Source: Trichopria drosophilae
Taxonomy: Eukaryota > Arthropoda > Insecta > Hymenoptera > Diapriidae
DNA: 64,000 nt
Direction: 5' to 3'
Assembly: GCA_030407085.1 (NCBI GenBank)
Contig: CM059583.1
Location: 210,612,001-210,676,000 of the forward strand
Shown: positions 1 to 64,000 of the stretch, piece after piece
Layout of the letters: every line of letters starts with the position of its first letter
How positions within the stretch are numbered: position 1 is the first letter of the stretch
Translations under genes and position numbers: made by a program
Notes under the pieces: generated by a model
Seen by the model: the letters and a program-made list of their open reading frames with translations, nothing else
The model's database searches: none
Told to the model about the DNA's origin: nothing

Positions 1-24
1 TATATTACGGATTCAAAACTATCT

Positions 25-149
25 AATTGTGTTCGTAAAATTGAATACAGATGGATCACTTTTTCTGAAATTTAATCCGGCAAATTACGCTTCCGATTGT
101 ATTCGTAAAATTGAATATAGATGGATTCCTTTCCTCGGAATTCAATCGA
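25..149. repeat. Two-copy tandem repeat, ~73 bp spacing
   Basis: A segment beginning ATTGTGTTCGTAAAATTGAA at 25 recurs at 98 as ATTGTATTCGTAAAATTGAA. The similarity continues for about 50 bases through GATGGAT and ends in AATC. No coding potential is visible. Confidence 0.6.
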
Positions 150-1180
150 TTTCAATACATATTTACGGAATCAAAGTATGAATTCAAAATGAATTGAAAT
201 TTTCAATCCAATCTTATCCAATGTCGATTGCTGGGGTGCTTTATAACAGATCGGATGTGCCAAATTATGAGATTTTTCTGAGCTTGAGGTCGTAATTTGC
301 TTACAATGATATAAAGAAAAACCTCCCTAGTAGAGTCATCTTCATGACCAGAGGAAAGAAGATTCTGTAATGACAATCTGAGATTAAAATTATTGCAGTT
401 TGATGGATGATTCTTCGCACAAGATTCTTCACGTCAACGCAATGCAGTCGTATAGAAGATCTTCAGCAGAAGCTTTTTTTTATAAATACTCTGCATAGTG
501 GTATCAGAATACAGACTGAATGCAGATTCTTATGTCTGGTAAAATGGTACGTGATTCTCATACAGATGACTGGAAGAATCTATTAGCAAAATGTTAGTTT
601 AGCTAGACTAGAATATTAAGGGAAATTCAGTCGATTGCTATTTCATAAGTTACTTAGAAATTTGTTTGAAAGCTGAAATTTATAATACTGACATACATAC
701 ACGTATACACTAGGGTGTCCGTAAAAAAATTGTTTTTTGGCTTACCGTTGGAAAAGTTTCTAAATGATGTCTAAGTAAAGAAATTTCACTTTATTTGATA
801 TATAAATGAAGGTAAACGGTACCAAAATCGCGATAAAGGGACAAAAATCGCTATTTTTTCCACTTTTTGTTATTTTTCCAATCTAACTCAGTCCTCTCTA
901 TACATAGCGTAAAATTACCTCGAAATTAGCTTGAAAAAGCCTACAATTTACTCCAATAACATTTTGCAATTCGATAAAATTTAAACCTAAGAAATCGTCA
1001 AACTGAAAGAAATTTTGTCATCCCTCCTTGTGACAACCTCTGAAATTTTGTCAGATTTCGGGTATCACTTACCGTTTTCGAAATATTTCAGAATTTTGAA
1101 AATTTTCAAAAACAATTTGCATGTATAGTATATTATAAAGTATATTATACACTAGAATACCTGGAATGAAGAGCCCCATC
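150..1180. other. AT-rich intergenic DNA
   Basis: No gene is visible on either strand. The stretch from about 710 (AGGGTGTCCGTAAAA) to 1100 has the feel of a decayed transposable element, but I cannot define its ends. Confidence 0.4.
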
Positions 1181-1302
1181 AAGTTAGCAGCGCAAAGTCA
1201 GCAGACACGAATGTAACTAGTTGGATAATTTAAGGCTATTTGAAGGCTAATTTAGTGCCCCAATGCGAAATTTACCGCTCCCATAGGTTTCGAGAAAATT
1301 GC

Positions 1303-1336
1303 TGCGCTGCTAAGTTGATATAAACTTAGCAGCGCA
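1303..1336. repeat. Perfect 14-bp stem hairpin
   Basis: TGCGCTGCTAAGTT (1303-1316) is followed by a 6-nt GATATA loop and its exact reverse complement (1323-1336). A related GTTAGCAGCGCA motif lies at about 1184. It is possibly the end of a small inverted-repeat element. Confidence 0.6.
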
Positions 1337-1432
1337 TAGATGATAAATACCTTTAAAAAAATGATATCAAAAAAAGGCCTTCACAGGATTTTAAGGCTCA
1401 TTTAAGGCTCTCCGAATACGGAAAGAGAATAT

Positions 1433-2381
1433 GGATATACTTCCGATTAGGTAACACCCCCGATTTCAACGGCACTAGCGTATATTTATGTATTTTGATG
1501 CGCTGATTACGAATATGACCATGAAAATTGGCGACAAGGTCATTTTCAAGGTCAAAACTGAAAAAAACGCGTTTTTTTTCGAATTTTCGCATTTATTTTC
1601 AAAAGTACAAATCGGATGAAAAAATGTTTCAAACAAAAAAGATAGAGGATCAAATTCTCTATAAAAAAGGTTGTATACATTTTTTTCGTAATATCAACGG
1701 TAATGCTGTAAATGAAGGATGAGTTTGGGAATACGGTTATAGCATGCTTTATATCCCATTTCTCGCAAGTGAAGTATGGTAGCGGATCGGTGTGCGTAAG
1801 TAAGTACAGTTGTACTGAAACTAATTAGGATATGGCATCATTTACATTCACGCATTTATGATTGGCTATTTCATGTAGTGCACCTAGGGGGTGCCTATGT
1901 CCTGGGGGGCTCCGCCCCCCAGACCCCCTTTTTATACTAGCCTGACCTCCAACCGTGTGTTGGTGTGGGTTATAATCGAGCCCACGTGATGTTGGGATCT
2001 ATGTGATTACCACATAGTGTACAATAAATGTCCCGAACTCGAAACCATTCTACAGGTTGAAAGGCAAACGTCAAGCAGATTATTCCCATGTTCATGCTTC
2101 ATACACGGCATTACCGTTGATACTACGAGAAAAATGTATACAACCTTTTTTATAGAGAATTTGATCCTCTATCTTTTTTGTTTGAAACATTTTTTCATCC
2201 GATTTGTACTTTTGAAAATAAATGCGAAAATTCGAAAAAAAACGCGTTTTTTTCAGTTTTGACCTTGAAAATGACCTTGTCGCCAATTTTCATGGCCATA
2301 TTCGTAATCAGCGCATCAAAATACATAAATATACGCTAGTGCCGTTGAAATCGGGGGTGTTACCTAATCGGAAGTACACCC
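1433..2381. mobile_element. 949-bp non-autonomous DNA transposon with ~300-bp inverted repeats and 8-bp TSD
   Basis: The two ends are inverted copies of each other. The left begins GGATATACTTCCGATTAGG and the right, read in reverse complement, begins GGGTGTACTTCCGATTAGG. The arms stay highly similar for about 300 bp (1433-1733 against 2078-2381). The 8-bp word GAGAATAT occurs directly outside both ends (1425-1432 and 2382-2389), which I read as the target-site duplication. No transposase ORF is present; the short ORFs in the arms are mirror images of each other. The centre carries a very GC-rich perfect hairpin, CTGGGGGGC-TCC-GCCCCCCAG, near 1900-1921. Long TIRs with an 8-bp TSD suggest a MULE-, Merlin- or P-type mobiliser; the sequence does not decide between them. 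Confidence 0.85.
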
Positions 2382-3424
2382 GAGAATATTTTGAGCTGGA
2401 ATGAAGATTCTGTATACAATTCATTTAAATTAATGATTAATAAATAACTTGAATGCCTAAGTTTAAGATACAAATTTTCAGATTCTCTTTTTTAAAATAA
2501 TCGACATAATTAATTTTTGTATTCGTTTTAAGAAACATTCTTTTGAGTATAATTTTCCAAAATGTGATATTGCAAAATTACATTTTAAACACTCCATGAT
2601 TGCACAAAAAATGTTCAAATAATTTGTGAAAAAAAACGTAAATTAAAAATTATTAATCGATTTTTTAAAATTCTGGCTATTTTCTACGCTATATGTATAT
2701 GATCTCCTAGAAAATGTTAAAGCAATTTGCCGATAATTTACCGTACTAAATGATTTTTTCTTGTCTTTTAAGTTGTGGTATTTTTTGTAAAAAAAAAAAT
2801 CGAATCTTCATGATTTTGTACTGAAAAGTCCATGGTGACGCAGTAAAGCAGACTGCAGTCAATAAGAGTGTCAATTGGTTATAACGAAGATTCTTATTAT
2901 AGGTTTTGACATATACCGTCGTATAAAGGTAGAGTTCATAACGATGAAGATTCTTCCCACAGACTGCGATTTATTTTATAAAAGGAACCAAAGTTTTCCT
3001 TCAGAAAACAAAGCAAAGAAGATTCTGCAGTTAGTTAACACTTTCGATTGTTTAGGAAGGATCTGACGGCAGATCATCGCGCAAATTCGGACATACTCCA
3101 TTTACAGTCTTCAGCAGATCTTCTCTCAGCCTGCTTGCAGAATTCGCTCATTTCTCTACTAGGGCTTATAATTTGACGCATCCAACCTCTCGTACCTTTA
3201 ACACATTACGAGCTCATTCTGAATTAAAATGGAATATTTGTAATAAAATATTATTGATTCTTTAATTCGTTTTAATTCTGTGTAATCAGCATAGTATAAA
3301 AAAAGCAGCATTAACGAATTGAAAGTACAAAAAAATTCAATTCATTTTAATATATTTTAACAAGTTCAAATTAAGAATATAAGAATGGATTAAAATTTTA
3401 AATCCATCCGTTTCTATATTATGC
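2382..3424. other. Intergenic DNA, nothing recognised
   Basis: AT-rich sequence without a supported gene. The part from about 3220 to 3420 is built of AATTAAAATG/AATTCGTTTTAATTC-like words related to the palindrome that follows. Confidence 0.4.
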
Positions 3425-3606
3425 GTCCGAGTAAACGAAAACGAATAGAAAGTTAAAAGTACGAATTGAAACGAATTCAAGTGAATTAAAATGAATTAAA
3501 AAGTGGATTCAATTAATCGTTTTCATGCGTTTTAATTCATTTTAATTCACTTGAATTCATTTCAATTCGTATTTTTAACTTTCTATTCGTTTTCGTTTAC
3601 TGGGAC
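3425..3606. mobile_element. 182-bp palindromic fold-back element (MITE-like)
   Basis: GTCCGAGTAAACGAAAACG at the left is mirrored by CGTTTTCGTTTACTGGGAC at the right. The two ~75-bp arms, rich in GAATTAAAATGAATT, are almost exact reverse complements around a short centre near 3505-3528. No coding capacity and no clear target duplication. Confidence 0.75.
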
Positions 3607-4275
3607 ATTCAAAATCATCTAATTTTTATAATTGTACGTGTATTCGATATTCCATAAACAATGGGAATAGCCGACAAATATTCAAGTGAGCGATAAATAA
3701 ACAAGAGTCCCTAACAATTATATGATTCGATTTGGAAATGACTTAGGTAGGTTTTTCCACGTAGGTTAGCGTAATTCGCAAAATAGCGCACCCGGTCCGG
3801 TGTAATAATAACGTATTTATACATGGATGTGCATGAACATGTGTATTGTGCATATACATATGTGGATCTTTATTCTCTCTTATATAGTAGAGTTTCGGCG
3901 CGTCTCTCTTTCTTCACCCCGTAAAACTCCATAGTGAACTATACGTCAGTTGAACTCCCTCTCTCTCTGTCCTCTTCTAGCCATCCCGAATCTTCCTCCT
4001 CCTGCGCGGACTTGGACTGGCTTTCGGTTCGGACGCTTTCCTCTAGCATCCTCGTTCCACTTCCCCGGCGAACATTGCCGCCATCCTCGCTCCTCTCTCT
4101 TCGTCTTCGTCTTCCTCGCCTTCCGGTTGCGACGTGTGACAGTCCGTCTTCGTTGCTCGCTCCGTTTCGTATCGTATAGTATCGTATCGTATTCGTATCG
4201 CTCCCACGAAATCCGACGGCACGGACGGAATTCCTCCCAGGTGCGAGCATCGACTGATCCACGCGTTCCCCGAAG
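3607..4275 (+). promoter_or_regulatory. 5' flank and probable 5' UTR of Rac1
   Basis: Composition changes from AT-rich to CT/CG-rich at about 3890. An insect-type initiator-like TCAGTT lies near 3947, followed by a pyrimidine-rich leader and a CGTATCGTAT microrepeat around 4165-4200, directly before the Rac1 ATG. No consensus TATA box at the right spacing is seen. The cap site is inferred only. Confidence 0.4.
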
Positions 4276-11379
<7,104 letters not shown>

Positions 11380-12385
11380 TATTAAATGATCTTCAAGCTC
11401 GAAGTAATCTCGCTGAAAAACGAGTTTGACAGCACAACTCGCCCGAAATCCCACGAAAGTAAAGCAGACTGCCCTCCGACGTGCACTTACGTCGTAACGC
11501 ACAAAAGAAGACAGTATGGAAAGCGACCGACGTCAAGCATAAAACTCGAGTTGCTAACCGTTCAGTATTTCAATGGATGCGCAAAAATTTTAAATGAAAG
11601 GGAAAAGAAATTTAGAAAAAGCGAGAATGAAGAGAAAACGGAGCTGAAAGTTCCACAAGTCGTTATTGAATGCAAGCGGTAAATCTCTAACCATACGGAG
11701 AAACGGCTCAGATATAACGCGAATCTGTACAGTACATTAGAGTATATATAAATAATAATAATTATTATTAATTCTTCATGAGACGGTAAAAAAGTAATAC
11801 ATAATTAAAAAAAATACACATTCACGCTATGAACTAGAAGATTATGTAAGTTGAACGTGTAATTTCTAGGTTAGAGTGTATAGGTAATTGAGTTTCCGAG
11901 TCGCGGTCATTTGGAAGACTCGATGGGGAACAAATATCATGTGTCGAAATTCTCGAAAAGAAAATTTAAAAAAAGAAAAATGAAATGAATGAGCGAATGG
12001 AACGTGCGCGTATGCGACTGGAAATGAGTCAATTAGGGATCGTAATTGATAAAAATTGTACATACATAATTGCTGGAGTTCAAACTTGATCCTATCGCTG
12101 TCGGCTATAACCGTAAGCTAACTAACTAATTGAATCTAAATCGAACGTTACTTGTTTCTTTTTTTAAATATATATAAATAAATATATATATATATAAAAG
12201 TATATATAGCGGCGAGACCACAGTTGAAATGTTCAATGTAATAATGTGCATGTATTTACTGTACGAGTCTCGCGCAAACGTCGACTCGGATTCGAGTGTC
12301 TTGGGTGGTCGATGAAGGACAACAAAATAATAGATATTGTAAACTAAATTTGCTTTATTAAATGGGTGTTTATTAAATTGAGTTT
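11380..12385. other. Rac1 3' UTR and convergent gene junction
   Basis: Region between the Rac1 stop and the Exo70 stop on the other strand. A plus-strand AATAAA at 12177-12182 could end the Rac1 transcript after a long 3' UTR. Minus-strand poly(A) signals for Exo70 appear on the plus strand as TTTATT at 12354-12359 and 12369-12374. The short ORFs here are not supported. Confidence 0.5.
12354..12374 (-). terminator. Exo70 polyadenylation signals
   Basis: Two AATAAA hexamers on the minus strand (TTTATT on plus at 12354-12359 and 12369-12374) lie 12-32 nt past the Exo70 stop codon. Confidence 0.6.
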
Positions 12386-15300
12386 TTAAGCTGCGGCATC
12401 AAAGAATGTGTCGATCGTGCAAGCCACCTGCTCCGGCGTATACTTGATGTACTTGGCCGGATTCTTGGAAAAAGCAGTTTTTCTGTACTTTGTATAAAAG
12501 TTGGTGTACGATGGTATCAATGACTGGTGTAGTTCCTTGCGCAGTTCTTCACGCAATCGGGCGTCTGGAACTGAATAGGCTCGCTGGCATTTGGCAGCCT
12601 CTTCAAACTCCCTCGTAAAGCCTGAGAATCGCTCTTTCAACACTTTGCCGCCTAAAACTGAAAATCATTTTTCAAACCATATCTTTATTTTCAATTAAAA
12701 CCTGCAGTAAACAAAGTTATTAATAGATATATTGCAAGAAAATTAGATAAACTTGAACAAGTATTTTAATTATTTTAGTTAGTTATTTAATTAAACTTTA
12801 TGTTTTTGTATGGCTAAAATTTAATAATTTAAATTGCGAGTGTAAAATTCATCATTTGCACTCTAAGATTCTAATTTTAAAAATAAGCTGAATAAAAAGA
12901 TTTGTTAGGATTTTCACGTACGCATTACAGGAAACTGAACTAAGCATGTAGCTTGTATATATTTTATAAATTTATTTGCCTAAGTTGTAGTATCACGAAA
13001 TTCTGAATTATTTGCTCTCTAGCATTTGAATAACATTAGGAAAACCTGTAATAAATCACAGAATTGTTTTAAACAGCATTAACTGTCAATGAACTCGGTT
13101 CATTAGTAATTAATACTTATGCTAATAACAATGCCTAAAATGAATGGAATTTTATAAAATTTCGTACATTTTACACAACTTTATACCAGTTTTAGAAACA
13201 ATTTATAAAAATGTCTGTCATTTTATGTTGTTTATGTTAAAAGCAAATATACTTACCAGGCTCGTCGTTGGATTGTTCTATGTGAACCTTCACTTTGACG
13301 AATGTTGCAGTGACGTAATTGGTTCTGTCGCGCGCAAGGAGATCCTGATAGGTTTCGTTGGCTGTAGGCTCCGCCAATAAAAGGAGTTCCATGAGAGAAC
13401 TCCGTCGTAACGCGTTGATAACGTAATTGTGATTGTTCAAACGGAACAGGGCTCGAAGGGCAGGGTCAGAATACGACGTATCGCTTTTGCTCACCAGAGC
13501 CAAATTCAATAATGCCAGAATTCTTTCTGCAAGTATACATTAATGACTGATCGTTACTTAACAAATTTTCTTTTCTTACCAATCTGAATGTTATTTAATG
13601 TAATACTTTTTCCTAGTTTAAATTAGATGTTAATATATTTTTTGTAGTAATTTCGAGAATAGAATGCAAAGTGAATGTCCTATTCAAATTGTAAAAATAT
13701 GTTTTGAACAGTTACGCAATAAATGATTAAATGCTTATTACAATCGGTCATTTCAGTCACAAAAATTAAACGTTTTATCCTTCACTAGATTCCTTTTTTA
13801 TTAAATTGATCAAATTAATAACTTACTTGTGTATATGCCTAAAACCACTCGACAATGAGCAATGTCCGACGGTTTTGGAGCATTATTGGAATCGGTTTCG
13901 CTATGTCTTTGCAGAACCGCACCGGCAGTATCGGCGTACTCCACTAGTTGTTCCAGAAATACTAAAACATTGCTAGTACTTTCTGCTACTGTCCCGTCTT
14001 TTGGTAAAACTGCCCCAGACTCGTTACGAACAGTTTCACCAAAACATTCCAGAGCTTGAGCTCCCTGTTCAAATTGTGCAAAAACTTCAGGCTCGAATTT
14101 TATTACTAAATTTTAACGAAAAGTACTTACCGTATCATTTAGCGTCTGAATGACCGAGGCAAATTTAGATCGCAGCGCATAGTCGCAGCCTTCGACAGTT
14201 CTCTCCAAATCTGGCTTTAGCTCTCCAAGATGTTTCAAAATGGGAAAAACTACGAGAACCGCAGAAAAGTCTCGCCTGGCAATACATCGTTTAGCTCTTG
14301 CGGCAATGTTTTCCCCGTCATGAGCCACGAGATCCATGGCATCTCGGACAGTGGCTTCGAGAACTTGCGGCTGTGAACTTGTAGGAAGAATACGAGCGAC
14401 CAATGAACGTTCCGCCTGCATCAATTTATGCAAACCAGCTGTAAGTAAAAGATAATTTTCCATTTCTTGTTCATCCGGAGCAGTATCGTCCGTGGTGTGA
14501 CCAGCGGTTGATGCAGTTTTTTTTGACGATGGAAATGACAACCCAGTAGTTTGCGAAGCTTTCTGTAGCATTTTACTTGCTTTTTTCTCAAGGGCATACT
14601 GTAATCGCCGGGAAGTCCTGCGACCTCCACTATCCGAGACTGCTAACGAATGCCGATGTGCAAATTTTGTGCGCTAAATAAAACAAGATTGATATATGCA
14701 GTACTTTTGAATTCATTTTAATATTGTGAATAAATAATAATTTTGTTACCAGCATGGGACTAGAAGCATGGGTACTGCCCCCGCTAGTACTTCTTTGATG
14801 CTCTTTCATCAGTTGTAACGATCGTAAAACAATAGCCGATCTGACTGTAGAATATAGTTTGTCTTGTCGATGATGCCCCCTTTCCTCTAGCCAGCTGGCA
14901 ATTTTGATCAAATCGGCTAAAGTATTTTCTGGTAACTGGCACAGCGATTGCGGTGCATCTTCTCCACTAGTGTCTTCGTCTAAGCCAATAAGATCTAACA
15001 ATACGATTGGTAACACTGGTTTACTTTGTCTAGCCAATATATCGTGAAATTCGGCATATAAAGCTTCTAATCCAATGCTGAACAGGGTTGATACGTTTTC
15101 TAACTCTACCGAACTTGGATTATTCTTTTGAAAATATCGTTGTGCATTGTAGAGTCGATTCATGGCATCGAGAAAGCTATCCAGTCCTCTAGCTCCATTT
15201 GGACCACCACGAACTGTCCCCTCTACTTCTTGACATACACCATAATATCCAATGGCATGATCTAATACCGTTAACGTTTTCTCGATATCTAAATAAATAA

Positions 15301-15875
15301 CAAGAAAAGATACATGAAGATTTAAGGCTGTAGATGAATCAATCAGATGGTATTTTTGCACTACTAATTTTTTTTAATTTACTCTAACGTTTGCTTCTAA
15401 AGCCAGAAACTCGTCTGGATTAGTTAGAAGTATTGCAAATATGTCAGAGAAAATTTTAATTCGTAAAGATGGAAAGGATGGAATTTTATATGAAACTATT
15501 TTTTTGATTGTTCTCGATTTTCGAAAAAAATGGAACTCGAAAGATTCGACAGGCCAGGAATCGAACCCGGAACCTTTCTTTAAGAAAAGATACATTTTCA
15601 AATACGAATACGTACATATATTTTAGAGTAATTGAGTACATACTCTGCTGTTGATTTTGAAGGGTTCCGGTCTCATTGTAAACTGGTAAAATAGTTCGTC
15701 TTAAAGTCGCCAATCGTTCTTCTAAGGATGATAATATCACAACCATGCCATTAGTTAACTGTCGACTTCGTTCTTGCGCATCTTTGAAAGCTTCGAGAGC
15801 AGCTACTTCAGATTCAAGTTTGCATTCAATTTCAAACCTTCTTTCTGATGTATCGCCAGGACCCTGATTTGTCAT
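12386..15875 (-). CDS. Exo70: Exo70, exocyst complex component 7 (6 coding exons)
   Basis: Subunit of the octameric exocyst that tethers secretory vesicles to the plasma membrane. In the family its C-terminal helical bundle binds PI(4,5)P2 and Rho GTPases. Coding exons, 5' to 3', are 15875-15644, 15288-14750, 14673-14131, 14064-13827, 13526-13257 and 12657-12386. They sum to 2,094 nt, 697 aa plus stop, close to the usual ~650-700. Family signatures are LTNGMVVILSSLEERL and NIEKTLTVLDHAIGYY at the N terminus, FSAVLVVFPILKHL and PKDGTVAESTSNVLVFLEQL in the middle, and KNPAKYIKYTPEQV near the end. All donors are GTAAGT/GTATGT/GTAAC and all acceptors end in AG. The start at 15875 gives MTNQGPG; an in-frame ATG at 15887 would add four residues. 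The insert around residues 240-300 is Ser/Thr-rich and variable. It converges on Rac1, a known exocyst-linked GTPase class, but adjacency alone proves nothing. Confidence 0.96.
15546..15578 (-). other. tRNA T-arm-like fragment in Exo70 intron 1
   Basis: The minus strand reads CCGGGTTCGATTCCTGG, a perfect RNA polymerase III B-box (GGTTCGATTCC) with T-stem-like flanks. No A-box or acceptor partner is found upstream, so it is not a tRNA gene. It may be a remnant of a tRNA-derived SINE. Confidence 0.3.
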
Positions 15876-16900
15876 TACTACTAACATCGAAATTGTTAAC
15901 AAGTAAACATTAAGTTCTATTTACCACATACATTTTATATAAGTGGTGTATTTTAAAGTGTATATTTATATACCTGTGTTGCGTGTTCTGAAAAAAAATC
16001 TTGTTCATTAATTTTTATCAGACGTATATAGATAATGTACAAATTTACAATATTTAAACAATTGCAGTTTCTTATTTTTTTCACATTTAAAACTAACTGT
16101 ACATATTCATAAACTAGTGTCTAGTTTAATGCAAATTTTTACATCTGAAATGTAAAAAAAAGTACAAAACATATATTATAAACGGAACAAGTCTGTTGTC
16201 ATAAATGACAGCAAGTATATGTGACAGTTACATATGTACATGCGAATATGACAGGAGTGGTCTTTCAGCCCCTGTCGGTAAAATCTAAACTAATCACCGC
16301 GCATTGTTTGAATCGCAAATATTTTCCGGCAATTTTTTTTACGAAAATTATTACAATATAATATATAATTGCAATTAATAGAATGTCATTAAATTTATAT
16401 ATTCTTTGTTATTTTCTTGCATGAATTTTAATTGGAACAATTTTTGGAAAATACCTATTACATATTCAAACGATGTGTTGATTTGGTTCTAGTTCACATT
16501 TGTTCGACAGTTGGCGCTGATAGTCCATTTCGAAATTATTGTGTACACAGAGATTTCTCTGTACATACATACTTAAGGGTACTTCGCCGATAAGGTAGGG
16601 TTTTCTCAATTAATATACATACAGTAGTCCTTCTCTTATTCTAATTTCTCCAGACAGGCAAGACGGCGTCTCCTTCTCGTATTCTAATTTGCCGCCAAAA
16701 ACGTTTGCACTTTTCTAGGATCTTGCGAGGGGTTTTTACATGAATGTTAATTTACACAATATTATAAGACAGATAACCGAACTGACTTATTGTTAAATGT
16801 TTTTGTTTTTAAAAAGAGTTTTTTAGGTTATGTTGTATGCATGAAATTAGATTAGAGGAAGTGAAAAAATTAGAATAAGAGAAGAAGTTAGAATAAGAGG
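15876..16900. other. Exo70 upstream region
   Basis: AT-rich DNA upstream of Exo70, expected to hold its promoter and 5' UTR. No consensus element is identifiable. From about 16610 onward, repeated TTCTCTTATTCTAATTT words occur in both orientations, marking the start of a repeat-rich zone. Confidence 0.35.
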
Positions 16901-16921
16901 AATTAGAATAACGATTTTTCG

Positions 16922-17660
16922 AAATTCGGGCTCTGGAAGGGCAATTTTAATTAATATAGACGATTTCCTAGAAAAAGCCAAGGAAATTAATTAAGAATTT
17001 AACCGAGAATTTTCGGAAATAAATAAAAATCACTTGTCAGTTCAGTCAGTTCTAAATGAATAAATTTGGTATTTTCTAGAAAACTATTTTTAGTGCTTAG
17101 AATTGCCCTTACAAAGTCGGAATTTAAAAAAACGTTATTTTTATTTGCGATTTTTAGTGAAATTTCCTACCGTACCCCCGGACCACTTTATAACCCCCGC
17201 AATGGACTGGCACAATTTCGAAACGAGGTCAAAAAATTTTACGGCCGAGAAGCGAACACTATTTTTTGATACACTGTTCGCAAAAATAGGCACTTTACCG
17301 ACTGTTTTTAGTCCGTAAAGTGCGAAAATCAGTCCGTAAAATCACACTTTACGGACTAAAAGGAGTCCGTAAAGTGTCTACTTTTCGGACACGTGTATGA
17401 AACGTGTATCAAAAAAGATATATGTATATGTATTTCTAAAAACCCCAAACTGTGGGTTGAATGAAATTAAAGGGGTTCTAAACTGGTCCGCTGGTAAGGT
17501 AGGAATTTCACTAAAAACGTTAGGAAATATGACTGAATAAAGGTTTCAATATTCGGGCTCTGTACTGGCAATTCTAAAACAGTTTCCTAGAAAATACCGA
17601 AAACATTAATTGAGAACTGACCAAGAATATTCGAAAATAAGTGATTTTTATTACATATAG
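16922..17660. repeat. Nested direct and inverted repeats
   Basis: ATTCGGGCTCTG...TTTCCTAGAAAA...AATCACTT (about 16923-17035) recurs in the same orientation at about 17551-17655. Inverted copies of TTTAGTGAAATTTCCTACCGTACC, split into shorter words, face each other at 17150-17190 and 17470-17515. Between them is a perfect 17-bp stem, TTTTAGTCCGTAAAGTG at 17306-17322 against its reverse complement at 17345-17361, plus further GTCCGTAAAGTG copies. Probably one composite transposon of unknown class. Confidence 0.6.
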
Positions 17661-18422
17661 ACTCTGTGATCGCCAAATACCTAATGTGCATAAACTATAT
17701 GAATCATGTAAACGCGTCCGGAATTTTGATAAGAAACCCCGTCGGTATAAAGAAAACATGTTGAAAAACGTAATGACATACTTATGATTTTAAGAAATTA
17801 TATTTCCGGCAGAATTACTTCATAATTCCATCCTTATGGATAATGACTAGCCACAAAATATTGACTGCCGTATTCGCTTTGTTTATAAACATAGTTGTGT
17901 TATGTATTTACAACTATGTAAAACTATTTTAATGCTTTACGTATACATATATAATGTCCTTTACGTGTATACAAAATTATTTTCAAGCTTTGATTAGAGG
18001 GGGGTATTAAATTATAAAAGTAATAAATTTACCTGCAACATATTGAATGTACTACACGAATACATACATAATTTAATTAATGATAGGGATTTGTTTATGT
18101 AGTCCGCATGAAAGTAATTATACACACACGTTTCTGAATAAACGTGTTAAACAAAACGTGTGTGTAGGTAGTCAGTCTGTAAATAAATGTTATATGTATA
18201 TTATAATTTATTAGTTTATTGTTTGAAAATGGATCGCGTTGGTATTTTTTCAAATGACAGAAAAGTGGAAATCGAACGAAAATCCTAGGGCTAAACGGAA
18301 TTTAAAAAACGCACGATCGTCATTTGTCATTAACCATCGGTTTTTCTTGCAATGTCCATTCCGACTAGACTTTGTAAAGTACGTGTAAACATACGGTTTT
18401 CTGAGAATTTTTGAAATCCCAA
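17661..18422. other. Upstream flank of the 294-aa gene
   Basis: AT-rich, no coding region. A partial palindrome TACACACACGTTT...AAAACGTGTGTGTA lies near 18130. The promoter for the next gene is presumably here or just upstream of 18423, but no element is clear. Confidence 0.3.
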
Positions 18423-21400
18423 ATGGACGAAATGTTTGGGAACGGAAGTGCGGAAGTCTCGTCAAGAAGTTCATCGCCATTGAGTTTGAACGATTCTGGC
18501 TTAGGATCTTGCGGAAACCTCGTGAAAACATTGGAAAGAGGTGTAAGGTTATTACTTTGTTTACTTTTGTTTGAGCTTAAAGACATACGTGGGCATGTTT
18601 GTATTTTATTCAATTGGAATCGCCAATTATTCATATATTTTATTAGTTGTAATTGTGTATACCATGTGCAGTTTTTTTGCAGTCGAAAATGTTCTAAAAA
18701 CAATTTCATAGATAACCTCAAATGTGCAATTCATTTCATATTGCTTTTGTCCATGGCGTATGTTCAAGTCCAAGCACCTTAGCTTAGAATAACAGGGTTA
18801 CAAAAATCTGGTATTTAATCTTGGTAGTTTAAACAAATAAACGTTTATCCAATAAATCTATTAATTCCTTTTCGAGTCTTTTGAGGTTTTATGCGCATAT
18901 TTTATTTTGAAAGTCTATATAACTGTATATTTCATACAATGGTGGTCAGCTGGTATACGAATTTTAATAATTCCGACAGGTACGATGCTGACATTTATTT
19001 GTGATTCCAATATTGCTTATTTATCACTGCAAAACCAAAGACTTTAGGGTCCATTCATAAACTACGTTACCATTTCGCGGGGGGGAGGGGGTTGGCCAAG
19101 AACTGCGGTCTATATAAAATCTATGTACAAAAATCATAAAACAGTCTACGAAGGGGGGGGGGGTAAAAACTGCCAAAAAATGGTCTGCGTAGTTTATGGA
19201 TGGCTCCTTATTGCTATTTTAGATTGTATTGTATGCGCGTATATGTAATTGTATCGAATATCGAGCAAATAAGAAATCATAATTTCCCGATAATTTTTTT
19301 TAGTACAAAATTAATGTGCACACAAATATTTTGATTCTTTTCCTTCTGTGCACACTTTGTTTTCATGTATATACATTAGGGTGGGTCGAAAAACCCTTTT
19401 ATCGAATTCGAAATTATTTATTCGTTAAAGGAATCACATTAGAACTCCCTTATAGGAAATATATTATTGGCTTTTCCGCTATAACTGTTATATTAATTTA
19501 ATTACACAGTATTTTCCGCGTCTATGGACTAACTTATCCGTCGAGAAAAAATTTGAATGACCAAGTTATCGTATTGTAAAGTTTTGTCTCCAAATTTCAC
19601 GCAAGCCAAAAAGTTTCTTATTCACAGTACTATAACTTGGTCATTCAAACTTTTCTCTCGACTAATAAGTTTGTCAATGGATGTGGAAAATGGTAAAAAA
19701 TGTATCTCTCCCTGTCATAATACTGTTTAATTTTTGTTACGTATTATAAGTTAAAAACAAATTATATATTATATATTACATATTCTTTTACCGAATGCTT
19801 GCCAAAAAAATTACCGCATAAAAGATACGATAACTCGAAATGATCGTTTTCGACGCAATCAGTGCCTCTTTTACTCGTTTAGAATATGATATTTGATGGC
19901 CCAAAATTTTAGAATATGCCGATACGAGAGCTGTGCACAAATAACGAGAAATATTTTGTCTTTTTCTATTTTTTAAACAAGAAATTACATTCGTTCAAAT
20001 CGGTATTTCGGTATCGTATCTTGATTTTTTATATTCAAACGTTGCGATTTATTTAAATACCGTGAGAAATTTTTATTGATTACAATTGGGCCATCTTAAT
20101 TGATTTGGAGAAACGTTTAAAAGGATTTAGTTAAGTGTTGTTTGTTGTTTCTTGGTAAGCGGATAGTTAATAGAATAAAATGTACACTAATTAAGTTTCG
20201 GTCAATTTATTTAACCCTTTGCGGGTACATTTTTCTTTATACGGAAAACGGCTGAAAATTGTTACACGGGGGTTTTCGGGGTCGCTGATTACGAATCTGA
20301 AGTCAGATTTTGTAAATTCAAAATGGCGGCTCGAAGATGGCCGACATAAATGTAAAAAATTTACTTGATTTTGATGAAAGTTGGTACTCGGGGGTTTTTG
20401 GGATCGCTGATTGCGAATATGAAGTCAGATTTTGTAAATTCAAAATGGTGGACCCAAGATGGCCTACATAAATGTAAAAATTTACTTGATAGAGATAAAA
20501 CTTGATACTCTATGTACTCGGAATTCTAAATATAAAAGTCAGAGATCAGATTCGTAATAAGCGACCCCAAAAACCCCCTCGTACGCAGCTTCATCAATAT
20601 CGGGTACATTTTCATATTTCGATCGGACATCTTGGATCCTCCATTTTGAATATTCAAAATCCGAGGCCAGATTCAAAATCTGCGACCCCAGAAACCCCCG
20701 AGTAACCAGTTTCAAGTAAACCAGATGAATTTTAACAAATTCATCCGCCATATTGTTTCCGCCATTTTGTATTTTTCAAAACCGACTTCAAATTCGTAAT
20801 CAGCGACCCCGAAAACCCCCGAGGACCGAATTTGGTTCTAATTTACCTTTTAGTTCGTTCAAAAACGATTTCTTTCTAAAAAATCGACGATTTTTTAAAT
20901 TTATTTATACTTGTTAAGAATTTTGCGTAATTGCATTTATTATCCTTTTCGTTACGTACTAAAAAGCCCCCTCTACCACTGTAAAAAGATTTTTTGAATA
21001 TTGCTTCGAAAGCATTGAAACTAGACAGAAAATATGTGAATTAAAAAGGTGGTAATCTGGGTTACCACTGCGCCTCAAAGGGTTAAGACCCTCTTCAGAA
21101 ATGTATTAAAAATTCTGTAAAATAGTAACGGATTAAGAAATTATTTATTTTTGAAGTTTTTTCAACTTCAATATTTTAGATTTAGTTAGATATCTGAAAT
21201 TACTTCACAGTTATGCGAATTATTACATTAATATTATATTAATATTGTTATCGAAAGTTATGCATAAAATGACGTGGGATGAACATTTATACTATCAGTT
21301 ATCTACAAAAAAAAATGATATTGCAGATATTTTTTCCAAATAATAATATAAGTTGAAACTTTGTACGTATTTCGCTTGCTAAGGAATTTTAAATTGGAAA

Positions 21401-24400
21401 TCTATATGGTCATGACTGTTTAATATGCGACTTTTCTACAAATGACGTTTCATCACAATCATTATAGAGACGACAGTTCCATATACGCCTTTTCAACATA
21501 AACTTTTTATCACGTGATCGTTTCAGCACAACATAATCTAAAAAATTTCTATATAACCAACCTGACCTAACCATTTCTGAATCACATAACGACACCTGCA
21601 TTCTGTAAAATATAACAAATTAACTTATCCTAACATAGTGTAACGAACTCGCGCGTACAAACGTATATCCAAATGTTTTATTGCTACATCACGTGAGCCA
21701 ACAATTACTGATGCAGATTTAGAAGAGAAAGCGAAAATTATAAAAATAAATGTAAAGAATCTCGATTGAAGAAGGATTAGTAAAATAAATAATTTTTGAG
21801 TTATCGCGCATAATGTTAAATTATATTCAACGTCTAATGTTAAAATGTTACAATTGAATAAATTATATAATCAAATATTTATTATATTGTATTTAAATGT
21901 ATATATTGTATAATCAGACACATCGACAATTCTACAGAACTTTTCACTTTCGAGTAAAAAAAACGAAATATTTATTGTTGAAGCTTTGAATATTTTTATA
22001 ATGATAGATAATAAATTCTAAATTATGTTCAGGGGATTTATAAAGAAATTTTAGAGCTACTATAAAAATAGAAAATCGTAGATAATTCATAGGTCAACAT
22101 TTGATTTACGTGAGAACGCCGGAAGCGCTTAGATGCTGGTACGCGGTCGCTGATGACAACCAGAAGGTCGGTTAATCCCCATCACGTCAGATTCAAGGTC
22201 ATTTGAGGGGCAAGTAGAGAAAAAACCATCGGAAAAATTTGAAAAAATTCACGAATATGTTTTTGAGGTCTCTGAATCCGAATCCGGCTTTTAATTATAC
22301 GTTGGATCTATCTGTAGACGTCCTTTAAGGTTATTTTAAGGGTTTTTGAGATAAAAATGGTAAGTATGAAAAATTCATACATATGTTTTCGAGATCAGCA
22401 AATCGTATTCTGAGGTCAGTTAATCTTCATAAGGGTATAAGGGATCCCTAAAATTGTTATTTAGCTTATTTATTTATATTTTCAGTATTAGTTCAGTTTG
22501 ACATTTTTCGAGGGACAAATCTAGATTTTTCAATTACATTTTCTTCTAGTCATCTTCGTTTCACTTAGTTTTAAAAAAGATACTCCTTTCTTTCCTTTAC
22601 CCAAATCATTTGAAACGTCTTCATTATATTGGGAGTTGTTTTTATATTTATCTGCAACATTGCATCGATTCGAGTACGCTTTTATATGATTGCAGTCCTA
22701 TCCCTAATGAAAAATTGTTTCAGTTCGAGAAAAACGATGGCGACACTAAAATGAAAAGTTCTGTAGACCATATACTGTATACGACCGCTATACTTTATAA
22801 TGAAAAATGTGTAAGGTGCAATCTTCTGTTTTGTATCAACGTTTGTTTGGCAAAAATCCTACTTCTGTTACGTACAATCTTTAATTTACATCACATGCTA
22901 TTTTTAACAATTTTAATCCTGTATAAAACTATTGTACATTATCTTTGAAACAAGTATCATGCATTAGTACAGTTAAAAACAGTTATGTAAAGTCTATATT
23001 TTTATATAAATAAGTTTTAATTAAATCATAAATTGATAAAATATATACTGCAGATTTGTGCATGTTTATCAAAGTAGTTATTTTCGTTACAAGTGTGCGA
23101 ATACTTACTTTCATGTTATGAATAAAATTTGTCCTCGTAACAAGTATAAAATTATTATTGCGAATTTATACCAACAAATTAAAATTCGAAAAAGTTGGAA
23201 ACTCCTATCTTCCATCCCAGGTAGAAATGTACGGAGTAAAATCCCGGCAAGATACTAACCCGATATCGACAGCCAATATGAATTAACGGAAATGAGTCGG
23301 TACTAAAAATAAACCGGCGAAACTCCGATCTAATACTGGTATCCAGGACTCTTTGCGACAATAAATTACTACTATATATAATACCGTTAAAGTACTGACA
23401 CGTACTGGTACTGTATTCACTCATGAACGGGAACTAACTGGCGGATAAAATTACTACTGACACAACACTGGCTGCCAGTACTGACATCAGTAAGAAATAA
23501 CATCCGAAGCGCTGGAGTACGTCAGTACTAATCCAGTACAGGTAGCCAGTAATATATTTGATATTAAAACAGTACTAACCCAATATTGATTGACAGTACA
23601 ACTGTACCGTAATCGGTACGAAATAAAGTGTGACTGTCGGGGTCTGTTGTAATACTGTTTACCAGTACTATTTTCAGTGTTAAATTATTACTATATTAGC
23701 GCTATATTATTAGCTGTATCACTACAGCGCGCGTATTAATCCAGTTAGCATTTCCCTATCTCAAACACGTCGATGTTCCGTCACAACATTTTTTGCTGGC
23801 GTCTCTTTTTTCTGTCAAATCGATATTGCTGTGCGGTCACCAAGACGTCGAAAAAATTACAGTCATTTTGGCGAATTTAAACACTGTGTTGTGGCATTTT
23901 AACGCCTCTATTATCTCTATAGTACACATCTGTACTTAGAACACACAGCTAATACATCATGTTAAAGTCTTGAATGGCATTTTTTCACTACAGCTTTCGG
24001 CGGTTGAACTTTGGTTAAAAAAAAGGTCCTAAAAAATTTTCAAGCAACCTTTTTCGAAAAATGCAGTGATTATTATGAAATATTGATTTTCGGAGTTACA
24101 GAGCCAGAATTTCGTAAACGGATAAAAATTATTTCTTTGATTTCACAGTTCCGGCGCCGTTACTTGCTCGTCTCAAAATCTTGTCGAATTACAGGAGTTT
24201 TAGGCAATTATCGTGAAAAGACGCGTTACCACTGCAATTTTAGGGAAATTAAAAACATGACTGACTTTGCACAATCCCTTTTCGTACAGTAATCGCAGCA
24301 AACTATTAGCAATAAATTGGACGTATTTCTGTAGTTATATTTCGGTTTTGTTACGTAATATTTCAACGTTGCATGATTCGAATAAAAAGAATTCAATGCG

Positions 24401-26740
24401 TTTAGTTGACTCTTCAAGTGGCTGATGCTCCGTTATGAGTAGTAGATTACTACTTTTTCAGACTATCATAATGTTGATATGAATACCCATTTAATTCAAC
24501 AAAAAGCCTATAGGACAACCCGTATACAATTTGTCATTCGTATTTCGAGCTCCTTAAAGCACTTCGGCTTTCCTCCAAAACCCATTATAAATAATTTTTT
24601 ATGAAGATAGCGTGGTTGATGCTTTAAGGAAGCAATGTATGTTGGTTCATTCTAGGTATTTTTATTATTATCCCATTTTTGCTTTCATCAGTTCTTATTT
24701 ATTATTTTTATTAGGTTATTATCCTTCGAGATGAAGTTCAACACGCACCGAAAATTAGTGCTGACTTGGATGGAAGACTGGACTGGTTTCATCAGGTTTC
24801 AAATCAGCTGTCCTACAAACTAGACTCCTTAAAATGCCTCCCGGAAATATTGAACGTATTTCCAGAGGTCCAGGAAAAAATTGAAACATTCGCTGGACGA
24901 ATCTCATCAATGTGGAACGTTGCAAATCAACAAGTAATTAAGAGTTCATGCATTTTTTAATATCACTTCCCAACTTTATAAGTCATATGCTTTCATCTTG
25001 CAACGATTTTATTCTGAATTAATATTTAAAATATTTCCTACTATTTTTACGTTTTTTGTATTTTTTAAGGTATACGCAGAATATTTGAACATTCGAGTAG
25101 CAAGTCACAATATAGCCAGCATTCCTCTTCTCACGCTCCTTAACCACATTCGAAAAGAAGCGAACGCTGCGCACGTATCATTGCAGATAGGGGAGGTTCT
25201 TTACGATCGAAATGCTGTGGAGATTGGGTACGCCATTTACAACGAAATTATTCGTTTATTAGCCGTTTTGGATCATTGTGACGAAAAGGTATATTTAATA
25301 AAATATTACTACATTTTTGAAGTTAGAAAGTTTCCAATATTTCGCATCCCAAATAGTGCCATTATGTATTTAATTTCCAAAAATTTTATCGTTAACCAAT
25401 TTTTCACAAGTAAAAAATAACCAATATTTCATCTCTTAACTACACGGAGAGAACTGTGCAAGTCCGTAACTGCATGGATTCCTTCGCCACCAAATTAAGA
25501 TTTTGGGCTGATTCTGCACCACATGTCGCGAGATATCAACCTAAGAAACCCACAGTCTGAGACTGTGAAAACGCTCTAGGCTGAGGCAGCAAACTCAATG
25601 CTTTCTTGTAGGAAATTTCCTCCTCTACAAAAAAGGTTTAGTAAAGTTTTTCGCTATCTTGCACCATTTTCGATACGGAGGCAATGGAATGAAAAACAAC
25701 GTATTCGGCGTCCGACGCCATATTTGCCTTTTTTCTAAAAACTCGATGTTCTTCGTTCTATCGCTTCCGTTTCGAATTCCGCGCAAAATAGAGCAAAACT
25801 TTACTAAACCTTTTTTGTAGAGGAGGAAGTCCCGGAGAACCCTAGTCTAAAAAGTATAACTTAAGCGTGAGCAAGCCTCAAAAAAAGCACCGTGGTTTGT
25901 TGTCAGCTTAGAGCGTTTTCACGGTCTCAGACTGTGGGTTTCTTAGATTGATACCTCGCTTTACACGGTGCAGAACTAGACATGAATCTTAGTTTGGTGA
26001 CGAAGAAATCCCTGCAGTTTCAGTCTTGTACAGTTTTTTCAGCTTATGTTGCCAGTTCAGTTATGTTGCCAGATCACTAGCAAAGTGAAGAGAAGGCAAA
26101 CGAACAATTACCTTCCTTCTTCTCGCCATTACGCAGGAAGTGCCTAAAAATAGTGAAAATCCATGTTCTGTAGGGACTAGTCTTCCAAGTTGCAAGTTTA
26201 TAATTCAGTGAACAGACACCACTTTACCAGTGCAAAAATAGTCACTGTTTCAAACAGTGGCGAAATTGTCACTGAAAATTATTAACTATTGACTGAATTT
26301 CAGACTTTTTCAAATTAAGAGAATAATTATGATAGCATTAAATATTGATTGTTTATTTTCTGCGACGTATAATACACATATATAATTTGAACACTTTTTA
26401 TGATATAATTTAGGTTCAGCAGTATCTCACCATTTGCAAAATAACTCCGTTCCTAATGAAGTTGGATGCACTGATTGACGATTACGTTGCGAACATCAAA
26501 TGTCAGCCTCCAAAAAATTCTAAAGAGTATGATCTTTCTGCATTTTCCTTTGCTGCCAGATTACTCACTGGTGAACTGTTACACATCGAAGATCCGATTT
26601 ACCCAGATCATTCGTTAACTATTAGTACGCACCAGAAGCCTGTATATATTGTGAAGAGAAGAGTAGTTCGGAAAAGAAAAATCTCAGAAACCAATCCGAA
26701 TCCTTCTCCTCAAATTGTTAAAATTACCAAATACGCGTAA
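18423..26740 (+). CDS. Unrecognised 294-aa protein, 4 coding exons
   Basis: I do not recognise the family. Coding exons are 18423-18542, 24715-24933, 25070-25288 and 26414-26740, totalling 885 nt. Every junction is phase 0. Donors are AGAGGT|GTAAGG, CAACAA|GTAATT and GAAAAG|GTATAT; acceptors are TTATTAG, TTTTAAG and AATTTAG. Exons 2 and 3 are both exactly 219 nt. The N terminus is Ser-rich (SSRSSSPLSLNDSGLGSCG). The middle is predicted all-alpha and Leu-rich (LDWFHQVSNQLSYKLDSL, SIPLLTLLNHIRKEANAAH). The C terminus has a strong basic cluster, VKRRVVRKRKI, consistent with nuclear import. No enzyme motif, signal peptide or membrane segment. The first exon is joined across a 6.2-kb repeat-filled intron and is the least certain part; exons 2-4 are well supported by splice sites and open frames. 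Confidence 0.78.
19047..19207. mobile_element. 161-bp PIF/Harbinger-like MITE, TSD TTA
   Basis: GGGTCCATTCATAAACTACG at the left is mirrored by CGTAGTTTATGGATGGCTCC at the right. Both ends are flanked by TTA (19044-19046 and 19208-19210). A 3-bp TWA duplication and G-rich termini fit PIF/Harbinger. The interior contains long G runs. Confidence 0.7.
19510..19697. mobile_element. ~188-bp fold-back element
   Basis: AATTTGAATGACCAAGTTAT near 19551 is mirrored by ATAACTTGGTCATTCAAACT near 19630. The inverted similarity extends outward through GTCGAGA and CTATGGAC to GTATTTTCC. No coding content. Confidence 0.65.
20215..21082. mobile_element. 868-bp piggyBac-type non-autonomous element, TTAA duplication
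   Basis: Both termini carry CCCTTTG (left CCCTTTGCGGG, right in reverse complement CCCTTTGAGGC). Each is directly flanked by TTAA (20211-20214 and 21083-21086), the hallmark of piggyBac insertion. No transposase is present. The interior contains several copies, in both orientations, of a ~120-bp unit with the words GGTCGCTGATTACGAATCTG, AAAATGGCGG and CGGGGGTTTT. Related units occur at 29.1-29.6 and 38.3-38.6 kb. Confidence 0.75.
25443..26043. mobile_element. ~600-bp element with ~200-bp inverted arms in intron 3
   Basis: The left arm starts near CACGGAGAGAACTGTGCAAG; the right arm ends CTTGTACAGTTTTTTC. The arms share, in inverted order, AAGAAACCCACAGTCTGAGA, GTGAAAACGCTCTA and AGGTTTAGTAAAGTTTT. 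Exact ends and duplication are unclear. It lies wholly inside intron 3 (25289-26413) of the 294-aa gene. Confidence 0.7.
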
Positions 26741-27649
26741 GCTAAGCTAAGTTTGTGACAAGTGATTTAATCATATTCAATATCTAGGTACCATATTTTG
26801 TCGATACAAAGTATTTTGTAAAAAAAAGTACGCCATTTCTTTCGTTGTCTATTGTGTTATGTTATGTAATTTTAGTTTAGTTATTTACAATTTCATTTAT
26901 ATATATATATATATAGATATATATTATATATTTTCAAATGTAAGCCAAATTGTACATTAATAATCTTTCGTAATATATCAACCTTCCACGTGTTTTATTG
27001 GATCATTACCCACAAATCCCAAACAAGAATGGGCCACACCATATAAGAATGTCAAGATACGTAGCTTTTATACATATAAATAACACCAGCAATAACGTAT
27101 ATGTAATTTCTTATCCGTATCCCTATAGTATTATCATTAACTATCATTCTTCTTCAAAGGATTGACGAATGTGTCAATTAATCAAAATTGGTTAATATGA
27201 TGTAGTGCCTCCTGTACATATGAACATATTGGGAGATGTATGATTGAAGTAGTTATCTGCGTACAATGAGCGTAAAATGCGACTTTACAATCAAAAATTC
27301 AAAATGTGAACGTGACAAATGCTGTGTCTACTATTACACAGAAGCAACAAATAATAACTGTACATTTACGTTTAAATGAAGACGAAATACATTATTGTTA
27401 TTAACATCGATAAAATGTTACAAAAATGAGTTACAATGTTATATTTTTGAAAAGCGTTCTTAGATTATAACTTATCATTAAACATGAAATGTATTATTGA
27501 TAGTACATTATTAATGATAAAACATGCGTTCAATAACGTTGGTTGCGTATGTTACGCCACTACGACGAAAAATTATGTTCGCACCGTAAAAGAACGTGAC
27601 GCCTATGGTACGAAAATAACTACAGCATTCTAGCATTTGCAAAACATTG
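26741..27649. other. Intergenic, 3' flank of the 294-aa gene
   Basis: AT-rich, containing an AT microsatellite near 26900-26930. No clear gene. The 3' UTR of the upstream gene is expected here. Confidence 0.35.
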
Positions 27650-28110
27650 GAGTCCTTCTTTAAAGTCTTCATTGAGAAAGGCGGTTAAGGAGGAATTATT
27701 GAAAGTATCCCAAAAAGGGTTCTGGCTCATTTGAAGCTCCAAGTTTAAACGCGGAAATTAAAGATTGTCTCAGAGAAAATGTAATCAAGAGAGACAAATA
27801 TTTTTCGATTACAGAAAATGTGACTGGTACAGCATTAGTCCCAGCAATAAATTGCTTCCAATCCGGGATAATAAATCATTTTATTTAATTTGTGGAAATC
27901 GGCTAGTCATGGCTGAAATTCATCGTTCTGAAACCTTCCCTTGGAGAGCATTTATTCTACCATGTCTGATCAAAGCGATTGCAGAGAAATCGATCAATTT
28001 GTATTTGGAGAAAAACTTGGTGACTCTATTATTCAGCAGAAAATGATTAACAAAAGTTGGTCAAGAATTAAAAATTCAACCAAACACGTGACCACTTTGC
28101 CATTAAAAAC
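27650..28110 (+). pseudogene. Degenerate gag-like ORF of a DIRS-type retroelement
   Basis: Reading across frame shifts gives WSPSLKSSLRKAVKEELL, APSLNAEIKDCLREN, VIKRDKYFSITEN, AEIHRSETFPWRAFILP and EIDQFVFGEKLGDSI. These match, in the same order, segments of the intact gag-like ORF at the end of this window (IWTNIIKKGL, PPKLNLEVKAAV, IIKRDERIIEKQEKI, LQHDKTEIRKSLIL, SDEWLFGKDLVDKL). At least two frame shifts are present, so it is a dead copy. The longer single-frame ORFs there (from 27765 and 27941) are slices of this pseudogene, not genes. Confidence 0.7.
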
Positions 28111-29141
28111 GACAATGGTTAAACTGAAAGGACCAGTCGGTGTAACAAACGTCGACACTCCAGATGGATCACGAACCGAAAAATGTTTTGAAAATGTCGG
28201 TAGGAAAAGAGTCACTCAATCTCCTAAAGTAAGAGAAACTGCAGGATGACTAAAATACTTTTATTCCTCTTGATTCCATAAAAGGACATAACATTGTTTT
28301 CAAAAAGTCCTGGATTCAGTCCACAATTTCGAAATATATTTGGTCTATATTCAAAGTCAATTGTTACAGAAAGTGAAATTACGAGTTTATTATAAATCAG
28401 AGCAATTGAATTATGTAGTCCGACATCTGGCCAATTTTTTCCAAATATTTTGTATATAGAAAAAGGATAAAATAAGTAGTTTGTTTATTAATAATGAGTA
28501 GACACCATAAAAGATTACGTAATATAGATAGAGAGAATTGCAGAAATGTAGTTGGATTTAATGAAGATCAAAAAGTTGATTGGAGATGAATGTTTGAGAA
28601 GAAGTAACAGCTAAACAATAACAAAGAACTTTGAACCATAGAGAAAGAAAGATGGAAATACTATGAGCGCGCACATGTTTCAGGAGCAACGGTTTGTTCA
28701 AAAAATGAGGATGAAACGTTGTCCGCTTATATTGCCGCAGTGAATGATTATTAAAAAATGTTCATGACCTTGCTCATTTTGCAACGGACGGAGTGGGAAT
28801 CCTCAGAACAGGCAGTGATAGTTCAAAGGAAAAACTACGTTTCTAAGCGAACATGGCACGACGCACGCAGGGATTAGAGTAAGGTTTCGCGGACATTTTT
28901 TTTTATGGACCACCCCCTGGCGAATTGTTAACCGATCTTGATAAATCTGTTATTAAAATACTCAGGAATGATTGTAGTATCATTGTGGAAGTCGCATTTT
29001 CGATATCTTGAATATTCGCTGACCTGTGCGTTCTCAAAGTCACCATATTTCTTTGATTCCAAACAGCTCATCGGAGCATCCACTTTTCGATGAAATTAAA
29101 ATCATGGCTGTTTAAGTTTTCGGTGCACTAAGCTGTTTTGG
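28111..29141. other. Intergenic, possible retroelement debris
   Basis: No gene can be supported. Around 28680-28870 a frame reads like fragments of a retroelement gag (ETLSAYIAAVNDY, then stop), too decayed to classify. Confidence 0.3.
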
Positions 29142-29600
29142 GGGTCGCTGAATTCGAATCTCGTACTGGATTTTCGAAATTCAAAATGGCGGCATCCAAA
29201 ATGGCGGACGAATTTAAAAAAATGCTTAGATTTGCTTGAAACTTGTTATTCGGGGGTTTTTTGGGTCGCTGAATTCGAATCTCGTATTGGATTTTCGAAA
29301 TTCAAAATGGCGACATCCAAAATGGCGGACGAATTTAAAAAAAAATGCTTAGATTCGCTTGAAACTTGTTACTCGAGGGTTTTTTGGGTCGCTGAATTCG
29401 AATCTCGTACTGGATTTTCGAAATTCAAAATGGCGGCATCCAAAATGGCGGACGAATTTAAAAAAAAATGCTTAGATTCGCTCGAAACTTGTTATCCGGG
29501 GATCTTTTGGGTCGCTGAATTCGAATCTCGTACTGGATTTTTGAACTTCAAAATGGCGGCATCCAAAATGGCGGACAAATTGGTAAAAATTGAACGGGCT
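29142..29600. repeat. Tandem repeat, 4 copies of 121-123 bp
   Basis: GGGTCGCTGAATTCGAATCT starts at 29142, 29263, 29386 and 29509. Each unit also holds ATTCAAAATGGCGGCATCC (or a close variant), AAATGGCGGACGAATTT and GCTTGAAACTTGTTA. The last unit is diverged at its 3' end. A plus-strand frame of 129 codons stays open across the array (29232-29621) because two spacings are multiples of three. It encodes a repeating 41-residue unit (LETCYSGVFWVAEFESRTGF) and is more likely a consequence of the repeat than a gene. Confidence 0.9.
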
Positions 29601-29621
29601 TTAAAAAAGGATCGAATATAG

Positions 29622-30116
29622 TAAATCCTCTCATATTCAATTTTGACTAACACAAAAATGAAGCAATTGTGCAGTGTTAAAGAAAATATATATTCGGAAA
29701 AAAGGCGATATCGAAGAAATAAATGTAATGAAAGTAAGTCTTTCTTGGTAACTGCTAGGTATCAGCATTAAATATGCTCTCTAAAGTATATATAAAATAA
29801 TGTAAAACATGAAAAATAATGTATGTGAAATTTAATATTTTTGAATGGGAAACAAATATTTATTACCTGAATCTGACAATTTATATACATTTATATGAGA
29901 TATTTAATCTCATAATGTATAAAATATATATTACTCGTAAATGTGAACTTTATTCAATTTGACGCCCAGTTTTGAAAATGGATACACTCATATTGTGGAA
30001 ATATTTTTCAGCATATACCACGTTTGTCAAATTAATACACTAATATGAATGAAGTGTATAATGCTTCTTCACAGTGTCAATATACAAAAATTTTTTTTGT
30101 TACAAAAACAAAATTT
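29622..30116. other. AT-rich intergenic DNA
   Basis: Nothing recognised on either strand. Confidence 0.35.
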
Positions 30117-30119
30117 AAA

Positions 30120-30460
30120 TTAGATGAGTTTAGCGATGCGGAAGTTGCAGGGGATCAAAAATTAAGAACATCAACATCGGGATACTTGTTATAATTAAAT
30201 AGTAGTGTAATCATTTGGGGATCATGTAAGAAATAGGTGAAAGCGTTGTCAACAACCGAATTCAAATATACTGCAGGTAGTCAGATGTATATAAAGAAGT
30301 AATTTGGGCAACTACATTGTTACTCCAATTGATCCAAGATAGGATACATATTCCAACTTTGTATATAGAACAATTCGAAAAGGAGAAATTTCTATTAGAA
30401 TACGTCCGTAGTGAAAAGCAGCAAGTGGATAGATTTACCAAATTCCTTGGTAACGGTAGA
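30120..30460 (+). pseudogene. Ty1/copia-type RNase H fragment
   Basis: The frame from about 30124 reads DEFSDAEVAGDQKLRTSTSG, then YLL, stop, LNSSVIIWGSCKK, stop, and KALSTTEFKYTAGSQ. This is the classic order of the C-terminal copia pol region (SDADWAGD..RRSTSGY, ISWSSKKQ, ALSSTEAEYxA). Three in-frame stops in 130 codons show it is dead. The ORF from 30317 is the frame-shifted remainder. Confidence 0.75.
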
Positions 30461-30499
30461 TTAAAAAAAAATCAGAAGCGATATAGGAATAAAAATCTG

Positions 30500-31395
30500 T
30501 GCATAATGTAGTTAGGCATACGTATTTCAGTAATTGTAAGGAGTGTTAATATAAATAGAATTTATAAATGATTCATATGGGTGCTACAAGCCGCGTAGTC
30601 GATTTATTATATTCTCTTTTGTACACTATCGAGATAAATAATATGAGTTGAACAGATGAAACCATCATTACGGAACCAAAAGTCATATACTGTCATATAC
30701 TATACAAAATTAAAACTGAACCCTACAAGAGCCTCGTAAAGTCGACAAAATACAGTACGACAAATAAATCGATATTAATAACAAAATGTTATGAAAACGA
30801 GTGCAAATAGGGTTCAATTTTAATTTAATCGCATCGTATTAGAGGACAAAAAATGTTTGTGTTTTCAAGGCCTACAACTTTTTCCAGTGTGATATTTCGA
30901 TAGCTATGTGTCGAAACGAGTTAGACGCGAAAAACCTGAAAAATCGGCATTTACCCCCGTTTTTATGGCTATAAGAGAAATATTCATTGTAGGTCAAAAA
31001 CCAACAGAGGCAACTTGTATAGCTTGAAAATATCTTTAAAATGAGCTTCGGTTCGCTCAGATACCTTCATACAGAGCCGAGATATTTAAAAAAAAAGTGA
31101 TTTTTCCCCCTAAATTTTAGTGTTGAATAACTTAAAAACTCTACCTTCCCGGAAATCTTTTCAGAGGAAAAAGTTGCTCAGAATTATCTGTACAATCTAC
31201 AGTTAGCCGCTGGGTAATGGTTGGCCGATCACCCTGTATAAGCAAAATAAAGATCTGAAAAAAAATTACTTATTTCACTGATGGTCAGTGCCAGCCTCTC
31301 CAGTGGGTTCGATGAATGCAATTATCTTGAAGTTGATGAAGTTGAGTTCCACTTGATCCTTGCTTATTTTTTTGTTTGCAAATAAAACATTTAGT
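30500..31395. other. Intergenic DNA with a probable transposon remnant
   Basis: No gene. A stretch ending ATCACCCTGTATAAGC near 31245 resembles the CACCCTGTATA termini of the element at 43.6-44.3 kb; its other end was not found. Confidence 0.3.
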
Positions 31396-31397
31396 AA

Positions 31398-31560
31398 TAT
31401 TTTTTTTTTTTTTTTTTTTATTTTATTATTTTAACGGGCGGAATCGCCCTTTTACAATGTTTGTTCATACATACTGAATAATTGTTATACTAGCTTTATA
31501 TCTATCTTCACTCGCTAATGCTCGCTCAGGACATCATAGTCGCCGACTCCCGAAATTATT
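31398..31560 (-). mobile_element. 3' end of a 5'-truncated non-LTR retrotransposon
   Basis: A ~22-nt T run at about 31400-31421 (a poly(A) tail on the minus strand) is preceded on that strand by AAAAGGGCGATTCCGCCCGT, a hairpin-bearing 3' end of the kind seen in jockey/I-type LINEs. Only a short tail is left; no ORF. Confidence 0.5.
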
Positions 31561-31592
31561 CGAAAGGAGTTGAAAACACTGATGTTGAAAAT

Positions 31593-32665
31593 AAAACGCT
31601 CGGAGGCCTTCGGTACTGAGAATCTCTGATACGTAATTTCTGGGAAATGATTGGAAAATTCTTGAGGAAGTATTTATTTGCTAATTATATATATTCTAGC
31701 AACAATATACAGTCGAATCTCGCAAATCCTTTTAACCCCATATATTCCGTGGATTTTGCTGTCCATCTTAACCCCTTCACTTTCGTCCGTCATCCCATGC
31801 TGTTTTATAGAATGCCGGAAATTTCCAAATATAAACATCGAGTATTTGAGTAATTTTCATTAATTTTTAATAAATTTTCTATGTTTTAACATATTTTTCA
31901 ATATTAAATTATAATTTTCGTAAAAAAGTAAACGAATTAAAATTTTGACATATGTATGTATATATTTACACGAAGGAACGCTGGTACAGGACCATTATGG
32001 TGCCATGAGCGAAAGAGGAGAATGTCAGGTAGAGTTAGAAAATATGCGATGGTGGGGAGCTTCGAATTTGCCAGATTGGAGAGGAATACTGCAGCCGGGC
32101 ATTAACGGATTAGCTAGGTTTGATTGTAATTCAATATCAATTGCACTAATTAATTTTGACTTAAATAAAATTTCGTACTTCTTACCTGATCTCTGCAACG
32201 TTTATTGTCAAAATTCCTGCGGAGAATCTCGATCAAGTGACAGGGGATTGCTGCCCAGCTATACAAAACACCAGTTGGAGACTGAATTAATTCAAATGGG
32301 AAAACACCTTATATAGGAAGAGTAGACGATAAAAGGAAAAGGAAAAGCAAGAACAATGCAAGGGAAGGGTGAAAGCAAGATCGATCGAATCAATGGAACA
32401 AAGCAAAAAGAAAAAAGGATAACGTTTATAAAAAAGAAAACAACAAAAAAAAAACATTAGAAAAAAGGAAAAGCCTCCTGATAAACACCTAACATGATTG
32501 ATCGATGAAATATTTTCCTTATGTGGACGGTACTATACCAACCAATAAACTGCTTTCCAGCTCCTTTTTCGGGTGGAAAAGGAGTTGGGGTAAAGAAAAC
32601 GCTCGGAGGCCTTCCGATACTGAGAATTTCAATGACGTAAATTTCCTGGAAATGACTGGATAATT
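31593..32665. repeat. ~70-bp direct repeats about 1 kb apart
   Basis: AAACGCTCGGAGGCCTTC begins at 31593 and again at 32597. Each copy continues into TACTGAGAAT and TGGAAAT, with about 80% identity by eye. They may be degenerate terminal repeats of an element that includes the ORF at 31945, or a simple segmental duplication. Confidence 0.5.
31945..32316 (+). CDS. Unrecognised 123-codon ORF, possible exon or TE fragment
   Basis: The segment HEGTLVQDHYGAMSERGECQ followed by VELENMRWWGASNLPDWRGI and LQPGINGLAR looks protein-like, with balanced composition and several Trp. Just after it, GCTAG|GTTTGA could be a splice donor. The second half of the ORF is AT-driven and less convincing. I cannot assign a family. 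It lies between the direct repeats at 31593 and 32597, so a transposon origin is possible. Confidence 0.3.
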   Translation: MTYVCIYLHEGTLVQDHYGAMSERGECQVELENMRWWGASNLPDWRGILQPGINGLARFDCNSISIALINFDLNKISYFLPDLCNVYCQNSCGESRSSDRGLLPSYTKHQLETELIQMGKHLI

Positions 32666-32960
32666 TATGACTTTGGCAACTTATTGTACTAGAAGAAGAA
32701 GACTAGAAGATTTGCGAGAGCTGCAGATCGACTTAAGAAGATGGCGCCATACTTCACATTTGTGTATGAAATGTAGGAAACTGCAGAACCTACACCAAGT
32801 ACAGCAGCGGTCATGAGTCGATTTCCGCCAGATAAACAATATTTTCGAAACGTAAACAAACAACGTGGCTCGTCTTACCAACAGCGAGCTGCTGCTTGAA
32901 TACGAAATCGAAAAATTGTTCACCCGACGGGGATCGAACTCGTTGTGTGGAAAATTATTA
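32317..32960. other. Intergenic DNA, nothing recognised
   Basis: A-rich segment followed by the second direct-repeat copy. A minus-strand GAGTTCGATCCCC at about 32922-32942 is another tRNA T-arm-like word without a tRNA body. Confidence 0.3.
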
Positions 32961-33355
32961 TCAGAACATAATAAATAAAAACAATAAAATTTAGAACCAA
33001 ATATTCAATTATATTTTAATAATAAATTTATTCAGGTATTATACATTAGACGAGAATGCGTTACAATTTTCGCATCCCGTTACAATAAATGCATCGCAAA
33101 AGTAAACAATACTCGTCCGCGACCTGAATACAGTCTCGTTCGACTGCACAAGGGAAATAAAGCAAATATACAGATAATAAAATATAAAGAAAAGAAAAGG
33201 AGAGGAAAAAAAAACAGAACAATATTGAAAGTTGCACTTTACAGTTATCGGTGAGCGCAAAACTTAACAATCGAACAAAAAAAAAAGAACTTAATTTACA
33301 TTAGGTAATAACGTCGCATTCAGTATATTGATATCAAACATTCGTATACTACGTC

Positions 33356-35295
33356 CTATTTTTCGTTTTTATTTTTTGTGTATCTATTCGGTAATCTCAA
33401 TTCCAACGGTAACATATTTGTCATTTTGCAACCAATAAAGTCAAATGCTCGTTGACCAATTGTTTTATTTCTCATTGGGCATTGATTAAAAAGATTATTT
33501 TTGCTACGCGTGTTAAATGTGTGACTATTTTGTATTAGTACATGATTTTTTATCAAATAATTCGCAGTTTCACAGTAAAATATTTGTCTAACATCCAATA
33601 CTTTAGAAATTTCAAATAATTTTTTGGTTGGAAAAAGTTTGTTTTTAAATAACATTGATTTTAAAGTTTTCTTTTGCAATATTTCTAATGGTTTCATTGC
33701 GTTATTACAAGCGCTGCCCCAAGCAAGAATAGCATAATTTAATATAGAATTGAACAATGAATAATAAATTTGATATAATTGATTTGTATTTAAAAAGTTT
33801 CGAAGTTTAGAAAAAGCATATGGTAGATATCGTAGTTTTTTCATAATTTCGTCAATATGATTTTTCCATCGAAAGTGCTTATCCACTGTTAAGCCTAGAT
33901 ATTTAACACAAGTGTCACTGTAGATATTGAGTTGTTTAGAGTCCACATTAATAGTGATTCTATCCAATGTAGGAATACTGTCAGTGTAACAACCGAAAGT
34001 TAGAAATTTAGTTTTAGCAATGTTTATTGTTAAAAAAATTTGCATTGAACCATTTTATGAGATTAGGAATATCGAATTGAACTTTATGTATTACTTTATC
34101 CCATGTGTTATCAGTGAACAATATAGCTGTATCATCTGCAAAGGATAAAATTTGACCGCTCATTTCGATATTAAAAACGTCATTTATATAAATGATGAAT
34201 AATAATGGACCTAATACAGTTCCTTGTGGTATTCCATAATTGACAATTTTAGTATTGCTAGTATATTGACTAATTTGTACAGATTGTTTTCTATCTTTGA
34301 GATAACTTTTAAATAAGTTTAAGACTATACCTTAGTGGACTTATCCCATAGTGCTCTAACTTTTTAATTAAAATGTCATGATTTATCGTGTCAAAAGCTT
34401 TTGCCAGGTCTACAAAGACTCCTATAACTGGTTTACCTTTGTCCAATGAATCATAAACACCCTGAGTCAATTTAGCTATTGCATCTATGGTAGATTTTCC
34501 CTCTCTAAAACCAAATTGGCTATTATGTAAACAGTTATGTTTTGTAAGAAAAGCAATTAATCTATTTTTTAAACAGGTTTCGAAAATTTTAGCTATAATT
34601 GATATTAGAGAAATAGGTCTGTAGTTATTAACATCAGTTGTATCACCGGACTTAAATAAGGGCGTGATCTTAGCAACTTTAAAGTTTGCTGGGCAATGAC
34701 CTGTTTCAAAAGTCAAATTTATTATATGTGAAAGTAGTTTACATATATAGGGCGCTAGCGTTTTTAATACCGCAATGCTTATTTTATCTGGTCCAGGTGC
34801 TTTGGTAATTACCATTTTACTAATTATGGTCGATATTTCGCTTTCAGTTGCAGGGCTTAAGTATAGCGATTCCATTACCTGATTGCATTTTGGATTAATG
34901 TAATCTAACTTATGAATTTTCGCCGCAAATTTTCCGCCAATTGATGCAAAATGATTATTTAACTCATTAACAATACATAAGGGATCGGATGTTGCATCAT
35001 TATTTACTTGAATAGCTTTTGGCATGGTTGTGTCCCGTTTGTTTTTCGCGTGGAGTAGATCTTTAACGGCCTTCCACAATGACTTCGGCGAGTTATTCGG
35101 CGCGTTGAAAAATGTCTTTTGTATAAATATTTTCTTTGCGTTAACTATTGTAGCGTCCAACAATTTTTTATAACTTTTAAAAGTAACCCATGATTGCATG
35201 TCACTGTTTTTTGTAGCTTTTTTATATAAATAATCTCTTTTTTTAATTGAATTAATTATACCTTTAGTTATCCAATCTTTGCGTTTCCCTTTCAA
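33356..35295 (-). pseudogene. LINE reverse transcriptase region (frame-shifted)
   Basis: The RT domain spreads over three frames. 35295-34309 holds NNYRPISLISIIAKIFE, FGFREGKST and FVDLAKAFDTINHDIL. The next ~270 bases, in another frame, hold GIPQGTVLGPLLFIIYINDV and the catalytic FADDTA. 34045-33356 holds the thumb and C-terminal part, including KYLGLTVDKHFRWKNHI and a tail ending at the stop at 33356. The break near 34320 looks like a small deletion, and the one near 34040 a single extra T in a T run. All RT motifs are otherwise present. Reverse transcriptase primes on chromosomal DNA; this copy cannot make it. Confidence 0.88.
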
Positions 35296-36239
35296 GTTAT
35301 AGTTCTTATTAGACGCTTAGTTATGGAATTAACTCGTTCTACGAGCAAGTTGACACAGGTGTCCGGAATTCTTTCTTCCAGTATTGAATTCCAATTTTCT
35401 TTTGTTGCAAGTGATGACAGCTTTTTGTGGTTAATTTTTATTGTAGTTGTTTCCTTGTTTATGTTCTGTAAATTCTTAGTGTTCTTGCTTCTTGACGTTG
35501 TGTATGTCAGTAGTATTGGGTAGTGATCCGTTATTGTTGTTTCAATGACAGCAGCATTTACTTGATTAATGTACATTTCCGTTTTGATAAAGATATGATC
35601 AATTATGGTTTTAGTATGGTTGAATTCTCTTGTTGGAATATCATTAATAGCTGAGATAAAGCCATTTGTATATAATGCATTTAAGTAGGAGTCCGATGTA
35701 TTGTTTAGCTTTGAGATATCAATATTGATATCTCCTACTAGTATATGTTCGTTGCCAGCAGTTTTTAAATAAAAGTCAATGATAAAGTTATTGACATTTA
35801 TGGCATGAGATCTATACAAAGCAGTTATTTTTAATTTCGTGCTAAAATAATCGCAAATGTCTATTTCTAGCGCAGTTATTTCGCCAATTTTAATTTCCCG
35901 TACGAAGTGTTTTATGTTATCATGTATATAGATAACAGTACCATCGCTTTTATTCAATTTGCTGTAATTATAATAAGAAGTATATCCTTTTAGCGTAAAC
36001 ATTTCAAGTTTGTGTATAGTCCAGGTTTCAGAACAAATTATCATGTCGATTTTCTGTAAATATTGGGATGTTGTTATTTCGAGGTCATTGAAATGTTTAT
36101 TCATACTACGTATGTTGGTATGAATAACTGAAAATGTATTTTGATCTTGTAAACATTGAGGAATATATGTACTTATATCATCAAGATTTATTCGTTTAGT
36201 AATAATTTTTGTTTCAATAAATTGATCTAGAGTATTGAA
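35292..36239 (-). pseudogene. LINE endonuclease region of ORF2
   Basis: AP-endonuclease-like domain. ICSETWTIHK, HILVGDINIDIS, IIDHIFIKTEM and ITDHYPILLTYT are the expected ordered motifs. The open frame runs from directly after the ORF1 stop (36240-36242) to a stop at 35292. The first ATG is at 36104, but the domain extends upstream of it (HTNIRSM). A frame shift at about 35292 separates it from the RT, which should be one polypeptide. Confidence 0.85.
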
Positions 36240-37535
36240 TTAATTTATTTTAAACCCAAGAGGGTAATCAGTTTTCCATATTACGTACTTTTTCCTCTCT
36301 TGATATGTTGTACAATTTTCTAAGTCATGCGCACAATGATTTATATTCCTGTTTAATTTAAAACGAGTGTTTGTTGATATACAATTAATACACTTTTTTA
36401 CGTCATTATTGTCACAATCCTTTGTATTATGTCCTCCAGAACAATTTGCACAGTAATTTTGTTTATCACATTTTTTATGGAATGTCCATATCCACAGCAT
36501 TTTTGACATGGTTTAGAGTTGAAATCATCATAAACAGGACAATGATTCCAACCTGCATAAAGTTTTTTGCTTCCATTCATAATGTTGAAGTACATTTGTG
36601 AGTTCACTTCAATAAAGGCTGTATAACAATCTTTACCTGCAATATACATTATGTGGTTAACATTGATAGAGTTGTTATCTTCATGCGGAAAGTTTTTTCC
36701 AAGCAGTTCTTCTTTAAGTTGGTCGGGTGAAAATTTTTCTTCTAATCCAACAATCTTCAATCGAGGTTTCCCTAGTTTTTCTTGATTGATTTCATATTTA
36801 CTTTTTAATTTGTTTTCAATTTCATTGGTTAAGAACGTTACATCATTATTGTTTACACATTTAATTTTTATCCCGCCATTTTTAGTTGTATAAATTTGAT
36901 TTATTTCAATTTTCGTGTTTTTCAATTGAACTTTATTTATGAGATCTTTTTTTGTCTGAACGGAATCTTGTTTAGTTTTTGGAATGACAATAATAGACGG
37001 AATTCTTTGTTGAACTTTCAAGGAAGTTTTATTATTTGTAACACTTGCATACGTTGTATTACTTTTGACTTTAGTGAGTTGCAATTCTTTTGTTAGGTTT
37101 TCGTTTTTTTCTACTAAAAGTGCATTTTTATCTTTAATTTCATTATTTAAATCATGAAGTAAAGAAATTTGCTCACGTAGAGATTTGATTTCGGAATCTG
37201 AAGAATCCATTACGCTTTCGTCTAATCTCGTGTCTAATTTTTTAATTTTGATTATCAGTTGATTGTTTTCCTTTTTCAATAGGTCGTTCTCGTAGTCTCT
37301 TTGGTCCAATTTCTCTTCAAATTTCTGTAATTATTTCTTCAATTTGTTTATAGTTAAAGTATAATCCAATTCTTGACACATGGTTTCATTTTCATCACAA
37401 CAGCACATTAGTATTCCACTTTTTACAATTTTATCAGCATAATCGCGCTCACAGCAACTTTTGTGGAATCTACCACCACAGTTATAACATATGTAAACAT
37501 CTCGTGCTTTTTTGTTACAGCATTTATACTGCAGT
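36240..37535 (-). pseudogene. LINE ORF1 with PHD-like finger, coiled coil and zinc knuckles
   Basis: The 5' part (37535 to about 37335) reads CYNCGGRFHKSCCERDYAD with more Cys after it, a PHD-like finger, and then hits an in-frame TAA at about 37330. The main open stretch, 37309-36398, starts DQRDYENDLLKKENN, is strongly coiled-coil and basic, and ends in the first knuckle PCQKCCGYGHS. A frame shift near 36480 puts the other two knuckles (CANCSGGHNTKDC, CINC...H...C) in the frame of 36509-36240. In such LINEs ORF1 is the RNA-binding chaperone. Confidence 0.8.
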
Positions 37536-37539
37536 TAAA

Positions 37540-38280
37540 CTTTATTTTCCCTGTTATTCGGACCGCCCGATTTTGCGGACTGTTGACCAACGGCCGAACG
37601 CAGACTGATTTTAAAACATATATTTATAAGTTCAATCATAAAGGATTGAAAGGTTAGGAACAAACCGATGAATACTAATAAAGAAACATAATAATGGCTA
37701 AACTCGCATTTAAAAAGCTACTACGCCTTATTTTGCAAGTTCCCGATTCAGTGCCCTGCAGAAAAAATAGATTTTTTGAAAAATCGTTTCACGTGTTTCA
37801 GCGATTTTCGAAATATCTTTTCTTTTAAAAGCTACAGGACCGTTTCCATACTTTCGGACACCCTGTATATAACTTACTTTAAAATGTTTTTAAACAAGCA
37901 TTTTTACAACATATGTATCCACATTCCTATTAATAATAATCAGCATCACTTACGATTAGCTCACTTGGCGAATCGCGAATTACAGGCACTTGTGCAACCA
38001 TGGTATAATTCTTATAATACCATGGTATAACCTATATACACGCGTTTGCATGAGTCTTATACCGAGAGAGTATCAGAGATGAGCGAATTGGGCATAATAA
38101 AAGGGTATGCTTTCGCTGTAATCGGGTTACACAATTAAAGCATAGATTTCCAGATCATTTAGTACAGATTATGTTCCTTTGTGGTAAGACGATTTTAATG
38201 CGAAAATAGTATATTAAGTAATATTTAATTTAGCAAATTTGACGTCGGATTGGGCAATAAATATACAGTACTTTAAATAA
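37540..38280. other. Intergenic DNA with a solitary TE end
   Basis: About 37765-37870 (TTTGAAAAATCG, CACGTGTTTC, GCGATTTTCGAAAT, ACACCCTGTATA) resembles the right arm of the 43575-44314 element and is probably a diverged fragment of that family. A small palindrome ATACCATGGTAT-type sequence lies near 38000-38030. No genes. Confidence 0.45.
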
Positions 38281-38282
38281 TA

Positions 38283-38560
38283 AGTACCAAAAACCCCCTA
38301 GTGACATATTTTAGCAGAATCAATTAACATTTTGCATTTCAGTTCTCCATATTGGATCGGCCATTGTGATTTTTCAAAATTTTAATCTCAAATTTGAATT
38401 CAGCGAGCCCAAAAACCTATGAGTAGTAAATATTGCGGAAAATGAAAAACGTTTGTCCTTTTTCGATCGCCATATTGGATCGGCCATTTCGAATTTTGAC
38501 ATTTTGACCACAAATATGAATTCAGCGACCCCAAAAATTCTTCAATTACAAATTCCAAGA
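38283..38560. repeat. ~2 copies of a ~120-bp unit related to the 29-kb array
   Basis: CCATATTGGATCGGCCATT occurs near 38348 and again near 38470. Each copy is followed by TTTTGA-type words and by GAATTCAGCGA(G/C)CCCAAAAA. In reverse complement these match the GGGTCGCTGAATTC and AAAATGGC words of the 29142-29600 array and the 20.2-21.1 kb element. Confidence 0.6.
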
Positions 38561-38621
38561 CGATTGGTTGAGTAATTTCAAAGATATTGATATGACATCT
38601 ATAGACGTCAACACCAGTTAA

Positions 38622-38752
38622 GGTGTAACGGAAGCAAATTTAAAGCAAGTGCATTATAGAAATATATGCACCAATACATGCATTTTCATGAACAATATGT
38701 AAATTATTGTTCATGTACCTGCGTGAAATTTGCTTCAGTTACATTTTCATTA
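38622..38752. repeat. Inverted repeat with AACAAT palindrome
   Basis: TGTAACGGAAGCAAATTT is mirrored by AAATTTGCTTCAGTTACA. The centre contains CATGAACAAT...ATTGTTCATG. Probably a tiny fold-back element. Confidence 0.55.
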
Positions 38753-38931
38753 AATTTCATGCACTTTATTTACAGTGTGTGAAACGAGACTAGGGCCGCA
38801 GTAAATGAACAACATTTAAAATTAGAAAGGAGTTTATTAATTTGCATACGAAAATTAAAGTCGATATAAATTTACAGATTTAACATTTTTGTACGGGTTC
38901 TTTTAGAATATTAACTTCTCATTAAGTATTA

Positions 38932-39204
38932 CAGTAGAACCTACGATATCGCAAACTCGGATATCGCCAAACCCATGATATCGCAAATGAAGAACCTCTT
39001 ATATCGCCAAAAGAGGGAAAGTGTCTTCCCCCACCCTCGTCTGTACATTACATACGTACACACATACACATTAGAGAAGCGCATGCGCGTCTCTGAAATA
39101 GGGGCGCGAGGTATATAGAGAAGGGGTACAAGGAGAAGGGGTTTCTTTTGGCGATATCGTAGGTAGGGTGGAACCAACCATTTGCGATATCGTAGGTTCT
39201 ACTG
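38932..39204. mobile_element. 273-bp pogo/Tigger-like MITE, TA duplication
   Basis: CAGTAGAACCTACGATATCG at the left is the exact mirror of CGATATCGTAGGTTCTACTG at the right. TA flanks both ends (38930-38931 and 39205-39206). CAGTnGAACC termini and TA duplication fit the pogo branch of Tc1/mariner. GATATCGC recurs inside both arms. Confidence 0.8.
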
Positions 39205-39206
39205 TA

Positions 39207-39777
39207 TTAATAATTTTCCGCACATTACACGAGTTCCTCCGCTGCTAATGTCCTCAGAAGTGGAAAATATTGTGTATTTTCTATGCCTTATTCGTGTAAT
39301 ACTAAAACTGTTCACTAGTAAATACTTTCTATTTAACACTTGTAATATATGCGGTTGTCCAGTACAGCCTTACAGATATAGGACAAAAGCAGCTAATGGA
39401 TTCAAATCAGTTAATTAGGCAGGATAATAACTTATTCAAAACAGAATTCCTCATTCAATATGTTATATATTTGCATAAGATTTTTGTATTACAATAAATA
39501 TATTACAATATATATATATATATTTACATTTCTTCTCGGAGTATCGTAATACAATATTCAATATGTCGAAAATTGAGCGATATAAATTACATATACACAT
39601 ACCTCACTATGATATAAAATACTATCTTTACAAAAATCGAATTGGTCCAGTTCACTATTTCACACTGTTGTCCTATAATCTCCTGGCTCGGTATCCACAA
39701 ATGTCGTTCCAGGCGTAAAAAGTATTGGTTGTACTCAGACAGGCAAATTTGATCATTTTCAATGAAACGTTAAACAC
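39207..39777. other. Intergenic DNA
   Basis: AT-rich with a TA microsatellite near 39507-39525. It should include the 3' UTR of the ankyrin ORF on the minus strand; no AATAAA close to its stop was recognised. Confidence 0.35.
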
Positions 39778-40344
39778 CTACATGTAGGGTTGATCGAAAT
39801 GACTCCCAAATCCGATAATTCGATCAACAACGACTATATTTCCACATAGTGTTGCCTGCTTAAGTGCAGTCATCCCTGTCACGTTATCTGCTTCATCGAC
39901 GAAACCACTCACCATGATATTATCGATGGTGTCCATATCCTCAGCTATAATGGCGGATTGCAGCAACTTCTTGTCATCTCTGGCATAATTTACAATGAAG
40001 TTTCCAAAGTTGTTCATCAGCCGTAAAACCTCCCTCAATTCGAACACCAGTGCCAATGTAAATGGTGTCTCCCCTTCCTCGTTCATTAAGTCAATGTCCG
40101 CTCCATGGTGGATAAGACATTCCACTGAAGAGAGAAATTGGTATTCTGCATCGTAAATATCGTCTGCTTTCAGTATCCGATGTATGAGAATATGAAGTGG
40201 AGTGTCGCCAGTGATTTCAAACCCGTTGACAGCTGCTCCATATTTCACTAAGGCCTGGATGACATGGGGCCGATCCTCTCGACAAGCACGCATCAGTGGT
40301 GATTCTCTTTGTTCTTGTTCGATTTTATTCTGGTTCTTATCCAT
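39778..40344 (-). CDS. Intronless ankyrin-repeat protein, 188 aa
   Basis: Starts MDKNQNKIEQEQRESPLMRA and ends FGSHFDQPYM. About five ankyrin repeats are visible: SPLMRACREDRPHVIQALVK, GDTPLHILIHRI...CLIHHGADIDLM, EEGETPFTLALVFELREVLR, KKLLQSAIIAEDMDTIDNIM and GMTALKQATLCGNIVVVDRI. No signal peptide or membrane segment, so a cytosolic or nuclear protein-binding scaffold is likely. It is uninterrupted and clearly richer in G+C than its surroundings. The start is the first in-frame ATG. It could be a young host retrogene, the last exon of a larger gene, or an acquired IkappaB-like ankyrin gene; the sequence does not decide. Partner unknown. Confidence 0.75.
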   Translation of the reverse strand: MDKNQNKIEQEQRESPLMRACREDRPHVIQALVKYGAAVNGFEITGDTPLHILIHRILKADDIYDAEYQFLSSVECLIHHGADIDLMNEEGETPFTLALVFELREVLRLMNNFGNFIVNYARDDKKLLQSAIIAEDMDTIDNIMVSGFVDEADNVTGMTALKQATLCGNIVVVDRIIGFGSHFDQPYM

Positions 40345-41449
40345 TGCTGCGACAATTGTCTAAATTCTCGACTGAAGACTTTTGTGAAACTGCAACTACA
40401 GCTCTAGAGCCTGGACTTCAGTAGAAGTTGCTTTGGTAGTGACGATAGCTGAACTAACTTATGAAGTCGAAGTGGTGGGTCAGATTACCTAGCACTCGTC
40501 CCCACTTCTTTCCTGAATTGTGACAGTTGGTTGGTAATATCGGATATTCTGAAAGGTTGCATTAGTTTTATTTCATGTTCAATTGTATTTGGTAGACTCG
40601 GAGCTCGTTAACTCCCAGGTACACACACCGATATACCTGCTTCTCCTACGTGATTAAGATAAATTGATGATTGATTCATGTATATTTTCGTGGTAAACAA
40701 TTTTCTAGCGTAAGTCTCTAATTTTCTTGTTGTGTGATGTATATTCTGGAAGGTGTTACATCATATTATTATTGTGCCAAAGTTTGTCGACTAGAACCTG
40801 GGGTGTAGGATGAATATACTCGAAGTTACAGTTGGCAGGCCTGGCTACCTGCATCCGAAATACCATCGTTCATTCTAGCCTTTATAGAATATGTTGAGAT
40901 ATATGGAAACAATAGCATTTCTTCGAGGAATGAGGAATTCTTGTTGTTATTTAATTTTAATATATAACAATATTCGCCTACTTTTTCCAGGTTTTGTACA
41001 TATTCCATTTCTTTCTCTCTTCAGTTGAGATTTTAAGTATTTCAACAAAGCTTTGCGGTTTGAGATTCAATGCCACAATTTAGAAATCCGAGTGATGACG
41101 AAAGGTTATAAAGTTTTCAAATTTCCAACTTATGCATATTAAAATCCAATACTAATCGCTGTTCAGTAGCCAATAACTTCATTACTTATTAATTATTTAC
41201 TGAACCTTGGCCTTGAACACCAGGATACTACTACCTTCAGAAGCTTTCCCGCAGTTAATATTTAGATGAATGATATTTAATTGTAAGTTTGACATTTCGA
41301 AAAATTATCATATGTAAGTTTCTTTGAACTAGTTTGGTATTTATTTTTTAATCAGTCCCTAATTTTTAATGAGAATATTTCTTAAAGTGTAAAGCTAAAC
41401 GATCAAAAAGATTGAATATTTGTTTATTCACATCCACAACATTCTTGCT
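40345..41449. other. Intergenic DNA upstream of the ankyrin ORF
   Basis: Contains no second coding region that I can support. The promoter of the minus-strand ankyrin ORF would lie here. Confidence 0.3.
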
Positions 41450-42560
41450 GAAGCTGGTGTCAAACAGTTATGATCAAACAAACATCTTATTGCCTAAATT
41501 TTTCACTGGTGTAAATGATATAAACAAAGTATTATTTTTTATGACAAATAGATTCACGATTATTTTGTTGTAACTCAATTTTTGCTCGTATGCATTTAAC
41601 AAAAGTTGTTCTCAAAAGTGTTTTCTTTCATTTCGTGAGGAAGTTTGTCATCTCTAAAACAGGCTTTGTAATGTAAAGAAAACCGAGCTCATGAGTGACC
41701 GCACGCCTAGGCCGGACCGTCCGGTCCGTGCCTGTCAGCGGCACGACCGTATAAAGCACTCTCTCCCCTTTTCCAGGTATACATTGCATTCCTAACTATT
41801 TTTTTTATCTCTATCAACATTTATTTTTTTACAAAATACTTTTCTGTACATTGCAATTTTAGACATTCTTTGAATCTGAAATAATTCAATTTAATTACGT
41901 CGACTTTCTTTCACGCTTTACCCAGGTGGAGGACTGGCGGATTTGCGTTCTGGCGCGTTTAAAAGCTGACTGTAATGTAGTCATTGTAATTTTTTAAACT
42001 AAAACTTACATTCAACGTTTTTAAATGTGTCAATCATTTACATTATCTTTCTAAATTCATAATTAGTCGAATTCCAAAATAATTTTACACAAATATCTGT
42101 CGGAGGATTGATACGATTTTCGGGTATAAATGAATGATAACTGTTGGATTCCTTAATCTGTTTAGCTATTAAACATCTGTTTTCTACTCTGTTAGAGATA
42201 AAAACACACAGTTAGGAATGCAATATACCTGGTTAGGGGGGAGAGAGAGCTTTATACAGCCGGACCGCTGACAGGTACGGAACGTACGGCCCGACCTGCA
42301 CGTTCATGTACTCTGTTTTCTTTACATTACAAATCCAGTTTTAGAGATAACAAACTGGAACCTTCACAAATTAAAGAAAACACTTTTGCGAACAAATTTT
42401 GTTTAGTTCACAACAAGAAAAAAAATGGCGGAAACTGAATTATAACAAAATAATCTTGAAAATTTGTTATAAACAATAATACTTTGTTTATATCATGTGC
42501 ACCGGTGAAAAATTTGGGCATCTCTGCAGATTTTCGAATTAAACTGTTTTTTTCTCTGAA
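41450..42560. mobile_element. ~1.1-kb fold-back element with ~330-bp arms
   Basis: CAGGTATACATTGCATTCCTAA at 41775-41796 (split here as CAGGTATACATTG and CATTCCTAAC) faces GTTAGGAATGCAATATACC at 42211. Further out, GATATAAACAAAGTATTATT near 41517 faces its mirror near 42470-42495. Divergence between arms is noticeable, so the element is old. The middle (41800-42200) is unique and non-coding. Ends and duplication are not resolved. Confidence 0.65.
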
Positions 42561-43574
42561 TGATAGTTTTCGAGATATGGCCGTTTAAAAAATGGTAAAT
42601 TTCATTTTTGTCGTTTACACTTTTATCAATAACTTTTGAACAAATTAATATTTTGCGCTGAAATTTGCGGGATAGGCTTATCGTTGCGCATTCTAAACGT
42701 AGTTCAACTTTGAATAAGTTCTGAAACTTGACTCCGAAACTGGTGATTTCACATGGAATGCCCCACATGTAACAACGTAAACTATAGAACATCCAACGTT
42801 CTAGGAGGCCCCTACGCTGTTAACCAGCAGATCACAAACTATCTAAACTGGCTGTGTAGAAAACTACATTCAGTACTGTAGCCGTTAATTGCTGAAACAT
42901 TAGCGCGAAGTGTTAAAACGCTCGCGTCGTCATTTTTTGATTTTTCACTTTATGGCAATAAATTCTGACGTCAGAAAAACTCCAAAACTTGAATGTTTAA
43001 AAATGGAATGACATCACTGGAAATTCAGTGACTAGTCACGGGATGGCAAGATCCCTAAAATCAAATGATTTTAGATATAGCCATTTTAAAATACAAAATG
43101 CTCCGTAATATTGTATATGTAGATTCGTTAGATAGTATATTTTTAATCTCAATAGCCCGTAATTTCATCTTTTGGAAGTTTGTGTTTGTTTATTATTCGA
43201 TAAAAGGAAATAGTAGGTTTTACTATCTAAATAGTAGAATATGATACAAATAGGGTTTTTAGTTTTTAACTTTTACTTTACTATCTGATAAGTAGGCTTG
43301 TCTATGGTGTAAAGAATTGAGATACTAATGTTGACTGAAAACGATAACTCTATCTTATCCTACCTACTATCTAGTTAGTATTTCATTTTTCCGTGTACAT
43401 TAATTGTAATAAAAACATTAATTTAAGTTCAAAATAAAAAGTTAAAAAACTCCAATTATTCATTCCATTTGTTAATCCTCTTATTAAATGCGCCGTCTCA
43501 CCGAGATATATTAAATTATTCGTTTCGTATTTGTACAATCGTTCTTTTTGAACATATACATATATATATATATA
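42561..43574. other. Intergenic DNA
   Basis: AT-rich. A stretch at 43200-43400 repeats the word TACTATCT/AGATAGTA in both orientations. No genes supported. Confidence 0.35.
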
Positions 43575-44314
43575 CAGGGTGTACGAAAAGTCCCGGGACG
43601 GTTGAATAACTTTCGAAAGAATAAAAATTTCAAAAATCGCCGAAATACGTGATTCGATTTTTCAAACAAGCAATCTTTTGAGAGGGGGTTTCGGCCACCC
43701 AACCTCAAGGGGGGCGGGGGGCACGAGAGGGGCCAAAAATCTTAAATGGCAACATGGTTTGAGTGGGGGCTCATTTGAAAGGTATTTTCGAGACGAATTC
43801 AGATCACTGGTCATAGAGGGCGCTGCGATCATTTTTCGGAGAGATACAAGTAAAAGAGCTTTTCAATGTAACGTTCAGAAACGGGTTGACACCCGTTTAA
43901 GAATATTGTTTTACACGATTTTAAGTTTTTTAAGTTTTTTAAGTTTTTTAAGTTTTTTAAGAATATTGAATTACACGATTCGGCGACTTCGAAATTTTCA
44001 TTTTTTCAAACGTTAGTACGTCTAAGATCTGAAAAAAGTCAAAAATATCTGCGAAAAATGATCGCAGCGCCCTCTATGACCAGTGATCTGATTTCATCTC
44101 GAAAATACCTTTCAAATGAGCCCCCACTCAAACCATGTTGCCATTTAAGATTTTTGGCCCCCCTCGTGCCCCCCGCCCCCTTGAGGTTGGGGGGCCGAAA
44201 CCCCCCCTCAAAAGATAGCTTGTTTGAAAAATCGAATCACGTGTTTCCGCGATTTTTGAAATTTTTATTCTTTCGAAAGTTATTCAACCGTCCCGGGACT
44301 TTTCGTACACCCTG
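43575..44314. mobile_element. 740-bp inverted-repeat element with CAGGGTGTAC ends
   Basis: The left end CAGGGTGTACGAAAAGTCCC and right end GGGACTTTTCGTACACCCTG are exact mirrors. The arms are about 290 bp and near identical. Both ends abut TA inside a TA microsatellite, so a TA duplication is probable but ambiguous. Each arm contains a G/C-homopolymer-rich block. The centre has four tandem copies of AGTTTTTTA at about 43920-43962. Short ORFs in each arm are mirror images and not genes. Confidence 0.8.
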
Positions 44315-44330
44315 TATATATATATATATA

Positions 44331-45012
44331 ATAATGCAATTCTCTAGTTGAGAGAAAGCATTAAAATTGTATTTCTTCTTCGCCGCTTATTTTAAACAAT
44401 TAATAATCAAAATGATTTATTGGGAAGACGGCATACATACTGAATGTAAACAAAGGAAAAATAAACAATGCGTCGTTCTAATGCGAACAACCGCAAAAGA
44501 TTTAACTTAAACGGAGATATTTAAGGCCAGAAAAAGTTATTTTACTATTGGTTTTATATGGAAAACAAACCCCACCTGTATTTAATTTTATTAAAACTAT
44601 TGCATTATATAAAAAAACGAGTTTCGCACTTGACTGCTTACTGTGTGCTCATCAGCAGGGATCACAGCAGCCTTACCCTGGACTCGATTATTTAATTTAT
44701 GTGTAATTTTAAAAATGTACACGTTTTTTCGAGTTTTTGGGGGAAAAAACTCGAAGAAACGTACATTTAGAATAGAGATTTTAAACGAGAAACGTTTTAA
44801 AATCTTGGGGAACCCTGATAAATATATATATATATTTATATAAAATAATGCAATTCTCTAGTTGAGAGAAAGCATTAAAATTGTATTTCTTCTTCGCCGC
44901 TTATTTTAAACAATTAATAATCAAAATGATTTATTGGGAAGACGGCATACATACTGAATGTAAACAAAGGAAAAATAAACAATACGTCGTTCTAATGCGA
45001 ACAACCGCAAAA
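44331..45012. repeat. 168-bp direct repeat, copies 514 bp apart
   Basis: 44331-44498 and 44845-45012 match with a single difference by eye (ATGCGTCG against ATACGTCG). Both follow TA microsatellites. The intervening 346 bp is different sequence. The near identity indicates a recent duplication. Confidence 0.8.
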
Positions 45013-45323
45013 TTAGTTCTTTTTGAACGATTTCAAATGTTACGAATCTACTACAACGGTATAAATTGACTGTCTGCAGCCAGTTTACTTTTCGCACTGA
45101 AAAAACGTACATAAAAGTAGTTTTTGTCATAGTAGGCGTAAAGTACGCTCTTTACGCTCCGATTTGAGGGCGTAAAGTTGAATTTCACGCCAAGGTAGCG
45201 TAAAGTACGCAACTTCACGCCTACTAGTCGTAAAGTTTTTACTACGTGAAAATGTGTAATGTAACATGTAACAATTATAAATTAATATTATCAAATTCCA
45301 AGAATTGTTTTCAAATTTTGAAA
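45013..45323. repeat. CGTAAAG-rich inverted words
   Basis: About 45135-45240 contains GGCGTAAAGTACGC, CTTTACGCTCC, GGGCGTAAAGTTGAATTTCA, GCGTAAAGTACGC and CTTCACGCC, a cluster of direct and inverted GCGTAAAG words capable of multiple hairpins. The rest is AT-rich with no gene. Confidence 0.45.
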
Positions 45324-45324
45324 T

Positions 45325-45511
45325 TATAATATACTTGTATGATTAAACGAACTTACTTGTAAGTGATGTTCAATCATGATTGTGTTCAGCGCCTCTTCCG
45401 AAGAGATCAATGTGTAGTGCTTCTGCGATGCAGCAATTCCGTCACAATTTTTAAAGTCAAAAAGTTCTTTTCGTTTGTCAGCTGTTACATAATTTGTGGA
45501 ATCTGTCATTC
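45325..45511 (-). CDS. Candidate coding exon, unrecognised
   Basis: From ATG near 45509 the minus strand reads MTDSTNYVTADKRKELFDFK, then NCDGIAASQKHYTLISSEEA and LNTIMIEHHLQ, ending at CAA|GTAAGT, a strong donor at about 45358. Composition is protein-like. It is divergent from the candidate exon at 45564. No downstream exon is recognised, so it may be a fragment. Confidence 0.35.
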
Positions 45512-45563
45512 TTCTTCTTTGTGCCAATACGTTACATCGAATTAAAGAAATTTTGAACAAAAA

Positions 45564-45686
45564 TGAGTAAAAGAAACTACAACGATCGATCTTCTGATAC
45601 TGAGATTGAAGAGGATGATTTGAAAAAGCGAATAAAAATCTTAGAAAAAGAACTTTTGCGACGGAAAGATAATAAACATAAGAAAA
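45564..45686 (+). CDS. Candidate first exon of the gag-like gene split by the Foldback element
   Basis: ATG at 45564 begins MSKRNYNDRSSDTEIEEDDL, a charged, coiled-coil-like basic stretch ending KDNKHKKR. Reading on, the frame stops within three bases, but AAAAG|GTAACA is a plausible donor. Removing the Foldback element and one copy of its duplication brings this within ~0.4 kb of an acceptor-like ATGACAG before the 62974 ORF. The N-terminal style (acidic then Arg/Lys-rich) fits gag-like proteins of that family. The splice as drawn joins one base out of phase, so either the exon boundary is elsewhere or this exon is an independent remnant. Confidence 0.4.
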
Positions 45687-45767
45687 GGTAACATTCGAAA
45701 AGCCGTAAGTTTATTAGGTTAAAGTTACATTATGTGGCAATTTAAAACCGAAATTGAAAACATATCT

Positions 45768-45776
45768 CTACGTATG
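45768..45776. repeat. Left 9-bp target-site duplication of the Foldback-like element
   Basis: CTACGTATG directly before AGCTTTGTGAACC; the identical 9-mer follows the right end at 62693-62701. Confidence 0.9.
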
Positions 45777-46385
45777 AGCTTTGTGAACCTGGCACCCGAC
45801 TTTTCGAAATTCAAAATGTAAAACGCTATTTCGATAGAGTTATGAATACAGTTGAATGTAGTAGAACGAATTTCGTTTGTAGTTGCAGAAAGAGAAAGTT
45901 ACAGGGGGTCCAAAAAAGCCCAGCACCCCAGTTTAAAATATTTTTTGTTTAAAATTTTTTTCCGACAGAAAATCGTTTGTAGTTGATTGTAGTGAAGGAA
46001 TTTCCGTTCGTAGTAGACAGGAAACCGTTTTATGTAAAAAAATTTTTTTTTTTATTTTAATTTTTTTTTTATATTTTAATTTTTGTAATTTTTAATTTAT
46101 GTAAATGTATATTTATAGCCTGCATTGGCAAAATCCCACTACTCACAGGCAAAGTTGATACGAAAGTGTTGCCGCCCCCCCTGACCCACCGCGCCAAACA
46201 GCCTCCGATTAAGAGTAACCAAAACAACCATCAATTTTAATTTCGTACCCAATTGCTCTCAAAAGAAGTTTATTGTAAATTAATATATTCATACCAATTC
46301 GTAGTTTTTTTTAAGCAACCGCGGCAACTATAAACAACAACAAACGTTTATGAAACATCTAATATGAATTACAAATCATATCCTG

Positions 46386-49305
46386 GCGTTTAAATCGTTA
46401 GTAGTCATATTTTGAACAACTGCAAACCAATACAAACTTTCATTTCGTGTCTAGTGCCAATAAAATAAAATGTCCCACAGTTTAAATCATTTGTAGTAAT
46501 TTTTTAAGTAACTACAAACCTTCGTTTCCTCTATAGTATTACTAAATGTAATGTCCTAGGGTCTAAATCGTTTGTAGTAATTTTTTAAGCTACTACAAAC
46601 GTCCCTTTTATCTCGACTGTTAATAAAATATAATATCCTACGGTTTAAATCGTTTGTAGTAATTTTTTAAGCTACTACAAACGTCCGTTCCACCTCTGGT
46701 GTTAATAAAATGCAGTGTCCTATGGTTTAAATCGTTTGTAGTAATTTATTAAGCAACTACAAACATCTATAAACGTTTATTTCGTCTGTAGTGTTAATAA
46801 AAAACAATATCCTATGATTTAAACCGTTTGTAGTAATTTTTTAAGCAACTACAAACATCAGATTAATCTCTAGTGTTAATAAAATGCAGTATCCTATGGT
46901 TGAAATAGTTTGTAGTAATTTATTAAGCAACTACAAACGTCCGTTTCGCCTCTACTGTTAATAAAAGACAATATCCTATGGTTTAAATCGTTTGTAGTAA
47001 TTTTTTAAGCAACTACAAACATCCGATTAATCTCTAGTGTTAATAAATTGCAGTGTCCTATGGTTTAAATCGGTTGTAGTAATTTTTTAAGCTATAACAA
47101 ACGTCCGTTTCACCTCTAGTATTAATAAAATGCAGTATCCTATGGTTTAAATCGTTTGTAGTAATTTATTAAGCAACTACAAACGTCCGTTTCATCTCTA
47201 GTGTTAATAAAATACAGTGTCGTATGGTTTAAATCGGTTGTAGTAATTTTTTAAGCTACTACAAACGTCCGTTTCACCTCTAGTGTTAATAAAATGCAGT
47301 ATCCTATAGTTTCAATCGTTTGTAGTAATTTCTAAACCTACTACAAATTACTACAAACGTTTATTTCGTCTCTAGTGTTATTAAAAAATAATATCCTATG
47401 GTTTAAATCGCTTGTAGTAATTTTTTAAGCTACTACAAACGACCGTTTCACCTCTAGTGTTAATAAAATGCTGTGTCCTTTGGTTTAAATCGTTTGTAGT
47501 AATTTATTAAGATACTACAAACGTCCGTTTCATCTCTAGTGTTAATAAAATGCAGTGTCCTTTGGTTTAAATCGTTTGTAGTAATTTCTTGAGCAACAAC
47601 AAACGTTTATTTCGTCTCTAGAGTTAATAAATTCCAATATCCGACTCATTAAATCGTTTGTAGTAATTTCATAAGCTACTACAAACAACCACAAACGTTT
47701 ATTTCGTCTCTAGTGTTAATAAAATACAATATTCTACGGTTTAAATCGTTTGTAGTAATTTCTAAAGCTACTACAAACTACTACAAACGTTTATTTCGTC
47801 TCTAGTGTTATTAAAATACAATATTCTACGGTTTAAATCGTTTGTAGTAATTTATTAAGCAACTACAAACGTACGTTTCATCTCTAGTGTTAATAAAAGA
47901 CAATATCCTATGGTTTAAATCGTTTGTAGTAATTTTTTAAGCAACTACAAACATCCGATTAATCTCTAGTGTTAATAAAATGCAGTGTCCTATGGTTTAA
48001 ATCGTTTGTAGTAATTTATTAAGCAACTACAAACAACTACAAACGTTTATTTCGTCTCTAGTGTTAAGAAAATGCAGTGTCCTATGGTTTAAATCGTTTG
48101 TAGTAATTTTTTGAGCTACTACAAACGACCTTTTCTCCTCTAGTGTTAATAAAATGCAGTGTCCTATGGTTTAAATAGTTTGTAGTAATTTTTTAAGCTA
48201 CTACAAACGTCCGTTTCGCCTCTACTGTTAATAAAAGACAATATCCTATGGTTTAAATCGTTTGTAGTAATTTTTTAAGCAACTACAAACATCCGATTAA
48301 TCTCTAGTGTTAATAAAATGCAGTGTCCTATGGTTTAAATCGTTTGTAGTAATTTATTAAGCAACTACAAACAACTACAAACGTTTATTTCGTCTCTAGT
48401 GTTAATAAAATACAATATCCTATGGTTTAAATCGTTTGTTGTAATTTTTAAGCCGCTACAAACGTCCGTTTCATCTCTAGTGTTAATAAAATGCAGTGTC
48501 CTATGGTTTAAATCGTTTGTAGTAATTTTTTAAGATACTAAAACCGTCCGTTTCATCTCTAGTGTTAATAAAATGCAATGTCCTATGGTTTAAATCGTTT
48601 GTAGTAATATTTTAAGCTACAAGAAACGTCCGTTTCACCTCTAGTGTTAATAAAATGCAGTATCCTATGGTATCAATCGTTTGTAGTAATTTATTAAGCA
48701 ACTACAAACAACTACAAACGTTTATTTCGTCTCTGGTTTTAATAAAATACAATATACTATGGTTTAAATCGTTTGTAGTAATTTTTTAAGCCGCTACAAA
48801 CGTCCGTTTCATCTCTAGTGTTAATAAAATACAGTGTCGTATGGTTTAAATCGGTTGTAGTAATTTTTTAAGCTACTACAAACGTCCGTTTCACCTCTAG
48901 TGTTAATAAAATGCAGTGTCCTATGGTTTAAATCGTTTGTAGTAATTTTTTAAGCTACTAAAAACGTCCGTTTCATCTCTAGTGTTAATAAAATGCAATG
49001 TCCTATGGTTTAAATCGTTTGTAGTAATTTTTTAAGCTACAACAAACGTCCGTTCCACCTCTAGTGTTAATAAAATGCAGTGTCCTGTGGTTTAAATAGT
49101 TTGTAGTAATTTTTTAAGCTACTACAAACGTCCGTTTCGCCTCTACTGTTAATAAAATGCTGTGTCCTTTGGTTTAAATCGTTTGTAGTAATTTATTAAG
49201 ATACTACAAACGTCCGTTTCATCTCTAGTGTTAATAAAATGCAGTGTCCTTTGGTTTAAATCGTTTGTAGTAATTTCTTGAGCAACAACAAACGTTTATT
49301 TCTTC
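46386..49305. repeat. Left-arm tandem array of ~82-93-bp hairpin repeats
   Basis: Units read GTTTAAATCGTTTGTAGTAA, a T/A spacer, CTACTACAAACG, then CTCTAGTGTTAATAAAATG and CAGTGTCCTATG. There are roughly 30 units by eye. Each contains a 9-10-bp stem, GTTTGTAGTA against TACTACAAAC, around an ~11-nt loop. Three unit types alternate after the stem: CGTCCGTTTCATCTC, CATCCGATTAATCTC, and a longer one with a doubled ACTACAAAC and CGTTTATTTCGTCTC. The array resumes after the LTR element at 59783. Confidence 0.92.
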
Positions 49306-49788
49306 TGTTATATCCAGAATAATGTACATTGTATGTAATGAAGATATTCAAATTTAAATTATAGAAATAGGCATGAATGTATATGTATATGAATGTTCTG
49401 AGTAGTCGAGGTTCATTTTCGAATTGAAAAGTGCGTTCAGTTCGGTCTGAACATTGAAACCGTGCGGAGTACCATTATCTCTAAACTTAGTATTAATTTG
49501 CGTATTGTGGGTTATCCCTATTTAAAATAATACTTTCTTTTTTTTTGGATTCTTTTTGAAGAGGAAATAATTGGTAAGTACTAAAGAGTATATTTACTAT
49601 CATTTTATATATTTCATTTCTTTTTTTTGGTAATAGTAGAATTATTTTTGTATTTGTCATAATAGTTTATTTGGTTTTAATATTTCATGATATAAATTAT
49701 TCAATTTCGCTTCTGTAGGGAAGATCATAAAGGTATTGACAAATTATTTCTTATTTCTATTATATTAGTCACAAAAGAACTTATAACA
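49306..49788 (+). repeat. 5' LTR, 483 bp
   Basis: Begins TGTTATATCCAG and ends AACTTATAACA. It contains an initiator-like TCAGTT at 49437-49442, the usual cap motif of insect gypsy elements, and a strong splice donor TTG|GTAAGTA at 49573/49574. It differs from the 3' LTR at TATATCC/TACATCC, GTGCG/GTTCG and GAACATT/GAAAATT. Confidence 0.95.
49437..49573 (+). promoter_or_regulatory. Putative cap site and short leader exon with splice donor
   Basis: Starting from the initiator TCAGTT, the ~136 nt up to TTG|GTAAGTACT contain no ATG. If spliced to the acceptor at 57433/57434 this leader would deliver ribosomes straight to the third ORF. The cap site and splice use are inferred from motifs. Confidence 0.5.
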
Positions 49789-49790
49789 AA

Positions 49791-49807
49791 TGGTGTCAGA
49801 AGTGGGA
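49791..49807 (+). other. Primer-binding site, tRNA-Leu
   Basis: TGGTGTCAGAAGTGGGA begins two bases after the 5' LTR. It is complementary to the CCA-added 3' end of animal tRNA-Leu of the ...CCCACTTCTGACA type. It primes minus-strand DNA synthesis. Confidence 0.85.
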
Positions 49808-51146
49808 TACCTTTATTGAAATTGAATTTTTTCATTTTTTTTTTTGGTTAAATTTAGTATAAATTATTATTGTCATTATCGTGTATTATATTCATAAACA
49901 AACTAATTGATTTTGGAAGAATTGAGTTAATATTGTAAGCCATATTTTCATATATGATTACGAGATTTAGTGAAATATATTTTTAAATTAATAACTGTCA
50001 ATTTTAATGTCGTTTGAGCATACATATGTTGCTGACACAATACGAAATTATTAAATGAATTTAAGTACTTTTTATCTTTTTGTTTCGTATTGATATTATT
50101 ATTGGACAATTCGAACGTTTTATTGAAATATTTTTAAATTTATTACTATGATAAATGTAAGTTGTGGGTGAGGTGTGACTTATTTAAAGATAAGGCGGTT
50201 ATATTGATGCGAATGACATTTTGAATAATATTTTGACATATTAATTGCATTGGATGTATGTTTGACTAAATAAAAATTATTTGTAGAAAGGGGTATTTAA
50301 ATTAATATTAAAATTTATGAAAATTATTATGTTTTTTTCTACGTATATTTTTGTGTATGTGTCTATATTTATTATTTATTAATTTATTGAAGTAATTTCA
50401 ACATTTTATTTTATAATAATTAAAATAGCATTATAAGTAAAGTAAAATTTGGAATTAATTCAACATTTATTGCAGTGAAAGTGTTAATCAAAACAGTGCG
50501 CGGAAAGTAAACAACCTAGATTTCGGAGGAAAATACAGAAAATAATATTTGAAATTGGCGTTATATGATTAAATTTAAACTTTTCCGTTTTTTTTGATAA
50601 TTTTGTTTAATGTATTAATTATTATTTAATTACATACTATTTGATTTATTTTAATTATTTTTTATTTTTTTTTTGTTATTTATTTTTATAATTTGGTAGA
50701 TTTTGTATTTATTTTTATAATTTTCAGAATACTTTTGTTCAAACTATGAGGATAAATTCATTAATTAATTTCCGTTCACTGTCATCTTATTTAATTGATT
50801 TACTTATTTCATTTTTATAATTTGCCAATTGTGGAATACCTGGATTGTTTTCATTGAAAACAAATTTTATGTTGTTAATTATTTTAAGATTGTAGCGATG
50901 ATTTTCAATTTTATTTTCAGGAATGTATATATAATATTTATAATATTTAATTTGTATATTTATGTTACTATTGAATGACTATTTATGCTAATATTGAAAT
51001 ACATGTTCCTTTAACCTATGTTATACACGACGACTTTCGGAATTGTATGTGTATATATGCAGTTTGCGTGATATTATATTTTTTTTTGTCGTGTTATGTT
51101 TATGATTAATTTGATATTTTATTTTATTCAGAACATTTAAAATAAA

Positions 51147-51179
<33 letters not shown>

Positions 51180-51455
51180 TTGTACCATATCGAATGACAT
51201 TAAAATAGATATAATCCCTTAATTAAAACCAGATGAATTTCCTTTTTTTTTTGTTTTACAGTCATTGGATTTTGATATTATAATTAAATGATATTACAAT
51301 TAAAATAAGTTGCAGGAATATTATGTGATAAAATTTAATATTCAATATTGTCAAGTATTTCCTAATCTAATATAATTTCTTTTATTTATTTTTATTTTTG
51401 TTATTTTCGTTTTGTTAATTATATAATTGTGTAGTGTAATAATATTGGTTACAAA
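49808..51455 (+). other. Long AT-rich untranslated leader of the LTR element
   Basis: About 1.65 kb with no coding region, many short upstream ATGs and a poly(A) tract at about 51147-51176. A second good donor-like AAT|GTAAGT is near 50155. Packaging and internal initiation signals would be expected here but are not recognisable. Confidence 0.6.
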
Positions 51456-52697
51456 ATGACAGATCCAGATATAACAAATGTAATGATGACATCAATGGCA
51501 GAGTATATGATTCTACAAAACTCTGTGGTAAATATACCTTATTATGATGGAAAGAACATGCCATTGAAGAATTTTTTACAAGACATAAAAAATGCATCAA
51601 AGTATGTTCCGGCTGAATTAGAAGGCAATCTTGTCAATAGTATTATTGGAAAATTACAGGGTACAGCTAGAGATAGTGTTTTTAGTAAAACTTTTGTTAC
51701 TGTGGATTCCTTAATAAAACATTTGAAGACAAGATTTGCCTCGGATAAAACGTATAATTATTATGTAGAACAACTAGAAAAATCTTATATGCAAAAAGGG
51801 GAAACCGTAAATGATTTTTATGATAGAATAAATATAATTATTTCGGGAGCAAGTTCAGCTTTAAAAGAGACTTATGGGGATCGATCAAAAGAAATGATAT
51901 TGCCATTAAAAGAGTGCGCATTAGAAGTTTTTTTGAAAGGTTTACCAGATGAGATAGCCGGCGTTGTTGAAGCTCGAGATCCAAAAAGGTTAGATGAGGC
52001 ATTGGAAATAGCAGTTAAAAGAGAACGTAGGTGTAGTTCTGGTAAAGTAGATTTAAAGAATATTCAGGGGAGTTTAGTTAATTGTAGTTTAGCACATAGT
52101 TCCCATGATATGCCAGAAGACTTTCGTATTCATAATTATCCCATTAATCAAGCTGGAAACCATCCTTTTAAAGTAAACTCAGGAACTTTAAACCATGATA
52201 TTAATAAATATAATCAAAGACAGGATTTTGACAGATCTTTGGGATATCAGTATTTACCACCTCCAATGCCCGTGCCTCCATGTCCATTCCCATATCCTTA
52301 TCCATACTTCTATCCGCCGTATGGATATCCTCCTTATATGAATTCTCAAATGCAAAATATACCACCAAATCCGTATCCAGTAAACCCTTGTAACATGCAA
52401 CCATACAATTATCAATTGCAACAACCATACACTTATCAACCTCCTTATCAACCTCCTTATCAACCTCCTTATCAACGACGGGGCTTTTATCAAAATCCGC
52501 AAGAAAATAAATATCGATCCTCTTTACCGACCACATCAAATCAAAAGGACAATTCTCCAGTAAAAATTAGGGAAATACCAGATTCTTTAAACTCTCCCGT
52601 GATTCGTCGTGGAGACGCAACGGCGAATCAAGTGGCGAACGAGCGTCAAGAGAAAGTAAAATTTCTGGTATCCGACAAATCAAAATCGTCAAAATAA
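51456..52697 (+). CDS. gag: Gag polyprotein of the LTR element, 413 aa
   Basis: Structural protein of the retrotransposon particle. Residues ~30-190 have the helical retroviral/gypsy capsid look (NIPYYDGKNMPLKNFLQDIK, FLKGLPDEIAGVVEARDPKR). The C-terminal third is Pro/Tyr-rich with YQPPYQPPYQPPYQ encoded by a 12-bp repeat (about 52430-52480). No CCHC zinc knuckle is seen, which is unusual for gypsy-type gag; nucleic-acid binding may rest on the basic tail (RRG, NERQEKVKF). The start is the first in-frame ATG after the leader. The last 125 nt overlap the pol frame, and the stop is at 52695-52697. Intact. Confidence 0.9.
   Translation: MTDPDITNVMMTSMAEYMILQNSVVNIPYYDGKNMPLKNFLQDIKNASKYVPAELEGNLVNSIIGKLQGTARDSVFSKTFVTVDSLIKHLKTRFASDKTYNYYVEQLEKSYMQKGETVNDFYDRINIIISGASSALKETYGDRSKEMILPLKECALEVFLKGLPDEIAGVVEARDPKRLDEALEIAVKRERRCSSGKVDLKNIQGSLVNCSLAHSSHDMPEDFRIHNYPINQAGNHPFKVNSGTLNHDINKYNQRQDFDRSLGYQYLPPPMPVPPCPFPYPYPYFYPPYGYPPYMNSQMQNIPPNPYPVNPCNMQPYNYQLQQPYTYQPPYQPPYQPPYQRRGFYQNPQENKYRSSLPTTSNQKDNSPVKIREIPDSLNSPVIRRGDATANQVANERQEKVKFLVSDKSKSSK
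52586..52630 (+). promoter_or_regulatory. -1 ribosomal frameshift signal between gag and pol
   Basis: The slippery heptamer T TTA AAC lies at 52586-52592 in the gag frame, followed after 7 nt by a stem-loop. 52600-52609 (TGATTCGTCG) pairs with 52621-52630 (CGGCGAATCA), 10 pairs including one G-U, with an 11-nt loop. The pol frame is open only from 52571, so the heptamer falls inside the short permissible overlap. Confidence 0.85.
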
Positions 52698-55600
52698 ATG
52701 CTGGAGTACCTCGAATTTTTGTTGATAGTCCTGAATTAATTAAAGGTGCAGACTTTTTAATTGATACGGGTGCAGAAATTTCGTTAATTAAAATTGATGC
52801 TTTAGATCCGGAACTTGATGTTAATATTTCCGATAAAATACGAATTTCAGGTATAACTAGTGATGAGATAGAGACTTTAGGGATAGTTAAAATAAATATT
52901 GCAAATAGTCTAGTGGATTTGCACATAGTGGATTCTTCCTTTCCGTTAAATTGTGTAGGTATATTAGGAAAAGATTATTTAATTAAGGAACAGGCTGAGA
53001 TTTCATTTTTCCATAACACTATAGTAACAGCGACCAATTCTACTAAACCCATTAAATTCATACCACCTATTGACAATAATATGACTCATATGAAGACGTA
53101 TTTAATCCCTAAAAGAAGTAGATCTCGCATGGAATTAGAGATAATTCATAACAACTTGGAAGAAGGTTATTTGCCAAGAATAGATACACCTGATGGAGTA
53201 TATATTGGAGAGGCTTTAGTACGGGTCATCAATAAGAATAAGTGTCAGGTCCTCGCTATAAATACATCAGAAAAAGATGAGGAAATAACAATACCTCCTC
53301 AAGAAATTATTCCAGTTGAATATTATGATGTAGAAGAAGACAGAAACAATCAAGATGTAAAAGAAGATGCGATGTTGGAACCAACTAATCGATTTAAAAA
53401 AATCATGGAATTATTAAATTTGAGTCATCTAAATGAAGAAGAAAAAAATCATATTATGGAATTGGTTCAAGAGTTTCCACAACAATTTTATTTGGAAGGA
53501 GATAGATTACCAATGACGTCAAAAATAAAGCATCGAATTCCAACATCAGATGATTTACCAGTTAATACTAAGCAGTATAGACACCCTCCAGTACACAAGG
53601 ACGAAATTGAGCATCAAGTATTTCAAAAATTGCAGAACAATATAATTACGCCTTCAGATTCGCCATACAATTCCCCTATATGGATTGTGCCGAAAAAACC
53701 GGATAGTCACGGAAATCCAAGATGGCGTATGGTTATTGATTTTAGACAATTAAATGAAAAAACCATAAGTGATGCTTATCCATTGCCTAATATTGAAGAT
53801 ACTTTTGATATGATGGGAGAAGCTATGTATTTTTCTGTATTGGATCTAGCATCAGGATTTCAACAAATTGGAATAGATGCTAGAGATAGACAAAAAACTG
53901 CCTTTACTACACCTAATGGACATTACGAATATCTTAGAATGCCAGAAGGATTAAAAAATGCACCGGCTACCTTTCAACGGCTTATGGACAATGTACTAAG
54001 AGGTTTGACCAAAACAGAAGCCTTTGTGTACATGGATGATATAATAATCTTTGCAAAGGACTTGGAAGAACACAAAAAGAAGATGAGAAGATTATTTAAA
54101 AGATTAGATGATGCAAATTTGACTTTGCAACCGGATAAATGCAGTTTTTTGCGACCCGAAGTAATATACCTAGGGCACATAATTAGTAAAGACGGCCTTA
54201 AGCCAAATTCAGAAAAAATTAAAGCTGTAAAATATTTTCCAAGACCACGAACACAACGGAATATCAGAGAATTTTTAGGATTAACCGGGTACTATAGAAG
54301 ATTCATAGAACATTATGCAAGCATAGCAAAACCATTAACGGAGTTATTAAAGAAAAACGTAAAATTCATTTGGAAAGAAGATCAAGAGAATAGTTTTAAT
54401 GTATTAAAAGGAAAATTATGTGAAGCTCCTATATTACAATATCCTAATTTTAATGAAGATTTTATTGTAACTACAGATGCATCGGATTATGCTATTGGAG
54501 CTGTGCTGAGTCAAAAGGTAAATGGTCAAGATTTACCAGTCTGTTATTTATCCAGATCCCTAACAGCAGCAGAACAAAACTATTTTACAACAGAGAAAGA
54601 ATGTCTGGCTGTTTTGCATGCAGTCTTACGTTTTAGACCTTATTTATATGGCAGACGATTTATATTGATTAGTGATCACGAGCCATTGAAATGGATAGAT
54701 TCAGTTAAAGATCCAGGACAAAGATTAATTAGGTGGAGACTTAAATTAAGGGATTATAATTATGATTTTAAACATAAGGCTGGACGCTTGAACAGTAACG
54801 CCGACGCTCTTTCTAGAAACCCAGTTGACAAAGATCAAGTTTGTTCTATGGATATATTACCATCAACGCAAGTTACAACAAAAATATTACCAATAGACAA
54901 AGCGGCCGAAGCCCCAAACAACGGACAACCTCAAAGTATCTTGAAGGGGCCTGGAAGACCCATAGGTTCTAAAAATAAAAATGAATTTTCGGAGAATAAT
55001 ATATTGCCTAGTAGGACAAGGTCAGGAATGATTAAACAAACGGATCAGCTAGAAAAGCCTCCAATACGTCAAAAACATAAAAGCGTTTTCCCAAATTTAG
55101 AATTTAATCCAATTGAAGAGATAGATGAAGATCTTTCATCTATGGTAGAAGAAAATAACTTAGAAGAACAAGATATAGAAGAACGTGAAGCTCCAAATAT
55201 ACGTCCTACTCTAGATGTTATAGAATTGGAAGAATCTAATCATGATTTGAGTGATACAGACGAAAATGATGAAGATCAGAGGTCATTTTCTGTAAATTTA
55301 CAGGAATTAAAGAACTCAATTACTCAGTTTGATAATTCGCTCAAAGAACGCCAACACGTACCAGAGATAGAAGAAGAAATAATAGCAGGAATGAAGAATT
55401 TGAGAGCTCAAGAATTTGGATTATTTCACAAAGCTCTAGGATCAGAGTTAACCAAAAAACCTGAAGGAAAGACGAATAGGAGGTTGCCAGTTGCAATAAA
55501 TGAAAATTTGAGTGTGGATAACATCGAAGAACATACTCATATCATTCACCCTCCATTAACTTCAACTGACGATACATTTAATAATAGCCTCCCTAAAAAT

Positions 55601-57013
55601 CCATTAGCTGTATCCACTCCTTATAGTACATCACAATATAGACTAAACTCGAAAGAGGGAGGTATTGTGGATAATCCTACTAAACAGAAAAATACAATTA
55701 CTCCAAGACAATTGATAACTTCTAATGACATAGATAGAGTAGTGACAACAGAAGAAATTTTGCCAGACGTAGACCTTACCGACAATAATGCGAATAAGAC
55801 ATCAGTAGGTTTTACTGGGGGGAATTTAACATATAGACCAGACAATTATGTGCATTTTATCTCGTCCGACTGTAAAATAGTTACACCAGTAGGAAAATTA
55901 TTACTTGATTTGGAAATAATTAATTTAGATGAAATAAAAGAAATGAAACCAAAAATAGGACAAATACTAATTACACCGAATCAAAAATATAAAGTTTTTA
56001 CTGTTGTTATCAAAAATAGACATTTCGACAATGTTTTAAAAGAGAATTTAAGAATAGCCCTACTTAATTTAAGCGCGTTACTTCAAAGATTGAAGGTGGT
56101 TTCCTTTAGGATATCCCAAGTAGGTGACTTTATAGAGGATTATTCAGTGGAATCGTTAAAAGAATTATTTTGCCGTACTTTTCAAATTAATAAAAGCTTA
56201 ACAATATCGATATGCACAGGTCAAGTTCAAATACCCCCTGAGGAATTACGTTCAAAAATCGTTGAAGAGTTTCATAATAGTCTTATAGGCGGGCATAAAG
56301 GCATATCAAAAACTTATAAAAGAATTCGTGAAAGGTTCTATTGGCCAGGAATGAAAAATGACATCCAAAATTTTATCCGTGAATGTGATAGTTGTCATAA
56401 AAATAAGATAGTAAGAGCTAGAACGCGCGAGCCGATGATTATTACCGACACTCCCATAGAAGCATTCGAAAAAGTTTGTTTAGATGCTGTGGGACCTCTC
56501 CCTATAACGCCCAGTGGTAATAAATATATAATAACTATGCAAGATAATTTGACAAAATACAGTGTTGCCGTACCGGTCCCTAATATATTAGCAGAAACGA
56601 TAGCTCATGTGTTTGTAACTAAATGTATATTACAATATGGAGCACCTAAAGATATTCTATCTGATAGAGGGCCAAATTTTATAGGTAAAATAATGAAGAA
56701 TATATCGAAAATATTTAAAATTCATCCAAATACAACTTCTAGTTATAGACCTCAAACTAATGGCAGTTTAGAAAGAAGTCATGCGGTATTAGTCGAATAT
56801 ATTAAACATTATCTTACGGACTATAATGATTGGGATAAGTTAGTACCATTTGCGATCTTTTCATACAATACTTCGGTTCATGAAGGTACTAATTTTACTC
56901 CTTTTGAATTGATTTTTGGGAAAGTGGCACGATGTCCTAGTTCATTTCCTGATAATGGCGAATTAAAAACTTATAATTCATATTTATCGGATTTAATACA
57001 TAGATGGATTTAA
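52592..57013 (+). CDS. pol: Pol polyprotein of the LTR element (PR-RT-RH-linker-IN)
   Basis: Read in the -1 frame relative to gag (open from 52571, entered at 52592). The aspartic protease motif LIDTGAEISL is at 52763. Reverse transcriptase has VIDFRQLNEKT, LDLASGFQQI, TPNGHYEYLRMPEGLKNAPA and the catalytic YMDD at 54029-54040. RNase H has TTDASDYAIGAVLSQ and TTEKECLAVLHAV. A ~380-residue acidic, low-complexity linker follows; it begins with an AT-hook-like GPGRPIGSKNK near 54949 and ends in a macrodomain-like segment (about 55840-56215). Integrase has the zinc-binding H-H-C-C (GGHKG...CDSCHKNK), then the acidic triad at VCLDAVGPL, LSDRGPNF and GSLERSH. The frame is closed by TAA at 57011-57013 before the integrase end; the rest continues in the same frame downstream. 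RT and integrase catalytic residues are all present. Confidence 0.93.
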   Translation, partial: LSRDSSWRRNGESSGERASRESKISGIRQIKIVKINAGVPRIFVDSPELIKGADFLIDTGAEISLIKIDALDPELDVNISDKIRISGITSDEIETLGIVKINIANSLVDLHIVDSSFPLNCVGILGKDYLIKEQAEISFFHNTIVTATNSTKPIKFIPPIDNNMTHMKTYLIPKRSRSRMELEIIHNNLEEGYLPRIDTPDGVYIGEALVRVINKNKCQVLAINTSEKDEEITIPPQEIIPVEYYDVEEDRNNQDVKEDAMLEPTNRFKKIMELLNLSHLNEEEKNHIMELVQEFPQQFYLEGDRLPMTSKIKHRIPTSDDLPVNTKQYRHPPVHKDEIEHQVFQKLQNNIITPSDSPYNSPIWIVPKKPDSHGNPRWRMVIDFRQLNEKTISDAYPLPNIEDTFDMMGEAMYFSVLDLASGFQQIGIDARDRQKTAFTTPNGHYEYLRMPEGLKNAPATFQRLMDNVLRGLTKTEAFVYMDDIIIFAKDLEEHKKKMRRLFKRLDDANLTLQPDKCSFLRPEVIYLGHIISKDGLKPNSEKIKAVKYFPRPRTQRNIREFLGLTGYYRRFIEHYASIAKPLTELLKKNVKFIWKEDQENSFNVLKGKLCEAPILQYPNFNEDFIVTTDASDYAIGAVLSQKVNGQDLPVCYLSRSLTAAEQNYFTTEKECLAVLHAVLRFRPYLYGRRFILISDHEPLKWIDSVKDPGQRLIRWRLKLRDYNYDFKHKAGRLNSNADALSRNPVDKDQVCSMDILPSTQVTTKILPIDKAAEAPNNGQPQSILKGPGRPIGSKNKNEFSENNILPSRTRSGMIKQTDQLEKPPIRQKHKSVFPNLEFNPIEEIDEDLSSMVEENNLEEQDIEEREAPNIRPTLDVIELEESNHDLSDTDENDEDQRSFSVNLQELKNSITQFDNSLKERQHVPEIEEEIIAGMKNLRAQEFGLFHKALGSELTKKPEGKTNRRLPVAINENLSVDNIEEHTHIIHPPLTSTDDTFNNSLPKNPLAVSTPYSTSQYRLNSKEGGIVDNPTKQKNTITPRQLITSNDIDRVVTTEEILPDVDLTDNNANKTSVGFTGGNLTYRPDNYVHFISSDCKIVTPVGKLLLDLEIINLDEIKEMKPKIGQILITPNQKYKVFTVVIKNRHFDNVLKENLRIALLNLSALLQRLKVVSFRISQVGDFIEDYSVESLKELFCRTFQINKSLTISICTGQVQIPPEELRSKIVEEFHNSLIGGHKGISKTYKRIRERFYWPGMKNDIQNFIRECDSCHKNKIVRARTREPMIITDTPIEAFEKVCLDAVGPLPITPSGNKYIITMQDNLTKYSVAVPVPNILAETIAHVFVTKCILQYGAPKDILSDRGPNFIGKIMKNISKIFKIHPNTTSSYRPQTNGSLERSHAVLVEYIKHYLTDYNDWDKLVPFAIFSYNTSVHEGTNFTPFELIFGKVARCPSSFPDNGELKTYNSYLSDLIHRWI
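55840..56215 (+). other. Macrodomain-like segment inside pol
   Basis: Between RNase H and integrase, NYVHFISSDCKIVTPVGKLL, KPKIGQILIT, YKVFTVVIK, NLRIALLNLSALLQ, VVSFRISQVGDFIED and SLTISIC follow the strand/helix order and spacing of TARG1/ALC1-type macrodomains, which bind or remove ADP-ribose. The diagnostic glycine-rich loop is eroded (RISQVGD where PRIGCGLD-type is usual), so catalysis is doubtful. This is a pattern match by eye. Confidence 0.5.
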
Positions 57014-57022
57014 TGCATAGAA

Positions 57023-57280
57023 ATGCAAGTCTTAGCTGGGAAAAATCTAATAAAAGCGAAAGAAAGGTCAAAAGAAAATTATGACAAGCGATCTAAACCA
57101 TTTTTAGGACAGGTAGGTGATAAGGTAAAAGTTGTAATTGAACCTAAATCTGGAAAATTTGGCGGAAGATATAGCACTTCATATACTATGTTAGGACAAA
57201 CGGATAGGAAAAATGTATTGTTAAAAGACTCACAGGGAAAAATTATACAAAAACATGTAGATAAGGTTGTGTTGATTTAG
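57023..57280 (+). CDS. C-terminal piece of integrase after an in-frame stop
   Basis: Same frame as pol, separated from it by TAA at 57011-57013 and nine bases. MQVLAGKNLIKAKERSKENY followed by DKRSKPFLGQVGDKVKVVI is the usual gypsy integrase tail leading into its SH3-like C-terminal domain. A 17-nt imperfect direct repeat (GGATTTAATACATAGAT / GGATTTAATGCATAGAA) spans the break and may be its cause. Whether the stop is read through or inactivates this copy is not decidable. Confidence 0.75.
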   Translation: MQVLAGKNLIKAKERSKENYDKRSKPFLGQVGDKVKVVIEPKSGKFGGRYSTSYTMLGQTDRKNVLLKDSQGKIIQKHVDKVVLI

Positions 57281-57436
57281 CTATAAGATATTAAGTATAC
57301 TGTGGAAAACCTAAGAATACTCTATAGGGTATTGTGGAAGATCCTAAAATAGTAATATCTAAAACTTAACTTATATATACATAATTTTCTTGTTTTTTTA
57401 TATATGTACTTTTTTTTTTTTCTTCCCTTTTAGAAA
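57281..57436 (+). promoter_or_regulatory. Intercistronic region with strong splice acceptor
   Basis: The region ends in a 12-T run plus CTTCCCTTTTAG (about 57410-57433), then AAA and the ATG of the third ORF at 57437. The long pyrimidine tract and AG directly before a start codon are what a subgenomic env-type mRNA needs. Confidence 0.7.
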
Positions 57437-59104
57437 ATGAATCAACTAGAGAAGACAGCAAAAATCAGACGGGTCTTTATTGCAAGGTTGGCAAGTCGAT
57501 CAAATAAGCAAGACCTAATGGGACTTTTTAGGAATTATGGGGCAGAACATGCCGTCATTCTTAAGAGAAGTCGTGGTAATGTTGCTTTCGTTACCTTTTC
57601 CACGGTTGAGCAGGCCCAAAGGATTTTAGACTCTTCAAAAACTCAATCGTTTTCTTTACACAATCGGAAGTTGAGAATTTTATCTGCGGATGTTTGGCAT
57701 AATAGGGACTCTGTTCCTGATTTCGTTCCTGTACCTGAACCGGTCGCAAACTCATCCCTGCAGCTTCCAGAGCTTCCAATAGCAAAAATATGTTCTTTCC
57801 TAACTTATAAGGACAGAGAGGGATGTGAAACTCTATCGACCACTTGGAAAGAAGGAAGCCTCAGGTCATATAATGATATCACATCATTATCGACAAATTC
57901 CTGGATGTTTCAAGACGGATGGAATCAGTCAGAAATAGCTTCGGAAGATGTCTACCAAGTAATTCAAAAAGGACACAAAACCTTGAAGACCATTGAATTA
58001 ACAAATAATGCCAAACTAATACCTCCGCAAATAGTTACCATAGCAGGAGATAAATGCAAAATATTAAGAGAATTATCAACCTTAGGAATAACTGTCCGAC
58101 CAAATGGGTTTTATGCAGTCGCAAAGGATAATACGCAACTCGAGAAAATACACATAGGAATTACTATAGGGCCTATGGATAAAGAACTTAGTATTTTATT
58201 TAAAAATAATGTAATGTTACAAGAAATATTATTTAAGGGGTCAAATATAACTGGAAAATGTTTGCAAAACTTAAGTCGATTTTTAGAAACAATATCATTT
58301 GAGGACTGCAATGATCTCAAGGCGACGTGGTTAGCACAATTTTTGAAAACACAAAATTGTATAAAAATTCTTAAATTAAAACAAAATAAACATGCATTTG
58401 GAAAAGAAATAATAGAGGCAATAGTTAACAATAAAAATAATAAAATGTTTTTAAAAGAATTGAGTGTAAATGAATATCCAGTAGGAAGAAATTTCGAATC
58501 CATGCAGCTAACAGAAGAAGAAATGAACGTAGTTGGAGAACCAATGTTTCTAGAAATGGATGAAGTTTTTATGAGTCAGGAAACAAATTTACCGGAGGCA
58601 TGTTCATCGTTAAAAAACTTAGAAATATTGTATTGTGCATGGGCAAATGAAGATCTCGTATACAATATGGGAATGCACCTGAAAGAATTAACGAAACTAG
58701 ACATTTCTGGGTGTTCGAACATTAAGGGTGAATTTTCTCTTGATCCATTGGGATTGCTAACGAATTTCCAGAAGATAAACATACGATTTATGCATCCAAC
58801 AGTAGGCGTCCATTTTTTAGCAGATTTGCCACATTTAAGAACAGTCGATTGTTCCAACAGTTTTGGAGTAAGTGACGATGAGATCCGTCATTTGATCAGA
58901 AATAATAGTTTATTGGGGAGTCTGAATCTAGAGGGCTGTGTTGGCGTGGGAAGAGGAGTTGTGGACTGCGCTTACGAATCTCTTAAGATGGGTTTTAGAA
59001 ACAAGTTGTTAACTATATACCTTGGTGGGACGAAGGCAACCCAAAGAAAAAAGGACAAGAGGAATAATTTATTAAAATTGGTTTATAAACGAGCAGAATT
59101 GTAA
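57437..59104 (+). CDS. Third ORF of the LTR element: RRM + F-box + LRR protein, 555 aa
   Basis: An intact ORF in the env position. Residues ~11-84 form an RNA-recognition motif: RNP2 VFIARL at 13-18 and RNP1 RGNVAFVTF at 46-54. Residues ~108-150 fit an F-box: LQLPELPIAKICSFLTYKDR followed by EGCETLSTTWKEG, with conserved LP, Leu/Ile spacing, DR and W. Residues ~165-540 are leucine-rich repeats of the F-box/LRR type (LKTIELTNN, LRELSTLGI, LEKIHIG, LKNLEILYC, LTKLDISGCS, LRTVDCSN, LGSLNLEGC). In the family F-box proteins bind Skp1 and recruit targets to SCF ubiquitin ligase; an RRM adds RNA binding. No signal peptide or transmembrane helix, so not an envelope. Codon usage is AT-rich like gag and pol. 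The combination RRM-F-box-LRR also occurs in cellular proteins of the EEED8.10-like kind, so capture of a host gene is likely. The target is unknown. Confidence 0.88.
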   Translation: MNQLEKTAKIRRVFIARLASRSNKQDLMGLFRNYGAEHAVILKRSRGNVAFVTFSTVEQAQRILDSSKTQSFSLHNRKLRILSADVWHNRDSVPDFVPVPEPVANSSLQLPELPIAKICSFLTYKDREGCETLSTTWKEGSLRSYNDITSLSTNSWMFQDGWNQSEIASEDVYQVIQKGHKTLKTIELTNNAKLIPPQIVTIAGDKCKILRELSTLGITVRPNGFYAVAKDNTQLEKIHIGITIGPMDKELSILFKNNVMLQEILFKGSNITGKCLQNLSRFLETISFEDCNDLKATWLAQFLKTQNCIKILKLKQNKHAFGKEIIEAIVNNKNNKMFLKELSVNEYPVGRNFESMQLTEEEMNVVGEPMFLEMDEVFMSQETNLPEACSSLKNLEILYCAWANEDLVYNMGMHLKELTKLDISGCSNIKGEFSLDPLGLLTNFQKINIRFMHPTVGVHFLADLPHLRTVDCSNSFGVSDDEIRHLIRNNSLLGSLNLEGCVGVGRGVVDCAYESLKMGFRNKLLTIYLGGTKATQRKKDKRNNLLKLVYKRAEL

Positions 59105-59282
59105 CCCTGCAACGAAAAAAATATCTTGGATATTGTGGGAATTTCTCTTATAACATTTTTGTTTTACTATTCATTTTATTTCTTTTTGTATTTTGTATAA
59201 ACTGTAACAAAATAAATGCGTATGCATTGTGGAATTCCTATTTAAACTAAGATTGTTCATTACCGAGGACGGCAATGATTCT
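59105..59282 (+). other. 3' untranslated part of the LTR element
   Basis: Short AT-rich stretch with an AATAAA at about 59209-59215 upstream of the 3' LTR. No coding. Confidence 0.5.
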
Positions 59283-59293
59283 AAGGAGGGAGG
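59283..59293 (+). other. Polypurine tract
   Basis: AAGGAGGGAGG directly before the 3' LTR (59296). It primes plus-strand DNA synthesis. Confidence 0.85.
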
Positions 59294-59295
59294 TC

Positions 59296-59778
59296 TGTTA
59301 CATCCAGAATAATGTACATTGTATGTAATGAAGATATTCAAATTTAAATTATAGAAATAGGCATGAATGTATATGTATATGAATGTTCTGAGTAGTCGAG
59401 GTTCATTTTCGAATTGAAAAGTTCGTTCAGTTCGGTCTGAAAATTGAAACCGTGCGGAGTACCATTATCTCTAAACTTAGTATTAATTTGCGTATTGTGG
59501 GTTATCCCTATTTAAAATAATACTTTCTTTTTTTTTGGATTCTTTTTGAAGAGGAAATAATTGGTAAGTACTAAAGAGTATATTTACTATCATTTTATAT
59601 ATTTCATTTCTTTTTTTTGGTAATAGTAGAATTATTTTTGTATTTGTCATAATAGTTTATTTGGTTTTAATATTTCATGATATAAATTATTCAATTTCGC
59701 TTCTGTAGGGAAGATCATAAAGGTATTGACAAATTATTTCTTATTTCTATTATATTAGTCACAAAAGAACTTATAACA
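59296..59778 (+). repeat. 3' LTR, 483 bp
   Basis: Begins TGTTACATCCAG and ends AACTTATAACA, followed by the CTTC duplication at 59779-59782. Same length as the 5' LTR, with about three substitutions. Confidence 0.95.
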
Positions 59779-59782
59779 CTTC

Positions 59783-62083
59783 TCTAGAGTTAATAAATTC
59801 CAATATCCGACTCATTAAATCGTTTGTAGTAATTTCATAAGCTACTACAAACTACTACAAACGTTTATTTCGTCTCTAGTGTTATTAAAATACAATATTC
59901 TACGGTTTAAATCGTTTGTAGTAATTTATTAAGCAACTACGAACAACTACAAACGTTTATTTCGTCTCTAGTGTTATTAAAATACAATATTCTACGGTTT
60001 AAATGTTTGTAGTAATTTATTAAGCAACTACAAACGTCCGTTTCATCTCTAGTGTTAATAAAATGCAGTGTCCTATGGTTTAAATCGTTTGTAGTAATTT
60101 ATTAAGCAACTACAAAAGACGAAATAAACGTTTGTAGTTGTTTTTAGTTGTTTAAGAAATTACTACAAACGATTTAAACCATAGGACACTGCATTTTATT
60201 AACACTAGAGATGAAATTACTACAAACGATTTAATGAGTCGGATATTGGAATTTATTAACTCTAGAGATGAAATAAACGTGTGTTGTTGTTTGTATTTGC
60301 TCAAGAAATTACTACAAACGATTTAAACCAAAGGACACTGCATTTTATTAACACTAGAGATGAAACGGACGTTTGTAGTAGCTTAAAAAATGACTACAAA
60401 CGATTTAAACCATAGGATATTGTCTTTTATTAATACTACAGACGAAATAAGCGTTTGTAGTTGTTTGTAGTAGCTTATGAAATTACTAGAAACGATTTAA
60501 TGAGTCGGATATTGGAATTTATTAACTCTAGAGACGAAATAAACGTTTGTTGTTGTTTGTAGTTGCTCAAGAAATTACTACAAACGATTTAAACCAAAGG
60601 ACACTGCATTTTATTAACACTAGAGATTGATCGGATGTTTGTAGTTGCTTAATCAATTACTACAAACTATTTAAACCGTAGAATATTGTATTTTATTAAC
60701 ACTAGAGACGAAATAAACGTTTGTAGTTGTTTGTAGCAGCTTATGAAATTACTAGAAACGATTTAATGAGTCGGATATTGGAATTTATTAACTCTAGAGA
60801 TGAAATAAACGTTTGTTGTTGTTTGTAGTTGCTCGAGAAATTACTACAAACGATTTAAACCATAGGACACTGCATTTTATTAACACTAGAGATTAATCGG
60901 TTGTTTGTAGTTGCTTAAAAAATTACTACAAACGATTTAAACCATAGGATATTGTCTTTTATTAACAGTAGAGGCGAAACGGACGTTTGTAGTAGCTTAA
61001 AAAATGACTACAAACTATTTAAACCACAGGACACTGCATTTTATTAACACTAGAGATGAAAAGGACGTTTGTAGTAGCTTAAAAAATTACTACAAACGAT
61101 TTAAACCATAGGATATTGTCTTTTATTAATACTACATACGAAATAAGCGTTTGTAGTTGTTTGTTGTTGCTTAATCAATTACTACAAACGATTTAAACCG
61201 TAGAATATTGTATTTTAATAACATTAGAGACGAAATAAACATTTGTAGTAGTTTGTACTAGCTTTAGTAATTACTACAAACGATTTAAACCGTAGAATAT
61301 TGTATTTTATTAACACTAGAGACGAAATAAACGTTGGTAGTTGTTTGTAGTAGCTTATGAAATTACTACAAACGATTTAAACCAAAGGACACTGCATTTT
61401 ATTAACACTAGAGATGAAACGGACGTTTGTAGTAGCTTAAAAAATTACTACAAACGATTTAAACCATAGGATATTATTTTTTAATAACACTAGAGATGAA
61501 ATAAACGTTTGTAGTTGTTTGTAGTAGCTTAATAAATTACTACAAACGATTTAAACCATAGGATACTTCATTTTATTAACACTAGAGATGAAACGGACGT
61601 TTGTAGCGGCTTAAAAAATTACTACAAACGATTTAAACCATAGGATATTGTATTTTATTAACACTAGAGACGAAATAAACATTTGTAGTAGTTTGTACTA
61701 GCTTTAGTAATTACTACAAACGATTTAAACCGTAGAATATTGTATTTTATTAACACTAGAGACGAAATAAACGTTGGTAGTTGTTTGTAGTAGCTTATGA
61801 AATTACTACAAATGATTTAAACCAAAGGACACTGCATTTTATTAACACTAGAGATGAAACGGACGTTTGTAGTAGCTTAAAAAATTACTACAAACGATTT
61901 AGACCATACGATATTGCATTTAGTAATACTATAGAGGAAACGAAGGTTTGTAGTTACTTAAAAAATTACTACAAACGATTTAAACTGTGGGAATTTTATT
62001 TTATTGGCACTAGACACGAAATGAAAGTTTGTATTTGTTTGCAGTTGCTCAAAATATGACTACTAACGATTTAAACGCCAGGA
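59783..62083. repeat. Array across the Foldback centre and right arm
   Basis: The first ~335 bp (59783-60117) continue the left-arm array in the same orientation. At 60117/60118 the units flip, and the remaining ~2 kb (roughly 20-plus units) run as the reverse complement: TTACTACAAACGATTTAAAC, CATAGGACACTGCATTTTAT, TAACACTAGAGATGAAA. ORFs crossing this stretch come from the repeat and are not genes. Confidence 0.92.
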
Positions 62084-62692
62084 CATGATTTGTAATTCAT
62101 ATTAGATGTTTCATAAACGTTTGTTGTTGTTTATAGTTGCCGCGGTTGCTTAAAAAAAACTACGAATTGTTATGAATATATTCATTTACAATAAACTGCT
62201 TTTGAGAGCAATTGGGCACGAAATTAAAATTGATGGTTGTTTTGGTTTCTCTTAATCGGAGGCTGTTTGGCGCGGAGGGTCAGGGGGGGGGGGCGGCAAC
62301 ACTTTCGTATCAACTTTGTCTGTGAGTAGTGGGATTTTGCCAATGCAGACTATAAATATACATTTACATAAATTAAAAATTACAAAAATTAAAATATAAA
62401 AAAAAAATTAAAAATAAAAAAAAAATTTTGTTATCATAAATCGGTTTCCTGTCTACTACAAACGGAAATTCCTTCACTACAATCAACTACAAACGATTTT
62501 CTGTCGGAAAAAAATTTGAAACAAAAAATTTTTGAAACTGGGGTGCTGGGCTTTTTTGGACCCCCTGTAACTTTTTCTTTCTGCAACTACAAACGAAATT
62601 CGTTCTACTACATTCAACTACATTCATAACTCTATCGAAATAGCGTTTTACATTTTGAATTTCGAAAAGTCGAGTGCCAGGTTCACAAAGCT

Positions 62693-62701
62693 CTACGTAT
62701 G
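62693..62701. repeat. Right 9-bp target-site duplication of the Foldback-like element
   Basis: CTACGTATG follows GGTTCACAAAGCT, matching 45768-45776 exactly. Confidence 0.9.
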
Positions 62702-62973
62702 TACACCGAGGTTCAACTTCGTTTGCACTTAATTGAATGCTCATATGCTAAGGCGAATTGTATTCACATTTTGGTTCAACTAACTTTTGATATTAACATG
62801 TTATATATAACCTTCACTGATTGATTTCTCGGTTCAACCGATTAATCAAAATAATGATGTATTCTGAGGTCCAACCTCCGTTATACATATATTCAATACA
62901 GAAAATATATATGTTATCATAATTATTCGATAATTGTGAAGAATGCATATTATTCAGTTACTTCATATTATAT
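62702..62973 (+). other. Non-coding lead-in to the gag-like ORF
   Basis: AT-rich, containing three GGTTCAAC/GGTCCAACCT-type words near 62710, 62772, 62832 and 62868. Ends in ATATATGACAG, which could be a splice acceptor or simply contain the start codon. Confidence 0.35.
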
Positions 62974-64000
62974 ATGACAGGTGGTAATCGTGATTATCGT
63001 AGACATGGTTCTTCTTCTCATAAATATAGAAATCGTACACCGAGCCCATATCATCGATATTATTATGATAACTATCAATCTGACAGTTCTGACTTCGTAA
63101 CTGATGAGGACTATTTTCAAACGGATAAAAGTCAATCTAATAAGGACGTCGATCATAATCAAATTATGGAAATTGTTGAACAAAATAAAAATGATGAATA
63201 TGAGGAACAAGTTGCTTCAGAAAAGTATCAAGTTGATTCAGAAAAGAAGGGAAACAATATAAATAATTCAACTGAAGCAAATCCAACACAGGGAATAGAT
63301 GAAGATATTCTTAAAATATTTGGTGAGCCCCTTTCTTCTGATCGTTCTTTCGCACCAGCTATTAACGAGCAATTAGCAAAAATTTGGACAAATATTATTA
63401 AAAAAGGACTTTCATCAGACGACAGAAAGTTGTTGTTAACAAATTTTAATCCACCAGAAAATTGTTCTTTAATGTTACCACCTAAATTAAATTTAGAAGT
63501 AAAGGCGGCAGTAGATATTACAATAATAAAAAGAGACGAAAGAATAATCGAAAAACAGGAAAAAATCTCAAGTGCTCTATTCGGTATGGGAAAACTTATT
63601 GATTCAATCATTCATTGTAATCCGACGGAAAAGAAACCATATTTAGAACCATTGAATGGAGTTATGCGATTATTAACTGACTTGCAACACGACAAAACCG
63701 AAATTCGAAAAAGTTTAATTTTAAAAAATATTAAAGCTTCTTTTAAAGATACCTTGAAAGATTTAACGTCTGACGAGTGGTTGTTTGGTAAAGATTTAGT
63801 CGATAAACTGAAAGATGCAAAAGTTTTACAACAATCTTCGAAGGATTTAACATTAGCGCCCAGCAAAGCATCTGAAAAAGCTAACAATTCAAAAAACTTC
63901 TACAACCCGCCTTCCCGGACATCATTCAAATCGAGAGGGGGCGGGCAAAGGAACAATTTCAGTCGAGGTCGCAAACAAACTCCAATGAACAGACAACCGA
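62974..64000 (+). CDS. Gag-like ORF of a DIRS-type retroelement (runs off the window)
   Basis: Open from ATG at 62974 to the window edge (at least 342 codons). The N terminus is Arg/Ser/Tyr-rich (GGNRDYRRHGSSSHKYRNRT), then acidic. The middle is helical with SDRSFAPAINEQLAKIWTNI, PPKLNLEVKAAVDITIIKRD and ALFGMGKLIDSII, then SDEWLFGKDLVDKLKDAKVL. The C terminus is an RG-rich RNA-binding tail (SRTSFKSRGGGQRNNFSRGR). I know this architecture as the first ORF of DIRS/tyrosine-recombinase-type retroelements in arthropods, which is followed by RT. That assignment is inference because RT lies outside the window. A decayed relative is at 27650-28110. It appears intact. Confidence 0.7.
   Translation, partial: MTGGNRDYRRHGSSSHKYRNRTPSPYHRYYYDNYQSDSSDFVTDEDYFQTDKSQSNKDVDHNQIMEIVEQNKNDEYEEQVASEKYQVDSEKKGNNINNSTEANPTQGIDEDILKIFGEPLSSDRSFAPAINEQLAKIWTNIIKKGLSSDDRKLLLTNFNPPENCSLMLPPKLNLEVKAAVDITIIKRDERIIEKQEKISSALFGMGKLIDSIIHCNPTEKKPYLEPLNGVMRLLTDLQHDKTEIRKSLILKNIKASFKDTLKDLTSDEWLFGKDLVDKLKDAKVLQQSSKDLTLAPSKASEKANNSKNFYNPPSRTSFKSRGGGQRNNFSRGRKQTPMNRQP

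What the first reader, a model, noticed from the sequence alone, without database searches (positions are those of the whole stretch)
57437..59104. LTR retrotransposon carries an intact RRM-F-box-LRR gene in place of env
Seen: an uninterrupted 555-codon ORF lies between integrase and the polypurine tract of a young gypsy-type element, with RNP1/RNP2, an F-box and leucine-rich repeats. Known: F-box proteins are substrate receptors of SCF ubiquitin ligase, and some plant viruses use F-box proteins (polerovirus P0) to destroy Argonaute. Inferred: the element captured a host gene and uses it to redirect ubiquitination, possibly against RNA-based silencing, with the RRM giving RNA targeting. I do not recall this gene combination in an LTR retrotransposon.
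Basis: partly seen in the sequence, partly recalled or inferred. Interest (0 to 1): 0.93.

Follow-up and report, generated by a model that had tools for sequence, protein, structure and literature searches.

The report
Retrotransposon carrying a ubiquitin-ligase adaptor gene
A family of LTR retrotransposons in what is likely an insect genome carries its own RRM–F-box–leucine-rich-repeat gene, kept by purifying selection across very different relatives, and its product is predicted to redirect the cell's protein-disposal machinery, likely against something that restrains the element.

Summary
An intact 555-codon ORF lies 423 bp behind the pol ORF and just before the polypurine tract of a young Ty3-type element (LTRs differ at 3 sites, 4-bp target duplication). 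Its RRM passes Pfam's cut-off. Its F-box is sub-threshold in this copy but passes in relatives, and the predicted fold aligns best with FBXL2 and FBXL17 from the F-box onward. The ORF is no one-off: the genome holds at least 79 matching stretches, 50 full length, 36 of those without a stop. Subfamilies only 33% identical in ORF3 still have integrase directly upstream (37 of 39 loci), and dN/dS between subfamilies is 0.15–0.22 in five unsaturated pairs. A splice-acceptor-like site precedes the start codon in 38 of 39. In a sister lineage (integrase about 60% identical), the one copy read has a Baculo_F envelope gene plus a fourth ORF of F-box type with a weak RRM-like region; 14 of 28 such integrases have that ORF 2.3–3.2 kb downstream. 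So this looks like a long-standing accessory gene, and "in place of env" most likely means that env was lost while the adaptor gene stayed. SCF recruitment is predicted; the target, silencing included, is untested.

The parts
49306..49788 (+). 5' LTR (TGTTA...TAACA, 483 bp)
   Evidence: 482/485 aligned columns identical to the 3' LTR and its two flanking bases
49302..49305 (+). target-site duplication CTTC (left copy)
   Evidence: read directly
59779..59782 (+). target-site duplication CTTC (right copy)
   Evidence: read directly
49574..49575 (+). splice-donor-like GT (TTG/GTAAGT) in the 5' LTR, also present in the LTR of subfamily B
   Evidence: sequence; splicing not tested
49791..49807 (+). 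primer-binding-site-like stretch TGGTGTCAGAAGTGGGA next to the 5' LTR
   Evidence: sequence; tRNA not identified
51456..52697 (+). gag ORF, 413 aa
   Evidence: Ty3_capsid only weakly, 15.9 bits, below cut-off
52913..57013 (+). pol ORF: RT, RNase H, H2C2 zinc-binding domain, integrase core (31.4 bits, just below its cut-off of 32.6); in-frame stop near the integrase C-terminus
   Evidence: Pfam
57432..57433 (+). splice-acceptor-like AG behind a pyrimidine tract, 3 bases before the ORF3 start codon
   Evidence: same rule met in 38 of 39 full-length ORF3 loci (weakly in D and D2), against 151 of 2182 ATGs in the window
57437..59104 (+). ORF3, 555 aa, RRM–F-box–LRR protein
57467..57691 (+). RRM (residues 11–85)
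   Evidence: RRM_1 26.0 bits, cut-off 20.7; predicted beta-alpha-beta-beta-alpha-beta
57752..57886 (+). F-box (residues 106–150)
   Evidence: three predicted helices 112–147; Pfam sub-threshold here, above cut-off in relatives; included in the alignment to FBXL2 9–400
57887..59086 (+). leucine-rich-repeat domain (residues 151–550)
59283..59293 (+). polypurine tract AAGGAGGGAGG, two bases before the 3' LTR
   Evidence: sequence; similar tracts before TGTTA in subfamilies B, C, D, E
59296..59778 (+). 3' LTR

Best explanation
The 555-codon ORF is the third gene of a Ty3-type LTR element family, kept by purifying selection, and its product would likely act as an SCF ubiquitin-ligase substrate receptor that marks a host factor restraining the element for destruction. 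Shown: gene position, copy number, association with pol, constraint on all three domains, RRM by profile, F-box by profile in relatives, F-box–LRR fold by model. Inferred: a spliced subgenomic RNA running from a donor in the 5' LTR to the acceptor before the start codon makes the protein, as env is made in insect endogenous retroviruses. The F-box would dock on Skp1 and so on the host's Cul1 ligase. The LRR arc would hold the target, and the RRM would bring the complex to RNA, either the element's own RNA or RNA-bound host silencing complexes. Origin, inferred: such a gene entered this lineage long ago; a sister lineage has envelope plus an F-box ORF with an RRM-like region, and the window's lineage has no room for env but kept the adaptor gene.
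Confidence: 0.45

Rival explanations
1. The protein is an SCF receptor, but its target is the element's own Gag, integrase or particle, or a cell-cycle factor, so that it times or limits the element's own cycle rather than countering host defence.
For: Same fold and constraint evidence. The gene's steady presence beside pol fits a part of the replication cycle as well as it fits counter-defence.
Against: Nothing here points to an element substrate; ORF3 changes faster than integrase (A to B about 70% against 94%, A to C 36% against 74%), which suits a host-facing protein better.
Confidence: 0.2
2. The RRM is the working part: the protein is an RNA-binding helper (packaging, export or translation of element RNA), and the F-box–LRR half is only a scaffold that no longer recruits Skp1.
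For: RRM_1 matches in all 14 members scanned at E<=1, F-box-like in 9 and F-box in 7 of 14; the F-box is weak in the window copy; F-box dN/dS is higher than that of the RRM in 3 of 5 pairs.
Against: F-box dN/dS is still 0.09–0.40, lower than that of the RRM in 2 of 5 pairs; the F-box passes Pfam cut-offs in four relatives and is included in the best structural alignments.
Confidence: 0.15
3. Two captures instead of one: the env-bearing sister lineage and the env-less window lineage each picked up an F-box gene with an RRM-like part independently.
For: The fourth ORF of the sister lineage is very distant from ORF3; the place of L053 in the tree is unresolved, with a branch of 3.16; its profile comparison with ORF3 gives E 1.8e-8, weaker than that of an ordinary FBXL14-like host protein (9.3e-13); its RRM is sub-threshold.
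Against: Similar domain order, same side of pol, and related integrases.
Confidence: 0.35
4. A neutral passenger picked up by one element and carried along.
For: Transposons are known to carry host fragments (recalled); pN/pS is above 1 inside the youngest subfamilies.
Against: 36 of 50 full-length matches have no stop, dN/dS 0.15–0.22 between subfamilies, and subfamilies only 33–36% identical share length and position.
Confidence: 0.02

Closest known systems
RRM–F-box–LRR animal proteins: Haliotis F-box/LRR-repeat protein 3-like (P0001) and 'putative RNA-binding protein EEED8.10' (P0002)
   Same: Same three domains in the same order; besides P0010, an assembled protein of unknown origin, the only proteins with this order that the searches returned.
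   Different: Annotated genes of a mollusc, 20–24% identical; not known to ride on a transposon (not tested).
Insect endogenous retroviruses / errantiviruses (gypsy, ZAM; PMC12992720, passages read)
   Same: Ty3-type gag-pol with a third gene before the polypurine tract; env there is made from a spliced subgenomic RNA, and a splice-acceptor-like site stands before ORF3 here. The sister lineage here has a Baculo_F envelope in the copy read.
   Different: The third gene of the window's lineage is no envelope but an RRM–F-box–LRR gene; the sister lineage copy has a fourth gene. 'F-box' does not occur in the main text of that paper.
FBXL substrate receptors of SCF ligases (FBXL2, FBXL17)
   Same: Best fold matches, from the F-box through the LRR arc.
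   Different: 14–18% identity; the element protein adds an RRM in front.
Viral proteins that hijack cullin ligases: polerovirus P0, lentiviral Vif and Vpx (recalled, not searched)
   Same: Would work alike: a mobile element supplies its own receptor to destroy a host restraint.
   Different: Unrelated proteins as far as recalled; no target is known here.
Additional ORFs in plant LTR retrotransposons (PMC7264820, start of abstract in the listing)
   Same: Extra gene beside gag-pol.
   Different: Another kingdom; content of their extra ORFs not compared.

Membership tests
Ty3-type LTR retrotransposon | LTR pair TG...CA with target-site duplication, polypurine tract | tested here: met
Ty3-type LTR retrotransposon | pol order RT–RNase H–integrase | tested here: met
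   Pfam order; integrase core itself 31.4 bits, just below its cut-off of 32.6, its zinc-binding domain 83.4 bits, above cut-off
Errantivirus (insect endogenous retrovirus) | envelope gene in the third position | tested here: not met
   window element: third gene is RRM–F-box–LRR; 318–440 bp between pol and ORF3 matches in 37 loci; no match to the L054 envelope in L001–L050
Errantivirus (insect endogenous retrovirus), sister lineage L054 | Baculo_F envelope behind integrase | tested here: met
   133.6 bits, cut-off 24.1, one copy read
Errantivirus (insect endogenous retrovirus) | place in the gypsy/gypsy clade of a pol tree | not tested
   no reference pol sequences at hand
RRM protein | RRM_1 above Pfam cut-off | tested here: met
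   26.0 against 20.7 bits in the window copy; below cut-off in some relatives
F-box–LRR (FBXL) protein | F-box above Pfam cut-off | tested here: inconclusive
   16.3 against 20.5 in the window copy; above cut-off in L023, L030, L031, L032
F-box–LRR (FBXL) protein | F-box followed by an LRR arc, as in FBXL structures | tested here: met
F-box–LRR (FBXL) protein | binds Skp1 and assembles an SCF ligase | not testable with these tools
   needs pull-down or reconstitution
EEED8.10-like RRM–F-box–LRR gene | common descent with the cellular gene | tested here: inconclusive
   family profile E 4.8e-34 to P0001, but long branches

The most novel reading that the evidence does not exclude
Insects harbour a 'complex retrovirus' lineage: gag, pol, a Baculo_F envelope and a fourth, accessory gene whose RRM–F-box–LRR protein is an RNA-directed ubiquitin-ligase adaptor that destroys Piwi/Argonaute-type silencing complexes on the element's own RNA. 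When one branch gave up infection and lost env, it kept the adaptor gene, because escaping silencing is what a genome-bound element cannot do without.
Probability: 0.2. Interest if true: 0.96.

Novelty: new variant of a known kind. Interest (0 to 1): 0.86.

Why it matters
Retrotransposons of animals are held down by small-RNA silencing, and few dedicated counter-weapons on the element's side are known (recalled). A conserved element-borne gene with the predicted build of a ubiquitin-ligase receptor plus an RNA-binding domain gives a concrete, testable candidate. The env-bearing sister lineage would also be an insect counterpart to retroviruses with accessory genes, and the pair of lineages lets one ask whether losing env and keeping the adaptor go together.

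Tried and rejected
Host-gene reading of L053: at first it looked like an intron-split host RRM–F-box gene, but 14 places of its family lie behind integrases of the sister lineage, and L053 itself has a weak match to the last part of the envelope just upstream (32 residues, E 0.016), so it is more likely an element ORF. The best genome match to the abalone protein, L051, is an FBXL14-like protein; in the ORF read no RRM was recognised by eye, and it was not scanned with Pfam (the FBXL14 label is recalled). L030 is an intact 581-aa ORF3-like gene; pol and gag give no match in the 3.1 kb upstream. It groups with subfamilies A and B at 90/90 and 87/88 on full length and 99/99 on the first 420 residues, but L030 outside the element copies is not rejected (p 0.10), so progenitor or domesticated copy stays open.

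ORF3 and a pol piece in viral contigs: no relative. Rfam (at gathering scores) and tRNA scans of the window: nothing. The protein searches returned no insect protein, but each scored only the 7994 candidates sharing most words, so this is no evidence of absence. The first structure model, from 3 rows, was poor (pLDDT 56) and was not used. VIA-align rows mostly span residues 109–553, so the RRM was barely tested there; the viral library gave giant-virus and entomopoxvirus LRR and F-box proteins, with TM-scores by the query's length of at most 0.48, read as the common fold. Literature: eight searches listed no paper whose title or abstract start describes an F-box gene in an LTR element of animals; only open PMC papers are held, and I looked inside two (passages). 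A ninth (EEED8.10) gave two unrelated papers. The host species was not identified; 'insect' rests on gene look-alikes in the window (recalled) and the Baculo_F envelope.

Full report
What is there. The window's element has LTRs at 49306–49788 and 59296–59778 that differ at 3 sites (482 of 485 aligned columns identical), a CTTC duplication on both sides, gag (51456–52697), pol with RT, RNase H and integrase (52913–57013), then ORF3 (57437–59104) and a polypurine tract. It sits inside two inverted arrays of 82/92-bp repeats (about 46172–49301 and 59783–62292), a foldback-like structure it evidently jumped into. The pol ORF of this copy ends at an in-frame stop near the integrase C-terminus.

It is a gene of an element family. 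The genome (936 Mb, 509 contigs; window at G000:C2:210612001–210676000) has 79 matching stretches at E<=0.001, some of them pieces of one copy, and a lower bound because 78 of 330 candidates were scored. 50 of 79 run from residue 12 or lower to 544 or higher, and 36 of those 50 have no stop. They fall into subfamilies: A (99%), B (about 70%), C, E, F (33–36%), D and D2 (32–33%). Of 39 fetched loci with an ORF3 of at least 500 aa, 37 have the end of the pol match 318–440 bp before the ORF3 match on the same strand; L050 reaches a contig end, L030 has no pol. Going the other way, 103 of the 144 integrase matches (themselves the best of 8132 candidates) were sorted by identity, leaving out 41 at 51–54%. 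At 85% or more, 12 of 13 have ORF3 by script and the thirteenth by hand (piece C2:85541138). At 65–76%, 37 of 62 have it by the ORF3 search and 3 more by the abalone-protein search, leaving 22. At 58–62%, 1 of 28.

Selection. Nei–Gojobori dN/dS between subfamilies where synonymous sites are not near saturation, one representative each: A–B 0.18/1.22, D–D2 0.12/0.68, E–F 0.19/0.91, C–E 0.23/1.05, C–F 0.20/1.16. By domain in these five pairs: RRM 0.08–0.24, F-box 0.09–0.40, LRR halves 0.11–0.25; the linker and the loop run up to 0.53 and 0.57. Within subfamilies pN/pS is 0.42 (A), 0.33 (B), 0.40 (F), 0.64 (D2, one pair), 0.77 (E), 1.17 (C), 1.42 (D); C and D have under one synonymous difference per pair, as expected of fresh copies that no longer serve. 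So the gene matters to copies that go on to spread, the pattern of a working element gene. ORF3 and integrase trees both show AB, CEF and D as groups. Inside CEF they disagree (L032 with L047 and L049 by integrase, with L042 by ORF3), which may mean exchange between elements.

Expression. A pyrimidine-rich stretch and AG stand within about 12 bases of the ORF3 start codon in 38 of 39 loci, against 151 of 2182 ATGs in the window under the same rule. Copies of one subfamily are not independent, and the site is weak in D and D2, but its sequence differs between subfamilies. L030 fails the rule. A GGTAAGT donor lies in the LTR of A and B. Insect endogenous retroviruses make Env from a spliced subgenomic RNA (PMC12992720, passages). 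That ORF3 is made the same way is inference.

The sister lineage. Behind a 62%-identical integrase (L054), the DNA encodes a 635-aa Baculo_F envelope (133.6 bits, cut-off 24.1) and then a fourth ORF whose first part is 51% identical over 141 residues to L053. L053 has an F-box above cut-off (25.6 against 24.3), while its RRM-like part is sub-threshold (Nup35_RRM_2 15.1 against 27; RRM_1 12.6 against 20.7 in the L054 piece). L053 aligns to the abalone RRM–F-box–LRR protein over residues 104–324 (24%, E 6e-9). The match at C1:148045150–148046142, the fourth ORF of L054, covers L053 residues 9–339 at 47%; its F-box part was not read or scanned here. L053-like sequence occurs in 68 rows (45 places by hand), and 14 of 28 integrases of 58–62% identity have one 2.3–3.2 kb downstream, the space an env would need; one of the 28 has ORF3 and 13 have neither in these lists. 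Env itself was read in one copy only, its genome-wide search did not complete, and it has no match in L001–L050. Hence the likely history: a lineage with envelope and adaptor gene, one branch of which lost env. The direction of change was not tested, and two separate captures are not excluded.

Origin of the gene. The only named proteins found with this domain order are two abalone proteins, one of them named after EEED8.10 (a C. elegans gene, recalled), plus an assembled protein of unknown origin, P0010. No clear parental gene was found in this genome; the best match to the abalone protein is an ordinary FBXL.

Mechanism. The best-supported reading is an accessory SCF receptor. The F-box–LRR build predicts Skp1 docking and a protein target; the RRM predicts an RNA-linked place of action; selection predicts a benefit to the element. 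Counter-silencing is the natural candidate because RNA-bound silencing complexes are what such an element meets, but no result here tests it. Self-regulation of Gag or integrase and a purely RNA-binding role remain possible.

Novelty. Elements with an extra ORF and viruses that hijack ubiquitin ligases are both known kinds. An animal LTR lineage with a conserved RRM–F-box–LRR gene, and an envelope-bearing sister with a fourth gene of F-box type, did not turn up in the listings of eight searches of open papers.

On holding the text against the calls I corrected the count of integrases without ORF3 (22 of 62), the strength of the RRM in the fourth ORF, the F-box against RRM comparison, and the tree disagreement inside CEF, and searched the L030 flank and the envelope.

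Noticed in passing
46172-49301 and 59783-62292: Two inverted arrays of 82/92-bp repeats (one pair of 300-nt arms 97% complementary) on both sides of the LTR element: a foldback-like element that the LTR element entered.
   Followed up: partly
L030 1495-3237 (G000:C2:206829166): Intact 581-aa RRM–F-box–LRR ORF without pol in 3.1 kb upstream: a domesticated copy or a relative of the source gene.
   Followed up: partly
L054, G000:C1:148048536 and downstream: Endogenous retrovirus copy with integrase, Baculo_F envelope and a fourth ORF of the L053 (F-box) family.
   Followed up: partly
49574 to 49718 and the same place in the 3' LTR: Donor-like GGTAAGT and acceptor-like TTCTGTAG inside the LTR, also in subfamily B and similar in C: a possible intron in the leader.
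   Followed up: no
G000, 41 integrase matches of 51-54% identity: Further families with pol frames of up to 2153 codons; what lies behind their integrase was not read.
   Followed up: no
L055 (G000:C6:58043400-58046200): Behind a 71%-identical integrase there is G-rich low-complexity sequence and a tandem repeat instead of ORF3.
   Followed up: partly
L032, L042, L047, L049: Integrase and ORF3 trees disagree inside the CEF group, a hint of exchange between elements.
   Followed up: no
33356-37309 (-): Non-LTR (jockey-like, recalled) retrotransposon in pieces on the minus strand.
   Followed up: no
10095-10685 (+) and 14113-15361 (-): Exons that look like a Rac/Cdc42 GTPase and a COG7-type Golgi subunit (recalled), which suggest an insect host.
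   Followed up: no
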